From Microbacterium sp. Marseille-Q6648 (GTDB taxonomy: Bacteria > Actinomycetota > Actinomycetes > Actinomycetales > Microbacteriaceae), in NCBI RefSeq assembly GCF_943181415.1, contig NZ_CALPBZ010000001.1:1116001-1180000 (forward strand): a stretch of DNA of 64,000 nucleotides, read 5' to 3'. Under the pieces are notes generated by a model that was given only the letters and a program-made list of their open reading frames with translations, ran no database searches and was not told the DNA's origin. The first letter of the stretch is position 1. Each line of letters starts with the position of its first letter. Shown piece after piece: positions 1-64,000 of this stretch. A program made the translations under genes and the position numbers.

Positions 1-611
1 CGGCCGATCGACGGACCGGATGAACCTGGGCCAACGACGGGGCCCGTCGCCTGCTCGCGCAACTGCTGTTCACGGGCCTGAACGTAGACCTCGCGCCCCG
101 TTTCCTCATCGACGAGACCGGCGACGCGAGCACGATTCATCATTCGCGTCGCCGTGCTGATGCTGACACCGAGCTCCCCTGAGACGAGCTTGAGCGGTGC
201 GTAGTTGATCACCGACCCGAGACGGTACAGCCTGACCGCCTCACGCAGATTCTGCTCCTCAGAGCGCCCTTCCTCCGCACGCAGGCGAGTGAAGTACTCG
301 TCGTACGACTCGGGGTCGCCGCCCTGACGGTCGATGCGAACGACGTGAGCCGCCGCCCACTGCACGATCGCTTGCACGCGGATATCGCGCAGCAGGGTCG
401 TGGTCACCTCGTCCCCGAGCCCACTCCGATCCACCCGCACCGACTCAGCCACCGCGCGCCGCAGTGTCGGGTCGTACACGATGCGCGCATGAACGGCACC
501 CGGGATGTCAGGAAGGCCGGTCACGACCGCGCCCCACGAGCGGGGAACGTGGATGCCGTCCCCCGCATCGATGGACTCGGCGTCGACCTGTTCGATGACG
601 AGTTTGGGCAT
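1..611 (-). CDS. HTH-containing regulator-like protein, 3' end cut by window edge
   Basis: An open frame runs leftwards from an ATG at 609-611 off the left edge of the window (at least 203 codons, no stop). The N-terminal half is unrecognised. At about residues 135-165 it reads VINYAPLKLVSGELGVSIS followed by TATRMMNRARVAGLV, which has the shape of a helix-turn-helix that recognises a step in DNA. It is divergent from the excisionase-like gene at 724, and two direct repeats lie in the shared gap, so it may regulate itself and that gene (inference). Third codon positions are strongly G/C, as expected for a real gene here. The exact family is unknown and the C-terminus is not visible. Confidence 0.7.
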   Translation of the reverse strand, partial: MPKLVIEQVDAESIDAGDGIHVPRSWGAVVTGLPDIPGAVHARIVYDPTLRRAVAESVRVDRSGLGDEVTTTLLRDIRVQAIVQWAAAHVVRIDRQGGDPESYDEYFTRLRAEEGRSEEQNLREAVRLYRLGSVINYAPLKLVSGELGVSISTATRMMNRARVAGLVDEETGREVYVQAREQQLREQATGPVVGPGSSGPSIG

Positions 612-639
612 GGTCCGAGTGTGTCAGTCCAACCTTCTC

Positions 640-698
640 TGAGCAAGCGATGACATCGGGCATTCATGGGTGTACAGTGCGTGAGCAAGTGATGTCAT
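640..698. promoter_or_regulatory. Divergent promoter region with two direct repeats
   Basis: Two near-identical 17-mers, TGAGCAAGCGATGACAT at 640-656 and TGAGCAAGTGATGTCAT at 682-698, sit 42 bp apart, close to four helical turns. They lie between two divergent DNA-binding protein genes. A possible -10 box for the rightward gene, TACAGT, is at 673-678 between the repeats. They are probably operator half-sites for one of the two flanking proteins. Confidence 0.5.
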
Positions 699-723
699 TA
701 GTTGCCCACCAAAGGAGAACGTC

Positions 724-903
724 ATGAGTACGTCACCAACCTCACTCGCACTGACTATGAAGGACGCCGCGAAACTCGTGGGCGTGGACTACCGCACGAT
801 CAAGCTTGGGATCGAGAACGGGACCATCCCAACCGTCCAACTTGGTCCGCGACGAATGATCCCCCGGGTTCCGCTGCTGCGCGCATTCGGCGTCGACGTC
901 TGA
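724..903 (+). CDS. Small excisionase/MerR-like HTH DNA-binding protein
   Basis: A 59-residue protein preceded by an excellent ribosome binding site (AAAGGAGAACGTC then ATG). The sequence LTMKDAAKLVGVDYRTIK followed by an IENGTIPTVQLGPRRMIP strand is the typical excisionase-family (helix_turn_helix_17) winged-helix pattern. In this pattern a helix recognises DNA and the arginine-rich turn inserts into the groove. In an integrative element such a protein usually works either as a recombination directionality factor for the tyrosine integrase or as a small repressor. The integrase of this element lies 25 kb away at 26342, so the pairing is an inference. Confidence 0.8.
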   Translation: MSTSPTSLALTMKDAAKLVGVDYRTIKLGIENGTIPTVQLGPRRMIPRVPLLRAFGVDV

Positions 904-1239
904 ACAACCGGCGGCTCAAGGAACGGAAGCCGCCCGTTTGCTCGGGATCCGTAAACGGGCAATGCGCGAGAGAGGTGGGTCGCGGGCATGGCCTGTGCGT
1001 GCTCGATTGAGGTTCCCAAACAAGCGACCCATGACGCCCGGCATGTTGGTGGAGCTTCCCGGCAAAGTGCCAGATGGGTGGCTCTGATCCTCCGCGTCGA
1101 GATCGGGATGGCCACCTTCCCGGGTTCGGTGTGGACTGCGATGGCCTGCTCACCGGAGTGCGGCGGTCGGCACCGACCCATTCGTCGTGCTGTGCCGATA
1201 TGTTCGGACTGAACTGAACACTTCGAAACGAGGGGACGG
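904..1239. other. Gene-free stretch with a hairpin and one copy of a 21-bp repeat
   Basis: No convincing gene is seen in 336 bp. GCCCGTTT at 932-939 pairs with AAACGGGC at 953-960 to give a hairpin just downstream of the excisionase-like gene. It has no U-tract, so it is a weak terminator at best. The right arm belongs to GGATCCGTAAACGGGCAATGC (945-965), which recurs with two changes at 1801-1821. Confidence 0.5.
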
Positions 1240-1725
1240 ATGGTTAGTCAATACACATGGATGCCGAGTGGTTTTAGCGCAAGCCTCACGGGAGGGGGCA
1301 TCTCCGGCACCTGGATCAAGTCGGACGCATCGATCTGCCAGGGATTCGTCGACTATGTCGCCGATAAGCGCTTCGTGATCGACGACGTCCGTGATGAGAT
1401 CAGCGACCATGTGTTGGCGTCCGTGCAGAAGGTAAGGGAGTACTCGGTCCAGTCGATGCACCTTCCACGAAGCAAGACTGCCCGGCAATCCATGAAGAAG
1501 GTCGCTGACGCCTGTCGCGATTATGTGCGTGGTGCGACCCCCAACGCCGACCAGGAGACCCTCGACGTCGCGCTGCAGGCGCTGCGAAAGCGGATCGGTT
1601 CGGAGCTCGTCGCACTCGTAACCAAGTACTCCCTCGACTGCGATCTGGATCTCTCGCGCTATACCGAGGACGGCGTCGAGGTGCTTGAGCGATGGATGCG
1701 AGAGGAGCCCTACGAAGTCGAATAG
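1240..1725 (+). CDS. Hypothetical protein, 161 aa
   Basis: A complete ORF with a GAGGGGACGG ribosome binding site just before the ATG and codon use like its neighbours. The N-terminus (VSQYTWMPSGFSASLTGGGI) is rich in small residues. The rest is predicted mostly helical, with an acidic C-terminus and no membrane segment. I do not recognise a family. It stands alone on the plus strand between the regulator pair and the minus-strand ATPase/subtilase/DUF3800 module, flanked by two copies of a 21-bp repeat. It is likely an accessory gene of the mobile element; its function is unknown. Confidence 0.65.
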   Translation: MVSQYTWMPSGFSASLTGGGISGTWIKSDASICQGFVDYVADKRFVIDDVRDEISDHVLASVQKVREYSVQSMHLPRSKTARQSMKKVADACRDYVRGATPNADQETLDVALQALRKRIGSELVALVTKYSLDCDLDLSRYTEDGVEVLERWMREEPYEVE

Positions 1726-1800
1726 GCCGAACGAGGGCGATCAAGGCTTCACTGCACTGATCAAGACCGGTGCGATCGCGGTGGCATCTACCTGGCGGCA

Positions 1801-1821
1801 GGATCCATAAACGGGCATTGC
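1801..1821. repeat. Second copy of the GGATCC-TAAACGGGCA repeat
   Basis: GGATCCATAAACGGGCATTGC matches 19 of 21 positions of the copy at 945-965. The two copies bracket the hypothetical gene at 1240-1725. This copy also opens a short palindrome, CGGGCATTGCCCG. Confidence 0.5.
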
Positions 1822-1919
1822 CCGCTGAGCGGGCCGCTTCGTTCAAGCCAGGTCGGATATGACCTGTTCCATCAGCATTCCTTTCGCCTCCAGTCCGACT
1901 TCGAGGTCGATAGTCCCGG

Positions 1920-2969
1920 CTAGAACTGGGAGAGCATCGCTTTGCGAGCATTCTCGACGTTCATGTTCCCCGGTATCGGCCACAGACTTGCTCCGCTCAC
2001 CATTGGAATCAGGCTCGGGCTCAAAGGATGCTGATGCTCGCTGACCATCGATTCCCCGACGATGCGACCGGTGCCAGCGAGCAGATCAGCCACTTGGACC
2101 CGGGGATCCTCTTTCGAGTCGACGAGCCGAACGTCAGTTAGTTCGCAAGCCAAACCTTGTCGCGAAGGGGCAACGCCCTCCGGGTGGGAAAGGAACTGCT
2201 TCACCCATTCGATCTTCACCGGGGTCAGTTCTTTGGTCGCATCGTGGACCACTTCAACCGGCCTCCCTGAGATCGACCCCCAAGAGCGCACCGTCGCCCC
2301 GACCGCGGCGATGAGTGGATCCATCGTGCGAAGCCGTTCCTCACCGCCCTCGCCAAGCTGCAACTTCGACAGCGATCCCAGATGGCGTAAGCCAGCGAAG
2401 ACCGTCCCTAACACGTCGCGCACGACGGCGTCCTTATCGGACAAGAGAGTCACCATGCTTCTGATCAGGTGCGCCAGCTCCTCGTGCGCGTGAACGGCGT
2501 CCTTGGCGCGCATGAAGCGCTGGAACGTCATCAGGAGCCTGTCCCACGCCGTCCCGTAGCTTTGCGGCGCAAGGAAGAACAGTAGGTTCGCGCCAGCCAA
2601 GGCGGCGCCAGTCTCGTAGATGTCGTCCCCAAGTTCGTGCGCGAGTTCTTCCGCCGTCGAGTCGAACAGCTTCGAAACCACGAAGTATTTCTTGTGGGTG
2701 AGGTGCACGGATGCGCATCCTTCGAGCGAAGGATGCGACAGAAGCCACTTCGCCGTGGCCTGATGCCTTGGCTGAAGGATCGTCTTCGATTTCAGCTCCG
2801 TGGTCTGGCTGCGCGTGCGCCCACGGATTTCATCCATCAACGCGGCAGCATCGTCTGGGGCTACGGTCACGCTGGCATGAGCAAAGACCGTCGACCGCCC
2901 CGAGAGCAGGTTCTCGCCGTCGTTGCCGGATTCATCACAGGCCACCACCAGGGGTGCAGTCGCGGTCAC
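1920..2969 (-). CDS. DUF3800 domain protein
   Basis: A 349-residue protein that starts at GTG. It carries the two marks of DUF3800: an N-terminal acidic motif (VVACDESGNDG, about residues 8-18) and a C-terminal SKEDPRVQVADLLAG block (about 285-300). Together these resemble an RNase H-like metal site (Asp-Glu early, Asp late). DUF3800 proteins are commonly encoded in mobile and defence regions; the substrate is not established. The GTG start overlaps by 4 nt (GTGA) the stop of a tiny ORF at 2966-3076. That ORF follows the subtilase gene, so all are probably one leftward transcript. It may be the third component of the ATPase-subtilase module (inference). Confidence 0.8.
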   Translation of the reverse strand: MTATAPLVVACDESGNDGENLLSGRSTVFAHASVTVAPDDAAALMDEIRGRTRSQTTELKSKTILQPRHQATAKWLLSHPSLEGCASVHLTHKKYFVVSKLFDSTAEELAHELGDDIYETGAALAGANLLFFLAPQSYGTAWDRLLMTFQRFMRAKDAVHAHEELAHLIRSMVTLLSDKDAVVRDVLGTVFAGLRHLGSLSKLQLGEGGEERLRTMDPLIAAVGATVRSWGSISGRPVEVVHDATKELTPVKIEWVKQFLSHPEGVAPSRQGLACELTDVRLVDSKEDPRVQVADLLAGTGRIVGESMVSEHQHPLSPSLIPMVSGASLWPIPGNMNVENARKAMLSQF

Positions 2970-3076
2970 AGGGAGTCCGTCTCACGTCGATTCAGCTCGA
3001 GGACACCATCTTTGTCGATCACGAGCCACACCGACTGGCTCACGCTGCGACAGTCGCCGAATGGTTCGGCGGACAC
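2966..3076 (-). CDS. Tiny ORF (36 aa) coupled to the DUF3800 gene, or in-frame extension of the subtilase
   Basis: A GTG-initiated frame encodes 36 residues, including SVSQSVWLVIDKDGVLELNR. About three quarters of its codons end in G or C, as in real genes here. Its TGA overlaps the GTG start of the DUF3800 gene (GTGA). It is in the same frame as the subtilase, whose TGA lies only three codons before this GTG, so readthrough or an ancestral longer subtilase would add 39 residues. A competing ATG overlaps the subtilase stop in another frame behind GGTGGAG but gives an arginine-rich, less protein-like product. Independent expression is not proven. Confidence 0.45.
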   Translation of the reverse strand: MSAEPFGDCRSVSQSVWLVIDKDGVLELNRRETDSL

Positions 3077-3085
3077 GACCAGTGT

Positions 3086-5632
3086 TCATATTGCTCCACC
3101 TTGGATCCGGGTGCGGATGCTGGTTCGGATGTCGCCGGTGCGCACGCCGAGATCCCCCAGGTGCTGGCGCATCTGCTGGAAGACGGGAGCGTCGCCTTGA
3201 TCGTCGGCGATCGTTAGGACGGCGGCGAACTCGACGCCGGCGTCGGGGAATTGTTCTTCGGCACGGGTTAGGTATTCAACGAGGAACCGCCAGTCAGACC
3301 GGATGCCGCGGCCGCGCATACGCGGCGTCTCGAAGCTCTTCACGACCTGCCATTTCGAGGCTTCCTGCAACAACTCCCGCTCGTTCCGCGGGGCTTTCAG
3401 GGCTGCTGGACGGTTGACCGGCTTTAGTGCGTTCTTGAACCGTGGGTCGCCGTCCGGGCCGTCCTCTTGCTGTTGCATTAGTTTCGCGTCGATGTTGACC
3501 CGAACCCGCTCGTCTCCATGCTCGTACGCGAGCACGGGCCGGGCGACAAGAGTGAGGCGCGCGTACCCCCGGCACTTTCCGGACGGATCGACAAGCGCGG
3601 CCGGCCAGTTGAAGTCGAGCGTGTGCTGCTCGCCGCTGAGAACGGTGCTGTGTACGACGATGACGATCTCGCTATCCGGCCGCTGTAGCATCGCCGCCGC
3701 GGAGGAGGGGAGACCATACCCCGCGAGGTCGCGCGCGAGGGGCAGGACGTTGCGGTGCCGCATGATCGCCGGCATTTGCGCGTAATGGACGAGCAGTGCA
3801 AGAAGAACCTCGCGCGGAACGTTCCCGTCGATGGATTGGTCGAGGTCGGCGAGCACTCGTGCGACAAGTGGTGCAGCGTAGCTCGTGCCCGCGCCAGTGG
3901 TTTGCACGCCATCTACGTCGATGCTCATTAGGCCATGCCCACGCCTGGAGTCCGGGGTGCCGGATCCGCCCACGTGAGCGAAGTCTGGTTTCGTTGCGCC
4001 CCGAAGTCCAGGTCCGCGGCGACTGTACCGGGCAAGAGCATAAGGCACCTGCCCGTTCAGGTCAGGTGGGTTGAGCGCACTGACGGACAGATTGAACAGG
4101 CTTTCGGCTGGCTCGTTGATGAGGCCGGTCGAGTCACCGATAAGCGTGGCGACGGCCGCGGCTGTGTCGCTGGGCCACTCCGATCGTTGCTCGGCGGGTG
4201 CGAGGTTGCCTGCCGAGATGACGAAGATGACATCATGATCGCGGGCGATCTGATCGAGGCGACGGGCCGCGTAGCCGTAGCGAGCACTGTCGCCGGGGCC
4301 CACGAAATTGAGGCTGAAGTTGAATACGCGCACCCCGAGTCGTGATCGGTAGTCGCTTACTGCTGATTCGACCTCGTCCAAGAAGTCAATCACGCCATTG
4401 GGGTAGTAGCGTTCGAACGCCTGATTGGTGCCGGCCGGATCTGCGGGGAGCACATCGATATCCACGACTTCACAGCCGGAGGGCACACTACTGAGGTAGT
4501 GGGGGTTGAGATCGCCGCATGCCACGAGCAGCCCGGAGATGAACGTGCCGTGGGCTTCGTCTCTGTCCTCTGAGGACAGCTGGTCCCAGCGGTCGATCAC
4601 CCAGGCGTCAGCTGTCTGCGATACACCTCCGTCGATCACTCCGACCCTCGCCACCACCTCATCCCCGCGGTCCGGCAGGCCAGGAGCGAGAAGTTCGTTC
4701 GTGGGGATCGTCTTGGCCTTGTCTGCCTGGGCAATAGGCGGGAGCGTGATGTCCCGTACGAGCGTGGATTCCTCGAGAGCACGAAGCACCGCCTCGTGCC
4801 GGTCCGCGGAGGCGGTCCGTAGTACGGCCGAGCCGACGTGGCTACCTACGGCTGTGGCGAGGAGCCCGAGTTGCAGGACCGAGTCGCGCCCCTCGTCGAG
4901 GAGCCCCACGGTGACAACGCGACCCGAGCCGCGGCCGAGTGCTGCGCGAGCACGAGCATCCACCGCCAGCCGTGAAAGGCGGGTGTGGAGGGCGCGTGCG
5001 GCGACCTGCTCAGCCGCGATGAGGTTGGGTTCGGCCCCGTAACCGGCGAGGGGGAAGAAGTTGACGATGTACTGTCCGCCGGTACCTGCACGGCTCAGCC
5101 ATTCCGCCCCCTCGACGGCGCTGAAGGAGCGCTTGTCAGCCGCCGTCCACAGTTCGATTGCAGCGATGGCTGAAAGTTCGCAACGTAGGCGCGTGGGGTT
5201 GGGTTTAACCTCGCTAGTTGCTTTGTCGGTCTTCGTCGGCACCTCGGTGGGTGCTGTGGCGACGAGATCTGCGATTCGCTCGAGTGCGGCGGCAGTGACG
5301 GCGTAGATGGGTTCGCCGATACGTGCCGTTGCGACATGGGGCGCGATCTTCTCTCTAAACACGGCCCGCTGGGGGCGGTGGCTCTTCGCGATCGCCCGAA
5401 GTCGCATGGTGACCCTGATGTGGACGGCATCGCCGTTCTCGCGCTGCCATGCGGCGCTACGCACAGTCGAGATCACGTCACGAAGTGATGCCGCGAGGAA
5501 GTCCCGGTGCGCGGCGAAGCCGGTGTCATCGCCTGCAAAGAAGTCATCACCGGCTTTCCCCGGACGGTTCTTCTCGCGTGGCGTGCGCAGCCGGTGCGGG
5601 TTGGTAACTACCTGTACGGGCTCATTCGGCAT
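3086..5632 (-). CDS. Subtilisin-like serine protease (peptidase S8) of an ATPase-protease pair
   Basis: An 848-residue protein from the ATG at 5632, chosen because GGAAGGGAA lies about 9 nt upstream and it overlaps the ATPase stop by 11 nt. The catalytic tetrad is intact: Asp about 334 (GVIDGG), His about 361 (EAHGTF), oxyanion Asn about 476 (ISAGN) and Ser about 584 (GTSYAAP). About 330 residues without a signal peptide precede the protease domain, and about 260 residues follow it. This points to a cytoplasmic protease, unlike secreted subtilisins. It resembles the Y4bN-like subtilases that are encoded directly after an AAA ATPase and are often found in mobile or defence regions. The likely role is cleavage of a host or phage protein under ATPase control (inference). 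Confidence 0.88.
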   Translation of the reverse strand: MPNEPVQVVTNPHRLRTPREKNRPGKAGDDFFAGDDTGFAAHRDFLAASLRDVISTVRSAAWQRENGDAVHIRVTMRLRAIAKSHRPQRAVFREKIAPHVATARIGEPIYAVTAAALERIADLVATAPTEVPTKTDKATSEVKPNPTRLRCELSAIAAIELWTAADKRSFSAVEGAEWLSRAGTGGQYIVNFFPLAGYGAEPNLIAAEQVAARALHTRLSRLAVDARARAALGRGSGRVVTVGLLDEGRDSVLQLGLLATAVGSHVGSAVLRTASADRHEAVLRALEESTLVRDITLPPIAQADKAKTIPTNELLAPGLPDRGDEVVARVGVIDGGVSQTADAWVIDRWDQLSSEDRDEAHGTFISGLLVACGDLNPHYLSSVPSGCEVVDIDVLPADPAGTNQAFERYYPNGVIDFLDEVESAVSDYRSRLGVRVFNFSLNFVGPGDSARYGYAARRLDQIARDHDVIFVISAGNLAPAEQRSEWPSDTAAAVATLIGDSTGLINEPAESLFNLSVSALNPPDLNGQVPYALARYSRRGPGLRGATKPDFAHVGGSGTPDSRRGHGLMSIDVDGVQTTGAGTSYAAPLVARVLADLDQSIDGNVPREVLLALLVHYAQMPAIMRHRNVLPLARDLAGYGLPSSAAAMLQRPDSEIVIVVHSTVLSGEQHTLDFNWPAALVDPSGKCRGYARLTLVARPVLAYEHGDERVRVNIDAKLMQQQEDGPDGDPRFKNALKPVNRPAALKAPRNERELLQEASKWQVVKSFETPRMRGRGIRSDWRFLVEYLTRAEEQFPDAGVEFAAVLTIADDQGDAPVFQQMRQHLGDLGVRTGDIRTSIRTRIQGGAI

Positions 5633-6794
5633 GAATGTGGTTCCCTTCCGCAAACTCGCTCACCCGGCGGCTGACGGTCTTGGTGCTAACGCCGGTCAGG
5701 AAGGCGATCTCGGACTGTTGAAAGCGGATATCGGTCGACGTCGCGAGCGCCTGCATGAGTGACGTCTCGTCGAGCCTGATCCTGGGTTTAGTGGCGCCGT
5801 CCCTGGCCGTCGTGGATGCAGCGAGCGGGCTGATGGTCGTGACCGGGGCAGTTGTCCGCTCGGCGAGGATCGAACGTTTGCGGTATCGGTCGACGAGAGT
5901 GATCAGCTCCGAACCCGAGTAGCCCTCGGAGATCCAGGCGACGAACTTCGCTTCAGTCGTGAGGTCCTTCATGGAGGCCTTGGCTATCTCGAGTCGTTCA
6001 AGCGCGGTGGGCAGCGGGGTTGCCAACTGCACTTCGAACCGTCGCCAGACGGCCGGGTCGAGGAGCGCGTGGTGGTTTGTGATGCCGATCGTGATTCCGG
6101 TGTCGGCGCGGGTGTCGATGTTCTGCAGAAGTGTGTTGACCACGCGCTTGATTTCGCCGACTTCGTTCGGGTCGTCGCGGAGCTTGGCGATGGCGTCGAA
6201 CTCGTCGAGGATCAAAACGCACTCGTACCGTTGGGCGAAGTCAAAAAGTGCGCCCAGGTTGCGTGCGGTGGTACCAAGGAAGGAACTGATGAGCCCGTCC
6301 AGCCGGGCAACCACTGCGGGCAGGCCAAGGTCTCGAGCCAGCCACAGCGCGAGGCTTGTCTTTCCAGTACCGGGTGGGCCATAGATCAGGCAGCTGAGTG
6401 CGGGCCGCATCCCCGCGTCGGCCAGCCGCTCGTGGTTCTCCCACTCCATACGCAGGCCGTCCACTGATGCCGCGAAGTCCGCGGGGAAGACTGGTCGGGT
6501 CGCCACGTTCTCGTCAGGAAACACCACGGTCGCCAGCGGAGCAGACGTCTCGCGGTCGACGGGCACGCGTACACCCCGCCTCATCCGTTCCCCAGCGCTG
6601 CTCTTCGTCAGCCGACTGGGCGTGAGCGTCTTGGTTGCAGACTCGCTACGGAGCATGCGCGTGAGAGCAGCGGCATCCTTGTCGTCCGCCTTCTCCAGTG
6701 CGGCGGCCAACCGCTCGACCTGGTGGCGCACAGTGTCATCGCCTTGTGCGAGCGCGACTCGAACCAGAGACTTGACGACAGCGAAGTGTTCCAT
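5622..6794 (-). CDS. AAA+ ATPase partner of the subtilase, with C-terminal HTH
   Basis: A 390-residue AAA+ protein. Walker A is GPPGTGKT at about 139-146, Walker B is VLILDE at about 193-198, sensor 1 is GITN at about 237-240, and an arginine finger pair (WRRFE) is at about 250-254. The last 45 residues (QQSEIAFLTGVSTKTVSRRV) form a helix-turn-helix-like segment, unusual at the end of a AAA+ ATPase. The N-terminal 90 residues are helical and probably form the partner or sensor domain. It is the first gene of the leftward operon and overlaps the subtilase start, which implies coupled translation. It is probably the sensing or unfolding half of a two-component protease system; the trigger is unknown. 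Confidence 0.88.
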   Translation of the reverse strand: MEHFAVVKSLVRVALAQGDDTVRHQVERLAAALEKADDKDAAALTRMLRSESATKTLTPSRLTKSSAGERMRRGVRVPVDRETSAPLATVVFPDENVATRPVFPADFAASVDGLRMEWENHERLADAGMRPALSCLIYGPPGTGKTSLALWLARDLGLPAVVARLDGLISSFLGTTARNLGALFDFAQRYECVLILDEFDAIAKLRDDPNEVGEIKRVVNTLLQNIDTRADTGITIGITNHHALLDPAVWRRFEVQLATPLPTALERLEIAKASMKDLTTEAKFVAWISEGYSGSELITLVDRYRKRSILAERTTAPVTTISPLAASTTARDGATKPRIRLDETSLMQALATSTDIRFQQSEIAFLTGVSTKTVSRRVSEFAEGNHIHAE

Positions 6795-7119
6795 GCAGAC
6801 AGGTTAGCGGCTAGTTCGGACACTGACTGCCCTTGGATAGACAGTTTTCAACTCAGAGAGGACGAATATCTCGTGCTGAGTGACTCTTCCGTGACGCCAG
6901 CGGGTCGTGAGCGTGCGCAGAGGTCGTCGCATGGCGAAGATGGTTCGTGCCATCGACGCCGCAACTAGTCAGTCAGTTCGGTGTTTGCATGATCCGCTCA
7001 CTCGACGCGTCGCGCCGGCGTGACCGTCGGTCGTTCGATCAGCGTTCGCTGACCGGTCCATTAATGTTCGTCAGCTCACATGCTTCACGAATTCCAAGAT
7101 TGTGTGCCAAGGTCGCGAC
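6795..7119. other. Divergent intergenic region
   Basis: About 325 bp between the leftward ATPase gene and the rightward small membrane protein gene. It must hold both promoters. No RNA gene or convincing ORF is visible; a 27-codon ATG frame from 6940 is too short and has no ribosome binding site. Confidence 0.4.
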
Positions 7120-7653
7120 ATGGAAGTACTTGCCGTCGTGTTGTCGGGCGCCGCAGTGGTGATTGCAATGCTCAGCGCATTGTTCACTCGGCAACAAGTT
7201 GTAGTCGCGAAGGCAAGCACTCGCGCGCAGTCATTACTATCTGTCGTCGACTATTTGCAGCGGACGGAGATCCGTGAGGCGCGACGAACTGTTCTGACGA
7301 CGCTCGTTGGGCATCCTCTGGATAAGTGGACTCAAGAGGAGCGCGGGATAGCCTCGACGGTGGCTGCTTCCTACGATCTGGTCGGCACTCTGCTCCGCGA
7401 CGCCGTTATTCCGCCGCGACCAATCCTCGAAAGCTACGGTGCCAGCATCATTCGCTGCCATGAGGTGTGCCGGCCGATGGTTGAGGAGTTCCGGCAAGGC
7501 ATGTCGGCCGAGCTCGCGCGGTCGTATTGGGACGACTTCGACTGGCTCGCGATCGAGGCGGCAAGGACACTCGGCCATAGTGGGTCCCCCAGCCGGGGCG
7601 GTGTCATCGACGCTTCTGAGCCTGAGGCGGGTGAAGGAACTCGAAGGGCGTGA
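7120..7653 (+). CDS. Small membrane-anchored protein, function unknown
   Basis: About 177 residues from the ATG at 7120; a GTG in frame at 7102 is possible. An N-terminal hydrophobic segment (EVLAVVLSGAAVVIAMLSAL) is followed by a basic stretch and a helical soluble domain. This is an N-in/C-in or N-out anchored layout resembling DUF4760-type proteins, though the family assignment is uncertain. Similar architecture is seen in the protein at 27596-28300 next to the integrase. A hairpin at 7655-7678 follows directly after the stop. Confidence 0.6.
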   Translation: MEVLAVVLSGAAVVIAMLSALFTRQQVVVAKASTRAQSLLSVVDYLQRTEIREARRTVLTTLVGHPLDKWTQEERGIASTVAASYDLVGTLLRDAVIPPRPILESYGASIIRCHEVCRPMVEEFRQGMSAELARSYWDDFDWLAIEAARTLGHSGSPSRGGVIDASEPEAGEGTRRA

Positions 7654-7654
7654 A

Positions 7655-7678
7655 GAGGGCCCTGCGCAGTGGGCCCTC
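7655..7678 (+). terminator. Hairpin after the small membrane protein gene
   Basis: GAGGGCCC (7655-7662) pairs with GGGCCCTC (7671-7678) across an 8-nt loop, two bases after the stop codon. There is no T-run, as is common for actinobacterial terminators. Confidence 0.45.
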
Positions 7679-7842
7679 CTGCGTAGCCCTACCGCGGGAG
7701 CCAGCGCCCGTCCTTTGGCGTGCGCAAGCCGGTCCTCCATGAGGGGGCGAAGAGCTGGAGCAAAGGGACTGTTTACCCACCGGCCGGGCCCGGATAACCA
7801 GCACGAGATCATGCCCGATGAGCACCCGCGAAACGATCGCAG

Positions 7843-10614
7843 CTACATCCCCATCCCCTGCCCCGCACTCGGCGCCCCAGCAACCGGCCCCGTCCAAAGC
7901 GCCGAGTCCCGGGCCCGCGCCGCGCGCTGCATCTCCGCCTGAGCCGCACGCACGGCATCCTGCATAGTCAGCTCCGGTGTGCCGCGCTGCATCGACTCGG
8001 CGAGGCGCTCGCGGGCGGCGGCATCCGACCGCGCGACCACGATGGCGACATTGTGCACCCGCCCGCGAGTGAGGCCCACATACAGGCCGGCTGCGTCCAC
8101 ATCCGGCCCGACCACCGACGCATCGGCTGTGTCGCCTTGAACGCCATGCACCGTCGATGCGTAGGCGAGCTGCAGGTGCGCCCGCGCATACTCGGTAGTC
8201 ACTCGCCGCAACTCGCCGCTGTCGCTAACCGACACAAGATCAACGAAGTCATCATGGATGCCACGCACGGTCCACTGCGCACGATTCTCAACGCCCGTGA
8301 GTTGATCATTACGGCGGGTCTGGACGGTGTCACCGACGAGGATGCGCTGCTCCCCCATCCCCCACGCGAGCACGCCAGGATCAAGCTCGCCGTGATCGAC
8401 TCGCCGCTGCTGTATGGCGTCGTTGATGGCATCAGCCTCAGCGTTGGTACCGGAAACCAGCGTCACCCGCTTGCCGCGCGCGTGCCACGCGAAGTACGCG
8501 TCGATCATCCGCTCGCGGGCTGCATCATTATGATCGACCCGCTCGACGTGACCGCGTTCCGTCAGCTCACCTGCAACCGCCATCGCATCCTCACGATCGC
8601 TCGCATGGCGCAGGCGCAGCGTCAGAGCCGCGTACTCGGGGTCACGGAACCGATGCACCGTATCGAGCTCAACTGCGGCATTTGCATGTCGGATCGCTGA
8701 ACCCATCGCGCCGGAGTGTCCTACGGGCAGCGCCTGGTGCGGGTCCCCGACGAGCGCGAGCCCCACACCCTGTTCGATCGCGAGGTCAGCGAGGACGTTT
8801 GCGGTCAACAGGTCGATCATGCCCGCTTCATCGACCACGATCCGATCGCCAAACCGCAACACGTACTGCGTCGGCCCGCCATATGCGACACCCGTGCTGG
8901 GGTCGACCTCCCCCAGCCGCAGTCGTGTCCACGCCTTTCCGCCAGCCTCATCGGGACCCCACCGGTAGCCGTGGTCCGCGAGTAGCGCATGGATACTGGA
9001 TGCCGCCGCCCCGACCTCGCGAGACGCCACTGTCGCCGCTTTCCGGGTGGGTGCGACCACGAGCATCCGCCGCTGCTGCGCCCGCAGCGCTGCGAACGCG
9101 GCACGCAACATCGTCGTCTTGCCTGTGCCGGCGGGGCCGGTGACTGTGACAAGCCCGTCAGTTCCGGCGATGGCGCAGGCGGCAACCCCTTGGGACGCAT
9201 CCAGTGTCGAGATGTCTTCGTCGGGCGCCAACCCAAACAACTCATTCGGTAGGAGCGAGCGCCCCGGCTGGGCGAGCACGTCGAGGCGTCCGGCTAGGCG
9301 TATCTTCGTGCGGACTGTGTCGGTGGCCATGTAGGCCTTTACGTGCGCGGGCGGCACCTCCGCAACGAGCTGCCAAACGGCTTTCGCAGCGCGAGTTGTG
9401 ATGTCGGCGATCACGGGTTCGATCTGGGAGCGCTCGGCAACGATGCCCGTCCGTGATAGTGCGCGTACCGCGCCGGCGCGGATGTCGAAGTCGCTGAATC
9501 GCCCGCCGCTTGAAGTCGATCTCTCGTCCGCGTCAACGACCGCCGCGGCAGCGAGCAGGTCCAGATCAAGTGCGCGCAGGTCTGTTGCAGCGACGGCGAC
9601 AGGCGCCCGCGGGGCGATCAGGCTCGGATCGATTGCCGCGATCTCATCGCGGACGCGCGACTCCCATGCCATCTCTTCGAGGTCGGCGGGCTTGTTTGGT
9701 CGCGCTACCGCCCACGCGCGCCGGTCGACCTGTTGCAGCACCTCTGCGCTCGGCGCCGATCCCCCGTTTGCCTTCGACCACTCCGCGATCATGCGCGTGC
9801 GGTTCGCCTCGATCTGCGCCGATCGACGTGAGAGCGGGCGGACGGCGCGGGCGAGTTCAGTGATCTCTCCCGTGTCGTCGAGTGTGTACCCGTGGCGAGC
9901 GAGCGCGGCGATCCACGCGGGGTCTGTGCGGGCCGTGAGCTCCCCCTCGGCATTGACGACGGTGTGCAGCTTCATCGCGACCCGCGAGTCGACGTTCGAC
10001 CATTTGCCGTCCGCGCCGAGCACCTTGATGTTCAGCCAGAGGTGGCGGTGGATATGCGGGTCGAGCGCTCTGGAACGGCGGTGCTGCAGCTCGACGACCT
10101 CGATGCGCGTGATCTCCTCGCGGACGAGCCCACCATGCCCGCGCCGCGCGTTGAGCTCGTTCTGCCAAGTGAGAAGGATGCGCTCCCGGAGCCGGTCTTG
10201 CAGTGCCTCGAACTCCGCGGCGAGCTCGGGATGCAGTAGCGCCGCGATGCTGTACGACTTCGGGTGATTGAGCGTCCCGTCGAGCACCAAGTCCGCATCA
10301 GGGCTCAGCCGCTGGTGGCCTCGCCCCTCCCCCGTAATCGGGTCGTGCCCGGTGAGCCAAACGCGAAGACCCCCAGCCGTCAGTTGGTCAGTAGTGATGA
10401 CACCGTGCTCGACGACGAATCGAGAGACGGTTGAATCGGATGCCGCGCCATACGCCTCGAGCGCTTCGACGCCCGTCGGGTGGGGCATGTGTGCGTCGCA
10501 CGTGCCCGAGAGGACGTACGAGATCGCGTGCCGAACACCTCGGGATTCGACGCCCCTCTTCCACCGCTCCAGACCTCCGCGCATGGCGCCAGAATAGGCT
10601 AGGTTTTCGGCCAT
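7843..10614 (-). CDS. MobF-type (TrwC/TraA-like) relaxase-helicase
   Basis: A 923-residue protein with a TrwC-like relaxase domain followed by a TraI/RecD-like superfamily 1 helicase. The metal-binding histidine triad sits at about 178, 189 and 191 (QHRRSRALDPHIHRHLW). Walker A is TGPAGTGKT at about 492-500, the DEAG box is in IVVDEAGMID, and the late motif YVGLTRGR is present. It would nick oriT, bind the strand covalently and unwind it for transfer, so the element may be mobilisable. Odd points: the N-terminus lacks the usual adjacent-tyrosine motif, and no ribosome binding site precedes either ATG. The ATG at 10584 lies just after TAGCCTATTCT, a -10-like sequence, which suggests a leaderless start there. 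Confidence 0.85.
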   Translation of the reverse strand: MAENLAYSGAMRGGLERWKRGVESRGVRHAISYVLSGTCDAHMPHPTGVEALEAYGAASDSTVSRFVVEHGVITTDQLTAGGLRVWLTGHDPITGEGRGHQRLSPDADLVLDGTLNHPKSYSIAALLHPELAAEFEALQDRLRERILLTWQNELNARRGHGGLVREEITRIEVVELQHRRSRALDPHIHRHLWLNIKVLGADGKWSNVDSRVAMKLHTVVNAEGELTARTDPAWIAALARHGYTLDDTGEITELARAVRPLSRRSAQIEANRTRMIAEWSKANGGSAPSAEVLQQVDRRAWAVARPNKPADLEEMAWESRVRDEIAAIDPSLIAPRAPVAVAATDLRALDLDLLAAAAVVDADERSTSSGGRFSDFDIRAGAVRALSRTGIVAERSQIEPVIADITTRAAKAVWQLVAEVPPAHVKAYMATDTVRTKIRLAGRLDVLAQPGRSLLPNELFGLAPDEDISTLDASQGVAACAIAGTDGLVTVTGPAGTGKTTMLRAAFAALRAQQRRMLVVAPTRKAATVASREVGAAASSIHALLADHGYRWGPDEAGGKAWTRLRLGEVDPSTGVAYGGPTQYVLRFGDRIVVDEAGMIDLLTANVLADLAIEQGVGLALVGDPHQALPVGHSGAMGSAIRHANAAVELDTVHRFRDPEYAALTLRLRHASDREDAMAVAGELTERGHVERVDHNDAARERMIDAYFAWHARGKRVTLVSGTNAEADAINDAIQQRRVDHGELDPGVLAWGMGEQRILVGDTVQTRRNDQLTGVENRAQWTVRGIHDDFVDLVSVSDSGELRRVTTEYARAHLQLAYASTVHGVQGDTADASVVGPDVDAAGLYVGLTRGRVHNVAIVVARSDAAARERLAESMQRGTPELTMQDAVRAAQAEMQRAARARDSALWTGPVAGAPSAGQGMGM

Positions 10615-10926
10615 ATCCAGGACTTTTTGTGCGTTGCAGGTTTCTGAAGCAAAGCGGTTTCAAAGGACATCGTCCACTATGGGTGCCTGCGTGCATCGCA
10701 TCTTTCTCTGCTCCGGTTCTCCTCCTTCCCCTCCTTCTCCTCGTCCTCCCTTCTCGGGCCGTGCTCCGTGACCGGCGTTGGTCCGTCGGGTAGCTAGGCC
10801 GGCGTTCGCATCAAACCCGGAGACGTTGGCAGAGCGTCACTCGTGGCCGAGGACTCGATGGATTTCGTGTGGCCGGTGTAAGTCGGTCTACTCGAAGCGA
10901 CACGAAACCGACCAGGGAGACGCGCG
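10615..10926. other. Intergenic region with polypyrimidine tract and inverted repeats (oriT or regulatory candidate)
   Basis: About 310 bp between the divergent relaxase and druH-like genes. A strongly pyrimidine-rich tract runs from about 10700 to 10757. TTTCGTGT (863-870) and ACACGAAA (900-907) form a perfect 8-bp inverted repeat, and GTCGGT (882-887) can pair with ACCGAC (907-912) in an alternative nested stem. Origins of transfer commonly lie upstream of the relaxase gene and contain such repeats, but an operator for the defence genes is equally possible. Confidence 0.4.
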
Positions 10927-11022
10927 ATGTCGGAGTTGATCGATAGTTTGGACCCCATCGAGTGGGAGGGGACCCGCGACCGTGAGTTCCGTGTACGACC
11001 GCGTTACCGAAGCGATTGCTGA
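10927..11022 (+). CDS. Possible 31-aa leader ORF overlapping the 987-aa gene
   Basis: An ATG with GGGAG seven bases upstream opens a 31-residue frame ([20 protein letters not shown] and so on) that ends at 11022, inside the beginning of the next gene in another frame. Such an arrangement can couple translation of the downstream GTG start at 10982. The peptide is acidic at first and basic at the end. It could equally be chance. Confidence 0.3.
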   Translation: MSELIDSLDPIEWEGTRDREFRVRPRYRSDC

Positions 11023-13945
11023 GGTCATGTTCGACTCGGTCCAAGCTGGGCGCCCCGTCTACACGCTGGCTGACGCCGAGACGATTAGCCGAGTGCTGGA
11101 CGCTGCTGGAGTTGAAGATTCAACGCTTGAAGGCCTCTCGCAGGTGGTGAGATCGACCTTGCAACTAGACAACGCTGGCGTCTCCACGTTGCACTCGCAG
11201 GCGGAAGATGCACGACGCCATCAACGTCATCCGCTTGAAACCCCGCCCGCCCTCCCGTTGCTGGTCGTGCTTTCGATCGCGGCCGAGAAGATGCACGCCG
11301 ACGGAAACCTTGCCGCGCACAACTACTACTCACGGCTTTACGGGATATTGGGCATTCCGGCGACGGAGTCGCACCGGTTCGAAAGGGACTACCGGCGCAC
11401 CGCTGAACTGCTGTGGGGGTCCCTGAACTCCTGGCTTGAGGCTTGGGAGGGCGAGCGTGGAATCCCGACCGCCTACGCGGTCGGAGGCCACGCTTTCATC
11501 GGGCTGCCGATGTCTCAGGCGGTTGTTCGACAACACGATCGTGACGGCCTCCACGAGCTCTTTGCGATGGAGGGCATGACGCCGGGTCTGCGTATCTCCC
11601 CGGACGACATGAGCCGCGCGATGGATCCATATGCGACGGCCATGCCGAGCCTTCCCCTCAGTTCGCACCTTGCCCGTCTCTGGCGCCTTTCGACCGCCAG
11701 GGAGCGGATCGTCGAAGCTGCTTGTCTTGAACTCGAGGCATGGGATGGTTCCGGGATCGAACGCATCGCGGCTATGCGCCCCGTTGCCACCACACGCCTG
11801 CTCGCATTCCTTCGGACTTTTCCGCGCAAGTCGATGGAGTTCAACCTGATGCTTCCGTACCGCTCGGAAGGGCCAGATATCGCCCGATTCAATCTTGCTG
11901 ACGGTGAGTCGATCGTTCCGACCGTCGCCGGGCCAGGTGGCTCAACGCGGCTCTCTGGCGTTGAGGGGGTTAGCGCGACATCGCTCGTAGCAGATCAACT
12001 GACGGGGAAGTTCGGGGATGATGACAGCCGTCCCTTCGGTCGCCGACCGACGCGAGTCGCTGCGCTCCGATGGGATGACCTCCAGGGGGCCTTTGTGGAG
12101 ATCGAGCGCATCTCGCTCGGTGAGGACAGCATCGTCCTTGCGAGTTCGGATGCGCGCCAGCGGGTAGAGGCCCACCTCGCCGCGCACGCTCGGCCCGGAT
12201 GGCAGGATCTCGCCGACCTGCCTGGAACACCGGAAGGGTGGCTGGTGTACCAACATGTCCAGATCGTCTCCGCCCCAACCGGACAGATGCATCCCGACCT
12301 GTTGCCCCTTGCTCCACGGGCACGCACGAGCCTGACGCTCCGAGGGGGATTCGTGCTCCCTGGACTGCTCCGCAAGTGGTCTGTGATGGAGCCCCCCGAG
12401 GCCGTTGCTCTCGCCGCTGGGGCGTCCTCAGTTAGTCTCCGCGTGTACCGCGGCACACGAATCGACCCTGCCGAGGTCATCGTCGAATCTGATCAACCCG
12501 GCGAACTTGCTGTTCTCCCGCTCCGGGACGGTGGCCTATCTGATGGCGAGTATGTTGTCGCGATGTTCGTCGACGATGCGGTCAAGCCGTCGTCGACGGC
12601 GCTGCTCCGTCTGCGATCGGCGCGTACACCACAGTTCAGGGTCGAGGACGTTGACATTCGCCTGGTCTACTCGCCGGACTATTCGCCACGCTGGCCGCTT
12701 ACCGCCGGCCCTCCCGAATGGCCGAGTCATGTGAATGGCCCGAAGATCGTCGGCCTCGAGTCAGGTCGCGATGGAGACGCAACTCCCATGCGGGAGTTCG
12801 TTCCGCGGGCGCGAAGCGCCACCAAGGCAGCGCCGGTCAAGACTCGCGTGGGCATCCCAATGGCGAGCGACTCATGCCTCATTACGGGAATGCATCGATT
12901 CCTGCTGCCGCCGGTCCTACCCGGGCAAGCACCCACACGGAGTATCGATGGCGAGTGCACGACTTGCGGTCTTGTGCGTCGTTTCGCGGGTACGCCCTGG
13001 GCTGCGAAGAAGAAGGATCGCGGTGCCAAGACGATCCTTCTCCCCGAGATCCCGCCCGTGATCGAATCCGACGGCCCTGACTTCGAGGTTGCGTTCGATG
13101 CGCTCAATCACGTCGGGACGGGGTCGTTCGGGGTCTTCGAGCGAATCGCTGCCCAGGTGGAAGGATCGGGCCTGTTTGCCGACTCATTTCTCCGACGCCT
13201 CGAGGTCACCGGACACTTGGACGTGGCGAGAGACTGCCATTTTCAGGTGACCGAATGGGCAGTGAACACGTCCACGCTCGTTCCGACGGGTGCCGGGAAG
13301 TATGTGCTCGTCGGGTCACGCTCAAGCGCGTTACTGGACCACCTCACTGACCTATTCGGGAGGGCCGCCGTCGTAAGCACGAGCGTCGACGCCGAACTCG
13401 CCCGAGTTGAGGTTGTTGGTGACTTGCCGATCGCGACACTGGCTGAGGCCGGCGTCACAGTTCTCGAGAAATCTCCAGCGAGGGCCATCGCACAGGCGCT
13501 CCCTCCTCTTAGTGACGTGGGGAGATCGCTCAAGCGCGTCATTGTGCCGACATACAGGTCAGCGGAGTTTTGGGATACGGCCTCCGCGTCGTGGCACCCG
13601 ACCGAGTCGCTTGCCAGGCTCGGCGCCTACAGGCTCAAAGACTTCGGTTCGACTTACGCGATCCGCACAGGTGGCGACATCGAAAGCGGGACGATCGGAT
13701 TGGGCAACGCCCAGATTGTGAAGCACATCGCGAACATGTGGGCTGGCGACCCCCTGATCGGCTATCACTCTCGCAGTGGCTCGGTTGTCACGCCGCTCGG
13801 CGCGGATCTGCCGTCGTTGTACGGGCGTGCGCTCGCGCTTTGCTCCGGTCGAGCGCCGCGCGAGATCGTCAGTCACCGGATGCTGCAGTACTCCTCGGTG
13901 CCGCGATCAGTAGCGGATGTCATCTATGACCGCGTGAGTCGGTGA
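10982..13945 (+). CDS. Large protein upstream of the DruE-like helicase; DruH-like by position
   Basis: A 987-residue protein from a GTG preceded by GGGAGGGG. No enzymatic motif is recognised. A short cysteine pair ([12 protein letters not shown]) at about 657-668 may bind zinc. The N-terminal 250 residues are helical; the middle has beta-rich segments. The gene overlaps the next by 4 nt (GTGA), so the two proteins are made together. Druantia type III consists of exactly two genes, a roughly 1000-residue DruH and a large DruE helicase. Size and order fit, but direct similarity to DruH cannot be confirmed here. Confidence 0.65.
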
Positions 13946-16900
13946 GCATCATGTCATTCCCGACCCCGGTAAAAATCGCTGATGATCTCCGCGATGCGTT
14001 CCTCCGCTACATCGACACCGCGTACGCTCTACAGGATCGGGCGCTCGCCGACGAGCGGCGACGTCTGCTGCTCGAGGGCCAGGGGAACCTGTTCGCACCG
14101 CTCATGCTCGAGCCCGTCTTGCCCTACGACGGAGTCGCCTCGGTGGTCGAAGCGGCGCGCCAGGCGGCAGTCGCAATCCGCGACCTCGGCGACGTCGTCA
14201 AGGCAGTCTTCGGCGTTACACCAGATGCGCTCGGCGACGTCAAGCTGCGCAAGCACCAGGCGGCCGCGATCGCAGCGCACTTTGCATCGGATATCAGGCA
14301 CAACCCGGTGGTCACATCGGGCACCGGCTCGGGCAAGACGGAATCCTTCCTCATTCCGCTCCTGACCCGGATCACGGCCGAGAAGAGGTCATCTAGTTCG
14401 CTGGCACCGATTCACGACTGGTGGGATCTGAAGCGGCAGACTGACGGCTGGCGGCCGACAAGGACTGTGGGGGCAAACCAGGCGGCGGTCCGGTCGGTGA
14501 TTCTCTATCCGACCAACGCGCTGGTTGAGGACCAGGTCGCGCGGCTGCGGCGAGCTGTGCGCGGGCTCCGACATCAAGAGTCACCGATTGATCTTTGGTT
14601 CGGCCGCTACACCGGAGCGACACCGGGCTCAGGCGGAGTGCCGACGGGAAAGGTGTCCGCGCCCGCGACCGCCGGGGCGGCCCGGGATATGCGTGAGCTG
14701 TCGCGGCTGAATGCACGTCTTGCCGAACTCGACGATCCGGACCTGATGGCCCAGTTCCAGGACCCCTACGCCGGCGAACTCATCACTCGCTGGGACATGA
14801 TTGCCACGCCACCCGACGTGTTGGTCACAAACTACTCGATGCTCAACGTGATGCTTATGCGCGACGTAGAGGAGCCGATCTTCGAGTCCACTCGGTCTTG
14901 GCTCCAGCGATCGCCCGATCACGTTTTCACCCTTGTCGTCGATGAACTGCACCTATATCGCGGTAGCGCCGGGGCTGAAGTGGGCATGGTCGTTCGGAAC
15001 TTGGCATCACGGCTCGGAATCGAGCCGTCGTCCGATCAGTTCAGGATCATCGCGACGAGCGCCTCCCTCCCTGGGGATGACTCGGGCCTGGAGTATCTGG
15101 AGCGCTTCTTTGGGGTCGACCGATCTTCTTTTCTGATTGAGCCGGGGCAGCCAAGAGCGCTGGTGTCGGGCACGAGGCCGACGGCGGTCGACGTGTTGAG
15201 CGTCGCCTCAGATGAACTCGCGGAAGCCGCGGCCAGCGGTCAATGGGCAGAGACTATCGCCGCTGCGTGCAGTGACACCGGCGACCGACGACCTAGGGCG
15301 ACGCGCATCGACACGATTGCGACCCGCCTCTTCGGGGACGATCCGTCGGCGTTGCCGACGCTCGCAGCGATGCTTACCGGTCTCGCTGCCGCGTCGAAGC
15401 CCGCAATCCAGTTCCGCGGTCACGTGATGATGCGAGGGATGCGCGGGCTGTGGGCTTGCTCCGACCCGGCCTGCCCTGGCGGAACCGATTCAGAGCCTCG
15501 ACGAGTTGGCCGGATGTATGACACCCCGCGGTCGACGTGCGCTGACTGTGGTGCGCGCGTGCTGGAACTCCTCTACTGCTTCGAGTGCGGCGATGTCAGC
15601 CTCGGCGGCTACGTCGTTGATCGACCTGATCGCACCGCTGTTGTGCTGTCCACTACGCCGGTCGCCCCTGGCGAGAACTCTGGCGACTTCGTGTATCGAA
15701 GGAATGATGACGAGTACCGGTGGCTCTGGCTTGGCTCGCCGGTGCCTCACGCGCCCACTCGGCACAAGCTTCCCGCCGACATGGACGAGAATCAGGCGAC
15801 TATCGAGACCAACTTTGGGGCTGCGACGTGGGATCCCAAGCTCGGCTCGCTCGTTCTTGGGGACTCTTCCGGAGGTGTCCCAGCAGTCGTTCTCAGCCAC
15901 AACGCTGCGAGCGTTGACGGTGGATGGGCGCTACCTGCGCTGCCGGAAACGTGTCCACGCTGCGGCGGACGTCAAGATAACCGCGATGCGGCGGTGTACT
16001 TCGCCGGCAATGTTCGCTCGCCGATCCGTGCACATACTTCAGGTCGGGCGCAGCTGAACCAGATGGCGGTGTCTCAGCTGTTCCGTAGCCTCGGGTCCGA
16101 GGCAGCGGAGTCGAGAACGATTGTCTTCACCGACAGCCGGGACGATTCTGCGCGCATCGCCGCCGGGATTGCACTCAACAACTTCCGCGATCAGATGAGA
16201 CAGGTCGTCCGGCAATTGCTTCACGGGCGGGAAAACCCTGTGCCAATTCTGCGCTCACTCATTCGTGGCGAACTCGGCGGCGACGATCTTCAGCGCGCGG
16301 AGTGGTTGCGCGCCAGCCGTCGCGAGCTGTTCGACAAGCTTCGGTTGGAGAGTCTTGGAGCCGCCGACTCCGCGGATGTGGCAATGATTGCCGCGGCGGA
16401 ACGCGAAACTGAATCCCTTCCTTGGGCGACACTGATTCACGACGCCGAGCGGGTGATGCTGGAGGCAGGTGTGAATCCAGCCGGAGCAGGTCCTTCGGTC
16501 GCGGAAAGTGAAGGCGATGCGCCTTGGTATCGCGCGTACGAGCCGCCCGTCCGTGGGGCCTGGGAGCCCTTGGCCGACACGATTGCGCGGCCGATCAGAC
16601 AGGACCGTCGCCGCCTTACGGCGACCGCCGTCGCGGAGGCCGTCTTTGACCGAGCCTCGCGTGATCTGGAGTCGACCCGGCTTGGGTTCGTCCGCGCGCG
16701 CCCTCTGGCGCCTGACACCTGGGGCTTCTCGGCAGAAATCGCGGGAGACGTCGTCGCCAGTGTGATTCGTCTACTGGGAATCGCCAAGCGATTCGAGGGC
16801 GGGTACGCGGCCCGATCGAACTCGGCGCCGAAGGTCGTAGGGGCTTATCTGAAGCGAGTGGCCGCGAAGCATCAAGTTGACTGGCAAACGCTTGCATCGA

Positions 16901-19299
16901 ACGTCGGAGAGTTCCTCCGGGAGAGCGGCATCGTCGATGAGACTTGGGCGCTCAGGACCCAGACAGGGCAGGACGCCCTAGAGCTCAGGACGCCAGGTGA
17001 CAGGGTCTGGGTTTGCGACAATTGCGGGACGACGCACCTCCATCCCTCCGCTGGTGTCTGCACCAATGAGGAATGCCCAAACGGCGTTCTCCATGAGGAT
17101 GCGTGGTCGGAGGAACTCGACTATTACGGATGGCTTGCCTCACAGCCGCTCAGGCGCATGAGAGTTGCTGAACTCACCGGTCAGACGCGGCTGGCCGAGC
17201 AGAGGACTCGGCAGCGATTGTTCAAGGGAGCGGTACTTCCGGCGCCCGCTGAGAGCGCACTCGCTGATCCTCTTGACCTGCTTTCGGTGACGACCACGAT
17301 GGAGGTTGGTGTCGATATCGGCTCGCTCCGCGCTGTCGCGATGGCGAATATGCCACCGCAACGATTCAATTATCAGCAGCGAGTCGGCCGGGCTGGACGT
17401 TCAGGGCAGCCGTTCTCGTTCGCTGTAACTGTGTCGCGGGATCGAGCGCACGATGACTACTATTTCCACGCGCCGGAAAAGATGACTGCGGCTGATCCGC
17501 CACCACCGTTCATCGACCTATCGCGGCCTCGGATTGTCCGCCGGGTGATTGCGGCAGAGCTTCTCAGACGGGCTTTCCTCGCTGGGAAGAATCCGCCGCG
17601 ACGGACCGGCGACAGCATCCACGGGACGTTTGGCTTGACGAATGAGTGGGCGCAGCGACGCGCGGATGTCGGGGCATGGCTCCAAGTATCGGATGACGTT
17701 CCGATTGTCTGCGAAAGGTTCAGCGCGTACACGGCGCTAGATGTTGCTGACCTCAAGAGGTGGGCGCGGAACGGTCTGGTCAGGGACATCGACGAAGCTG
17801 TAGGTAACCCCTATTTCCAGCACGTCGAACTCAGCGAGTTGCTCGCGAACGCGGGCGTTCTTCCGATGTTCGGGTTCCCAACCCGGGTGCGGCCGCTCTA
17901 CTCAAAGCCGGTCCGCGGTAGGGCTGATACCGAAAAGCACATCGTCGCCAATCGCGACCTTCGGATGTCAATCACGGCATTCGCCCCGGGGGCGGTTGTC
18001 GTTAAAGATGGGGCGGAGCACCTCGCAGTGGGCTTCGCTGCTTACAACTTCGTCGGGACGAGCGCACGTGCGAAGGACCCTCTTGGCGTAGCGCTGCCGG
18101 TTCATCGCTGCGGCCAGTGCGGGAGCCTCGACACCCGTCCGACGGACGCGTCACTCAAGTGCTCGGTATGCGGCGAGGAGATGAGAGCGTTTTCGCTTCA
18201 CCAACCCGAGGGCTATCGGACGATCTACAGTCAGCCGGACTACGACGACTCGCACATCACGCCGATGTATGCGGGTTATTCCGAGCTTTCGACGAACACC
18301 GAGCTTGGGCAAGAGGTGAGGCTTCACGGGGTATCGATCCGACTCCTCGAGCAGGCTGAAGTCGTCGCGGTGAACGACAACAACCGGAAGCTTTTCGATC
18401 TGAGCCGTCTGCTGGACGGAACAGTGATCGCTCAGAATCGGGAGCTCTATCGGCGGCCGCTGCCCGACTTCATGCGGACGGGCGGGCAAGCCCTCGAGCC
18501 GGCGGCGATCGGTGAAGTCCGCCGCACCGACGTGCTGCTGCTCGGCCTTGATGGGCTGGCGCTGCCTGATGGTGCGGTCGCCACCCTGCCCTGGGCATGC
18601 CCCGCGGGCAAGGGCGCGTTGCTTTCCTTCGCCGAGCTGCTGCGCAACGCTGCCAAGGACTATCTGGATATCGAGCAGTCCGAACTGGAGGTCGGGCTCC
18701 AACCGACACGCAGTGGCACCACCGTCTCGGCGAGAGTGTTCCTTGCCGACGCTCTTGATAATGGAGCGGGGTATGCCCTCGAACTCGGAAACAGCTCGAC
18801 GTTTGAGACGCTCCTGAACTCAATCCGGGAAGCGACGGGTTGGAGATTGCGCGAAAACCCGCACGGCGCAGCCTGCACGTCTTCATGCCCGGGATGCCTC
18901 CGCAACTATGAGAACCGCTTCAACCATTGGGCGCTCGACTGGCGACTCGGGCTCGACGTTGTGGACCTCGTGCTCGGCCGCAGCCTTGACCTGTCCCACT
19001 GGACTGAGCGCACCGACGCTCTGATGAAGAGCTTCGCTGGTGGCTACGGTCCGCACCTTCGGATCGAACAGGACACCGTAAACGGGCTGCCAGCGCTCGT
19101 TTCTCCCGAAGGCCGCGGCGCAGCTGTCATCATCGGCCATCCGCTGTGGCAGCATGACGAAGCACACTGGAATCCCGCGGTTCGGCATGCCGTAGCCGAG
19201 ATGCGTGGCCGCCGTCTGTCCCACGTCACCGTGTCAGATGTATATGTTCTCGACCGAACCCCGATCAAGCTGTTCAACGCGTTGCTTAAGGGCGTTTGA
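13942..19299 (+). CDS. druE: DruE-like giant DEAD/DEAH helicase with DUF1998
   Basis: A 1785-residue superfamily 2 helicase. Walker A is GTGSGKTE at about 127-134, motif II is DELH at about 334-337, motif III is ATSAS, and motif VI is [12 protein letters not shown]. Between the halves and near the end are four-cysteine clusters ([42 protein letters not shown]). The C-terminus has the DUF1998 signature ([19 protein letters not shown]). This is the layout of DruE, the helicase of Druantia anti-phage systems, and also resembles the DrmA/DpdJ group. The gene is coupled to the 987-residue partner upstream, which favours Druantia type III. Start is GTG 13942 (ATG 13951 is an alternative). The mechanism of Druantia is not fully known. 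Confidence 0.82.
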
Positions 19300-19354
19300 A
19301 GGGCCGGACCGCAATCCGGCGGATCGTACGTCTCTCGACCGAAACCAGTGCGAG

Positions 19355-20422
19355 TCAGTGAGCTTGCGCGATCGCGACGGCTCGGGCCCACTCTTGAAGC
19401 GTCGGAACGGTCACCTCTATTTCCCGCAATCTCGCTAGATAGTCGGTGGCGAAAGTGTCAATCGCATTTGGTAGCGAAAGCTTGGCCCAGAGGAACGACT
19501 CTGCAAGCAGTTCCGGGGCCGACGTGAACGCGGCAATCTGTGTACTTCGGCCGCGACTGTTGTTGACGGCGACGTGGGGGCCCAGCTCGATTTGTAGGGG
19601 CGCGTCCACGAACATGATGGCCCGGCCGAGACCAGCCGACTCGCAGGCTTCAGCGAAGGACGAGAGATCGGACGCGCTAACGGGCTTGCCTCTGACCTCC
19701 ATCGCAACTGCCACCTCTCCTCCAACGACAGCGTGGACATCGCCGGGGAAATCGCGCGACGGATCGTTGATCCGCCGGGTCCGGACACTTTCATACAGCA
19801 GGCCGAGACAAGCGGCCGCGAAGGCCTGAAGTCGGTGAGGTCGATCCGGGGCGTCGAAACGTAGGAAGTCCTCAACCGCGATTTGTGCCCCGCTAGCTGT
19901 GAGTCCGTTGGCCTTGATGGCAACGCTCCTCGAAACCGCGCTAACGGCCAAGGCTTCCCGCAAGAATGCGGCAAGTGCCTCGAGGGCGCCGGCCTGGTCG
20001 AGCATGTTGGCCTTCTGTGCTACGTCGACGAAGTATTCACGGTCGGCTGGGTGCCGTACCCGGTCAAGTTGATCGATGCGCTCGTACCGAAAGAACGGCT
20101 GGTTGTTCATCGGTTCCCGACCCGTGTTTCGAATCGAGAAGCGGTGCTCGGCCGCGGCGGGAACGATGATCTTGTGGCATAGGCCGCGCGCGCTGTAGGC
20201 GCTGGGGTTGCCCTCATCTGCCTTGAGGCTCATCGTGTCGACGGTGTCGTCTGTCGCCTTCGCGAGGAGGAGGGTGGCGAATGCGGGCGTCCAGGTTTTC
20301 GCGTGGAGATCGAATACCGCCCGCGCATGGCTTCGCCATTCCACGGGAAGCCGCATATCGCTTCTTGCGAGTGCGAGCGCTTCGAGCAGAACTTGCTCAG
20401 CGGCCTGATAGTCGAAGCTCAT
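19355..20422 (-). CDS. SacI-like type II restriction endonuclease
   Basis: A 355-residue protein resembling the SacI restriction endonuclease family (SacI itself is of similar length and cuts GAGCTC). A probable PD-(D/E)XK core is at about 225-250: GDVHAVVGGEVAVAMEVRGK, with Asp, a later Glu and a basic residue. The exact catalytic lysine position is not obvious. The gene starts 33 bp after the end of a C5-cytosine methyltransferase on the same strand, the normal arrangement of a type II restriction-modification operon. The recognition sequence GAGCTC is inferred from family resemblance only. The gene is convergent with the DruE-like gene, 55 bp away. Confidence 0.75.
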   Translation of the reverse strand: MSFDYQAAEQVLLEALALARSDMRLPVEWRSHARAVFDLHAKTWTPAFATLLLAKATDDTVDTMSLKADEGNPSAYSARGLCHKIIVPAAAEHRFSIRNTGREPMNNQPFFRYERIDQLDRVRHPADREYFVDVAQKANMLDQAGALEALAAFLREALAVSAVSRSVAIKANGLTASGAQIAVEDFLRFDAPDRPHRLQAFAAACLGLLYESVRTRRINDPSRDFPGDVHAVVGGEVAVAMEVRGKPVSASDLSSFAEACESAGLGRAIMFVDAPLQIELGPHVAVNNSRGRSTQIAAFTSAPELLAESFLWAKLSLPNAIDTFATDYLARLREIEVTVPTLQEWARAVAIAQAH

Positions 20423-20455
20423 TGGTGAAGGGCCCTCCTCGGCCCACTCGGAGCG

Positions 20456-21703
20456 TTAGCTGATCAGAACTGCATCGCTCGTAGACCGGACGAGCCGGTC
20501 GTCGCTGTCTGTCTCGGCATCAATATATCCGAGCTGCAGCGTCAGTGCTCGAAGCACGGCTTTTCCGAGTTCGAGCGGGACTGCATTCCCAAGCTGACGC
20601 TGAACATCAGCTCGGCGCCCGATGAGGCGGAAGTTGTCGGGAAAGGTCATCAGCCGCAGAAGTTCTGGAACACGCAGCCGACGGGCTCGCAGCTCACCCT
20701 CCGCGTTGGGGAGGTTTTCCCAGTGGAAAGGCCCCACATACGGCCCCGGCTGCGCTTGCAGTGTGGAACTCGGCTTTTGGGGCGCGAGCCGCAACAGAAA
20801 CGTCCAGTAGCGGGAACGCCATTCGAACTCATTCCGTCCGCCGAAACGAGAGGTATGCCACAGGTAGTTCTGCCCGCCGGGCACTTCAGCGGCGAGCTCG
20901 CCGTACTTGCCCTCGACCAACTCTCCCATTTCTGCGGTGGTTTCGAGCCCAGCGAACGCCTGCTCGGCCGTGACGTGGGGCACCTTCGAGGTGTCCCACG
21001 TCCGCGTCGTCTCACTGGGGCCAGCGTGAGTTGGTTCTGGGAAGTGAAACGCTCGACCGTCGCGACGGCCCACGATGAACACACGCTTACGAAGTTGTGG
21101 CACGCCGAAGTCCGCGGCGAGGAGTGTCTTCCATTGTGGGTTGTAGCCAAGCTCGGCCAACGCGGCCAGCAGCTGCGTGAAGTGCTTCTCGTGGGTCTTG
21201 TAGGTCAGCGCTTGCACGTTCTCGAGCACGAAAGCTTCGGGACGGGCCTGAGCAATCACGCGGACATACTCTTCGAGCAGGGACGCATTGGGGTCTCGGG
21301 ACTCGCGCTTCTCGGCAAGCCAGAACCCCGACTTAGAGAACGGCGTGCACGGTGGTCCGCCGACGACGAGGGCCGCGTCACCCTCAGACAGGGACCCGAT
21401 GCGCAGGAGTTCCGACGTGGGCGTATCCCGGATATCGCCAGGCCAAGTAGCCGTCTCTGGCAGATTGAGAGCGAGCGTGTCAAGCGCCTGTGCGGAATAG
21501 TCAGTCGCGACTGCGACCCGGAAGGGACCGGCCGAGGGAACAACCGGCGACAGGAGCGGCGCGTCAGCAACGCGCTCAACCGCAAGATCCAACCCGCCCG
21601 CTCCGGAGAAAAGGCTGATGACCGGTATCTTCGAGCCAATTGATGGAGTGATGGCTGGCAAGTCAACGGGCATGAAGTCATCGTATAGCGCCCCCACCGA
21701 CAC
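20456..21703 (-). CDS. DNA C5-cytosine methyltransferase of the SacI-like R-M pair
   Basis: A 415-residue C5-cytosine methyltransferase. Motif I is SLFSGAGGLDLA (about 30-42). The catalytic motif IV is GGPPCTPFS, with Thr where Gln is usual (PCQPFS). Motif VI is ENVQAL, and motif X is QLGNAVP near the C-terminus. It would protect the site of the adjacent restriction enzyme using S-adenosylmethionine. The GTG at 21703 is preceded by AGG and gives the listed start; the ATG at 21673 (MPVDLPAIT) is an alternative. It comes first in the operon, so methylation can precede cutting. It should not be confused with the DruM methylase of Druantia type II, because a cognate nuclease follows it. Confidence 0.88.
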   Translation of the reverse strand: MSVGALYDDFMPVDLPAITPSIGSKIPVISLFSGAGGLDLAVERVADAPLLSPVVPSAGPFRVAVATDYSAQALDTLALNLPETATWPGDIRDTPTSELLRIGSLSEGDAALVVGGPPCTPFSKSGFWLAEKRESRDPNASLLEEYVRVIAQARPEAFVLENVQALTYKTHEKHFTQLLAALAELGYNPQWKTLLAADFGVPQLRKRVFIVGRRDGRAFHFPEPTHAGPSETTRTWDTSKVPHVTAEQAFAGLETTAEMGELVEGKYGELAAEVPGGQNYLWHTSRFGGRNEFEWRSRYWTFLLRLAPQKPSSTLQAQPGPYVGPFHWENLPNAEGELRARRLRVPELLRLMTFPDNFRLIGRRADVQRQLGNAVPLELGKAVLRALTLQLGYIDAETDSDDRLVRSTSDAVLIS

Positions 21704-21875
21704 GGCCCTGACCTAGCAGCCAGTGTCCAGAACTTCCATGGTCTGGCGAGTGTCGGGGGCGCGCGAGTTCTAGACAGTTTTCGGCGCCTGTAATCCAATT
21801 GTCATCGCAACGAAGGCTGATTCTCGGACAGTAGCAGGCTGGCGAGTAGGTCCGCGGGTGTGCGATCGCCGAGGG

Positions 21876-22121
21876 TCATTCGTGGTGGACGATGCGGCCG
21901 CTCATCGCGGCGGCGACGGCTTGGTCGCCGAACACCCCACCCCAGCCAGAGAGCGGAAGGTTCGAGGTGAGAATCAGCGTCGCGTGTTCGCAACGAGACG
22001 ACACCAGCTCGAAGAAGAGGTTCGCAGCGCCTGCCCGAATGGGATAGCCGACTTTCTCGACGATCATCCCCCCGCGACGGCGGAGCGGGGGGAGCTCACG
22101 AGGAGGGCACCCGCGGGGCAT
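21876..22121 (-). pseudogene. istB remnant (IS21-family helper ATPase)
   Basis: About 75 codons read like the C-terminal third of IstB: VEKVGYPIRAGAANLFFELV, then SSRCEHATLILTSNLPLSGW, then a GDQAVAAAM block and RIVHH. In IstB this region holds Walker B, the SNxPF sensor segment and the RLVHH motif. The Walker B aspartates are altered (VEKVGYP in place of the usual VDEVGYLP), the N-terminal two thirds with Walker A are missing, and no istA is present. It is therefore the scar of an IS21-like element between the methyltransferase and the HNH gene, evidence of past transposition within the island. Confidence 0.75.
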
Positions 22122-22123
22122 TG

Positions 22124-23062
22124 CTACCGATCAGGCGGGACGGCAGTGATGAGATCTTGAGCGCGGGTAGCCGGTCGTGGACGCATCGCGGATTGCACGT
22201 GCTTGAAGTTGAGCTTCCACAGCCATTCGAGCGACTCATCACTCGGATACGCACGTAACAGCGACAGGTTGCGTCGCGTGACGCCGATGCTGGTCAGGTC
22301 CACACCTGAGCGAGCGGTGACGCGACCTTCGTTCGGGTGGACTCGCCACAGACCGAAGTCCAGCGCGAGATGGTGATTGGCGCACAGCACAAGCCCGTTC
22401 TCCGGCTCGTCGGTTCCATTCGCGAACTTCGGACGCAGGTGGGCGGAAGCCAGTAGAGGACGAGCGCTAATCTCGCAGACGGCGCAGCGCGGCCCGTACC
22501 GCTCCATCACTTTGAATGCGAACCGCCGTTCATTCGTTTGGGAAGCGATCCGCCTCGCGAGCCACTCTGGGGCCGATTCCGGGGAGGCGAGAGCCAGGCG
22601 CATCGGGCCGAGGATCGGCTGTGGCACAAATGCGAGCAAGAATTCTTTCGCCTCGTCGTTACACGCTTCGACATAGGCGAGGCGCACCTCGCGCGTGGGG
22701 GCATCTTTGTGTCCGCTGACGACGAAGATCGGCAGACCGAGACGCATCGCGGTGCGGGTTGCCTCGATCTCAAGTTCGTCGTGCCCCTTCCGCTCGGTTT
22801 CAGGGAACTTGTAGATCAGGCCGGTGTCACTGAGACGGTCCGCGTAGCTCGACCCGTCGTGCCGGACTCCAATCGTGATGCCGGAGGGGACCGCGGTCGA
22901 GGCTGTGTGCTGCTTGTCGACCCAAACCCCACGAAACCCGCTGTAGATGCCCAGCGATCGGATCGTGGACGCCGGCGCGATTGAGTTGGGGTGCGCCTCA
23001 GACAAGCTGCGCCATCTGGACGCGCGCCACAGCAGTTGCTGCTCAAACGTGCTTGTAGACAC
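22124..23062 (-). CDS. HNH endonuclease with a possible SRA-like reader domain
   Basis: About 312 residues from a GTG at 23062 with GGGGAG just upstream; an ATG at 23146 would add an unlikely 28-residue leader. The C-terminal half has a clear HNH nuclease: the pair CAVCE, then LLASAHLRP, then NGLVLCANHHLALDFGLW. The N-terminal half (GFRGVWVDK to FVVSGHKD) resembles the SRA/YDG fold pattern in which a Gly-rich lead-in is followed by a D-x-G-x-I-Y segment and a late GLPIFVV strand. SRA-HNH proteins act as modification-dependent (type IV) restriction enzymes, and that role is inferred here. It is divergent from the GmrSD-like gene. Confidence 0.75.
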   Translation of the reverse strand: MSTSTFEQQLLWRASRWRSLSEAHPNSIAPASTIRSLGIYSGFRGVWVDKQHTASTAVPSGITIGVRHDGSSYADRLSDTGLIYKFPETERKGHDELEIEATRTAMRLGLPIFVVSGHKDAPTREVRLAYVEACNDEAKEFLLAFVPQPILGPMRLALASPESAPEWLARRIASQTNERRFAFKVMERYGPRCAVCEISARPLLASAHLRPKFANGTDEPENGLVLCANHHLALDFGLWRVHPNEGRVTARSGVDLTSIGVTRRNLSLLRAYPSDESLEWLWKLNFKHVQSAMRPRPATRAQDLITAVPPDR

Positions 23063-23224
23063 GAACTCCCCGTTCCCCGGCGCCCACGGCCGATGATAAG
23101 GCCTCTTCGACTCTCCGCGCGGAGCGGGTTGCCCACGACCGGGCAAGGACGCGGTGCGCCTGCAAGAAGCTCAGACTTCTCCCTCGCTAGGCTCACGAGT
23201 GGGACAATCCAAGCGCGAGGAAGC

Positions 23225-26005
23225 ATGCACGTACAAGAGATCCGACTTCAGCAGGTCCTCGAAGGCGCGAAGCAATACCGCGTGCCGCTGTACCAGCGGA
23301 CGTACTCCTGGAGCCCGAAGCAGCTAGGCCGATTGTGGAGTGACGTCGTGGATCTGGCTGATGCGCGCGTCGATGATCCTCGCGCTACCCACTTCACCGG
23401 CTCTCTCGTTCTTTCCACGGGCGGTGTAGGCCCGGGCGGCTCGGAGTTCCTGGTCGTCGACGGTCAGCAGCGTCTCACGACGCTCTCGGTTCTGATTGCC
23501 GCGATACGCGACCACATCGCAAAGAACGAGCCGGATGCTCCTCAGAAGGTGGCGCGCCTCCACGAGACATATCTCACCGACCGCTTCAAGCACGGTGACG
23601 ATCGGTTGAAGCTCCTCCCCACACAGGCGGATCGAACGGCGTTCAGGGCTATCGTCGACAATGCGGTTCTGGATGGAATGCACTCCGGCGTCATCGACGC
23701 CTATCGCTTCTTCCGAATGCGCCTCGTCGAGGCCGATGACCCCGACGACCCACACGACATCGACCGCGTCGCAGCAGCGCTCCTCGACGGACTCGTGTTC
23801 GTGGCCATCACCGCCGGCCATGACGATAACGTCTACAGGATTTTCGAGTCGCTCAACAACACGGGGATGAAGCTCACCCAGGGCGACCTGCTGCGCAACT
23901 ACATCTTCATGCGACTCGGTTCTCGCGGCGAGGACGTGTACACCGCGGTGTGGCTTCCGATGCAAACGCTGCTCACCTCCGGCGACCTCGAGGCACTGTT
24001 CTGGATGGACATCACGTGGTCTATGCCCGAGGCGAAGCAGGGTGACATCTATGCACTGCAAGAGGCGCGCCTCTCTCGCCTGACTGATGAACAGGTCGAG
24101 GCCGAGGTCCGCCGGTACGCCCGGCTCGCCGGACTCGTAGCGCAGCTTCGGAATCCCGAGCAATGCCACGACCCCGAGCTCTGCGAGCGTCTGGCGCGCC
24201 TGAATGAATGGGGGTCCACGGCGGCCGACCCGCTCATGCTTCGAATACTGAGTCTTCAGGACTCTGGTCAATCCGCTGAAGGTGAAGCCGCCAAGGCGCT
24301 CGCCGTTCTCGAGTCCTACTTCGTCCGACGCTTGCTCATCAATGCTCCAAGCGGGGCGCTCTCCCGGATTCTCCTCCGCGCGGCTGGCGAGCTGGACGCC
24401 ACTGATCTCGCGGCGTCACTTCACCGATACCTGTCCACTGGTAGGAAGTTCTATGCGACTGATCGCCAAGTCGCGGATGCAGTCGTCACGAAGCCGTTCT
24501 ACTACTCGGGTCGCCCCACTCAACGGAAGACTCTGCTGACTTGGCTCGAGCGGATCAACGCGGGGAAGGAGCCTGCGTCGCTTGACGGCGCCACAATCGA
24601 GCACGTCATGCCGCAGACGCTGACCGACGCGTGGCGCGACAGTCTGTCGCTCGATCTCGGTGAGTTTGCGACGGTCGACGACCTGCACGAGGCTTACCTC
24701 CACACTCTCGCCAACCTGACGTTGACTGGGTACAACTCCGAGCTGAGCAACGCACCGTTCACAGCCAAACGAGCGCTTCTCGCCGAGAGCAATATCGCGC
24801 TGAACAAGCCAATTGCGGCAGAGGAGACATGGGGTCGACAGCAGATCCTCGGCCGCGGAGCTGCACTAGCCGAGAGCGTGCGGACTACGTGGGTCGCACC
24901 GCTCGCCGAAACCGATGTCGTGGAGTCGGGTGTGGCTTGGAAACTGGCAACCGAGGTGATCGAGTCCATCCCCGAAGGACGCTGGACAACGTACGGCAAC
25001 GTCGCGACCATCGCGGGCACTCACCCGGTTCCACTTGGAGTGTTCCTCGGAAAGAACCCTGTCGCCAACGCGTGGCGCGTTCTGCAGGCGGCGGGAACCA
25101 TCTCGCCCGGCTTCCGATGGACGCCGGGCAGCCCGAACGAGGGTCGCGACCCGAAGGACGTCTTGATCGAGGAAGGGATCGAGTTCGGCGCAGACGGACG
25201 AGCCGACGCTGAAAGCAAGCTCGAGGTCGCGGACCTTGCCGGTCTCCTCGGCGTTGAAATCGACGCAAATTCTGCAGGCGGTGAGTTCGACGATTCCGAC
25301 GAGCGTGAGAGCGCCTATTTGGCACAGATGGCGGGAAGGTACACCCCGGCGACGATCCATGGGGTGATCGAAGTACTGCGAGCTTGGCGCGGCCTCGGGG
25401 GTTATGTCACCTTCGGGGCCTCAACCGACATCGGCGCGTTCCTGCATGTGCGAGAACCGGGTTCGGCATCACACGTCTGGCCGCTGGTCATATATAGCTA
25501 CGGAAGCGTCGAGGTCGTTTTTCAGTGGCTCGCGAGTCGGCCGCCTTTCGATGACGCGCGCATGCGCGACGAATTCCGGAGTCGACTGAACCAGGCGCGA
25601 GGCGTCGCCATCGACAACTCGAAGCTAAAAGTCCGACCGACGTTCTCGGTCGATGTCCTCGCAGACGTCAACGACCGTCAACGGGTCATCGACGCACTCG
25701 AGTGGTTCATGGAGGTGATGGGCGAGCATGATCGCCTCGTACAAACAGACACCGCGGGCGCGCTTGGCACGATCCACTTCACGCTCGACGGTGAGGAGCG
25801 CCAGCTCTCGCGGGAGATAGTGATCGAGCGGCTTCAGGGGCACGCTCCGGGAAACGTTCTGACTTACTGGGTCGACGTGGATGGCGTCCGCTGGCCAGTC
25901 AAGCAAGTGTTTGCGATCGCACTCGGCATCGAATCGAGGCAATTCCAGTCCTGGGACGCGCGTCGGCGACTCGAGACTCTCGGATTCGAAATCGGCCGCA
26001 ACTGA
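23225..26005 (+). CDS. GmrSD-type (DUF262-DUF1524) nuclease fused to an Atl/MGMT-like domain
   Basis: A 926-residue protein starting at ATG 23225 behind GAGGAAGC. Domain order is as follows. DUF262 (GmrS-like NTPase) has VPLYQRTYSW and the DGQQR motif at about 79-83. DUF1524 (GmrD-like HNH) has TIEHVMPQTL at about 456-465 and NLTLTGYNSELSN. An alkyltransferase-like winged-helix domain at about 570-655 (GRWTTYGNVATIAG, GFRWTP) lacks the PCHR cysteine loop of true methyltransferases. A domain of unknown function follows, and a compact C-terminal motif (YWVDVDGVRWPVKQVFAIAL) closes the protein. GmrSD enzymes cut glucosylated hydroxymethylcytosine DNA. The added Atl-like part could read another base modification (inference). 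Confidence 0.85.
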   Translation: MHVQEIRLQQVLEGAKQYRVPLYQRTYSWSPKQLGRLWSDVVDLADARVDDPRATHFTGSLVLSTGGVGPGGSEFLVVDGQQRLTTLSVLIAAIRDHIAKNEPDAPQKVARLHETYLTDRFKHGDDRLKLLPTQADRTAFRAIVDNAVLDGMHSGVIDAYRFFRMRLVEADDPDDPHDIDRVAAALLDGLVFVAITAGHDDNVYRIFESLNNTGMKLTQGDLLRNYIFMRLGSRGEDVYTAVWLPMQTLLTSGDLEALFWMDITWSMPEAKQGDIYALQEARLSRLTDEQVEAEVRRYARLAGLVAQLRNPEQCHDPELCERLARLNEWGSTAADPLMLRILSLQDSGQSAEGEAAKALAVLESYFVRRLLINAPSGALSRILLRAAGELDATDLAASLHRYLSTGRKFYATDRQVADAVVTKPFYYSGRPTQRKTLLTWLERINAGKEPASLDGATIEHVMPQTLTDAWRDSLSLDLGEFATVDDLHEAYLHTLANLTLTGYNSELSNAPFTAKRALLAESNIALNKPIAAEETWGRQQILGRGAALAESVRTTWVAPLAETDVVESGVAWKLATEVIESIPEGRWTTYGNVATIAGTHPVPLGVFLGKNPVANAWRVLQAAGTISPGFRWTPGSPNEGRDPKDVLIEEGIEFGADGRADAESKLEVADLAGLLGVEIDANSAGGEFDDSDERESAYLAQMAGRYTPATIHGVIEVLRAWRGLGGYVTFGASTDIGAFLHVREPGSASHVWPLVIYSYGSVEVVFQWLASRPPFDDARMRDEFRSRLNQARGVAIDNSKLKVRPTFSVDVLADVNDRQRVIDALEWFMEVMGEHDRLVQTDTAGALGTIHFTLDGEERQLSREIVIERLQGHAPGNVLTYWVDVDGVRWPVKQVFAIALGIESRQFQSWDARRRLETLGFEIGRN

Positions 26006-26341
26006 CGCGAGAACTTTGTACCCAGTCGACCTGCGTTGTCTCGTACTCATTCTTACTCCGACAATCAGACATCAAGCGGTCGGGTGCGGCGCAGTGCTCG
26101 TCGTCGAACGGCTGCTAAGCGGAGCGCGCCAGCGCGGAGTCTGCAAGGAGTGAGCGCCGAGAACGGAGGCGCGACCGATCGCTACACTCTCGGCGTCGGA
26201 GGAGGCGCCCATCAACCCGACATCAGTTGCGACGTATTGCTTCATCTATCCACATCTCACCTCGGTCGCGTTGACGACGGCTCATCTGTGTCCGACACTG
26301 GCCGAATACGGACCCTGAAGCCGGCACGAGCGGAGGTCGAG
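26006..26341. other. Intergenic region upstream of the integrase
   Basis: About 336 bp. An open frame continues upstream of the integrase, but its residues look unlike protein and the real start has its own ribosome binding site. No RNA gene or repeat is recognised. Confidence 0.4.
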
Positions 26342-27472
26342 ATGGGCTACATCACCCCGTATGAGACGGCGAAGGGCCGTCGCTATCGCGTGCGCTATCG
26401 CAAGCCGGATCGCACCGAGGCGGAGAAGCGCGGGTTCACGACGATGCGCGAAGCGAAGCTGTACCTCTCCATGGTCACGGTGTCGAAATCGAAGGGCGAG
26501 TACATCGATCCGTCCTCATCCCGGGTTCCGGTCCGGATGTTCGCGGACAGCTGGCTGAAATCGAAGCAGCCGCCGATGTCGAAGCCGTCGTATTACGCGA
26601 CGCTCGAGCAGGCGTGGAAGAACCACGTCGCGCCGGTGTGGGCCGATCGGGAGATCTCGTCGATCCGGCGCTCAGAAGTTCAGGATTGGGTGTCAGATCT
26701 CGCGACGAGGAAGTCGCGGACGGTGGTCCTTCGCGCGCTGGGGGCTCTGGCCGGCATCCTTGACGTTGCGATCGACGATCGACGCCTCGCGAGCAATCCG
26801 GCCCGCAACGTCCGCAATCTTCCGCGGCACGGTCCGGGCAAGCGCCGCATCTATCTCACACATGACCAGGTGGCGACGCTGGCGGCGTGCTCGGCACATC
26901 CGACACTCGTCCTCACCCTCGCTTACTGCGGTCTGCGGTGGGGTGAGGCGACGGGGCTGCGGGTGCGGAGCGTGAACCGGCTGCGTCGACGCTTCGTTAT
27001 CGAGGAGAACGCGGTCATGATCGCCTACGAGATCCACGTCGGCACACCCAAGACGCAGGAGCGCCGTTCGGTCCCCTTCCCCGCGCGTCTCGCCCCGATG
27101 ATCGAGCAGGCGTGTGCCGGCAAGGGCCCGGAGGGACTGCTGTTCGGCGACGGTGTCAATCACATGCGCAACTCGGGCGACAAGGGATGGTTCGCGAATG
27201 CGGTTCGGCGGGCGCAGGAGTTCGATCCATCGATTCCGAGACTGACCCCTCACGACCTCCGTCACACTGCCGCATCGCTCGCGATCAGCTCGGGCGCGAA
27301 TGTGAAAGCTGTGCAGCGGATGCTCGGCCACGCGTCGGCGGCGATGACACTCGACACGTACGCCGATCTCTTCGAGGACGATCTGGACGAAGTCGCAACG
27401 CGACTGAATGCGCAGATGCCGTTGGTGGCTCTTCCGTCGGGTCCGCAGACCCGATACGCGCGACCGCATTGA
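26342..27472 (+). CDS. Tyrosine recombinase / phage-type integrase
   Basis: A 376-residue site-specific recombinase. The start at ATG 26342 has GGAGGTC upstream and matches the usual N-terminal arm-binding segment (GRRYRVRYRKPDRTE). Next is the SAM-like core-binding domain (about 60-150). The catalytic domain holds Arg in CGLRWGEATGL, the HDLRHTAAS box, the LGHAS box, and the nucleophile Tyr in MTLDTYADLF. The enzyme probably inserted the element into the tRNA-Arg gene 1.3 kb downstream. The excisionase-like protein at 724 is a candidate partner. Confidence 0.93.
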   Translation: MGYITPYETAKGRRYRVRYRKPDRTEAEKRGFTTMREAKLYLSMVTVSKSKGEYIDPSSSRVPVRMFADSWLKSKQPPMSKPSYYATLEQAWKNHVAPVWADREISSIRRSEVQDWVSDLATRKSRTVVLRALGALAGILDVAIDDRRLASNPARNVRNLPRHGPGKRRIYLTHDQVATLAACSAHPTLVLTLAYCGLRWGEATGLRVRSVNRLRRRFVIEENAVMIAYEIHVGTPKTQERRSVPFPARLAPMIEQACAGKGPEGLLFGDGVNHMRNSGDKGWFANAVRRAQEFDPSIPRLTPHDLRHTAASLAISSGANVKAVQRMLGHASAAMTLDTYADLFEDDLDEVATRLNAQMPLVALPSGPQTRYARPH

Positions 27473-27595
27473 TCGGCCGAGCACGAACTCAATCCCACCG
27501 ATTGCCGATCGCAGTCATCGAGGATGGACGCCTCGAGCCGGAATTGGGAGCAGGGCGCGCTCCAGCTTGTGGCCGGGGGCGCCAGCCACTGGCAC

Positions 27596-28300
27596 CTAGA
27601 TCGCTGGCAGGATCTGCTCAGCGACCAAAACCCAGTCCTTCGATGAGGGAGCGGACGACAAGGTTCGGTCGATTGGCCGTGGCGGCTTGTTGCCGGTGAC
27701 CCTCTCGAGGCTCTCGGTGCGACTCGGACCGGGACCACTTCTGGTATGAGTGGCGGCCTTGGACCTCACTTCATTGTTTCTCCTGGTCAAGATGCCCGCT
27801 ACCGCGGCCATCGCAGTCTTGAACGCCTGATACTCGCGATGACCCTCGGACGGCCCGTGAGTATCGGACCTCCACCAATTAAGTGGCCGGTCATCGCGTA
27901 TCGCGTATCTCAACTCCTTGAATGACATCCGGAGACACCAAAGCGCTGCTTCCTGGTGACGGTCAAGATCGTGCTCAAGCGCGATGCGAATTAGAAGCGA
28001 TTCGCATCGACCTTCAGCAGATGCGGCAAGTCCGACGATCTCACTTCTCCGGTTATCGGACAGAGGTTGCCCGTGGTTCCCATATCGCGAATGAAACTCC
28101 CACAGCTTCCACGCCGCGAACAGATCGCCGTGAGCCTGGTAGAGGGCGGTGGCCGCGGCGAGATCTCGTTCCGTACGTGCGTCATCTTCGGCTCGGCGCC
28201 GCTCAAATCGGCCGATCACGAAGAGGGCGAACAATGCCACGACCACAGCAACTACGACGCCCGAAAGGATGTCGCCGACGACCGCCTTCCAGAACTCCAT
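27596..28300 (-). CDS. Membrane-anchored hypothetical protein between integrase and tRNA
   Basis: About 234 residues from ATG 28300 (TTG 28306 is also possible). The N-terminus has one strong membrane segment (VVAVVVALFALFVIGRF) followed by a charged, helical region (RRRAEDDARTERDLAAATAL) that may be a short coiled coil. A tryptophan-containing middle and a polar, disordered-looking C-terminus follow. No family is recognised. It is convergent with the integrase and sits just inside the presumed element end, so it is probably a cargo gene. Its layout resembles the small membrane protein at 7120. Confidence 0.6.
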   Translation of the reverse strand: MEFWKAVVGDILSGVVVAVVVALFALFVIGRFERRRAEDDARTERDLAAATALYQAHGDLFAAWKLWEFHSRYGNHGQPLSDNRRSEIVGLAASAEGRCESLLIRIALEHDLDRHQEAALWCLRMSFKELRYAIRDDRPLNWWRSDTHGPSEGHREYQAFKTAMAAVAGILTRRNNEVRSKAATHTRSGPGPSRTESLERVTGNKPPRPIDRTLSSAPSSKDWVLVAEQILPAI

Positions 28301-28306
28301 GGTCAA

Positions 28307-28776
28307 GATGATCGCATAGCGCGGACTACCACCACTCCGCCTGCCGCGCCGATATCGGGCGTCCCTCGGGTCCAGCTCGGGTCAGACGTGAAGTCCGCGT
28401 AGCTGACGCTCGGGGCACGCGTCGACGGCGAGGACTCTGGACCCGTGTGCCGATGTCTTCGCCGGCGATTTTGAATGTCCTCGCGACGAGACTGATCGAC
28501 CAAACGCCGTGGCTGACGCCTGCCCTCGGTTCGCGAGCTCGCTACGCCCGACCTCGACGACTGAAGTAACTGCGGAGAGCAGATTGCTCACTTTTCGACG
28601 GGGCAGGATCCCGTGCGAAACGCTTCATTTCGGCCCTCCAAGACGCCGCACGAAGGGCCTTGAAGTGGCTTGTCGGCGCGCCCAAATTTGAGAAATGCGG
28701 GCAAAAAACGGGCAAAAGCGCGATTTCTGTGGTCTAACCACAGAAGGAATCCCTGGTCAGAAGCAAAAAAAGACTG
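28307..28776. other. Element end: gene-free region with candidate integrase arm sites and a palindrome
   Basis: No convincing gene. Near the tRNA are two direct copies of GGGCAAAA at 28699-28706 and 28710-28717, 11 bp apart (one helical turn). A 9-bp inverted repeat, TTCTGTGGT (28725-28733) and ACCACAGAA (28737-28745), follows. An A-tract at about 28764-28770 acts as the T-run after the tRNA on the minus strand. This is consistent with an attachment region, with the core presumably in the tRNA 3' end. Confidence 0.5.
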
Positions 28777-28848
28777 TGCCCCTGGAGGGACTCGAACCCC
28801 CAACCGTTTCCTTAGGACGGAACTGCTCTTCCATTGAGCTACAGAGGC
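28777..28848 (-). tRNA. tRNA-Arg(CCU)
   Basis: The minus strand folds as a complete tRNA. The acceptor stem GCCTCTG pairs with CAGGGGC, the D arm is GCTC/GAGC, and the anticodon loop GTCCTAA gives anticodon CCU. The T arm has loop TTCGAGT. The discriminator is A and no CCA is encoded. The CCU tRNA-Arg gene is a frequent integration target. Here its 3' end faces the integrase and the accessory region, so the element presumably duplicated this 3' part at its far end, outside the window. Confidence 0.96.
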
Positions 28849-28949
28849 TGGCGGCTCCAGTGTACCCAGAGGCAAACCAGCCCCACCGCTTGCAGGAGCC
28901 GCGGGCGACCTCGGAAGGAAGGAATCCGCGGCCCGAGATTGAGACTGCG

Positions 28950-29714
28950 CTACGTCGACGAGGCCGACATCGTCCCCTGACGCCGCTGCTTCGCCCGCGC
29001 CCCCAACCACCGTGCCAGCCGAACGATCGCGGAAATGACGATCGTCACCAGACCGCTGATGAAGAGCACCGCGTACATGATCGACAACGCTGAGCCCCAG
29101 CTCGTATTCACGTCCATGATGGGAAACCACAGAATCATCGCGACGAAGCTCAGGACGAGCTGCAGCACACCCCAGAACATCCCGTTGGTCGCGAGGTGAC
29201 GGATGCCACCCGTCGTCCGAGCGCCCTGGAACGGCACACGAGACTCCACCATCTCCACGTCGATGAGCGGGTGGCGCACACGAAATGACACCGGTTCAGC
29301 GACGACCAGTTCGGTCGAGAACACTCGTCGCCCACCGATAGGCGCAGGACGGAAGAACACCCGGTTCTCGCCCTCGCGCTCGAACACACCGAGATACGTC
29401 GGCTCGTCGTCGGCATCATGGGCCTCGAGGATGGGCGATCCGAACTGGAAGACGATCGGCCGATCGCCGTCGAAGTTCTTGGACGAGACATCCGCGCGTC
29501 CGCTCGACCACATCTGAAGCGTCACCTGCATGGGCCAACCGGGCGGGGCGCTGGTCCGCGGCGTGGCCGGGCCCGGCTGTTGCGGTACCGGATGCAGCGG
29601 GCGCACGCCGAGGAAGTACGAGACTCGCCGCTTCGGGTGAGTAGCCCGATGGATGGCGACCGGCACCGCGATCGTCGCAAGCAGACCGATCACAGCGAGA
29701 ACGACGTCGTCCAT
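28950..29714 (-). CDS. Membrane protein, function unknown
   Basis: A 254-residue protein. One N-terminal membrane segment (VVLAVIGLLATIAVPVAI) leads into a proline-rich linker and a soluble beta-rich domain. Two C-terminal membrane segments follow (WGVLQLVLSFVAMILWF and a stretch ending in ISGLVTIVISAIV), then a basic tail. No family is recognised. Its high-GC third codon positions match the chromosomal part of the window. It is the first gene beyond the tRNA and reads towards it, so it probably marks resumed core or older accessory chromosome. Confidence 0.65.
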   Translation of the reverse strand: MDDVVLAVIGLLATIAVPVAIHRATHPKRRVSYFLGVRPLHPVPQQPGPATPRTSAPPGWPMQVTLQMWSSGRADVSSKNFDGDRPIVFQFGSPILEAHDADDEPTYLGVFEREGENRVFFRPAPIGGRRVFSTELVVAEPVSFRVRHPLIDVEMVESRVPFQGARTTGGIRHLATNGMFWGVLQLVLSFVAMILWFPIMDVNTSWGSALSIMYAVLFISGLVTIVISAIVRLARWLGARAKQRRQGTMSASST

Positions 29715-30029
29715 GACTCATGATGACGTCGACTTCGGGTCGATGGCTAGAGGTTCAGCCCAGGGCGGTGAAGCGGGCGGTCGCGCCGCGAAAACGCGCT
29801 CACGTCATATCGACCACGAGGGCTCGGGGAGGAACCAGGCGGCTTCTCTGACCGGCTGTCGGAGAGCCGACGGTGGACGACGCCGTGATCGCCGCATGGG
29901 CGGAACAGTCCCCCCACCTGCGCCCAGACCCGCGCGGGGACGGACGAGCCCGACGACACTCGACCATGCGCATCGGCGACCCGATCACGACTGATCGGCG
30001 GGTACGAGGGGATGGCGATCGGCTTGCGA
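29715..30029. other. Gene-free stretch
   Basis: About 315 bp between the membrane protein start and the end of the DksA-like gene. Only proline- and arginine-rich overlapping frames are seen on either strand, with no ribosome binding site. No tRNA or clear terminator was recognised. Confidence 0.4.
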
Positions 30030-30344
30030 CTACGCGGCGTCTGCATGGCTCTGACATTCGATACAGGCCGCAGCGTGGGGAAGCACCTCGAGCCGGCCGG
30101 GGGCGATGGGGCGCCCGCACCGGGTGCAGAGTCCGTAGGTCCCGCGAGTGATGCGATTGAGCGCGGCGGTGATCTGCTCGATCACCGCGCGGTGGGATGC
30201 CGCGGTTTGGAACGCGACGGGATCCACGGTCGGCAGCGCATAGGGCTGGAGCGCCTGAAGGGTTGCGAGGCGCTCCTCGAGTTGTCGCTCGAGTGCGCGC
30301 TGCACGTCGGCGAGCGCAAGACTCGGCGGAGTGGATGTGGTCAT
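30030..30344 (-). CDS. DksA/TraR-type C4 zinc-finger protein
   Basis: A 104-residue protein from ATG 30344, which has a textbook CAGGAGGACACC ribosome binding site. An N-terminal helical part (DVQRALERQLEERLATLQAL) resembles the coiled coil of DksA. The C-terminus carries the zinc finger YGLCTRCGRPIAPGRLEVLP, then AACIEC, that is C-x2-C ... C-x2-C. Proteins of this family bind in the RNA polymerase secondary channel or act as small zinc-finger regulators. The acidic tip of true DksA is not evident. It lies just downstream of a 58-codon ORF on the same strand. Confidence 0.85.
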   Translation of the reverse strand: MTTSTPPSLALADVQRALERQLEERLATLQALQPYALPTVDPVAFQTAASHRAVIEQITAALNRITRGTYGLCTRCGRPIAPGRLEVLPHAAACIECQSHADAA

Positions 30345-30421
30345 GGTGTCCTCCTGGATACGAAAAACGCGCCGCAGATGCGACGCGCTGATGGGTGTGA
30401 AGCCGTTTCTGTGTGCGGCTG

Positions 30422-30598
30422 TCACGGGGGCGCGGCGCGAGACGTGAAGGTGACGATCAGTCCCCTCACGACGTCCCGCCGGGGCGGGAGCACCTCGTGG
30501 CGCGCGCCCGCAATCTCGACCGCGGCGGTCACCACGGAGGCGTCTGAGAGACGCTCGATGCGGTGCCGATGGGCCATGTCGGTCATGCCCATCACCAT
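30422..30598 (-). CDS. Small hypothetical protein (58 aa) upstream of the zinc-finger gene
   Basis: A frame of 58 codons opens at ATG 30598 with AGGA about nine bases before it; several in-frame ATGs follow, so the start is uncertain. Nearly every codon ends in G or C. The peptide (for example TAAVEIAGARHEVLPPRRD) looks like a compact alpha-beta segment. It is followed after 77 bp by the DksA/TraR-like gene on the same strand, so they may be cotranscribed. No family is recognised. Confidence 0.5.
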   Translation of the reverse strand: MVMGMTDMAHRHRIERLSDASVVTAAVEIAGARHEVLPPRRDVVRGLIVTFTSRAAPP

Positions 30599-30650
30599 AG
30601 CCCGGTTCCTAGAAAAGGCAAGTCAGCGGTATTTTTCTAGCCTCAGCGGC

Positions 30651-31058
30651 TCAGCGCGCAAACGTCACGTGCACGGTTCCGCTCTCCGACACCTGCGAAC
30701 GAACCGCGTGCGTCTGATCGAGCCCGCGCAGCCGCTCCCACACCGGGTTTCCGCGCCCCAGCACGACGGGCGCGATCGCGACGTGCAGGTCGTCCACCAG
30801 CCCCGCCTGCAAGAACGCGCGCGCGGTGCGGATACCGCCCCCGACCCGCACGTCCAAGTCGCCGGCGTCGGCCGTCGCCTCGTCGAGCACCGCCTCGAGG
30901 GATCCTGAGCGGAAGTGGAAGACCGTGCCGTTCGCCATCTCGATGGACGGACGCTGGTCGGCGTGGGTCAGCACGTAGACGGGGTAACCGAAGGGCGGCT
31001 CGTCCCCCCACCACCCCCTCCACTCGGGGTCGTCGGGGTTCGCGTGCAGACCGAACAT
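30651..31058 (-). pseudogene. N-terminally truncated RibD-C/dihydrofolate reductase-like protein
   Basis: A 135-residue frame resembles the C-terminal two thirds of RibD_C (dihydrofolate reductase-like) proteins: EWRGWWGDEPPFGYPVYVLT, then DVRVGGGIRTARAFLQAGLV, then PVVLGRGNPVW. Family members are usually about 190 residues. They begin with a strand-turn (ISLDGF type) and a GRRM segment that are absent here. The upstream frame continues (RLGAAMFGL) without that N-terminus, so a deletion removed the nucleotide-binding start. It is probably non-functional, although a short product could still be made. Confidence 0.65.
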
Positions 31059-31171
31059 TGCCGCGCCCAGCCGCGAGGGTATCGGCAGCGGCGTGGTCGA
31101 GTCTCGACACCGAGAACCGGCCGCGACGCAAGCCCGTGTCGCAGCATCCCGCGATGGCGCACACTTGACCC

Positions 31172-31426
31172 ATGTGGTGGAGCTTTCTGAAGGCGATCAA
31201 GAACCGTGAGCACAAGGTCGCCCCGACGACGTGGGTGGTCGGCCTCGCCGCACTCGTCTATACCGTCGTGCCGATCGACCTGATCCCCGAACTCGTGCTC
31301 GGGCCGCTCGGCTTCGCCGACGACCTCGGCATGTGGGCCATCTTCGCCGCGCTGTTCGCGCGCGAGCACGGCCGATGGAGGGCCGAGGTCAAGGCCGGCA
31401 AGAAGTCCCACACCCACTCCCCATGA
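31172..31426 (+). CDS. DUF1232 (YkvA-type) small membrane protein
   Basis: An 84-residue protein matching DUF1232: a basic N-terminus, then PTTWVVGLAALVYTVVPIDL and IPELVLGPLGFADDLGMW, which contains the family's hallmark SPxDLIPD-like segment (VPIDLIPE) before a second hydrophobic helix. The role of the family is unknown; it is membrane-associated. The stop overlaps the ATG of the acetyltransferase gene (ATGA), so the two are translationally coupled. Confidence 0.85.
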   Translation: MWWSFLKAIKNREHKVAPTTWVVGLAALVYTVVPIDLIPELVLGPLGFADDLGMWAIFAALFAREHGRWRAEVKAGKKSHTHSP

Positions 31427-31977
31427 CGAAGCGCACGATGAGCCTTCCGAAGCGCACCGACCGACTCGTGCTCGACGCTCTGGCGTCGAGTGACCGAGAC
31501 GCGTTCGTCGCGTATCGGCAGGTGCCCGACGTGGCGCGGTGGCAGTCGTGGACTCCCGACTACAGCACCGCCGACGCCGATGACCTCATCGCCGAGCAGC
31601 CGTCGCAGATCGAGCTGGGGTCGGGCAACTGGATCCAGATCGCCATCCGGGATGCCGCAACCGGCGAGCTGCTCGGAGACGTCGCCGTGCACTCACTCGC
31701 CGACCAGCCCGACACCTACGAGCTCGGGGTGACGCTCATGCCGACGTCGCAGGGGCGCGGCGTCGCGACCGAAGCGCTCTGCGCGATGGTCGACATGCTG
31801 TTCAGCGAGTACGGCGCCCACCGGGTGTTCGCGATCACCGACGCACGCAACGAGCCGGTCGCGCGGCTGTTCACGCGCCTGGGCTTCCGGCACGAAGGAC
31901 GCAACGTCGACGCCGACTGGTTCAAAGGCGAGTGGACGACGATCGACACATGGGCGCTGCTCGCGCGCGAGCGGTGA
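31423..31977 (+). CDS. GNAT-family N-acetyltransferase
   Basis: A 184-residue acetyltransferase of the RimJ/RimL-like GNAT group. The N-terminus TDRLVLDALASSDRDAFVAY is typical. The acetyl-CoA-binding loop is TSQGRGVATEAL (Q-x-x-G-x-G/A), followed by HRVFAITDARNEPVARLFTRL and GFRHEGRN, the usual beta-bulge and C-terminal strand motifs. It would transfer an acetyl group to an amine of an unknown small molecule or protein N-terminus. The start ATG overlaps the preceding DUF1232 gene stop. Confidence 0.88.
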   Translation: MTKRTMSLPKRTDRLVLDALASSDRDAFVAYRQVPDVARWQSWTPDYSTADADDLIAEQPSQIELGSGNWIQIAIRDAATGELLGDVAVHSLADQPDTYELGVTLMPTSQGRGVATEALCAMVDMLFSEYGAHRVFAITDARNEPVARLFTRLGFRHEGRNVDADWFKGEWTTIDTWALLARER

Positions 31978-31992
31978 GTGGGACGGATCCAC

Positions 31993-32715
31993 TCAGGGTT
32001 TGGATGCCGGCACCGCGCCGCGCCAGGTGGTGATCGCTCGGCGCGTGTCGTCGCTGATGTCGGCGGTGCGGAGCCATTCATCCAGATCGAGCCGGTCGTA
32101 GACGCTGCGAAACGCTGACTCGGCTGTGTGCCCGTGGCGGGTGAGGATCGCGTGGCGCTCGTCGACGTGGAACGTGCGGGCGTGCAGGGCAGTCATCGCC
32201 TCGGCGTTCGTGAACGATTGCAGATAGTCGGCCAGGGCGGCATCCGTCGTGACGTCGAGCGCGCGCAGCAGGACGGCGGCGATAAGGCCCGTGCGGTCCC
32301 AGCCGGCGCCGCAGTGGAACAGCACGGCGCCCTCGTCGGCGCGCGCGATCGCGGCGAGCGCCTCGCTGAGCCGGTGGGGCAGGTCGCGCATGTGATCGAG
32401 ATAGTAGAGAGGCGTGCCCCATCGTCCGTCGGCTTCGATCGGCTCCCAGAAGTGCCGTTCGTCGCCGTCGAGGTCGACGACCACGAGGTCGATGTCGTCC
32501 GGAACCCCGCCCGAGCGCTCGTCCGGTCGGCGCAGGTCGATGACCGTGCGTACGCCGTGGTCGCGGAGCGCGTCCCAGCCGCGGGGAGTGACGCGGTCGA
32601 GCACTTCGGCGCGCACGAACACACCGTGCGGTGTCGTGGAACCGTCCGCGCGCTCGAGGCCGCCGAGATCTCGGGCGTTCGCGAGCCCGTCGATCGTCAC
32701 GTCGCAATGGGCCAT
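31993..32715 (-). CDS. Tyrosine phosphatase family protein
   Basis: A 240-residue protein from ATG 32715. The active-site loop HCGAGWDRTG gives the C-x5-R motif of protein tyrosine / dual-specificity phosphatases, and the N-terminus NARDLGGLERADG is typical of the MptpB/LipA-like group that begins with an NxRDLGG motif. A general-acid aspartate is probably in the upstream loop. It would hydrolyse phosphotyrosine or phosphoinositide substrates in the cytoplasm. It is convergent with the acetyltransferase gene. Confidence 0.88.
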   Translation of the reverse strand: MAHCDVTIDGLANARDLGGLERADGSTTPHGVFVRAEVLDRVTPRGWDALRDHGVRTVIDLRRPDERSGGVPDDIDLVVVDLDGDERHFWEPIEADGRWGTPLYYLDHMRDLPHRLSEALAAIARADEGAVLFHCGAGWDRTGLIAAVLLRALDVTTDAALADYLQSFTNAEAMTALHARTFHVDERHAILTRHGHTAESAFRSVYDRLDLDEWLRTADISDDTRRAITTWRGAVPASKP

Positions 32716-32878
32716 CGGTCGAGTCTGGCACAGCGAGTCATGAGGCCACGGGTTGTGGTCGGCTCGGGCGTGGCACGGGCGTGAGGCAGGCGCAGGGTGG
32801 GCCCGCTCTCGCATGGCTCGTCGAGACTCAGTGAAAGGGGGCGAAGCATCGCGCTGGCACCTGGTCACCGAAGTCGAA

Positions 32879-33643
32879 TCAGCGTCGCTCACGCACAGGG
32901 GCTTGCAGGGTGACGTCTCCCGCCACACCGTTGACCTGCCGATACACTCCGAAGCTGGTCAGGTGCCGCTTCTCCAACTCGGCGTCGAGGAGAACCCACG
33001 CATCCGCGATGCTCTCGGGGGCGACATCGAACGTGACCGTTACGCCTTCGGAGGCCTCCGGTGTGACGATTCTTTCCGCCGTCCCTGAATCGGGGCGCTC
33101 AACGGTCCCAGCCGAGACGATGATCTGGTCATCGCGCCTACCGTCGTACAGCAGCACGAGCTCTCCGTCAGCCACCGGCAGACGACCGCACAGGTCACCG
33201 ACGGCGAGGCCGATCTCAGTCTCGTCGAGGACGGAGGCGCTAAGTCCCCAGAGAGTAAGGCTGGGCAGGGCGGTAAGGGACAGATTCATCATGACCTCCA
33301 TGGACTTGCTCCGGATAGCGTCCAGGCGGTGCTGGACGTGGACCAGACGTGTCGAGGCATCGGTGATCTGCTGCTGCAGAACATCCACCTGGTGGATCAG
33401 GAGCGACTCCAGCTCGGACTGCCCTATCCGCGGATCCAGTAGTTGCCCGATCTCGGCCAAGCCGAACCCGAGCGCGCGTAGCTCCGTGATGGCTCGCACG
33501 CGCCCCAGTTGGCTGTCCTGGAAGCGCCGATAGCCGGTCACGGGATCGGTGACAGCTGGGGTCAGCAGCCCCTCGCTCTCCCAGTGCCGCAGCATGCGCC
33601 GCGAAACACCGGTGCTGTGCGCGATCTCTCCAATGCTCAACAT
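32879..33643 (-). CDS. MerR-family transcriptional regulator
   Basis: A 254-residue regulator from ATG 33643. The N-terminal winged helix is classical: LSIGEIAHSTGVSRRMLRHW, then GYRRF, then LRALGFGLAEIGQLL. A dimerisation coiled coil follows at about 80-120. The C-terminal domain (about 150-254) has the GyrI/effector-binding shape, beginning at LPVADGELVLLYDG. Such proteins usually activate or repress efflux genes when a small molecule binds. No adjacent target gene is evident in the window. Confidence 0.85.
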   Translation of the reverse strand: MLSIGEIAHSTGVSRRMLRHWESEGLLTPAVTDPVTGYRRFQDSQLGRVRAITELRALGFGLAEIGQLLDPRIGQSELESLLIHQVDVLQQQITDASTRLVHVQHRLDAIRSKSMEVMMNLSLTALPSLTLWGLSASVLDETEIGLAVGDLCGRLPVADGELVLLYDGRRDDQIIVSAGTVERPDSGTAERIVTPEASEGVTVTFDVAPESIADAWVLLDAELEKRHLTSFGVYRQVNGVAGDVTLQAPVRERR

Positions 33644-33725
33644 GTCACCCCCACCAGACCGCATCACACAGTGTCAAGGTCAATGATTCCCGAGGAAGCT
33701 GCGACCAACGTGTCCGTCCTACGGG

Positions 33726-34103
33726 CTAGTGACTGTGCAGAACGGCCCAGGCGATGAGGCTGTCGATGCGACGGATATCGGCGCCTTTGGTCAGCTTGAC
33801 CTTGATGTGTCCGGCCTTCGTCCACAGTTCGAGCTCGGCGTCACGATCCAGCATCCCGCCGGCATTCTCGGTCGACCACATGTGGATCGCGCTGTACGGC
33901 AGCGAGTAGATCTCAACTTTCTTGCCCGTGATGCCCTGCGCATCGCGGACGATCAGACGCTTCGTGGTGAATGTCGCGGAGTCGCGGAAGGTCTTGAAGG
34001 AGGCGACCGGCGTCTCGCCCTCCACGAGAAGCTGGGCGACGTCAGCAGGCGTCTGGATCTCCTGCTGCAGTGTCCAAGAAAGAATTGCGGCGGTTTCAGG
34101 CAT
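33726..34103 (-). CDS. Bacterial PH-domain protein
   Basis: A 125-residue single-domain protein with the bacterial pleckstrin-homology (bPH) pattern: LVEGETPVASFKTFRDSATF, then TTKRLIVRDAQGITGKK, and a final helix (IRRIDSLIAWAVL). No signal peptide or membrane helix. The family is widespread with no fixed function; some members bind peptides or membranes. Confidence 0.75.
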   Translation of the reverse strand: MPETAAILSWTLQQEIQTPADVAQLLVEGETPVASFKTFRDSATFTTKRLIVRDAQGITGKKVEIYSLPYSAIHMWSTENAGGMLDRDAELELWTKAGHIKVKLTKGADIRRIDSLIAWAVLHSH

Positions 34104-34192
34104 GTCGAGCGCTCCAATGCGTTCCGCGCGAACCCCTCGTCGCGCATCCGGTCAGGCTATCCAATGCGAGCGCGACCGCTACGGTGTGAGGC

Positions 34193-34588
34193 GTGCCCTT
34201 CGCCCTCGCGCTCACCGTCGTGCTCGCCCTGCTCGCGATGTTCCAGTTGGCGTTGAGCCTCGGCGCACCGCTCGGACACTTCGCGTGGGGCGGACGGCAC
34301 CGCGTGCTGCCCCTGAAGCTACGGATCGGCAGCGCCGTGTCGATCCTCATCTACGCACTGATCGCCCTCATCGCGTGGGACCGCGTCGGCGCGATCGACG
34401 TGTTCGGCGACGCGTTCGCGCAGATCGCGATGTGGATGATCTTCGCGTACTTCGCGCTCGGCATCCTGATGAACGCCATCTCGCGCAGCAAGCCCGAGCG
34501 CTACACGATGGTGCCGGTGACGATCGTGCTGACGGTCCTGTCGTTCTTCATCGCCATGGGGTTCGGCGAGCTCGCGATGGCGATCTGA
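34193..34588 (+). CDS. Four-helix membrane protein, function unknown
   Basis: A 131-residue protein from GTG. Four hydrophobic segments can be seen (ALALTVVLALLAMFQLALSL; SAVSILIYALIALIAW; IAMWMIFAYFALGILM; TIVLTVLSFFIAMGF), with a short basic loop LPLKLRIGS between the first two. This is a small integral membrane protein of unknown role. It is convergent with the glutaminase gene across a heptamer repeat. Confidence 0.7.
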   Translation: MPFALALTVVLALLAMFQLALSLGAPLGHFAWGGRHRVLPLKLRIGSAVSILIYALIALIAWDRVGAIDVFGDAFAQIAMWMIFAYFALGILMNAISRSKPERYTMVPVTIVLTVLSFFIAMGFGELAMAI

Positions 34589-34603
34589 GGCTTCGGGCGT
34601 CGA

Positions 34604-34645
34604 GCCTCGGGCCTCGGGCTTCGGGCTTCGGGCTTCGGGCTTCGG
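34604..34645. repeat. Heptamer tandem repeat GCYTCGG, six units
   Basis: Six head-to-tail units, GCCTCGG twice then GCTTCGG four times, lie in the gap between two convergent genes. Partial copies extend to both sides. This is a simple-sequence tract likely to vary in copy number; it is outside coding sequence. Confidence 0.9.
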
Positions 34646-34653
34646 GCCGGGCC

Positions 34654-35658
34654 TCAGGCGGGGTCGGTGCTGCCGAAGACGTGAAGGTCGAGCGCGTCGC
34701 TCAGCAGTTCGCTCAGGATGCGGCCCCGCACACTCGTGCCCTCTTCATCCAGCGGCGGGCTGACGACGGCCGTACCCAGCCGGTACGGAACCGAGAGCAC
34801 GATGGCGCCCGAGACGCTCGACTTCGCCGGGACGCCGACCGCCCGCATCCATCGCCCCGACCCGTCGTAGACGCCGCACGTGGCCATCACCGAGACGACG
34901 TCGCGCGCGACCGCTTTCGACACGACGCGTTCACCCGTGATCGGGTTCACTCCCCCGAACGCCAGGGTCGCGCCCATGACGGCGAGCGCCTCGGCGTCGA
35001 CGAGCACGGCACATGCGCGGGCGTAGACGGCGACGGCATCGTCGGCGCTCACGTGCAGGGTGCCTTCGGCGCGCATGAGGTGGGCGAGGGCGTGGTTTCG
35101 GTCGCCGAGCAGGTGCTCGTCTTCGGCGACCTCTTCATCCACATCGAGCTCACGTCCGGCGAAGGCCGACAGTCCGCGCAGGATGCGCTCGTTGCGCTTC
35201 TCGACGGTGTCGCCGTCGACGATCGCGGCGGTGAGCAGGGCTCCCGCGTTGACCATCGGGTTCGGCGGACGCCCTGTGCCGCTCTCGAGCTTGATCGCGT
35301 CGAACGCCTCACCCGTCGGCTCGATGCCGATGCGCTCGAGCGCCTCGCCGTGGGTGTCGGCGAGCGCCAGCGCGAACAGGAACGGCTTCACCGCCGACTG
35401 CACACTGAACGGCACGTCGGCCTCCTCGCTACGGTGCACGTCGCCGTCCGGACCGACGATCGCCAGCGCGCACAGGTCGGGGTCGGCCGTCGCCAGAGCC
35501 GGGATGCTGTCATCGACCGCTCCCCCATGCTCGGCCATCGCCCGTTCGCGAAGTGCGTCGAGGTCGAGCGAGGCGAGGTCGTGCCGGTCGTCGAGCGTAC
35601 CGTCGTCGGCGGTGCGGCCTCGCGGGGCACGGTCGTGCCGGTCGTCGGGAGGGGTCAT
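34654..35658 (-). CDS. glsA: Glutaminase
   Basis: A 334-residue serine-dependent glutaminase (glutamine to glutamate and ammonia). The family's catalytic segment is FSVQSAVKPFLFALALAD, in which Ser and Lys (S-x-x-K) act as in beta-lactamase-like folds. Further blocks are GRPPNPMVNAGAL, FGGVNPITGE and GVPAKSSVSGAI. The first 25 residues (rich in Asp, Arg and His) are a non-conserved extension. The family is cytoplasmic and about 310 residues long, so the protein is complete. Confidence 0.92.
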   Translation of the reverse strand: MTPPDDRHDRAPRGRTADDGTLDDRHDLASLDLDALRERAMAEHGGAVDDSIPALATADPDLCALAIVGPDGDVHRSEEADVPFSVQSAVKPFLFALALADTHGEALERIGIEPTGEAFDAIKLESGTGRPPNPMVNAGALLTAAIVDGDTVEKRNERILRGLSAFAGRELDVDEEVAEDEHLLGDRNHALAHLMRAEGTLHVSADDAVAVYARACAVLVDAEALAVMGATLAFGGVNPITGERVVSKAVARDVVSVMATCGVYDGSGRWMRAVGVPAKSSVSGAIVLSVPYRLGTAVVSPPLDEEGTSVRGRILSELLSDALDLHVFGSTDPA

Positions 35659-35837
35659 CGTCCCACCATGGCACGGGTCGTGCGCCCCGGGGCCAGTGGG
35701 AACCGCGGGGTGGTTCGTGCGTCATCCTCTCCTCCCCAGGTGGCCCGTTCCGCGCGGTTGTGCACGGATTGTGGATAACCTCCCTGACCTGGGCTTATCA
35801 GCGAAGAATGTCGGTGGCCCTCGGCAGAATCGAGGGT

Positions 35838-37325
35838 ATGGACAACCTCTCCGTCACCCTCGACGATCTGGGCCGCGCGCTCGCCCCGATCGTCGCGACG
35901 GCGTTCGCCGACGACGCGCTTCGGGCGGCCGGCGATGAGGAACTGCTCGCGGTCGTCGTCGCTGCCGGGCGGATGATCCAGAGTGCGCAGGCACTGATGA
36001 TCGACGCGGTCGCGCACATCGACGGCCGCGCCGATCACGTAGCGCACGACGAGCGACTGACGACCCGAACCGGATGCCGCTCCCTCAGCGAGCTGGTCCA
36101 GCGCGCGACGCGGGTGTCGAAGCGCACGGCCGCCGATGTCGTGACCGCGGCCCGCGCCGTGTCGCAGCGGATGGCGATCTCGAGCGGAGAGATTCTTGCG
36201 GCCGACTTTCCCGCGATGCGGGACGCGCTCGCCAACAGCGAGGTCGGGGTCGACGGCATCGTGGCCGTCGCCGGCGCGTTGCGCGGCTGCCCAGGCGGTG
36301 TGGCGGGAGTCCTTGCCGCCGACACCGAGCTCGCTGCCTCGGCGCGCGGCACCGGAGCCGACGGCGCGCCGCCCGCCTGCGCCGAAGACCTGCGGGCGCA
36401 GGCGCAGATCTGGGCGCTGTATCTGGATCAGGACGGGCAGGAGCCGCGCGAGGCCCGCGCGATGCGCAAGCGCGGTCTCACCTTCGGGATCTGTCGCGAC
36501 GGCCTCGTGTCGGTTCGCGGCAATCTGCTTGCCGAAGTGGCTGCGCAGTTCCAGCGCGAGTGCGACAGCGTGCTCAACCCGAAGCTCGACGGTCCCGCAT
36601 CTCCCGGGCCGCGCTTCACGGATGCCGGTGGCGGCGGCGCCTTCGAGGCTGACGGTGCCCTCGGTTCAGAGGGGTCCTTCGTTCCTGACAGTTTCGATCC
36701 CGACGGCATCCAGCCGCACCGGGCCGACATCCGCACGCGGGCGCAGAAGCAGCACGATGTCTTCGCAACCATCCTCACTGTCGCCGCGGCATCCGGCACT
36801 CTGCCCACCCTCGGCGGAGCAGCGCCGACCCTCGTGGTGTCGGTCCGCGCGGAGGACCTCGCGCAGGCGCGAGGCGCCGCGCACATCGACGGCATCGACG
36901 AGCCGGTGCCGATCGGCGTGGCGCGCCACATCGGCTGTGCCGGCTCGATCACCCGCGTCATCCTGGGCGACGAGGGTCGCATCGTGTCCCTTGCGACCGA
37001 CGAGCGGGTGTTCAACCATCACCAGCGCAAGGCGATCTCACTCCGCGATGGCGGGTGCATCATTCCGGGATGCCACATACCCGCGTCGTGGTGCGAGATC
37101 CACCATGTCGTCGAGCACGCCCGGAGCGGACCGACCCATACCGACAACGGCGTCCTGATCTGCTGGCATCATCACCGCACCCTCGATACCAGCGGGTGGC
37201 AGATCCGCATGACGAACGGCGTGCCCGAGATACGCGGACCCGCCGAGTGGGATCCGCGACAACAGTGGCGAGCCGTCACCAAAGCGCCCACACGCAGGCA
37301 CGACATCATGGCGCGGCGGAACTGA
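35838..37325 (+). CDS. DUF222 HNH endonuclease domain protein
   Basis: A 495-residue protein from ATG 35838, with an in-frame ATG also at 35808. The N-terminal helical DUF222 domain (about 25-330) is followed by a C-terminal HNH motif: CIIPGCHIPASWCEIHHVV, then HTDNGVLICWHHH. Actinobacterial genomes carry many paralogues of this architecture. They are often mobile or repetitive, and their biological role is unclear (homing-like or repair-like nuclease). The protein is intact, with Cys, His, Asn and His residues all present. Confidence 0.9.
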   Translation: MDNLSVTLDDLGRALAPIVATAFADDALRAAGDEELLAVVVAAGRMIQSAQALMIDAVAHIDGRADHVAHDERLTTRTGCRSLSELVQRATRVSKRTAADVVTAARAVSQRMAISSGEILAADFPAMRDALANSEVGVDGIVAVAGALRGCPGGVAGVLAADTELAASARGTGADGAPPACAEDLRAQAQIWALYLDQDGQEPREARAMRKRGLTFGICRDGLVSVRGNLLAEVAAQFQRECDSVLNPKLDGPASPGPRFTDAGGGGAFEADGALGSEGSFVPDSFDPDGIQPHRADIRTRAQKQHDVFATILTVAAASGTLPTLGGAAPTLVVSVRAEDLAQARGAAHIDGIDEPVPIGVARHIGCAGSITRVILGDEGRIVSLATDERVFNHHQRKAISLRDGGCIIPGCHIPASWCEIHHVVEHARSGPTHTDNGVLICWHHHRTLDTSGWQIRMTNGVPEIRGPAEWDPRQQWRAVTKAPTRRHDIMARRN

Positions 37326-37351
37326 GGCGGGTGTGCGAGGTGGCGAACCGA

Positions 37352-37738
37352 TCAGAACGGCGACACGGCGAACAGCTCGATGCCCTCGCACCCTTGCGGG
37401 ATGTACGCCGACGTCATCGCTCCCCCGCTGAAGCCGCCTCCGACGGCGATGGTGTCGCCTTCGCGATACTCGCCGTCGCGCCACTGGAGTACACCCTCGG
37501 CCCACGACGCATCACCGGCCGGGAACACCGGTACCGCGAGCGCGCCCTCGCCCTGACGGATGACCAGGCAGTCGTCGACGATCGCGAGCTCGCCCTCAAG
37601 CAGGGCATCCATTCCGGCATCCGGCCTGGGATACACCGCGAGTGGACCGGACGATGGCAACGATCCTGCCGCGCAGCCCGTCAAAGCCAGCACCACCAGT
37701 GCCAACGCGATACCCACCGCCCCGCGAGGACTGCCCAT
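37352..37738 (-). CDS. Small putative lipoprotein
   Basis: A 128-residue protein from ATG 37738. The N-terminus is a lipoprotein signal peptide: hydrophobic core IALALVVLALTGC with lipobox LTGC, so Cys is probably acylated and the protein anchored outside the membrane. The mature domain is small and beta-rich (VDDCLVIRQGEGALAVPVFP) with a second cysteine pair. The ligand is unknown. Confidence 0.75.
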   Translation of the reverse strand: MGSPRGAVGIALALVVLALTGCAAGSLPSSGPLAVYPRPDAGMDALLEGELAIVDDCLVIRQGEGALAVPVFPAGDASWAEGVLQWRDGEYREGDTIAVGGGFSGGAMTSAYIPQGCEGIELFAVSPF

Positions 37739-37810
37739 GTTCGCCACCGTAGTACCCGAAGTGACTGCGCGCCGCTGGCGACGGAGCACCCACCAAGTCC
37801 GCCACCGCGG

Positions 37811-38698
37811 TCACTGCAGGTAGGCGTCCACCATCAGTGGCCCGCGGATGTCGCGGAACGCGTCGATGAGCCGGTCCAGCGAGCGCCGGTTCCATCCCGA
37901 CAGCACGATGTCGTGCGGACCCAAAGGGACGAGTTTCGCCGTCCGAAGTCGCACGACCTCCCAGCCGGCGGCCCGCAGCATCCGGTCTTTTCGGCGGTCG
38001 GCCTCCTCACGCTGGCCGACGTGCTCCAGCCCATGACGACCGGTGCTGTCGTACTCGACCGCGATCCGCAGCTCGGGCAGCAGCATGTCGGGCCACACCT
38101 CGAGGTGGTCGAAGAACGGCCGACTCACCCGCACCGCGTTGCGTCCGGCGGTGATGCCGAGGCGCGCGAACAGATCGGCCCGCACACGCGCCTCGACCGC
38201 CGACGCCGGGCGCGGCGCACACTCGCTGACGAACGCCTCGCCCACCGCCAGGGCGGGAGTCTTCGGACACACCGTGCGTTTCGGACGTGCCCGCCGGGGT
38301 CCCGCGACGGCGGAGCCCCCTGCCCTCGGCGCCGCCATTTGCAGATCACCGGTCGCCAAGCGGACCGCCCCCACGACACGCCGCGGCGGCGCACCGATCG
38401 CCAGCGCCGAGCACTCCGGACACCACGCCGACCGGCGTCGCCGACGCCCCGGACGCGTGCGCTGCTCGGTCGGCGTCGCGACGAACAGGTGGCCTGCGTC
38501 GCACTGCCAGAGCAGCAGCACGTCGGCGGCCGGAGGAATCTGCGTCAGCACGATACCGGCGTTGAGCTCGGGGTGATACTGCCGGATCAGCGCCGGAAAA
38601 GACGCCCACGCCTCGCGATACGTCCCCACGTCGTAGGGCACGTCGCGTCCCCGCGAGAACTGTCGTCTCGCCCACCAGTCCTGGACCCGCTCCGGCAT
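37811..38698 (-). CDS. Vsr/DUF559-like nuclease with zinc-ribbon domain
   Basis: A 295-residue protein from ATG 38698. An N-terminal zinc-ribbon-like part holds WQCDAGHLF and WCPECSALA. The C-terminal half has the DUF559/Vsr-like restriction fold: WPDMLLPELRIAVEYDST, then GRHGLEH, then RKDRMLRAAGWEVVRL. Here Asp, Glu and the later His/Asp are the likely metal ligands of a PD-(D/E)XK site. Such proteins may nick or cut DNA, but the target is unknown. It is probably not a mismatch-repair Vsr because no C5-methyltransferase is adjacent. Confidence 0.7.
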   Translation of the reverse strand: MPERVQDWWARRQFSRGRDVPYDVGTYREAWASFPALIRQYHPELNAGIVLTQIPPAADVLLLWQCDAGHLFVATPTEQRTRPGRRRRRSAWCPECSALAIGAPPRRVVGAVRLATGDLQMAAPRAGGSAVAGPRRARPKRTVCPKTPALAVGEAFVSECAPRPASAVEARVRADLFARLGITAGRNAVRVSRPFFDHLEVWPDMLLPELRIAVEYDSTGRHGLEHVGQREEADRRKDRMLRAAGWEVVRLRTAKLVPLGPHDIVLSGWNRRSLDRLIDAFRDIRGPLMVDAYLQ

Positions 38699-38898
38699 GT
38701 CGGCACTGTAACCGCGACCACCCCCAAGCCCGCCACGAGCACCGCTGACACCAGCGCCAACCTGCCCTCCCGACCAGTGAGTGCGGGGCACAACCCCTGT
38801 GCATAGCCTGGACATAACCGACGCGGCATCCGCTCTCCCGTAGAGTCGCAAACAGGCGGCCATACGGTTCGTCGCCCGCACAGTTTGGCTTTCGGGTC

Positions 38899-40029
38899 GT
38901 GCTGCCGACCCGAGGAGCGATCATCACTTCTACCGCCGTATCCACACTCGGTCCGATCCGCCAGACCTATGCCAAGAGCGACACGTTCCCCCCTGTCGCC
39001 CGCGCATACACCCAGGTGTCGCAGGTCGCGAAAGAGACCGGCCTCCTGGCCCGCGCCCCGTGGTTCTACGCCATGGTGGGCACGGCCATCGCCCTCGGCA
39101 TGGGCGGCGCCGTCACCGGCTTCATCCTGCTCGGCGACAGCTGGTTCCAGCTGCTCATCGCCGCCGCCTTCGGCATCCTGCTGACCCAGGCGGCCTTCCT
39201 CGCCCACGAGGCCGCCCACCGTCAGATCCTCTCGACGGGCCCCGCCAACGACCGCCTCGCGCGCATCCTCGCCGCCGGCGTCGTCGGCATCAGCTACGCC
39301 TGGTGGGACTCCAAGCACTCCCGCCACCACGCCAACCCGAACCGCGTCGGCCGCGACCCCGACATCGAGGTCGACACGATCTCGTTCCTCGAGGAAGACG
39401 CCGCCGAGGCGCGCGGCCTCCGCCGCCTGATCACGCGCAAGCAGGGCTGGCTGTTCTTCCCCCTCCTCACCCTCGAGGGCATCAACCTGCACTACCTCGG
39501 CCTCAAGCACCTGCTGTTCTCGAAGGAGAAGATCAAGGGCCGCGGGCTCGAGATCGCGCTCATCGTGCTGCGACTGTCGATCTTCATCGTGCCGGTCTTC
39601 ATGTTGCTGCCCCTCGGCATGGCGTTCGCCTTCATGGGCGTCCAGCTCGCCGTCTTCGGCCTCTACATGGGAGCCTCGTTCGCCCCCAACCACAAGGGCA
39701 TGCCGATCATCGACGCCAACGCCCGCCTGGACTTCTTCAGCAAGCAGGTGCGCACCTCGCGCAACATCCGCGGCGGCTGGTGGGCCACGTGGCTCATGGG
39801 CGGCCTGAACTACCAGGTCGAGCACCACCTCTTCCCGAGCATGGCCCGCCCGCACCTGTCGAAGGCGCGCGAGATCGTCCGCGACTACTGCAAGACCCTC
39901 GACGTGCCCTACACCGAGACCAGCCTGATCCAGTCGTACGCGATCGTCATCGAGTACCTCAACCGCGTGGGTCTCGCCGCGGCCGACCCCTTCGACTGCC
40001 CCGCGGCGTCGCAGTACCGCCGGGCCTGA
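38899..40029 (+). CDS. Membrane fatty-acid desaturase
   Basis: A 376-residue acyl-lipid/acyl-CoA desaturase. Three histidine boxes bind the di-iron centre: HEAAH (first), HSRHH (second) and QVEHHLFP (third). Hydrophobic segments include MVGTAIALGMGGAVTGFILL, then LLIAAAFGILLTQAAF, and IVLRLSIFIVPVFMLLPL. It would introduce a double bond into membrane acyl chains, probably in response to cold or fluidity demand. The only standard start in frame is GTG 38899, which lacks a good ribosome binding site. A strong GAGGAG at 38912-38917 instead precedes in-frame ATC codons at 38920 and 38923. Confidence 0.92.
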   Translation: MLPTRGAIITSTAVSTLGPIRQTYAKSDTFPPVARAYTQVSQVAKETGLLARAPWFYAMVGTAIALGMGGAVTGFILLGDSWFQLLIAAAFGILLTQAAFLAHEAAHRQILSTGPANDRLARILAAGVVGISYAWWDSKHSRHHANPNRVGRDPDIEVDTISFLEEDAAEARGLRRLITRKQGWLFFPLLTLEGINLHYLGLKHLLFSKEKIKGRGLEIALIVLRLSIFIVPVFMLLPLGMAFAFMGVQLAVFGLYMGASFAPNHKGMPIIDANARLDFFSKQVRTSRNIRGGWWATWLMGGLNYQVEHHLFPSMARPHLSKAREIVRDYCKTLDVPYTETSLIQSYAIVIEYLNRVGLAAADPFDCPAASQYRRA

Positions 40030-40066
40030 TCGGCACCGTTCTTCTTCATCCCATCGCGCGGCTTCC

Positions 40067-43000
40067 TCATCGGAAGTCGCGCGATTGGTGTCGTACCCCC
40101 ACACGCAGGTCTTCGAACCGGTCGGCGAGCAGGTTCGTCACCCCCTCGACCGACCGCTCCAGCATCCCTCGCACGATCAGCGCCGGAGCATCGCGCACCA
40201 CCCGCCGATAGCGGTTCCACACCCCGACCGAGCAGATCACGTTCACCAGACCGTGTTCGTCTTCGAGGTTGAGGAACGTGATTCCGGATGCCGTCGCCGG
40301 CCGCTGCCGATGCGTCACGAGTCCTGCCACCTCGACTCGCCGACCGGTCTCGTGAGTGCGCAGTTCGCGTGAGGTGATGACCGCCCGCGCGTCCAGCGCC
40401 GACCGGTAGTGGGTCATCGGATGGTCGTCGGTCGTGATGCCCGTCGCCCACAGGTCGGCGGCGAGCACCTCGTACGACGACGGATCGGTGAACAGCGGCG
40501 GCTGCACCGACACCATCGAGTCCGGCAAGAACTCCGGTCGATCCTGCGCCGCCGAACCCGCCAGCCAGATGCCCTCGCGCCGCGTGATGCCCAGGCACTC
40601 GAACGCGCCCGCGGTGGCGAGCGCCTCGACCTGCGCGGTGGTGATGCTCGTGCGACGGACGAGGTCGCGAAGGTCGCGGAACTCCCCGTCCGCATCGCGG
40701 GCGGCGACGATGCGCTGAGCGACGGCCGCGCCGATGCCCTTCACTCCGGCAAGGCCCAGTCGCACGGCGAACCGTCCGTCGCGCCGGTGCGCCGCCGACT
40801 CGTCGGGAGCGGTGATGTCGAACAGACCCACGGGCGGCTGCTGCCGGTGGGTGCAGGCGTCGAGCCCCGTCGGGCCGAGGCGTTTCGTCTCGGTCGCTGC
40901 GCTCCCTCGCTCAACGTCCGGGGGCTCGGCACCTGCGCCACCGGACGTTGAGCGAGCGGAGCGAGACGAAACGCCACCGTCCGAGAACTCGACACCTGCG
41001 CCACCGGACGTTGAGCGAGCGGAGCGAGACGAAACGCCACCGGCCGGGGGCTGCAGCGGTTCGAGCACCGCCTCCACCCCCGACGCGTGCAGGTCGGGCC
41101 GACGCACCTCGACACCGTGCCGCCGCGCATCGCCCACGAGCGTCGCGGGCGAATAGAACCCCATGGGCTGCGCGCGCAGCAGCCCGGCGAGGAACGCCGC
41201 CGGATAGTGCAGCTTGATCCACGACGACGCGTACACCAGCAGCCCGAACGACAGCGAGTGCGACTCCGCGAAGCCGAAGTTCGCGAACGCCTGGATCTTG
41301 GCGTAGATCGCATCCGCCGCCTCGCCGACCAGGCCGTTGCCGGCCATCCCCTCGTACAGCTTCTCGCGCAGCGATTCGATGCGCTCGACACCGCGCTTGG
41401 ATCCCATCGCGCGCCGCAGCAGATCGGCGTCCTCGCCGGTGCACTCCCCCACGGCCATCGCCATCTGCATCAGCTGCTCCTGGAACACCGGGATGCCGAG
41501 CGTGCGCTCGAGCACCGGCACCAGTTTCGGGTGGGCGTACGTCACCTCCTCCTGCCCGAGCTTGCGGCGGACGAACGGATGCACCGCTCCGCCCTGGATC
41601 GGCCCGGGCCGGATGAGGGCGATCTCGATCACCAGGTCGTAGAACCGCCGCGGCTGAAGGCGCGGCAGCAGCCCCATCTGCGCGCGCGACTCGACCTGGA
41701 AGACCCCGATCGAATCCGCCCGGCACAGCATGTCGTAGACCGCCTTCTCCTCCTTCGGCAGCGTCGACAACTCCCACTCCTCCCCTGTCGAGGCGCGGAT
41801 CATGTCGAAGCAGTACTGCAGCGCCGCCAGCATCCCCAGGCCCAGCAGATCGAACTTCACCAGCCCCATCCACGCGGCGTCGTCCTTGTCCCACTGGATG
41901 ACGGTGCGGTTCTCCATGCGCGCATGCTCGATCGGCACCACCTCGCCCACCGGCCGATCCGTGAGCACCATGCCCCCGGAGTGGATCCCGAGGTGCCGCG
42001 GCGCCTTCAGCAGCTCGGTGGCGAATTCGATCACCTGATCCGGGATGTCGTGGTCGGCTCCGGTCTCGAGCTTGGCGCCCCACCCCTCCACCTGCTTCGA
42101 CCAGGCGTCCTGCTGCCCCGGCGAGTGCCCGAGCGCCTTCGCCATGTCGCGGATGGCGTTCTTGGGCCGGTACTGGATCACGTTCGCCACCTGCGCCGCC
42201 CGCTCGCGCCCGTACGTCTGGTACACCCACTGGATGATCTCCTCGCGGCGATCCGAGTCGAAGTCCACGTCGATGTCGGGCTCTTCGTCGCGCAGGCTCG
42301 ACAGGAACCGCTCGAACGGCAGGTCGTAGGCGATCGCGTCGACGGCGGTGATGTCGAGCAGGTAGCAGATGGCGCTGTTGGCCGCCGATCCCCGCCCCTG
42401 ACACAGGATGCCGCGACGCCGCGCCTCTTGCACGATGCCGTGCACGATGAGGAAGTACCCGGGGAAGTCCTTCAGCTCGATGACCCCGAGCTCCTTCTCG
42501 ATCCGCGCACGGTTCTCTTCCGTGAGGTCGGGATATTTCCGCGGCACCGCCTCCCACACCAGGTGCCGCAGCCACGACATCGGTGTGTGCCCGTCGGGCA
42601 CCTTCTGCCGCGGCAGCGCGGGCTTGGCCCGCCGCAGGGGAAACGCCAGCTCGTCGGCGAGCGCGACGGTGCGGGCGACGGCATCCGGATGCCGCACGAA
42701 GCGCTCGGCCATCTCCGCACCCGAGCGCAGGTGCGCTCCGGCGTGCGCGGGCAGCCAGCCGTCGAGTTCGTCGAGCCCCCGATTGGCGCGGACGGCGGCC
42801 ACCGCGGCGGCCAGCAGCTGCCGGTCGGGGGCGGCGTAGTGGACGTTGTTGGTCGCCAGCAGCGGCAGCCGACGCTCCCGGGCGAGCCCCACCAGCACGT
42901 CGTTGTCGCGGGAGTCCAGCGGATTGCCGTGGTCGATCAGCTCGACGTGCACCGCGTCGCGCCCGAACCGCTCGATCAGACGGTCGAGTTCGCGCGCCGC

Positions 43001-43627
43001 CCCGTCCGGACCCTCGACGGTCAGCGCACGGCGGACGGCGCCCTTGCGGCATCCGGTCAGCACGGCCCAGTGATCCCGCCCCTGATCGGCCAGGTCGTCG
43101 AGGCGGTACGCGGGTCGTCCTTTCTCGGCGCCCGCCAGCTGGGCGTGGGTGAGGGCGGCGGCGAGCCGGTGATACCCCTCCTCCCCCCGCGCCAGCACGA
43201 GCAGGTGCGCGCCGACCGGGTCGGGCTCGCCGTTCTGCGGCGCCGGCAGCTCGAGCGACAGCTCTGCCCCGAACACCGTCTTCAGCCGCAGCGTCTCGGC
43301 CGCCTCGGCGAAGCGCACGATGCCGTAGAAGCCGTCGTGGTCGGTGATCGCCAGGGCGTGCAGCCCCAGCCGCTCCGCCTCTTCGGCGAGGTCTTCGGGC
43401 GAGGATGCCCCGTCCAGGAACGAGAACGACGAGTGGGCGTGCAGTTCGGCGTACGGAACGGTCTCGGTCGGACGCGGGATCTCTGGCGGAACGTACGCGC
43501 CGCGCTTGTGCGACCAGGCCGGGCTGTCGCCGCCGTCCGCGCCGGCGGGAGCACTGCCCGGCCGCCGCCGGTCGCTGAGGACGCGCTCCATCTCGGACCA
43601 CGGCACACCGGGGTTGTTGAAGCCCAT
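40067..43627 (-). CDS. dnaE2: Error-prone DNA polymerase III alpha (DnaE2)
   Basis: A 1186-residue DnaE2 from ATG 43627. A PHP domain opens the protein (AELHAHSSFSFLDGASS). The C-family palm has the catalytic aspartates in EPDIDVDFDSDRREEI, and helix-hairpin-helix and OB-fold parts follow. It performs translesion synthesis with ImuB, which supplies the beta-clamp contact. The start overlaps the imuB stop by one base. An odd insertion at about residues 860-915 contains two in-frame copies of GGVSSRSARSTSGGAG plus an inverted copy, encoded by a REP-like DNA repeat (40879-41042). It makes this protein longer than usual. Confidence 0.96.
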   Translation of the reverse strand: MGFNNPGVPWSEMERVLSDRRRPGSAPAGADGGDSPAWSHKRGAYVPPEIPRPTETVPYAELHAHSSFSFLDGASSPEDLAEEAERLGLHALAITDHDGFYGIVRFAEAAETLRLKTVFGAELSLELPAPQNGEPDPVGAHLLVLARGEEGYHRLAAALTHAQLAGAEKGRPAYRLDDLADQGRDHWAVLTGCRKGAVRRALTVEGPDGAARELDRLIERFGRDAVHVELIDHGNPLDSRDNDVLVGLARERRLPLLATNNVHYAAPDRQLLAAAVAAVRANRGLDELDGWLPAHAGAHLRSGAEMAERFVRHPDAVARTVALADELAFPLRRAKPALPRQKVPDGHTPMSWLRHLVWEAVPRKYPDLTEENRARIEKELGVIELKDFPGYFLIVHGIVQEARRRGILCQGRGSAANSAICYLLDITAVDAIAYDLPFERFLSSLRDEEPDIDVDFDSDRREEIIQWVYQTYGRERAAQVANVIQYRPKNAIRDMAKALGHSPGQQDAWSKQVEGWGAKLETGADHDIPDQVIEFATELLKAPRHLGIHSGGMVLTDRPVGEVVPIEHARMENRTVIQWDKDDAAWMGLVKFDLLGLGMLAALQYCFDMIRASTGEEWELSTLPKEEKAVYDMLCRADSIGVFQVESRAQMGLLPRLQPRRFYDLVIEIALIRPGPIQGGAVHPFVRRKLGQEEVTYAHPKLVPVLERTLGIPVFQEQLMQMAMAVGECTGEDADLLRRAMGSKRGVERIESLREKLYEGMAGNGLVGEAADAIYAKIQAFANFGFAESHSLSFGLLVYASSWIKLHYPAAFLAGLLRAQPMGFYSPATLVGDARRHGVEVRRPDLHASGVEAVLEPLQPPAGGVSSRSARSTSGGAGVEFSDGGVSSRSARSTSGGAGAEPPDVERGSAATETKRLGPTGLDACTHRQQPPVGLFDITAPDESAAHRRDGRFAVRLGLAGVKGIGAAVAQRIVAARDADGEFRDLRDLVRRTSITTAQVEALATAGAFECLGITRREGIWLAGSAAQDRPEFLPDSMVSVQPPLFTDPSSYEVLAADLWATGITTDDHPMTHYRSALDARAVITSRELRTHETGRRVEVAGLVTHRQRPATASGITFLNLEDEHGLVNVICSVGVWNRYRRVVRDAPALIVRGMLERSVEGVTNLLADRFEDLRVGVRHQSRDFR
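40879..41042. repeat. REP-like repeat, two direct and one inverted copy, inside dnaE2
   Basis: A roughly 38-bp motif beginning CCGGACGTTGAGCGAGCGGA occurs at 40941-40978 and 41004-41042 in direct orientation, 63 bp (21 codons) apart. A diverged copy lies in opposite orientation at 40879-40921. The inverted and direct copies can form a long stem. The reading frame of dnaE2 stays open through all of them. Confidence 0.85.
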
Positions 43628-45300
43628 CAGTCGTACACCGCCTCGGCGTGCCAGGCCGGCCCCTCGCACACCAGCAGCCACGCCGTACCCTCGGTGTCGA
43701 CGACCTGGAACCGGTGCGCGCGTCGTGCTCGCGCGGCATCCCACCCCCGCTCGACCACCGGCCACGGCCCCGCCCACGCGTCGATGCCGAGCTGACGCCC
43801 GCCGACCCCCAGCTGCGCGGGAACCGCCGACAGCATGCCCCGATCGTCGACGTCGACCGCGTACCCGCCGAGCGAGGTCACCTCGACCGGCCGCGTGGGC
43901 GAGAACACCGTCGACGGCAGCGGATCCGGCAGCCGCCCCGGCCACGGCCGCTCGCGCTCGGCCGCCAGCCCCGCCCGGCCCTGCGGCGGGCGGTCCCCCC
44001 ACGGCACGAGCACCTGGCGCTCGGCGAGCCAGCGACCGCCGCCGACGTCGGGGGTGAGCACGCCGCGATGACCCAGCATCGCCTGCACGCGCGACAGCGC
44101 ATGGTGCACCCGCTCTTCGGGACCCGAGCCGAAGATCGCCGGCGCGTGGTGGGATGCCGCGTCCACGGCCTCGGGAGAGATGCGCACCAGCGCCACGCCG
44201 CTGCGCAGCGCCGCGGACTCCTCGGCCAGCTGCCAGCGCACCCGGTCGACCACCGCCGACGCGTCGAACGACGCCGGATGCAGCCACACCCGCTCGCTGC
44301 GCTCCCCCCGGTCGCCGGTGAGCTCGACCCGCAGCTCGGTGCACACGAGGTCTTCGGCGCCGAGGCGGGCGATGAACTCCTCGGCGGCGATGCGCATGCC
44401 GAACGCGATCTGCTCGGCGATCTCGAGAGGCGGCTCGAACGCGACCTCGCGATCGAGCTCGGGCGGCGGGGTCCGCGGCGTCACCGGCTGCGAGTCACGT
44501 CCTGCCGCCAGCGCGTGCACGCGCACCCCGTGGGGCCCGAAGCGCTCACGCACCCGATCGGCCTCCATCGCGGCGAACTGCCCGAGCGTCTGCACACCCA
44601 GCCTGGCGAGGAGGCTCACCAGGTCGCCGCCGCCCCGTGCAGACGCCGAGGCCCCGCCGCGTGCCCCGGACCCTGCGCGGGCACCGGCACCGGCACCGGC
44701 ACCGGGGAGGTCGCCGACCAGCGACGACGCCGCCAGCGCCGACACCGGCAGCGGTGCGAGGAACCCGGCCGATGCCCCGGCCGGCACCACGAACACCGGC
44801 TCGGCAGGACTCGTGGCCGCCATCGCAGCCTGCTCGGCGGTGAAGGGCCCGTCGGCGACCGCCGCCCGCACGTGCGACAGCTCGTCGCCGCCGAGCACGT
44901 CGAGCAGCAGCTGCCCCGCGCGCTCCTCACCGCCGTAGTAGCGGGCAGGACCGCGGGCGCGCAGCGCGCAGAGTCCGGGACGCACCACCTGCACCCCGGG
45001 AGCGTGCTCTTCGATGCGCGTCAGCACGGGTGCGAAGGCGCGATGGTCGCGCGCCTCGTCGGCGGGCACCACCGTCAGCCGCGGGCACCGCGCCTGCGCA
45101 TCACGCCGACGCTGCCCGCGCCGCACCCCCTCGGCACGAGCGAGTGCCGAGCAGGCCACCACCAGATTGTTGGCCATGACCGCGAGGGGACGCTCGGCAT
45201 CCGCTGCCCTGCCTTTCTCGCGCAGGTACGCCGTGACCGGCCAGTCGGGGAACCACAGCACCAGGCTGCGCTCGGGCGCCCTGGTCGCGTCGGGCGTCAT
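43627..45300 (-). CDS. imuB: ImuB, Y-family polymerase-like mutasome protein
   Basis: A 557-residue protein from ATG 45300, one base overlapping the imuA' stop. The N-terminus matches the Y-family polymerase fold (LVLWFPDWPVTAYL, then ARAEGVRRGQRRRDAQARC) but lacks the catalytic acidic residues, as expected of ImuB. It bridges DnaE2 and the beta-clamp. A low-complexity stretch of Gly, Ala and Arg (coded by CCGGCA repeats at about 44684-44705) interrupts the middle at about residues 195-215. Middle gene of an SOS operon. Confidence 0.92.
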   Translation of the reverse strand: MTPDATRAPERSLVLWFPDWPVTAYLREKGRAADAERPLAVMANNLVVACSALARAEGVRRGQRRRDAQARCPRLTVVPADEARDHRAFAPVLTRIEEHAPGVQVVRPGLCALRARGPARYYGGEERAGQLLLDVLGGDELSHVRAAVADGPFTAEQAAMAATSPAEPVFVVPAGASAGFLAPLPVSALAASSLVGDLPGAGAGAGARAGSGARGGASASARGGGDLVSLLARLGVQTLGQFAAMEADRVRERFGPHGVRVHALAAGRDSQPVTPRTPPPELDREVAFEPPLEIAEQIAFGMRIAAEEFIARLGAEDLVCTELRVELTGDRGERSERVWLHPASFDASAVVDRVRWQLAEESAALRSGVALVRISPEAVDAASHHAPAIFGSGPEERVHHALSRVQAMLGHRGVLTPDVGGGRWLAERQVLVPWGDRPPQGRAGLAAERERPWPGRLPDPLPSTVFSPTRPVEVTSLGGYAVDVDDRGMLSAVPAQLGVGGRQLGIDAWAGPWPVVERGWDAARARRAHRFQVVDTEGTAWLLVCEGPAWHAEAVYD

Positions 45301-46010
45301 CAGCCGACCGCCCTGATCTCGAACGGCGTGATCCGCGCGTCTTCGACGGGAGCGACGCCGATGCTGCCGTGCGCGGCGGGCAGCAGCACCTGCGTGCGCC
45401 GCGGCGTCGGCCAGCGCCGACTGGCGGACGAGACCGTCATGGTGCGCTCCGCCAGATATCCGTGCCCGCGCCCGAGTCCCTGCCACCGCACGTCGTCGAC
45501 CGACAGCACCGCCTCGGCCTGCGGCCAGGGGCCGTCCACGAGCAGCACCGCGCCGCGGTCGCGAAGCCGCGCCGCCAGTCGCGCGACCTCGCCGTCGGGC
45601 ACGCGTCCGCGCGGACGCACCGCGACCACCGTCAGCACTTCGGCCACCGTCGCGGTGACGGCAAGCCATCGCTGCCCGGGCTCGGGGATGAGCACCAGCC
45701 GTGACAGGTCGACCCCCAGGGCCGCGGCCGCCTCGACGCCGAGTTGCGGCATCCCCACCGCCCCGCACCACGAACCGGTCTGCGACGGCTGGGCGAGCAG
45801 CCCCAGCAGCAGCGACGACGAGCCCGAGACCGAGTAGGCGGCGCCTGGCTTGAGTCCGCCGCCGGGCAGCAGCGACGCCAGCGCGGGATGCACCGGCAGC
45901 ACCGGCGCGTCCAGACGACGGCCCTGCACCCGCTCCAGCTGAGCGCGCAGGCGACGGACCTCGTCGCCCGCCGTGCGCTCGGTGGTCGCGCGCTGCATGC
46001 TCGCCCTCAT
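45300..46010 (-). CDS. imuA: ImuA' mutasome protein
   Basis: A 236-residue RecA-fold relative in the ImuA'-ImuB-DnaE2 cassette. The basic, helical N-terminus (VRRLRAQLERVQGRRLDAPV) is typical. The Walker A region is degenerate (SVSGSSSLLLGLLA) in place of GxxGxGKT, consistent with ImuA' not being a true ATPase. The leader contains a palindromic LexA-type box 11 bp upstream of the start. The three genes overlap by single bases, so they are one transcript induced by DNA damage. Confidence 0.88.
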   Translation of the reverse strand: MRASMQRATTERTAGDEVRRLRAQLERVQGRRLDAPVLPVHPALASLLPGGGLKPGAAYSVSGSSSLLLGLLAQPSQTGSWCGAVGMPQLGVEAAAALGVDLSRLVLIPEPGQRWLAVTATVAEVLTVVAVRPRGRVPDGEVARLAARLRDRGAVLLVDGPWPQAEAVLSVDDVRWQGLGRGHGYLAERTMTVSSASRRWPTPRRTQVLLPAAHGSIGVAPVEDARITPFEIRAVG

Positions 46011-46020
46011 TCCGACATGG

Positions 46021-46036
46021 TAGAACGTATGTTCTA
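46021..46036. promoter_or_regulatory. SOS (LexA) box of the imuA'-imuB-dnaE2 operon
   Basis: TAGAACGTATGTTCTA is a perfect palindrome of the form GAAC-N4-GTTC, close to the actinobacterial LexA box TCGAAC-N4-GTTCGA. It lies 11 bp upstream of the imuA' start, so LexA bound there would block the promoter. Function follows from the known SOS control of this cassette. Confidence 0.9.
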
Positions 46037-46171
46037 GTCTTTCAATGTCGGTTCAGACGCTACGCCGAGGTTCGGACATCGCCAGCGGGCTTTACTGCAC
46101 GAATGTTCGATGATACGCGCTGAGCGCGATGATGCGACCGTTAGGGCGCGGGCAGGCGCAACGAAGGTGCG

Positions 46172-46240
46172 TCAAGCGGCGGTGACGTCTCGAGCGGGCG
46201 TCAGGCGGCGGTGGCGTCTCGAGCGGGCGTCAGGCGGCGA
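46172..46240. repeat. 29-bp tandem repeat at the 3' end of the HNH gene
   Basis: TCARGCGGCGGTGRCGTCTC (29-bp unit) appears at 46172-46200 and 46201-46229, with a partial third unit at 46230-46240 that includes the stop codon of the HNH gene. Each unit begins with TCA, so the duplicated units repeat an in-frame stop on the minus strand. Confidence 0.85.
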
Positions 46241-46727
46241 GCGCCAGGTACGGCTCCCAGCGCGGGTCGCTGCGCTCGGTGCCGCGCACCGTCCACTGCG
46301 CTCCTCGCGGCGGCCGCGGGATGAGACGCAGCTCCCACTCCATCTCCTGCGGGGTGCGATCGCCCTTGACGTTGTTGCAGCGCAGGCAGCACGCCACGAG
46401 GTTCTCCCACGAGTCGGCGCCGCCACGCGATCGCGGCAGCACGTGGTCGATCGTCGAGGCCGCCTTGCCGCAGTACGCGCAACGGTGCGCGTCGCGCCGC
46501 AGCACCCCTCGGCGGGTGACTGGCACGTGGCGCACCCCCGGCACACGCACGTAGCGGGTCAGGACGATCACCGCCGGTCTGTCGTAGGTGTATCTGGTTC
46601 CCCAGACCGGTTCGCCTTCGATGCATTCCACGACCGTGGCCTTGTCGTTCATCACGAGCACGAGCGCTCGCTTGAAAGACACCACAGCGAGCGGCTCATA
46701 GCCCGCATTGAGCACCAGTGTGCGCAT
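46230..46727 (-). CDS. HNH endonuclease
   Basis: A 165-residue protein from ATG 46727 (MRTLVLNAGYEPL), the usual start for this actinobacterial HNH family. The nuclease motif is CAYCGKAASTIDHVLPRSRG, then NLVACCLRCNN. It is a small, widespread chromosomal nuclease of unknown target. About 80 bp upstream lie a hairpin with a T-run and a short ORF with a strong ribosome binding site, suggesting attenuation or a separate upstream transcript. The last codons run into a 29-bp tandem repeat. Confidence 0.9.
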   Translation of the reverse strand: MRTLVLNAGYEPLAVVSFKRALVLVMNDKATVVECIEGEPVWGTRYTYDRPAVIVLTRYVRVPGVRHVPVTRRGVLRRDAHRCAYCGKAASTIDHVLPRSRGGADSWENLVACCLRCNNVKGDRTPQEMEWELRLIPRPPRGAQWTVRGTERSDPRWEPYLALAA

Positions 46728-46803
46728 TCCCCATCCTCTCGAACGGCCGGGACGGCTTCCCGGTGATTCGACTTTCGACGCGCGATCGAGGACGAAGGGC
46801 ATG

Positions 46804-46831
46804 AAAAAAGGCGCTGTCTACAGACAGCGCC
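46804..46831 (-). terminator. Strong hairpin terminator or attenuator upstream of the HNH gene
   Basis: On the minus strand, GGCGCTGTC and GACAGCGCC (46810-46831) form a 9-bp stem with a 4-nt loop followed by six T residues (46804-46809). The stop of a 36-codon leader ORF lies inside the hairpin. It sits 77 bp before the HNH start codon. Confidence 0.85.
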
Positions 46832-46928
46832 TCGGCGCGTGCGGCAGGCCGCAGCATCCGCTCAGGCAATGCCGAAGGACGTGGCGCCCAAGCGCATCCA
46901 TGGTTCGGATGCGTGGTGTGCAGTCCAT
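46818..46928 (-). CDS. Possible leader peptide (36 aa, Cys-rich)
   Basis: An ATG at 46928 is preceded by GCGGAGGAAGCC, one of the best ribosome binding sites in the window. The 36-codon frame is rich in Cys and Arg (for example RHCLSGCCGLPHAPRRCL) and stops within the terminator hairpin at 46810-46831. A ribosome translating or stalling on this frame would overlap the hairpin, as in transcription attenuation. The frame is unproven; two other frames through the region are also open. Confidence 0.4.
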   Translation of the reverse strand: MDCTPRIRTMDALGRHVLRHCLSGCCGLPHAPRRCL

Positions 46929-47028
46929 CGGCTTCCTCCGCTTCTTTCAAGCGTCCGTCTCAGGGTAATGCACGACGACGCGCCCGGGGTCATCGCCTTC
47001 CTGAACGCCCGGTGGCGTGTCGACGACG

Positions 47029-47069
47029 AAAAAGAGAGCGGATGCTGCGAGGTGCAGCATCCGCTCTCT
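47029..47069 (-). terminator. Rho-independent terminator of the M23 peptidase gene
   Basis: A 16-bp perfect stem, AGAGAGCGGATGCTGC (47033-47048) with its complement at 47054-47069, has a 5-nt loop. It is followed on the minus strand by TTTTT (47029-47033). It lies 12 bp after the stop of the peptidase gene. Confidence 0.92.
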
Positions 47070-47080
47070 TATAAGCCGTA

Positions 47081-48079
47081 TCAGCCGGCGTTGTTGACCA
47101 GCCAGGCCCACGGGTCGACGACACCGCCGTTGATGTGGACCTCGAAGTGGAGGTGGCACGCGGTCGAGCTGCCCGTGCTGCCGACGACGCCGATCTGCTG
47201 GCCGGCCGAAACCGTCTGGCCCGAGGCGACGAGTCGGCTGCCGTAGGTCATGTGTGCATACAGCGTGTTGACCTGCTGACCGCCGATGACGTGGTCGATG
47301 GTGACGGCGACGCCGTACCCGCCGTAGCCCTCCTGCGAGATGCGCACGACGCCGTCAGCGGCGGCGTAGAGCGGCTGACCACAGGGCGCGAGCAGGTCGA
47401 CGCCCTGGTGGTAGCCGGAGTCCCACAGGCCGCGGCCCTTGGTGAAGTTCTGCAGAGGCCAACGAATGGCACCCGAACCGGCGGCGACCGAGGTCTCGGC
47501 CGACGTCGTGCTGAGTTCGCTCACGTCGACGGTCGTGCCGGTCGAGGCGGCGGCAGCCGCTTCCTTCGCGGCACGAGCACGCTCGGCGGCAGCCTTGGCA
47601 GCCGCTTCCTTCGCCTTCTTCTTGTCGATCTCCTCCTGCGTGGTGGCGGAGTAGCTCTCGCGAGAGAGCTGCGTCGACTCGGCGTCGGAAGCCACGACCA
47701 GCGACTGCGCGTCGTCGATGGCGACCTGCTGAAGGGTCATGGCCACCTCTTCGGTGGGCCGGAACGCACCGTAGGCGGGAAGGGCGACGGTGGCGATGAG
47801 ACCGCCGACCATCGTCAGGATGGCGAGGCTGCGCAGCGGCTTGATCGCGCGCTTGGCGTCGACGCGCTTGACCGGACGGACCGGGGCGACAGCGGTGCGA
47901 GCGGCGACGACGGGAGCGGGACGGGTGGCCGGCGTGCGTCGTCCGCGCGCTCTGCGCGTCACACCTGTCGCGTCGGACGGGGACTCGCTTGCGGGCGTAT
48001 GGATCTCTTCGGTCAAACTATCCTCCGGCGCCTCGATGCGCCGGGGCGCTGGCTCGTCGGCACTCGATGTTCGGGGCAC
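47081..48079 (-). CDS. M23-family metallopeptidase (secreted or membrane-anchored)
   Basis: A 332-residue protein from GTG. A disordered, basic cytoplasmic N-terminus (about 1-80) is followed by a membrane segment (SLAILTMVGGLIATVALPAY). A charged coiled coil (EEIDKKKAKEAAAKAAAERA) precedes the LytM/M23 peptidase domain, whose zinc-binding motifs are HQGVD and HLHFEVH. It would cut peptidoglycan cross-links outside the membrane during growth or division. The promoter upstream fits a sigma-A consensus, and a perfect terminator ends the gene. Confidence 0.9.
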   Translation of the reverse strand: MPRTSSADEPAPRRIEAPEDSLTEEIHTPASESPSDATGVTRRARGRRTPATRPAPVVAARTAVAPVRPVKRVDAKRAIKPLRSLAILTMVGGLIATVALPAYGAFRPTEEVAMTLQQVAIDDAQSLVVASDAESTQLSRESYSATTQEEIDKKKAKEAAAKAAAERARAAKEAAAAASTGTTVDVSELSTTSAETSVAAGSGAIRWPLQNFTKGRGLWDSGYHQGVDLLAPCGQPLYAAADGVVRISQEGYGGYGVAVTIDHVIGGQQVNTLYAHMTYGSRLVASGQTVSAGQQIGVVGSTGSSTACHLHFEVHINGGVVDPWAWLVNNAG

Positions 48080-48168
48080 GTTGTGCGGGTTCCCACCACA
48101 GACGACGAGCCGGCGAGGCTATCAGGGTGGGGTCCGGTCGGCGGGCTTCTCGCCTGTCGGACGTTCCG

Positions 48169-48197
48169 AGGCTACCGGAAGGTAACGAATATGTCAC
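48169..48197 (-). promoter_or_regulatory. Putative sigma-A promoter of the M23 peptidase gene
   Basis: On the minus strand GTGACA (48192-48197) and TAGCCT (48169-48174) are separated by 17 bp. They resemble -35 and -10 boxes about 90 bp upstream of the GTG start. The leader between them and the gene shows no obvious riboswitch. Confidence 0.45.
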
Positions 48198-48277
48198 GCT
48201 CCGGCCCTGGCAGAACCCTGGGCATGTCTGCCACGCGGGCGCGCGAAAGCTGGATGAGCGGCGGATGAGCGGCGGAA

Positions 48278-48979
48278 TCAGCGCTGCGCGTCGACGAGGA
48301 AGATGTGCGAAGCGACCTCGACGGGCAGCTCCAGTCCCTCGAAATCACCCTCCATCTGCACGAGGACGTAACCCTCGTTGTAGCGGTAGTCGCCGGTCGC
48401 GCCGGGGACGACCCCGGCCGCCTTCAGCTGCTGCAGCAGCTCGGGGTCGACCTGTGCGGGCTCGGCCAGCCGGCGCACGGTGCCCGAGATCGGGCCGCCC
48501 TCGGCGTTCAGCTTCTTCACGAGTCCGATGACGCCCTGCTCGAACTGGTTGGCCGGAACATCGCCCAGCTGATCGAGCCCCGGGATGGGGTTGCCGTACG
48601 GCGACTCCGTCGGGTGGCCGAGCAGCTCGACCAGCCGCCGCTCGACCTGCTCGCTCATGACGTGCTCCCACCGGCACGCTTCTTCGTGCACGTACGCCCA
48701 GTCCAGCCCGATCACATCCGACAGCAGACGCTCGGCCAGGCGGTGCTTGCGCATCACATCGACGGCCTTCTGTCGCCCGGCGTCGGTGAGCTGCAGGCTG
48801 CGGTCGTCCGATACGACGACGAGTCCGTCGCGCTCCATGCGACCGACCGTCTGCGACACGGTCGGTCCGGAATGACCGAGCCGCTCCGAGATGCGCGCGC
48901 GCAGAGGAATGATGTTCTCCTCCTCGAGTTCGAGGATGGTGCGCAGGTACATCTCGGTGGTGTCGATCAGGTCGGTCAT
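48278..48979 (-). CDS. DtxR/IdeR-type iron-dependent regulator
   Basis: A 233-residue regulator. The winged helix at about 1-70 includes LGHSGPTVSQTVGRMERDGL. The dimerisation and metal-binding domain carries Met10, and C-x2-EH in HEEACRWEHVMS, which match the primary metal ligands of DtxR (Met10, Cys102, Glu105, His106). An SH3-like domain ends the protein (from about 150). The Cys ligand favours iron over manganese sensing. With iron bound it would repress iron-uptake genes; none are in the window. Confidence 0.9.
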   Translation of the reverse strand: MTDLIDTTEMYLRTILELEEENIIPLRARISERLGHSGPTVSQTVGRMERDGLVVVSDDRSLQLTDAGRQKAVDVMRKHRLAERLLSDVIGLDWAYVHEEACRWEHVMSEQVERRLVELLGHPTESPYGNPIPGLDQLGDVPANQFEQGVIGLVKKLNAEGGPISGTVRRLAEPAQVDPELLQQLKAAGVVPGATGDYRYNEGYVLVQMEGDFEGLELPVEVASHIFLVDAQR

Positions 48980-49099
48980 GGGGGCGTCCTCGCTTCGCAG
49001 AAATCCGCTCCCAGCCTAGCCTTCGCGGGGTGCGCGCCGACCTGCCGCGACGCGTCACGACAGGTCACACGCACGGGTCCGGCGAGCGCACCTCTCTAG

Positions 49100-50221
<1,122 letters not shown>

Positions 50222-50238
50222 GCGCGCCGGCGCCGGCG

Positions 50239-50964
50239 TCAGTCGTCGGCGTCGTCCTCGTCCAAGTCGTCGGAATCGTCCTCGTCGAAGTCGTCGTCCG
50301 ACTCGTCGTCGTCCTCGTCGGAGTCGGAGTCGTCATCGTCGTCCGACTCATCGTCATCGTCATCCGACTCGTCGTCGTCGTCATCCGACTCGTCATCGTC
50401 ATTCGACTCGTCATCGTCATCCGACTCGTCATCGTCATCCGACTCGTCATCGTCATCCGACTCGTCATCGTCATCCGACTCGGCGTCGTCCGCGAGCTCG
50501 TCGATGTCGACACCGTCGACGTCGCCGGCGTGCAGGATCGGCGACCCGTCCGCGTCGAAGTCGCCCTCGTCCATGTCGTCCACGTCGTCGAACTCACCGG
50601 CATCCGCTTCGGTGTCGGCCTCGTCGCCGGCCTCGGCCTGCGCGGCCTGCGCGGCCTGATAGTCGGCGAGCCGCTCGGCCCACGGCGCCCAGTCCGGTGC
50701 GAGCAGAGCGCCGTCGCCGGGCAGCAGCTCGACCTCGAGCACCGTCGGCTCTTCACCCTCGACGCGCGCCAGGCTCACCGTCCAGTACCAGCCGGGGTAG
50801 CCGCCGAGCCGGTTCTCGAAGCGCAGCGAGACGACGCCGTCCTCTTCGAGACGGTAGCCGGCGGGCGCGCCGATGGTGGCGTCGGGGGTGATGTCCTTCA
50901 GCGCAGCGAGCGCGAGGTCACGCGCCTCGATGAGAGCGGGGTCGGGCTCAGGCGTCGAGTTCAT
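50239..50964 (-). CDS. DUF3027 protein with aspartate-rich repeat tail
   Basis: A 241-residue protein. The N-terminal about 110 residues form the DUF3027 domain (RFENRLGGYPGWYWTVSLAR). The C-terminal half is extremely acidic and repetitive: units of SDDDDE and similar repeat about ten times, coded by tandem GTCATCGTC-type DNA (about 50280-50490). The start overlaps the cold-shock gene by 17 bp on the same strand, a pairing common in actinobacteria. The acidic tail may bind cations or mimic nucleic acid (inference). Confidence 0.9.
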   Translation of the reverse strand: MNSTPEPDPALIEARDLALAALKDITPDATIGAPAGYRLEEDGVVSLRFENRLGGYPGWYWTVSLARVEGEEPTVLEVELLPGDGALLAPDWAPWAERLADYQAAQAAQAEAGDEADTEADAGEFDDVDDMDEGDFDADGSPILHAGDVDGVDIDELADDAESDDDDESDDDDESDDDDESDDDDESNDDDESDDDDDESDDDDDESDDDDDSDSDEDDDESDDDFDEDDSDDLDEDDADD

Positions 50965-51331
50965 CGGCGACCTTGCGCAGCACGGCCGCGACCTTCTTGG
51001 CGTGCCCGCCGCTGGGGTAGCGACCGCGACGCAGGTCTCCGCCGATGCCGTCGAGCAGCTTCACGAGGTCTTCCACGATGATCGCCATGTCGTCTGCGGG
51101 CTTGCGCGAGCGCTTCGACAGGCTCACCGGCGCCTCGAGGATCCGCACCGACAGCGCTTGGAGTCCGCGCTTGCCGTCGGCGACGCCGAACTCGACCCGC
51201 GTGCCCTGCTTGGGAGCCGGGGCTCCGGCGGGCAGGGCGGTGGCGTGCAGGAAGACATCCTGGCCGTCATCGGCGGCGATGAAGCCGAAGCCCTTGTCCT
51301 CGTCGTAGAACCTGACCTTGCCGGTGGGCAT
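50948..51331 (-). CDS. Cold-shock domain protein with C-terminal extension
   Basis: A 127-residue protein from ATG 51331. The cold-shock domain has both RNA-binding motifs: KGFGFIAADD (RNP1-like) and VFLHATAL (RNP2-like). About 60 further residues form a helical extension (ADDMAIIVEDLVKLLDGIGG). It binds single-stranded RNA or DNA. It is the upstream gene of a csp-DUF3027 operon with a 17-bp overlap. Confidence 0.92.
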   Translation of the reverse strand: MPTGKVRFYDEDKGFGFIAADDGQDVFLHATALPAGAPAPKQGTRVEFGVADGKRGLQALSVRILEAPVSLSKRSRKPADDMAIIVEDLVKLLDGIGGDLRRGRYPSGGHAKKVAAVLRKVADELDA

Positions 51332-51490
51332 GCGCGAAACCTCTGTGTGTCTGAGCCCGCGGAGCGGGCATGGCCGAACAGGGGCGTGCGATCCCCCGCC
51401 CACCAGACTACGCCAGGTGTCCGCCCGCAATGGTGTTCGACAGCGGCGGCGCTCCCCCGCGGGCAACCGCCGCAGGATAGGCTGATCCGG

Positions 51491-51757
51491 ATGAGCACGC
51501 ACACTCCGGGCGAAGACGTTCCGATCCGCCCGATCGACCGGCTCCTGGCCTTCATGTCGCTGGGCCTGCTCGTGCTCTCCATCCTCGCGTTCTTCGCCAT
51601 CATGATCGGCACCTCCGCGGGGGCCGACATGTCGTCCGGAGCATGGCCCGCCGTAGGTGTACTCGTCTACATCGCGCCGATCGTCGCCTTCGCGCTGCTG
51701 CTGACGGTGCTGGTCATGAGCCTCGTCCGCCGATCCCGGGCCAACCGAGGCGGCTGA
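51491..51757 (+). CDS. Small membrane protein
   Basis: An 88-residue protein from ATG 51491. Two membrane segments are clear (LLAFMSLGLLVLSILAFFAI and GVLVYIAPIVAFALLLTVLV) with a short basic tail. The stop is directly followed by the GTG of the next gene, so both are probably one unit. No function is known. Confidence 0.75.
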   Translation: MSTHTPGEDVPIRPIDRLLAFMSLGLLVLSILAFFAIMIGTSAGADMSSGAWPAVGVLVYIAPIVAFALLLTVLVMSLVRRSRANRGG

Positions 51758-53485
51758 GTGCCCTCCGACGAGCGCGCTCTCGCGACCTGGCTTGCCGGCC
51801 GCGACGACGTGGCGCTCGCCGAGACGTTCGCCGTGCGCGGCGTCTCGCCCGCCGCCACCTGGCACGACTTCTTCGACGTCGCCGAGAACCTGCTCGATCC
51901 GGCATCCATCGATCGGGCCGTGGCCCAGCTTCCGCGTCCCGTCCTCGCCGCCCTGGCGACGGATGCCGCGACCGGCGCCGCGGCTTCCCTAGAACGGTTC
52001 GCACTGGCAGACCCCGACGGCCGTCCCCTCGAGATCGTGCGGTCCCGTCTCGCGGCCGCCCGGGCGTCGAACCCCGACGCGTTCGCTCCCCTGAAGACGC
52101 CGGACGCTGCGCAGCCGTCGAACCCGCAACAGGCGGCTGCCGCTGCCGAGACGATCTTCACCACCGCCGGCGCGCTGGCCGATGTCCTGCTCGCCGGTCT
52201 CACGTCGCCCCTGTCGCGCACCGGCACCGGTGCCGTGAGCGCGTTCGACCGCAAGAAGCTCGTCGAATCCGGTGCGGTGGTCGACGGGGCCGAGCTCGAC
52301 GCCCTCGTCGCCCTCGCGAAGACCGCGGGACTGGTCATCGCGACCGACCGCGAATGGACGGTGACCGACGCCGCCGGTTCGTGGCTGGAATCCTCGACGG
52401 CCGAGCGGTGGGCCCTCGTGGCCGAGGGCTTCCGCTCCTCGCTGCCCGCAGGGCTGCGCACCGACGACGGCGGCTGGGTCGCCCTGGACGTCTGGCCCGA
52501 GATGTACCCACTGGCACCGGATTGGGCGGCGACCGCGACACGACTGCGCGACCTCGCCGTGCGGTGGGGGCTCGTCGGCACGTCCGGCGACGAACCGCCC
52601 TGGGCGCAGTCGCTGCGCAGCGGCGCACCGGCGGATCCCTCGTCGCTTCTGGAGCACCTCCCCGCCGAGATCGACCGCGTCTACCTGCAGGCCGACCTCA
52701 GCGCGATCGCCCCGGGTCCCCTCTCGCCGCCGCTCGACCTGCGACTGCGCCGCATCGCGGTGCGCGAGTCCCGCGCCCAGGCATCCACGTACCGCTTCAC
52801 CGCCGGCTCGCTGGCGACCGGGATGACCGAGGGCGAAGACGCCGACGGCATCCGCGCCTTCCTCTCGGAGTTGTCGCTCACCGGCATCCCGCAGCCCTTG
52901 GACTACCTCATCGACAGCACCGCCGCCCGCCACGGCCGGGTGAGGGTGAGCGAGGATGCCGCCACCGGCCGCACGCGCGTCGACAGCGACGATGCCGGCC
53001 TGCTCGATACCGTCGCCGTGGATCAGGCCCTTCGCCCGCTCGGTCTCGTGGACGACGGAGCGTCCCTCACCACCCGCGTCGCGCGCGACGCCGTCTACTG
53101 GGCCCTCGCCGACGCGCGCTACCCCGTCGTCGCCGTGGACGGCACCGGTCACACCGTGGCGATGCACCGCCGGACCGGCTCGGCCCAGCAGGCCGCGGGG
53201 GCCGATCTGCTGCGCTCCTACGACCGGCTACTCGAGTCCCTGCGCTCCGGTCACGGCGAGGGCGACGACGGCGCATGGCTGCAGCGCGAGCTCGAGCAGT
53301 CGGTGCGCACCCGCAGCGAACTCGTCGTCGTGGTGCGGATGCCGGACGGCGGCGAGCGCTCGTTCATCCTCGAGGCCACCGGCCTCGGCGGTGGCCGGCT
53401 GCGTGGCCGCGACCGGGCCGCCGACATCGAGCGGACCCTCCCGGTGTCGAGCATCGTGAGCGTGCGCGCGCCCGGCACCGAGTGA
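51758..53485 (+). CDS. Helicase-associated domain protein (XPB/Ssl2-like N-terminal domain)
   Basis: A 575-residue protein from GTG. It lacks helicase motifs itself but matches the helicase-associated, XPB-partner family of actinobacteria, with helical repeats and a winged-helix-like middle. The C-terminal part shows a beta-rich domain (LVVVVRMPDGGERSFILEAT). It lies just upstream of the XPB-like helicase, the standard arrangement, so it probably assists that helicase in DNA repair. Confidence 0.8.
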   Translation: MPSDERALATWLAGRDDVALAETFAVRGVSPAATWHDFFDVAENLLDPASIDRAVAQLPRPVLAALATDAATGAAASLERFALADPDGRPLEIVRSRLAAARASNPDAFAPLKTPDAAQPSNPQQAAAAAETIFTTAGALADVLLAGLTSPLSRTGTGAVSAFDRKKLVESGAVVDGAELDALVALAKTAGLVIATDREWTVTDAAGSWLESSTAERWALVAEGFRSSLPAGLRTDDGGWVALDVWPEMYPLAPDWAATATRLRDLAVRWGLVGTSGDEPPWAQSLRSGAPADPSSLLEHLPAEIDRVYLQADLSAIAPGPLSPPLDLRLRRIAVRESRAQASTYRFTAGSLATGMTEGEDADGIRAFLSELSLTGIPQPLDYLIDSTAARHGRVRVSEDAATGRTRVDSDDAGLLDTVAVDQALRPLGLVDDGASLTTRVARDAVYWALADARYPVVAVDGTGHTVAMHRRTGSAQQAAGADLLRSYDRLLESLRSGHGEGDDGAWLQRELEQSVRTRSELVVVVRMPDGGERSFILEATGLGGGRLRGRDRAADIERTLPVSSIVSVRAPGTE

Positions 53486-53566
53486 CCCCGACCGGACCGG
53501 GCCGCCTCCGACGGCGCTCCACCGACGTCGGCGCCGCGCAGGTGAGGCCCGGTAGACTGGCACGTT

Positions 53567-55225
53567 ATGGCTGACGGCCCCCTCATCGTCCAGAGCGACC
53601 GCACGGTGCTCCTCGAAGTCGCGCACCCGCACGCCGAGAGCGCGCGCCACGAACTCGCGATCTTCGCCGAGCTCGAGCGCGCCCCCGAACACATCCACAC
53701 CTACCGCATCACGCGTCTCGGCCTGTGGAACGCCCGCGCGGCGGGCCACGACGCCGAGGACATGCTCGCCACCCTCGACCGCTGGTCGCGCTTCCCGGTG
53801 CCGCCGTCGGTGTCGATCGACATCCGCGAGACGGTCGGGCGCTACGGCAGGCTCGTGATCGAACGCGACGAGGTCGACGGCGGAAGCGCGCTCGTGCTGC
53901 GCTCGACCGACCCCGCCGTCCTCGCCGAGGTGTCCAAGAACAAGCGCATCCAGCCGCTGCTGATCGGCAACCCCTCCCCCGACACCTTCGTCGTGGATGC
54001 CTGGGCGCGCGGTCACATCAAGCAGGAGCTGCTGAAGATCGGCTGGCCCGCCGAAGACCTCGCCGGCTACACGCCCGGCACCCCGCATCCGATCGACCTC
54101 GCCGAAGACGGCGCGGGCGGCTGGAAGCTGCGGCCGTACCAGCGGCAGGCCGTCGACGTGTTCGCCGAGGGCGGCTCCGGCGTCGTGGTGCTCCCCTGCG
54201 GCGCGGGCAAGACACTCGTCGGCGCCGGCGCGATGGCCGAGACGAAGACCACGACGCTGATCCTCGTGACCAACACCGTCAGCGCGCGGCAATGGCGCGA
54301 CGAGCTGCTCAAGCGCACGTCGCTGACCGCCGAGGAGATCGGCGAGTACTCGGGGCAGGTCAAAGAGGTCAAGCCCGTCACGATCGCCACGTACCAGATC
54401 CTCACCGCCAAGCGGAAAGGCCAGTACGCCCACCTCGCTCTGCTGGACGCTCTGGACTGGGGTCTCATCGTCTACGACGAGGTGCATCTGCTGCCGGCCC
54501 CGGTGTTCAAGCTCACCGCCGACCTGCAGGCTCGGCGCCGGCTGGGCCTCACCGCGACGCTCGTGCGCGAGGACGGCCGCGAGGGCGACGTGTTCAGCCT
54601 GATAGGCCCCAAGCGGTTCGATGCGCCGTGGAAGGAGATCGAGGCGCAGGGCTTCATCTCACCGGCCGTCTGCTACGAGGTCCGTGTCGACCTGCCCGCC
54701 GGCGACCGTCTCGAGTACGCCGCCGCCGCGGACGACGACCGGTACCGGCTGGCGGCGACGGCCCCCGCCAAGATCGACGTCGTCCAACGACTGGTCGACA
54801 AGCACGCCGGCGAGCGCATCCTGATCATCGGGCAGTATCTGGATCAGATCGACGTGCTCGCCGAAGCGCTCGGCGCCCCCAAGATCACCGGGCAGACGCC
54901 CGTCGACGAGCGCGAGGAGCTCTACCAGGCCTTCCGGGTCGGCGAGATCACGGTGCTGGTCGTCTCGAAGGTCGCGAACTTCTCGATCGACCTCCCCGAG
55001 GCCTCGGTCGCCATCCAGGTGTCGGGGTCGTTCGGTTCTCGTCAAGAGGAGGCTCAGCGACTCGGGAGGCTGCTGCGTCCGAAGCAGTCGGGAAACACGG
55101 CGAGCTTCTACACGCTGATCGCCCGCGACACCGTCGACCAGGACTTCGCGCAGAACCGCCAGCGGTTCCTCGCCGAGCAGGGTTATGCCTACACCATCCT
55201 CGATGCGGAGTCCCTCGCCGCCTGA
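53567..55225 (+). CDS. XPB-like DNA repair helicase
   Basis: A 552-residue superfamily 2 helicase. The N-terminal part is an XPB damage-recognition-like domain. Walker A is VVVLPCGAGKTLV, motif II is VYDEVHLLPAP, and the C-terminal half shows the QEEAQRLGRLLRP motif VI and LIARDTVDQDFAQNR tail typical of bacterial XPB. It is an ATP-dependent 3'-5' helicase; the chromosomal role is probably nucleotide excision repair or recombination. Confidence 0.93.
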   Translation: MADGPLIVQSDRTVLLEVAHPHAESARHELAIFAELERAPEHIHTYRITRLGLWNARAAGHDAEDMLATLDRWSRFPVPPSVSIDIRETVGRYGRLVIERDEVDGGSALVLRSTDPAVLAEVSKNKRIQPLLIGNPSPDTFVVDAWARGHIKQELLKIGWPAEDLAGYTPGTPHPIDLAEDGAGGWKLRPYQRQAVDVFAEGGSGVVVLPCGAGKTLVGAGAMAETKTTTLILVTNTVSARQWRDELLKRTSLTAEEIGEYSGQVKEVKPVTIATYQILTAKRKGQYAHLALLDALDWGLIVYDEVHLLPAPVFKLTADLQARRRLGLTATLVREDGREGDVFSLIGPKRFDAPWKEIEAQGFISPAVCYEVRVDLPAGDRLEYAAAADDDRYRLAATAPAKIDVVQRLVDKHAGERILIIGQYLDQIDVLAEALGAPKITGQTPVDEREELYQAFRVGEITVLVVSKVANFSIDLPEASVAIQVSGSFGSRQEEAQRLGRLLRPKQSGNTASFYTLIARDTVDQDFAQNRQRFLAEQGYAYTILDAESLAA

Positions 55226-55228
55226 GGC

Positions 55229-56125
55229 TCAGACCGTCCGCGCGAAGAAGTCCGTCACGAGGTCGACCACGGCGCCGGGGTTGTCGTCGGTGGCGAAGTG
55301 CGCGGCATCCGGGATGGGGGCGAACTCGACGTGGTCGGCGAAGCGAGACACGTCGCCGCTGTGCTTCCGCACGAATGCGGCCGTCAACGGCTCGTCCCGC
55401 TCGCCGAAGGCGTAGAGAGCAGGGACGCGCAGTCGTTGCCGACGGTACGCGCCCGTGGCGAGCGCCGGCATCTCCCCGGCGATCAGCAGCCCGCGGTAGA
55501 CCTCGCGGATCGCGGCGTCCTTCGCCGGGTCGCGCAGCGGGCCGAGGTAGGTGGCGAGCGTCTGCCCGCTCAGGGGTGTGGCCACATACGGCGGCTGGAA
55601 CACCCAGTCCAGCGACTGCCCCGCCCGCCGGAAGCGCAGCTTCGGCACGTGGCGCATCGCCGGCAGCATGCCGAGCCCCAGCCTCATGAAGGGCGGCGGC
55701 ACCGAGAAGAGCACCATCGCCCGCACCCGCTCCGGGTGCGCGTATGCCAGCTGCGCCGCCACCACCGCACCCATGTCGTGCGCCACGAGGCGCACCCGTT
55801 CCAGCCCGAGGGCATCCATGACGGCCACCACGTCGTCCCGCATCGAATACCGTTCGATCCGCGGCGATGCCGCCTGCGACCAGCCGAAGCCCCGGGCGTC
55901 CGGGCAGATCACGCGATATCGCCCGCCGAGCGCGGGACCGACATCCCGCCACTGCCACCAATGCTGGGGCAGCCCGTGGAGCATCAGCACCGGCTCGCCC
56001 GCGCCGATCGTCGCCACGTGCGCACGCAGCCCCGGAGTGTCGACGAACTCGTGCGTGAAGCCCGTCACCTCCGGGATCGGGGGCAGCACGGTCGACGTGT
56101 CGGCATCCGTCGCTCTCTCGTCCAT
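55229..56125 (-). CDS. Alpha/beta-hydrolase of the epoxide hydrolase/dehalogenase type
   Basis: A 298-residue alpha/beta-hydrolase. The oxyanion segment is MLHGLPQHWWQW. The nucleophile elbow is VAHDMGAVVA, with Asp in place of Ser, the mark of epoxide hydrolases and haloalkane dehalogenases. The acid and histidine are in FGERDEP and DAAHFAT. It hydrolyses an unknown epoxide, halide or ester. It is divergent from a TetR regulator gene, and two operator-like repeats lie between them, so it is probably the controlled target. Confidence 0.88.
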   Translation of the reverse strand: MDERATDADTSTVLPPIPEVTGFTHEFVDTPGLRAHVATIGAGEPVLMLHGLPQHWWQWRDVGPALGGRYRVICPDARGFGWSQAASPRIERYSMRDDVVAVMDALGLERVRLVAHDMGAVVAAQLAYAHPERVRAMVLFSVPPPFMRLGLGMLPAMRHVPKLRFRRAGQSLDWVFQPPYVATPLSGQTLATYLGPLRDPAKDAAIREVYRGLLIAGEMPALATGAYRRQRLRVPALYAFGERDEPLTAAFVRKHSGDVSRFADHVEFAPIPDAAHFATDDNPGAVVDLVTDFFARTV

Positions 56126-56136
56126 GGCCGCACAAT

Positions 56137-56172
56137 ACTACTTCTCTAGTACCGTGTCACTACTTCTCTAGT
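56137..56172. promoter_or_regulatory. Twin operator-like repeats between hydrolase and TetR genes
   Basis: ACTACTTCTCTAGT occurs exactly at 56137-56150 and again at 56159-56172, 22 bp apart (two helical turns). Each has dyad character (CACTA...TAGTG in the second). It sits in the short divergent gap and is the probable TetR binding site. Confidence 0.75.
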
Positions 56173-56198
56173 GCGGAGCGCACATCTAGGGTCGGGAT

Positions 56199-56747
56199 AT
56201 GGCCACCACCAGAGACCGAGCCCTCGACGCGGCGCTCGCGCTCGTCGGCGAGCAGGGCATCCGCGCGCTCACCCACGCCCGCGTGGACGAGCGGGCCGGC
56301 CTGCCGAAGGGGTCCACGTCGAACTGGTTCCGCACGCGTGACGCCCTCGTCGCCGGTGTGGTCACCCACCTGGCCGAGAGCGAGCGCGCCGACTTCGCCG
56401 CCGCCGAGAACCCGCCCGTCGAGACGGCCGAACAGCTGGCCGACGCGCTGTGCGCGATGGTCGCCGTCGAGACCGGCCCCTTCGCCGGCCGCACCCGTGC
56501 CCGCTTCGCACTCTTCCTCGAGGGCGCCGGCGACCCCGACCTGCTCGCTCCGCTCCTGGACCAGCGCCGCGCCTACGTCGAGTGGACGACCGCGCTCCTC
56601 GCCCGGGTCGGCGCCCGCTCTCCCGTGGACGCCGCCCGATCGCTCATGGCGGCCGCGGACGGCCTCGTGCTCCACCGTGTGACCGTGGATCCGGATGCCG
56701 CCATCCGGCCCGTGGTCGAGCGGGCGGTGCGCGCGAGCCTGGACTGA
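56199..56747 (+). CDS. TetR-family transcriptional regulator
   Basis: A 182-residue TetR/AcrR regulator. The N-terminal HTH (ALALVGEQGIRALTHARVDE, then AGLPKGSTSNWF) is clear. The C-terminal ligand-binding domain is all helical (FALFLEGAGDPDLLAPLLDQ). It probably represses itself and the divergent hydrolase gene by binding the twin repeats. Confidence 0.92.
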   Translation: MATTRDRALDAALALVGEQGIRALTHARVDERAGLPKGSTSNWFRTRDALVAGVVTHLAESERADFAAAENPPVETAEQLADALCAMVAVETGPFAGRTRARFALFLEGAGDPDLLAPLLDQRRAYVEWTTALLARVGARSPVDAARSLMAAADGLVLHRVTVDPDAAIRPVVERAVRASLD

Positions 56748-56852
56748 ACCGGCCCGACCGGGCCTCGCCCGGAGTGAAGCGGGCACGCCGCGCATCCCGC
56801 CTCTCCGGGCGATATCCAGACAGCGCATGAGATCGATGGCCATAATGAGGGC

Positions 56853-57545
56853 ATGACCGCACCTCGCATCCTCGTCGTGGACGACGAGCCGAACATCCGC
56901 GACCTGCTCATCACGAGCCTCCGCTTCGCGGGGTTCCAGGTTCGGGCCGTCTCCAACGGCGCCCAGACGATCTCGGCTGTGCTCGAGGAGGAACCCGACC
57001 TCATCGTGCTCGACGTGATGCTGCCCGACATGAACGGGTTCAGCGTCACCAAGCGACTCCGGGGTGCGGGCTACACCGCGCCCATCCTGTTCCTCACCGC
57101 CAAGGACGAGACGGAAGACAAGATCACCGGCCTCAACGCCGGCGGCGATGACTACGTCACGAAGCCGTTCAGCCTCGACGAGATCGTCGCGCGCATCCAG
57201 GCGATCCTGCGGCGCACGATGCAGGCCGACGAGGAGTCGGTGATCCGCGCCGGCGAGCTGACGATGGATCAGGACACCCACGACGTGCAGGTCGGCGACG
57301 TGTCGATCGACCTCAGCCCCACCGAGTTCAAGCTGCTGCGCTACCTCATGCTCAACCCCAACCGCGTGCTGTCGAAGGCTCAGATCCTCGACCACGTGTG
57401 GGAGTACGACTTCAACGGCGACGCCGGCATCGTCGAGAGCTACATCTCGTATCTGCGACGTAAGATCGATCCCCACTCTTCCGAGCCGCTCATCCAGACC
57501 AAGCGCGGATTCGGATACATGCTCAAGGCCGGCAAGACCGCGTAG
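56853..57545 (+). CDS. OmpR-family response regulator
   Basis: A 230-residue response regulator. The receiver domain has the acidic pair (VVDDEPN), the phosphorylation aspartate in LIVLDVMLPD, and the conserved lysine in VTKPFS. The C-terminal winged helix is of the OmpR/PhoB type (SPTEFKLLRYLMLNPNRVLS, then RRKID and RGFGYML). The sensor kinase follows after 43 bp. The signal is unknown. Confidence 0.95.
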   Translation: MTAPRILVVDDEPNIRDLLITSLRFAGFQVRAVSNGAQTISAVLEEEPDLIVLDVMLPDMNGFSVTKRLRGAGYTAPILFLTAKDETEDKITGLNAGGDDYVTKPFSLDEIVARIQAILRRTMQADEESVIRAGELTMDQDTHDVQVGDVSIDLSPTEFKLLRYLMLNPNRVLSKAQILDHVWEYDFNGDAGIVESYISYLRRKIDPHSSEPLIQTKRGFGYMLKAGKTA

Positions 57546-57588
57546 GCGGCCGCGACCGGCCACGACACTCCTAGGAGAAGGGGCCGTC

Positions 57589-59355
57589 CTGGCGCACAAG
57601 ACCGACGCGATCACCCGTGGGTGGCGCAGCATCAGCCTGCGCGCCAAGGTCACGGGCGTCTGCGTCGCCGTCCTCGCCCTCGGACTGCTCGGTGCCGGGA
57701 TCGGAACGACCGCCTTCCTCGGCACCGCCCTGACCGCGAACATCGAGAGCAACCTGCAGGACGTGGCCCGCACCGACGTCGCCTCGCAGCAGTTCGACAT
57801 GGTGGTGCGCGACGGCGCAATCGAGCCGGAGCGGATCGAGGCCGCGCCCGACACGGACTACTTCGTGGTCGTCTACGACCCCGCCGACCCCTACGAACCG
57901 CTCGCCGTCGCGGGCGGCCGCGGCGCGGCCGAGCCGGACTTCCCGGCGAGCTTCCCCCTCGACCTCGCGCTGGCCCGTGAACTGCAGGTGTTCACCCTCA
58001 CCAGCCCCGACGGCGAGGCCGAGTACCGCGCAACGGTCACGGTTCAGGAGACTGTGAGCGGCGGGATCCTGTACACGCAGCTCGTTGCCGCGCCGCTGGC
58101 AGGCGTCAACCGCACGATCGGCACCTACCTCGGCATCTACAGCATCATCGCGGTGATCACGATCGTCGTCGGGGCCCTCGCCACACGACTGCTGGTGACG
58201 CTGGCGTTCCGCAGCCTCGCGCAGGTCGAGACCACGGCCATGTCGATCGCGTCGGGAGATTTCAGCACCCGCATGACCGACATCGCCCCCGGCACCGAAG
58301 TGGGACGGCTGAAGTCGGCCATCAACGCCATGCTGGGCCGGGTGGATGCCGCCATCTCACAGCGCGACGCCACGGTCCAGCAGATGCGCCGCTTCATCGG
58401 CGACGCCAGCCACGAGCTGCGCACCCCCCTGGTGACCGTGCGGGGCTACGCCGAGCTGTACCGCATGGGCGCGATCACCAGCGATGAGGACGTCGCGCAG
58501 TCGATGGAGCGCATCGAGAAGGAGGCGATCCGGATGGGGCTCCTCGTCGAAGACCTCCTCTCGCTCGCCCGCCTCGACGAGCGCCGCGACGTCGTGATCG
58601 CCCCCGTCGACCTGCGCCCGATCGCCCGGGATGCCGCCCTCGACGTGCGCGCGACCGCCCCGCAGCGTGCGGTCACGGTCATCGACACCACAGCCGGCCC
58701 GCTGCTGCCGGATCTTCCCCAGCGACTCCTGCTCGATGACGGCACGCCGCGCAAGCGGTCAGGCCCCCCGACCTCCGCGATCGCGCGGGCGAGCGTCACG
58801 CTCGCGATGCTCCGTCGCCGGCAGCGGAACGGGGCACCCGGCGCAGCCGGATCGGGCACCCCGGCCACCCCGCCGATCGATCCGCCGTCGGGCGTCGCGG
58901 CGGACGTCTCCACCGAGCCGGTCGAGCCGATCGTGCTCGGGGACGAGAACCGCATCCGCCAGGTGGTCACGAACCTGCTGGGCAACGCCCGCCGCTTCAC
59001 CGCAGAGGACTCCCCCGTCGAGCTGCGGGTCGGCGTCGATCGCGCCCGCAGCACCGGCTGGATCGAGATCGTCGACCACGGCGAGGGGGTGCCGGATCAG
59101 ATCAAGGAGAAGATCTTCCAGCGCTTCTGGCGCGCCGACAACTCCCGCACCCGCGAGACCGGCGGGTCGGGGCTCGGGCTGTCGATCGTCGCATCCATCG
59201 TCGAAGCCCTCCACGGCACCGTGTCGGTGAGCGACACCCCCGGCGGCGGCGCCACCTTCCGCGTCGCCCTCCCGCTGGTCGATCGTCAGGATGCCGAGGC
59301 GCACCGTCACCTCGAGACGCAGCCGCTGCGCTCGGTGACCTCTGATCAGGACTGA
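57589..59355 (+). CDS. Sensor histidine kinase with probable CTG start
   Basis: A 588-residue kinase partner of the response regulator. The frame opens far upstream of the first standard start (GTG 57763). That GTG would delete the first membrane segment, VTGVCVAVLALGLLGAGIGT. CTG 57589 has AGGAGAAGGGG before it and gives the full protein. Order: membrane segment 1, an extracellular sensor of about 120 residues, membrane segment 2 (GIYSIIAVITIVVGALATRL), HAMP, HisKA with His in ASHELRTP, then the ATPase domain (NLLGNARRF; GGSGLGLSIV). About 60 proline- and arginine-rich residues (about 382-445) interrupt the region before the N box. Confidence 0.9.
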   Translation: MAHKTDAITRGWRSISLRAKVTGVCVAVLALGLLGAGIGTTAFLGTALTANIESNLQDVARTDVASQQFDMVVRDGAIEPERIEAAPDTDYFVVVYDPADPYEPLAVAGGRGAAEPDFPASFPLDLALARELQVFTLTSPDGEAEYRATVTVQETVSGGILYTQLVAAPLAGVNRTIGTYLGIYSIIAVITIVVGALATRLLVTLAFRSLAQVETTAMSIASGDFSTRMTDIAPGTEVGRLKSAINAMLGRVDAAISQRDATVQQMRRFIGDASHELRTPLVTVRGYAELYRMGAITSDEDVAQSMERIEKEAIRMGLLVEDLLSLARLDERRDVVIAPVDLRPIARDAALDVRATAPQRAVTVIDTTAGPLLPDLPQRLLLDDGTPRKRSGPPTSAIARASVTLAMLRRRQRNGAPGAAGSGTPATPPIDPPSGVAADVSTEPVEPIVLGDENRIRQVVTNLLGNARRFTAEDSPVELRVGVDRARSTGWIEIVDHGEGVPDQIKEKIFQRFWRADNSRTRETGGSGLGLSIVASIVEALHGTVSVSDTPGGGATFRVALPLVDRQDAEAHRHLETQPLRSVTSDQD

Positions 59356-59494
59356 CCGGCTCCTCCCCAGCATCCGCTCGGCTTCGGGTTGTCCACCGGC
59401 GCCGGCCGACCCTCGGAGGGCGGGACACGCCGCCGTAGCGTGGCGGGCACGTGGGCAGGGCAGACGCGCCCGCCCCTGATCGAAAGGAGCGTTC

Positions 59495-59782
59495 ATGGCC
59501 GTCTTCTCCGTCGACAGCGACGCCGTGCTGGCAGCGACCGGTTCCATCCGCGGGACCATCGACCGCATCCAGGCCGAAACGCAGTCGATGATGGCTCAGC
59601 TCACCGGCCTGCAGTCGTCGTGGACCGGCAGCGCGTCGAGCTCCTTCCACGGCGCGGTCGAGCAGTGGCGGGCAACGCAGCGTCAGGTCGAGGAGTCCCT
59701 CGCGGGTATCAACACCGCCCTGGCGACCGCCGGACGACAGTACGCCGATGCCGAGATGGCGACGGCCGGGCTGTTCCGCTGA
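59495..59782 (+). CDS. WXG100-family (ESAT-6-like) protein
   Basis: A 95-residue two-helix protein. The turn motif WTG (WxG) lies in SSWTGSASSSF, between two amphipathic helices (AVLAATGSIRGTIDRIQAET and RATQRQVEESLAGINTALAT). WXG100 proteins are exported by ESX/type VII secretion. No type VII genes are in the window, so it is an orphan whose export machinery must lie elsewhere. The ribosome binding site AAAGGAGC is close to the start. A strong hairpin follows the gene. Confidence 0.9.
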   Translation: MAVFSVDSDAVLAATGSIRGTIDRIQAETQSMMAQLTGLQSSWTGSASSSFHGAVEQWRATQRQVEESLAGINTALATAGRQYADAEMATAGLFR

Positions 59783-59788
59783 GGAAAG

Positions 59789-59828
59789 GAAGAAGGCCCC
59801 GGCCGCTTGCGCGACCGGGGCCTTCTTC
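59789..59828. terminator. Bidirectional terminator between WXG100 gene and groEL
   Basis: GAAGAAGGCCCCGG (59789-59802) pairs perfectly with CCGGGGCCTTCTTC (59815-59828). It lies between convergent genes, with AAGAAG/CTTCTTC ends that act as the U-rich tail on both strands. Confidence 0.9.
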
Positions 59829-59842
59829 GATGAGGTGATGGA

Positions 59843-61526
<1,684 letters not shown>

Positions 61527-61586
61527 GTCATTCTGGCACTCGCCCTGGTCGAGTGCAAGCCACGCGGCGTTACTGCGCAACACGAG

Positions 61587-61616
61587 AGAGCGGGACGCCC
61601 GAAGGCGTCCCGCTCT
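61587..61616 (-). terminator. Terminator of the cold-shock gene
   Basis: A 13-bp stem, AGAGCGGGACGCC (61587-61599) with its complement at 61604-61616, has a CGAA loop. It lies 18 bp after the stop of the downstream-reading cold-shock gene and separates it from the groEL operator. Confidence 0.8.
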
Positions 61617-61633
61617 GGTTCCGAGGTGAGGGG

Positions 61634-61834
61634 TCAGACCGGGCGGACGGATTCCGCCTGCGGCCCCTTCTGTCCGGTGCCGACGGTGAACTCCACCGCC
61701 TGGCCCTCTTCGAGTACGCGGAAGCCGGTCATGTCGATGTTCGAGTAGTGGACGAAGACGTCCCGGCCATCCGTCACCGTGATGAAGCCATAGCCCTTCT
61801 CGGCGTTGAACCACTTGACGGTGCCCTGGGTCAT
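61634..61834 (-). CDS. Cold-shock protein, CspA type
   Basis: A 66-residue cold-shock protein from ATG 61834 with GGAGATTCGC upstream. It is complete and typical: [19 protein letters not shown] (RNP1) and VFVHYSNI (RNP2). It binds single-stranded RNA as a chaperone. The perfect 30-bp hairpin terminator follows it. Confidence 0.95.
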
Positions 61835-62009
61835 GCGAATCTCCTGTTGCTGTGCGATTGCGCCCATCGTAAACAGCGGAATCACGCTGAAAAGGGGCCA
61901 TCGGCAACTGTTGACACGGTGGCATCGAAGTATTTACGGGCGCGAAACACACGGGGCGGGAAGCCGCCCTCGGTCGCGCATCCTCAGCGCGCGAACGGGG
62001 CCCGCGCGC

Positions 62010-62591
62010 TCACGGCGCGGGCGTGCCCGAGCCGCCCGCATCGGCACGGTCGAGCCCCAGCACGACCGTCAGCTGCGGGGTCTGGGGATCGGCCGGCTGG
62101 TAGGCATCGCTCTGCTCGATGTTCGCCCCGCCGAGCACGAGGTCGGCCAGCCCCGCCGCCGCGGCCTGGTCGGCGGCATCCACGTAATACACGGTCGTCT
62201 CGGCGAAGTCGTCGCTGCCGGCCTCGCTGGCCAGCACGTCCGCGTCGGCCCACCCCGCGGCGACCACGAGGTCCTTGGTCTGGGTCGCCAGCCCCTCCTG
62301 CGCCGTGGCGTTGAGGATCAGAACGGCGTACGAGGTGTCGACGACGGGTTCCACGCCCGGCGTCGCCACGGCGGTGGAATCCGGATCGGGTGCGGGGAAG
62401 AGGTCGATCCGCCCCGACACCAGCAGGGTGCCGAAGATGCCGACCAGCGTGAGCACCACGGTCGCCGCGATCGCCCACAGCAGGATCACCCCGCGGTGCA
62501 TGTGCGGCTGCTCCGCGCGATGGGCGCCGATGCGCCCGCTGTCCGAGGGGATGTCGTCGAAGCGATCCCGGGGGAAGGACGAGTGCGGCAC
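62010..62591 (-). CDS. LytR C-terminal domain protein
   Basis: A 193-residue protein. A cytoplasmic N-terminus is followed by one membrane segment (LLWAIAATVVLTLVGIFGTL), then a linker, then the LytR_C domain (YAVLILNATAQEGLATQTKD, then VYYVDAADQAAAAGLADLVL). This domain occurs in cell-wall-associated proteins of actinobacteria. The role is unknown, probably cell-envelope. It is followed downstream by an independent cold-shock gene on the same strand. Confidence 0.88.
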   Translation of the reverse strand: MPHSSFPRDRFDDIPSDSGRIGAHRAEQPHMHRGVILLWAIAATVVLTLVGIFGTLLVSGRIDLFPAPDPDSTAVATPGVEPVVDTSYAVLILNATAQEGLATQTKDLVVAAGWADADVLASEAGSDDFAETTVYYVDAADQAAAAGLADLVLGGANIEQSDAYQPADPQTPQLTVVLGLDRADAGGSGTPAP

Positions 62592-62635
62592 CCGACGATG
62601 CTATCGAAACGCGCTGTGGCGGCCGTTCGGCCGGA

Positions 62636-62887
62636 TCAGCCGATCGCGCGCGCCGGGACCGGCGCCCGCTCCGTCATGCGGGCGTCGCGCTGACGCCGGA
62701 GCCTGCCGATGAGAAGCGGGTCATGGGCCTGCGCCTCCGCGGTGTCGATGAGCCGACCGAGCAGCTGGTAATAGCGAGCGGGCGACAACCCCAGGTCGCT
62801 GCGGATCGCCTCCTCCTTGGCGCCGGCGTGGGTGAACCAGGCGTTCTCGAAGTCCAGCAGGGCGCGATCGCGGTCGGTCAGGGGCAC
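62636..62887 (-). CDS. DUF3263 protein
   Basis: An 83-residue helical protein. DRALLDFENAWFTHAGAKEE, then RSDLGLSPARYYQLLGRLID, matches DUF3263, a small HTH-like family of actinobacteria whose second half resembles a sigma-region-4 HTH. It is commonly found just upstream of LytR_C genes, as here. The function is unknown. Confidence 0.88.
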   Translation of the reverse strand: MPLTDRDRALLDFENAWFTHAGAKEEAIRSDLGLSPARYYQLLGRLIDTAEAQAHDPLLIGRLRRQRDARMTERAPVPARAIG

Positions 62888-62896
62888 CCCAGCACG

Positions 62897-63889
62897 CTAA
62901 CCCGGGTGGGCCGCGGCTCCGTCGCGCCACTCCACGGAAGCGCCGAGTGGGTCCACCGCCGCGAGCGGCCGCCCGTCGAGGCCGAGCACGAACCCGCCCC
63001 ACGCGGCATCCACGGGCGGGCGCCAGCGGTCATGGAGCGCGGGCGGGTCGATGCTCACCCACCGCGCGCGAGCCGCCGCGATCGCCGTCAGCAGCCGTTC
63101 CCGCCCGGCGCGCGGGATGTGGGGCAGCACGCCCGGCGTCGTGATGACGAGCACCGCGTCGGGCGGAGCGGCGGCGATCGCCGCGGCGAGCGTGTCGGGC
63201 TCGGTGGCGTCGCCGGCGAGGATCGGGGCGGGCTCTTCCGCGGCGATGTCGAGCGCCGCGGTGATGCGTTCGGCGCGACCGGCTTCTCCGGGCCACACCA
63301 GCGATGACAGGAAGCGGCGGTCGCCGGCATCCCTCGGATTCAGCGGTGTCAGATCGACACCCGCCCGCCACACGATGTCGGGCAGCCGCAGGCGGGGCGG
63401 GTGCGTGCCGCGCAGCTCGCACGACAGCACCACCGGCGACGCACCGCCCGGCGGATCGAGCGACGGTCCGCCGCGATAGCGGTAGGAGTAGCGGTCGGGG
63501 TACAGGCACAGACCCGCACTGGCCCCGATCTCCAGCAGCGCGATCGGGCCGTCGATGAGCGAGAGCGCGGGCAGCAGGGCGGCGCACCGCTGCGGCTCGT
63601 TCGTCTGCAGCGATCGCCGGCCGGTCTCGGCGATCAGCTCGTCGGCGTGCCCGCTCACCCACGCGCGCCACGTCTCGTAGCCGAGCTCGGGCGCCCCCAG
63701 CATCCGCGAGACGGCGAAGACGAGGGGTGGTTGCCGGCGCGCGGCGGGGAGCCTCGCCAGCGTCGCCTGCACCTCGTCGTCGGCGGCCACGCCCGCCGCC
63801 CACTCCGCGTACAGGTCGCTGCGCCCGGGTGCTTCGTCCCGCGCGAACCGCGCGTAGCGCTCCGCCACCGCCGTGCGCTCGTCGTCCAT
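62897..63889 (-). CDS. DUF2332 protein
   Basis: A 330-residue protein from ATG 63889. The N-terminus (VAERYARFARDEAPGRSDLY) and the blocks LLEIGASAGLCLYPDRYSYR and GDRRFLSSLVWPGE are typical of DUF2332. The Gly-rich GASAG segment after two acidic residues resembles a methyltransferase nucleotide-binding loop. The substrate is unknown. It reads in the same direction as the DUF3263 gene 10 bp downstream. Confidence 0.88.
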   Translation of the reverse strand: MDDERTAVAERYARFARDEAPGRSDLYAEWAAGVAADDEVQATLARLPAARRQPPLVFAVSRMLGAPELGYETWRAWVSGHADELIAETGRRSLQTNEPQRCAALLPALSLIDGPIALLEIGASAGLCLYPDRYSYRYRGGPSLDPPGGASPVVLSCELRGTHPPRLRLPDIVWRAGVDLTPLNPRDAGDRRFLSSLVWPGEAGRAERITAALDIAAEEPAPILAGDATEPDTLAAAIAAAPPDAVLVITTPGVLPHIPRAGRERLLTAIAAARARWVSIDPPALHDRWRPPVDAAWGGFVLGLDGRPLAAVDPLGASVEWRDGAAAHPG

Positions 63890-63975
63890 CCGCCCATTCT
63901 CGCGGCAGACGCTCAGCGCCGCGGGAACAGCGGCGCCCACCCTGGGGTTGAATGGGTGAGGATCGAGGAGGAGTC

Positions 63976-64000
63976 ATGACCTACGCCGTCAACAAGACCG
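63976..64000 (+). CDS. msrB: Start of a gene, possibly msrB (cut by window edge)
   Basis: An ATG at 63976 has a strong GAGGAGGAGTC ribosome binding site. Only eight codons are visible (MTYAVNKT). This resembles the start of methionine-R-sulfoxide reductase B of related actinobacteria, but the evidence is only those residues. Confidence 0.35.

Follow-up and report, generated by a model that had tools for sequence, protein, structure and literature searches.

The two-gene system ietAS, which consists of an ATPase and a subtilase, was reportedly described as anti-phage by Gao in 2020. The homologous mycoplasma pair TA132/3 is a working toxin-antitoxin system in which the subtilase is the toxin and the ATPase is the antitoxin, according to the available part of that paper (PMC8562856). 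Another toxin-antitoxin pair, sgiAT of SGI1, is likened in the accessible sections of its description to IetA/IetS of pTiC58 (PMC5006074). IetAS has also been found in a Pf phage, where it accompanied resistance by a mechanism that its authors, in the portion of the report available, called unknown (PMC11878078). With regard to DUF3800 proteins (PF12686), the excerpts available of two papers describe them as accessory nucleases with an RNase H fold in some V-A2 and VI-F CRISPR loci (PMC10910872, PMC12669027).

Here, we have examined a stretch of 64,000 nucleotides from Microbacterium sp. Marseille-Q6648 (hereafter the window), at whose left end the open reading frame list contains three long frames on the minus strand in the order ATPase, subtilase and DUF3800. 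The first of them, ietA (5622..6794, minus strand), encodes an AAA+ ATPase of 390 aa, a putative antitoxin or regulator, and matches the PADLOC IetA model PDLC02195 over residues 1-380 (1.6e-138, 460.4 bits) as well as the Pfam AAA domain (5.2e-27). The second, ietS (3086..5632, minus strand), encodes a subtilase of 848 aa when read from the ATG at 5632, a putative toxin, and matches the PADLOC IetS model PDLC02199 over residues 2-843 of 847 (6.1e-251, 833.1 bits) and Pfam Peptidase_S8 (1.1e-18); an alternative start at a TTG codon (5653) is possible. With the ATG start, the ietA stop codon (5624-5622) lies within ietS, giving an 11-bp overlap on the same strand with the ATPase first.

The Walker and catalytic motifs of the two proteins are intact. 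IetA contains a Walker A motif (GPPGTGKT, 139-146, with Lys145), a Walker B motif (LILDEFD, 194-200) and a WRRFE motif that we take to be an Arg-finger, and a sequence search of the PDB matched it with AAA domains of the Cdc48/p97 type. Its C-terminal part has an HTH-like stretch (approximately residues 362-377), whose HTH_Crp_2 score reached just 0.0016 and 18.8 bits vs a cut-off of 27. In IetS, the catalytic set of Asp (GVIDGGV), His (HGTF), Asn (SAGN) and Ser584 (GTSYAAP) is intact, and the same kind of PDB search returned no match at 1e-3. The original prediction, which had described an ATPase with a C-terminal HTH overlapping a subtilase with an unbroken Asp-His-Asn-Ser set and had assigned the pair to a kind found in mobile and defence regions, thus holds in these respects, including its numbering of Ser584 and Lys145; the HTH stays below the profile cut-off, and the assignment agrees with the PADLOC matches and with the homologues in the partly available literature.

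The order of the genes, the overlapping or adjacent subtilase gene, the catalytic motifs and the mobile-element setting are shared with the known IetAS pairs (ietA/ietS of pTiC58, sgiA/sgiT of SGI1 and TA132/3 of mycoplasma), those of pTiC58 and SGI1 being likened by description only. Unlike them, the pair in the window has diverged and is followed by a DUF3800 gene. Since both proteins fall below the NCBIfam equivalog cut-offs for anti-phage IteA/IteS (266.8 vs 510 bits for IetA with NF042959 and 236.8 vs 900 bits for IetS with NF042956), they represent a diverged subfamily, and the pair looks, from its sequence, like a diverged copy of the known IetAS toxin-antitoxin or anti-phage type.

The nearest full-length IetS relatives found are 34-41% identical and all reside on plasmids, the top ones (39-41%) on those of Rhizobium, Sphingopyxis, Agrobacterium and Aureimonas. 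The IetS model was run against samples of the order (396 genomes) and the class (394), and the protein against a sample of the phylum (396); within these samples, no further genome contained a near-full-length IetS, and the best other match had an E-value of 6.0e-76 and covered model positions 273-799 of 826. At the order level, 94 of the 396 genomes gave a match, 16 of them at E <=1e-10 and only the window at full length, and the weak matches are presumably ordinary subtilases. Viral contigs yielded two candidate stretches for IetS relatives, none of which was confirmed, and no candidate DUF3800 relative. The gene next after ietS varies among the 10 plasmid relatives that were fetched. In two plasmids, one of Agrobacterium vitis (L071, 7448-8844) and one of Rhizobium leguminosarum (L073, 3827-5223), a small ORF and a gene of approximately 360 aa, annotated as Shedu in the former and as hypothetical in the latter, lie on the same strand behind IetAS, where they occupy the place that DUF3800 has in the window.

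The pair is located on what is probably an integrative element of about 29 kb, comprising window positions 1-28796 and about 350 bp further to the left, because the 3′ end of tRNA-Arg(CCT), a probable right attachment site of 20 bp (28777..28796), is repeated exactly on the left side at C1:1115650-1115669, i.e. 332-351 bp left of window base 1. Besides ietAS and the DUF3800 gene, this element, probably bounded by the 20-bp repeats, carries a TrwC-type relaxase/helicase (7843..10614, minus strand; PF08751 1.9e-27, AAA_30 7.5e-36), DruF and DruE of a Druantia type II-like system, identified with PADLOC, beside a SacI-like restriction enzyme and a C5 cytosine methylase (10982-21703), a GmrSD-type enzyme of 1004 aa (22991-26005) and a tyrosine integrase (26036..27472, plus strand; PF00589 9.5e-18). 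A gene for a DUF4760 protein (7102-7653; 4.8e-5, 24 bits, just under the cut-off of 25) separates ietA from the relaxase gene and lies on the opposite strand to both. As separate observations, the methylase fits both the DruM and the type II methylase models, and residues 655-707 of the GmrSD enzyme resemble the DNA-binding domain of O6-methylguanine methyltransferase (2.3e-5, 24.6 bits, under the cut-off of 27). Elsewhere in the same genome, outside the island, a protein of 1288 aa (L068:4793-8659, equivalent to C1:1100793-1104659) matches PDC-S37 (1.7e-81) and Hhe (1.2e-33).

By analogy with the described pairs, we infer that the copy in the window may have both toxin-antitoxin and defence action. 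IetA would restrain the subtilase toxin IetS; if the ATPase were lost or disturbed, either by loss of the element or by phage infection, IetS would be released, and the free protease would cleave cellular proteins, so that growth would stop. On the island, IetAS could in this manner stabilise the element and serve as a phage defence. The pair sits on a tRNA-Arg element together with a relaxase and an integrase, and the homologous sgiAT promotes, according to the available part of its report, the maintenance of SGI1, likewise an integrative mobilizable element (PMC5006074), which would suit a pair that mainly keeps its element in the host by addiction, with phage defence as a secondary effect; however, the Druantia II-like, restriction and GmrSD genes on the same island point to defence, and the two roles are not mutually exclusive. 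We regard a primarily addictive role as a real possibility that falls somewhat short of an even chance.

The third long frame (1920..2969, minus strand, GTG start) encodes a DUF3800 protein of 349 aa at the place where the original prediction had put one. It passes the gathering cut-off of PF12686 (E 5.1e-6, 27.7 bits vs 21), no PADLOC model matches it, and a PDB sequence search with its profile gave as best hit an unrelated entry (E 0.57). Its predicted structure has an RNase H fold, the best 20 structural matches being RNase HII/HIII, and residues D12, E13, E58, D243, D284 and D295 are invariant across 9 sequences. The protein is predicted, on the basis of the structural model, to be an RNase HII-like nuclease, although it differs from RNase HII/HIII by an identity of 10-16% and by a long inserted helical part. 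With the TPR-DUF3800 accessory of Cas12a2 loci, also a PF12686 member, it shares the predicted RNase H-type fold and the DESG motif, which we take to be typical of DUF3800 proteins, and, as in some other loci of the family, its surroundings are those of defence. Unlike that accessory, the gene in the window is solo, has a helical insertion and shows no TPR match, and there is no CRISPR gene among the island genes scanned.

Counting the window's own genome, relatives of this protein were detected in 12 of 366 genomes from the genus and in 4 of 299 from the family. A protein scan of genome contigs provided 10 DUF3800 loci. The closest, with identities of 77-83%, are from Microbacterium sp. AG1240 (L031), Lumbricidophila (L032) and Agromyces humatus (L033); another is from Microbacterium suaedae (L034). 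In L032, a type II CBASS (11595-15839; cyclase, E1-E2 and a fused JAB-TIR-SAVED effector) is situated approximately 0.5 kb behind the solo DUF3800 gene.

Between ietS and DUF3800, a frame of 36 codons (2966..3076, minus strand) overlaps the DUF3800 start by GTGA at 2969-2966, and a second frame of 35 codons (3089-2982) lies across it. The former had been proposed as a tiny ORF with GTGA coupling; the overlap is present, and the status as a gene could not be upheld. At the DNA level, the window shares with L031, L032 and L033 blastn blocks that extend over 3034-1919, 3033-1919 and 3061-1916, respectively, at identities of 78.8-85.7%; the blocks begin 25-53 bp after the ietS stop and end immediately beyond the DUF3800 stop codon. 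The DUF3800 gene thus shares with its relatives a leader of 64-92 bp (2970..3061, minus strand), which had no match in L083, whose DUF3800 is 76% identical. The 36-codon frame is shifted in L031, is interrupted by two stops in L032 and stays open in L033; because only one of the three relatives keeps it intact, it does not encode a conserved protein. Based on this frame comparison and the DNA alignment, in which it overlaps the conserved DUF3800 leader and mostly consists of it, the tiny ORF was rejected as a gene. The similar frame in L033 had raised the idea that it might be what is left, at the 3′ end, of a truncated gene that once partnered DUF3800; this was dropped because the frames of L031 and L032 are broken and no adjacent gene is common to the DUF3800 loci compared. 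Once antisense frames and a locus present in two copies are disregarded, the neighbours common to those loci amount to scattered protein similarities at least 1.2 kb away, i.e. an ABC-transporter-like protein in L032, L036, L038 and L040 and one ORF in L031 and L039.

As to what the leader does, it would most simply comprise the promoter and ribosome-binding region of DUF3800; the promoter role is put forward conditionally because no promoter-like match was found in the leader with the sigma-70 consensus, the only one used. In addition, the minus strand between 1700 and 7200 has no terminator-like site and the leader is continuous with ietS, so co-transcription by read-through from ietS into DUF3800 is possible. 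We also considered whether this region might form a structured RNA acting together with DUF3800, in the manner of the Rfam DUF3800 RNA motifs, given that families DUF3800-I and DUF3800-IX exist and that DUF3800 has been tied to putative ncRNAs in print, as far as the partial texts go; nevertheless, a scan of positions 1500-3600 of the window alone matched no Rfam family at E values up to 10, the folding z-scores were +1.0, +1.3, -0.1 and -1.0, a compensatory change occurred in only one of 23 predicted pairs (4 sequences), and L083 lacks a leader match. The first three of these results led us to reject such an RNA, whether in the leader or in the tiny ORF, as extremely improbable.

Gene order alone might suggest that the DUF3800 protein is a working partner of IetAS. 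In the original prediction, the ATPase, the subtilase, the tiny ORF and DUF3800 formed a three- or four-part module with a protease-activated nuclease. In such a module, IetS, once freed from IetA, would cleave and so activate the DUF3800 nuclease, the effector. The genes lie on the same strand with the GTGA overlap and with no terminator-like site between them, and both kinds of gene occur in defence regions, all of which would fit such a module; the comparison of other loci speaks against it. Thirty-four other IetAS-type loci were examined, including 26 with both IetA and IetS (tblastn, within 3.5 kb and on one strand), 6 with IetA only at the tblastn cut-off, their subtilase coming from the profile search, and 2 with IetS only. 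Because the sequences of L043, L051 and L066 extend less than 0.7 kb beyond ietS, 31 of the 34 (24 of the 26 two-gene loci) test the position, having at least 2.9 kb there, and none of these 31 has a DUF3800 gene behind ietS (gene ends being estimates). DUF3800 was sought with a subfamily HMM built from alignment A2, which distant DUF3800 proteins may escape and which was used because a whole-genome PF12686 search had failed to report the window's own gene. The only DUF3800 in the stretches examined at the 34 loci is that of L076, which lies on the opposite strand, upstream of ietA at a distance of approximately 3 kb.

The reverse comparison gave the same picture. The 24 DUF3800 rows correspond to 21 distinct loci, as L084, L085 and L086 repeat the match figures of L039, L035 and L038, and IetS was present in the examined flanks of none of the 21, including the first 10 loci; these flanks measure about 1.3-1.5 kb on each side in seven loci (L058, L059 and L087-L091), and L033 and L035 have less than 0.5 kb of upstream sequence. 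The sole trace of IetA near the 21 is an AAA match in L036, and it is weak. When 21 genomes that contain an IetS-type match were searched with PF12686, 5 had a DUF3800, which was on a different contig in four cases and at a distance of about 250 kb in the fifth, thus never near IetS; this count is weak because the search missed the window's own DUF3800. Furthermore, DUF3800 and its leader are common to L031-L033 as one block without ietS. The literature search, outside which subscription papers mostly lay, found no paper joining IetAS with DUF3800.

Considering that DUF3800 is not co-conserved with the pair in either direction (0/31 and 0/21 loci), contrary to what the original prediction required of its module, the three- or four-part module was rejected, and protease activation of the DUF3800 nuclease by IetS is very unlikely. 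It is instead quite likely that an IetAS front is followed by an independent one-gene DUF3800 unit with its own leader, which recombination in a defence island would have brought beside ietS. There may still be a recent, lineage-specific partnership between IetAS and DUF3800, which would be beyond the reach of this comparison because the nearest full-length IetS relatives have such low identities.

The DUF3800 gene may be a one-gene defence nuclease, because its product is predicted to be RNase HII-like and matches to other defence systems occur nearby in 4 of the 8 loci examined. According to this idea, DUF3800 acts alone and lies beside IetAS since both accumulate in defence islands. In the neighbour scan, 10 of 20 proteins had a PADLOC match, of which 6 were counted; the remaining 4, judged too weak or too general to count, were an ABC ATPase in L032, an AAA match in L036, a mad2 match in L039 and a match at E 0.0005 in L083. 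Those counted belong to the type II CBASS of L032, PDC-S06 (L034), Dsr1 (L038) and a partial PDC-S60 (L039), compared with a control of 1 in 10 for proteins of the window's own genome outside the island, and the accessory role of DUF3800 nucleases in CRISPR loci introduced above points in the same direction. On the other hand, the 8 loci are a small, hand-picked sample and the control is small and limited to a single genome, one CBASS accounts for 3 of the 6 counted proteins, nothing was counted in L031, L033, L036 and L083, and the window's DUF3800 is matched by no PADLOC model. A solitary defence nuclease is therefore a tentative explanation for the window, clearly below an even chance; it is compatible with the preferred reading, i.e. 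an IetAS front and an independent DUF3800 unit, and does not contradict it. Its extension to the whole subfamily, as a stand-alone anti-phage RNase HII-like nuclease spreading in the form of a one-gene cassette (leader and ORF) among actinobacterial defence islands, is more speculative and rather unlikely on present evidence.

The order of genes and an overlap of start and stop codons can give the impression of a multi-part system; here, comparison of loci points to two independent units. The present analysis extends IetAS by a diverged actinobacterial pair, carried on an integrative island with a relaxase, and it singles out a DUF3800 subfamily whose members are simple candidates for defence nucleases encoded by one gene. 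If this were true, the cassette would settle beside unrelated systems, such as IetAS, CBASS, Dsr1 and PDC-S06, and in Microbacterium sp. Marseille-Q6648 it would be open to read-through from ietAS.
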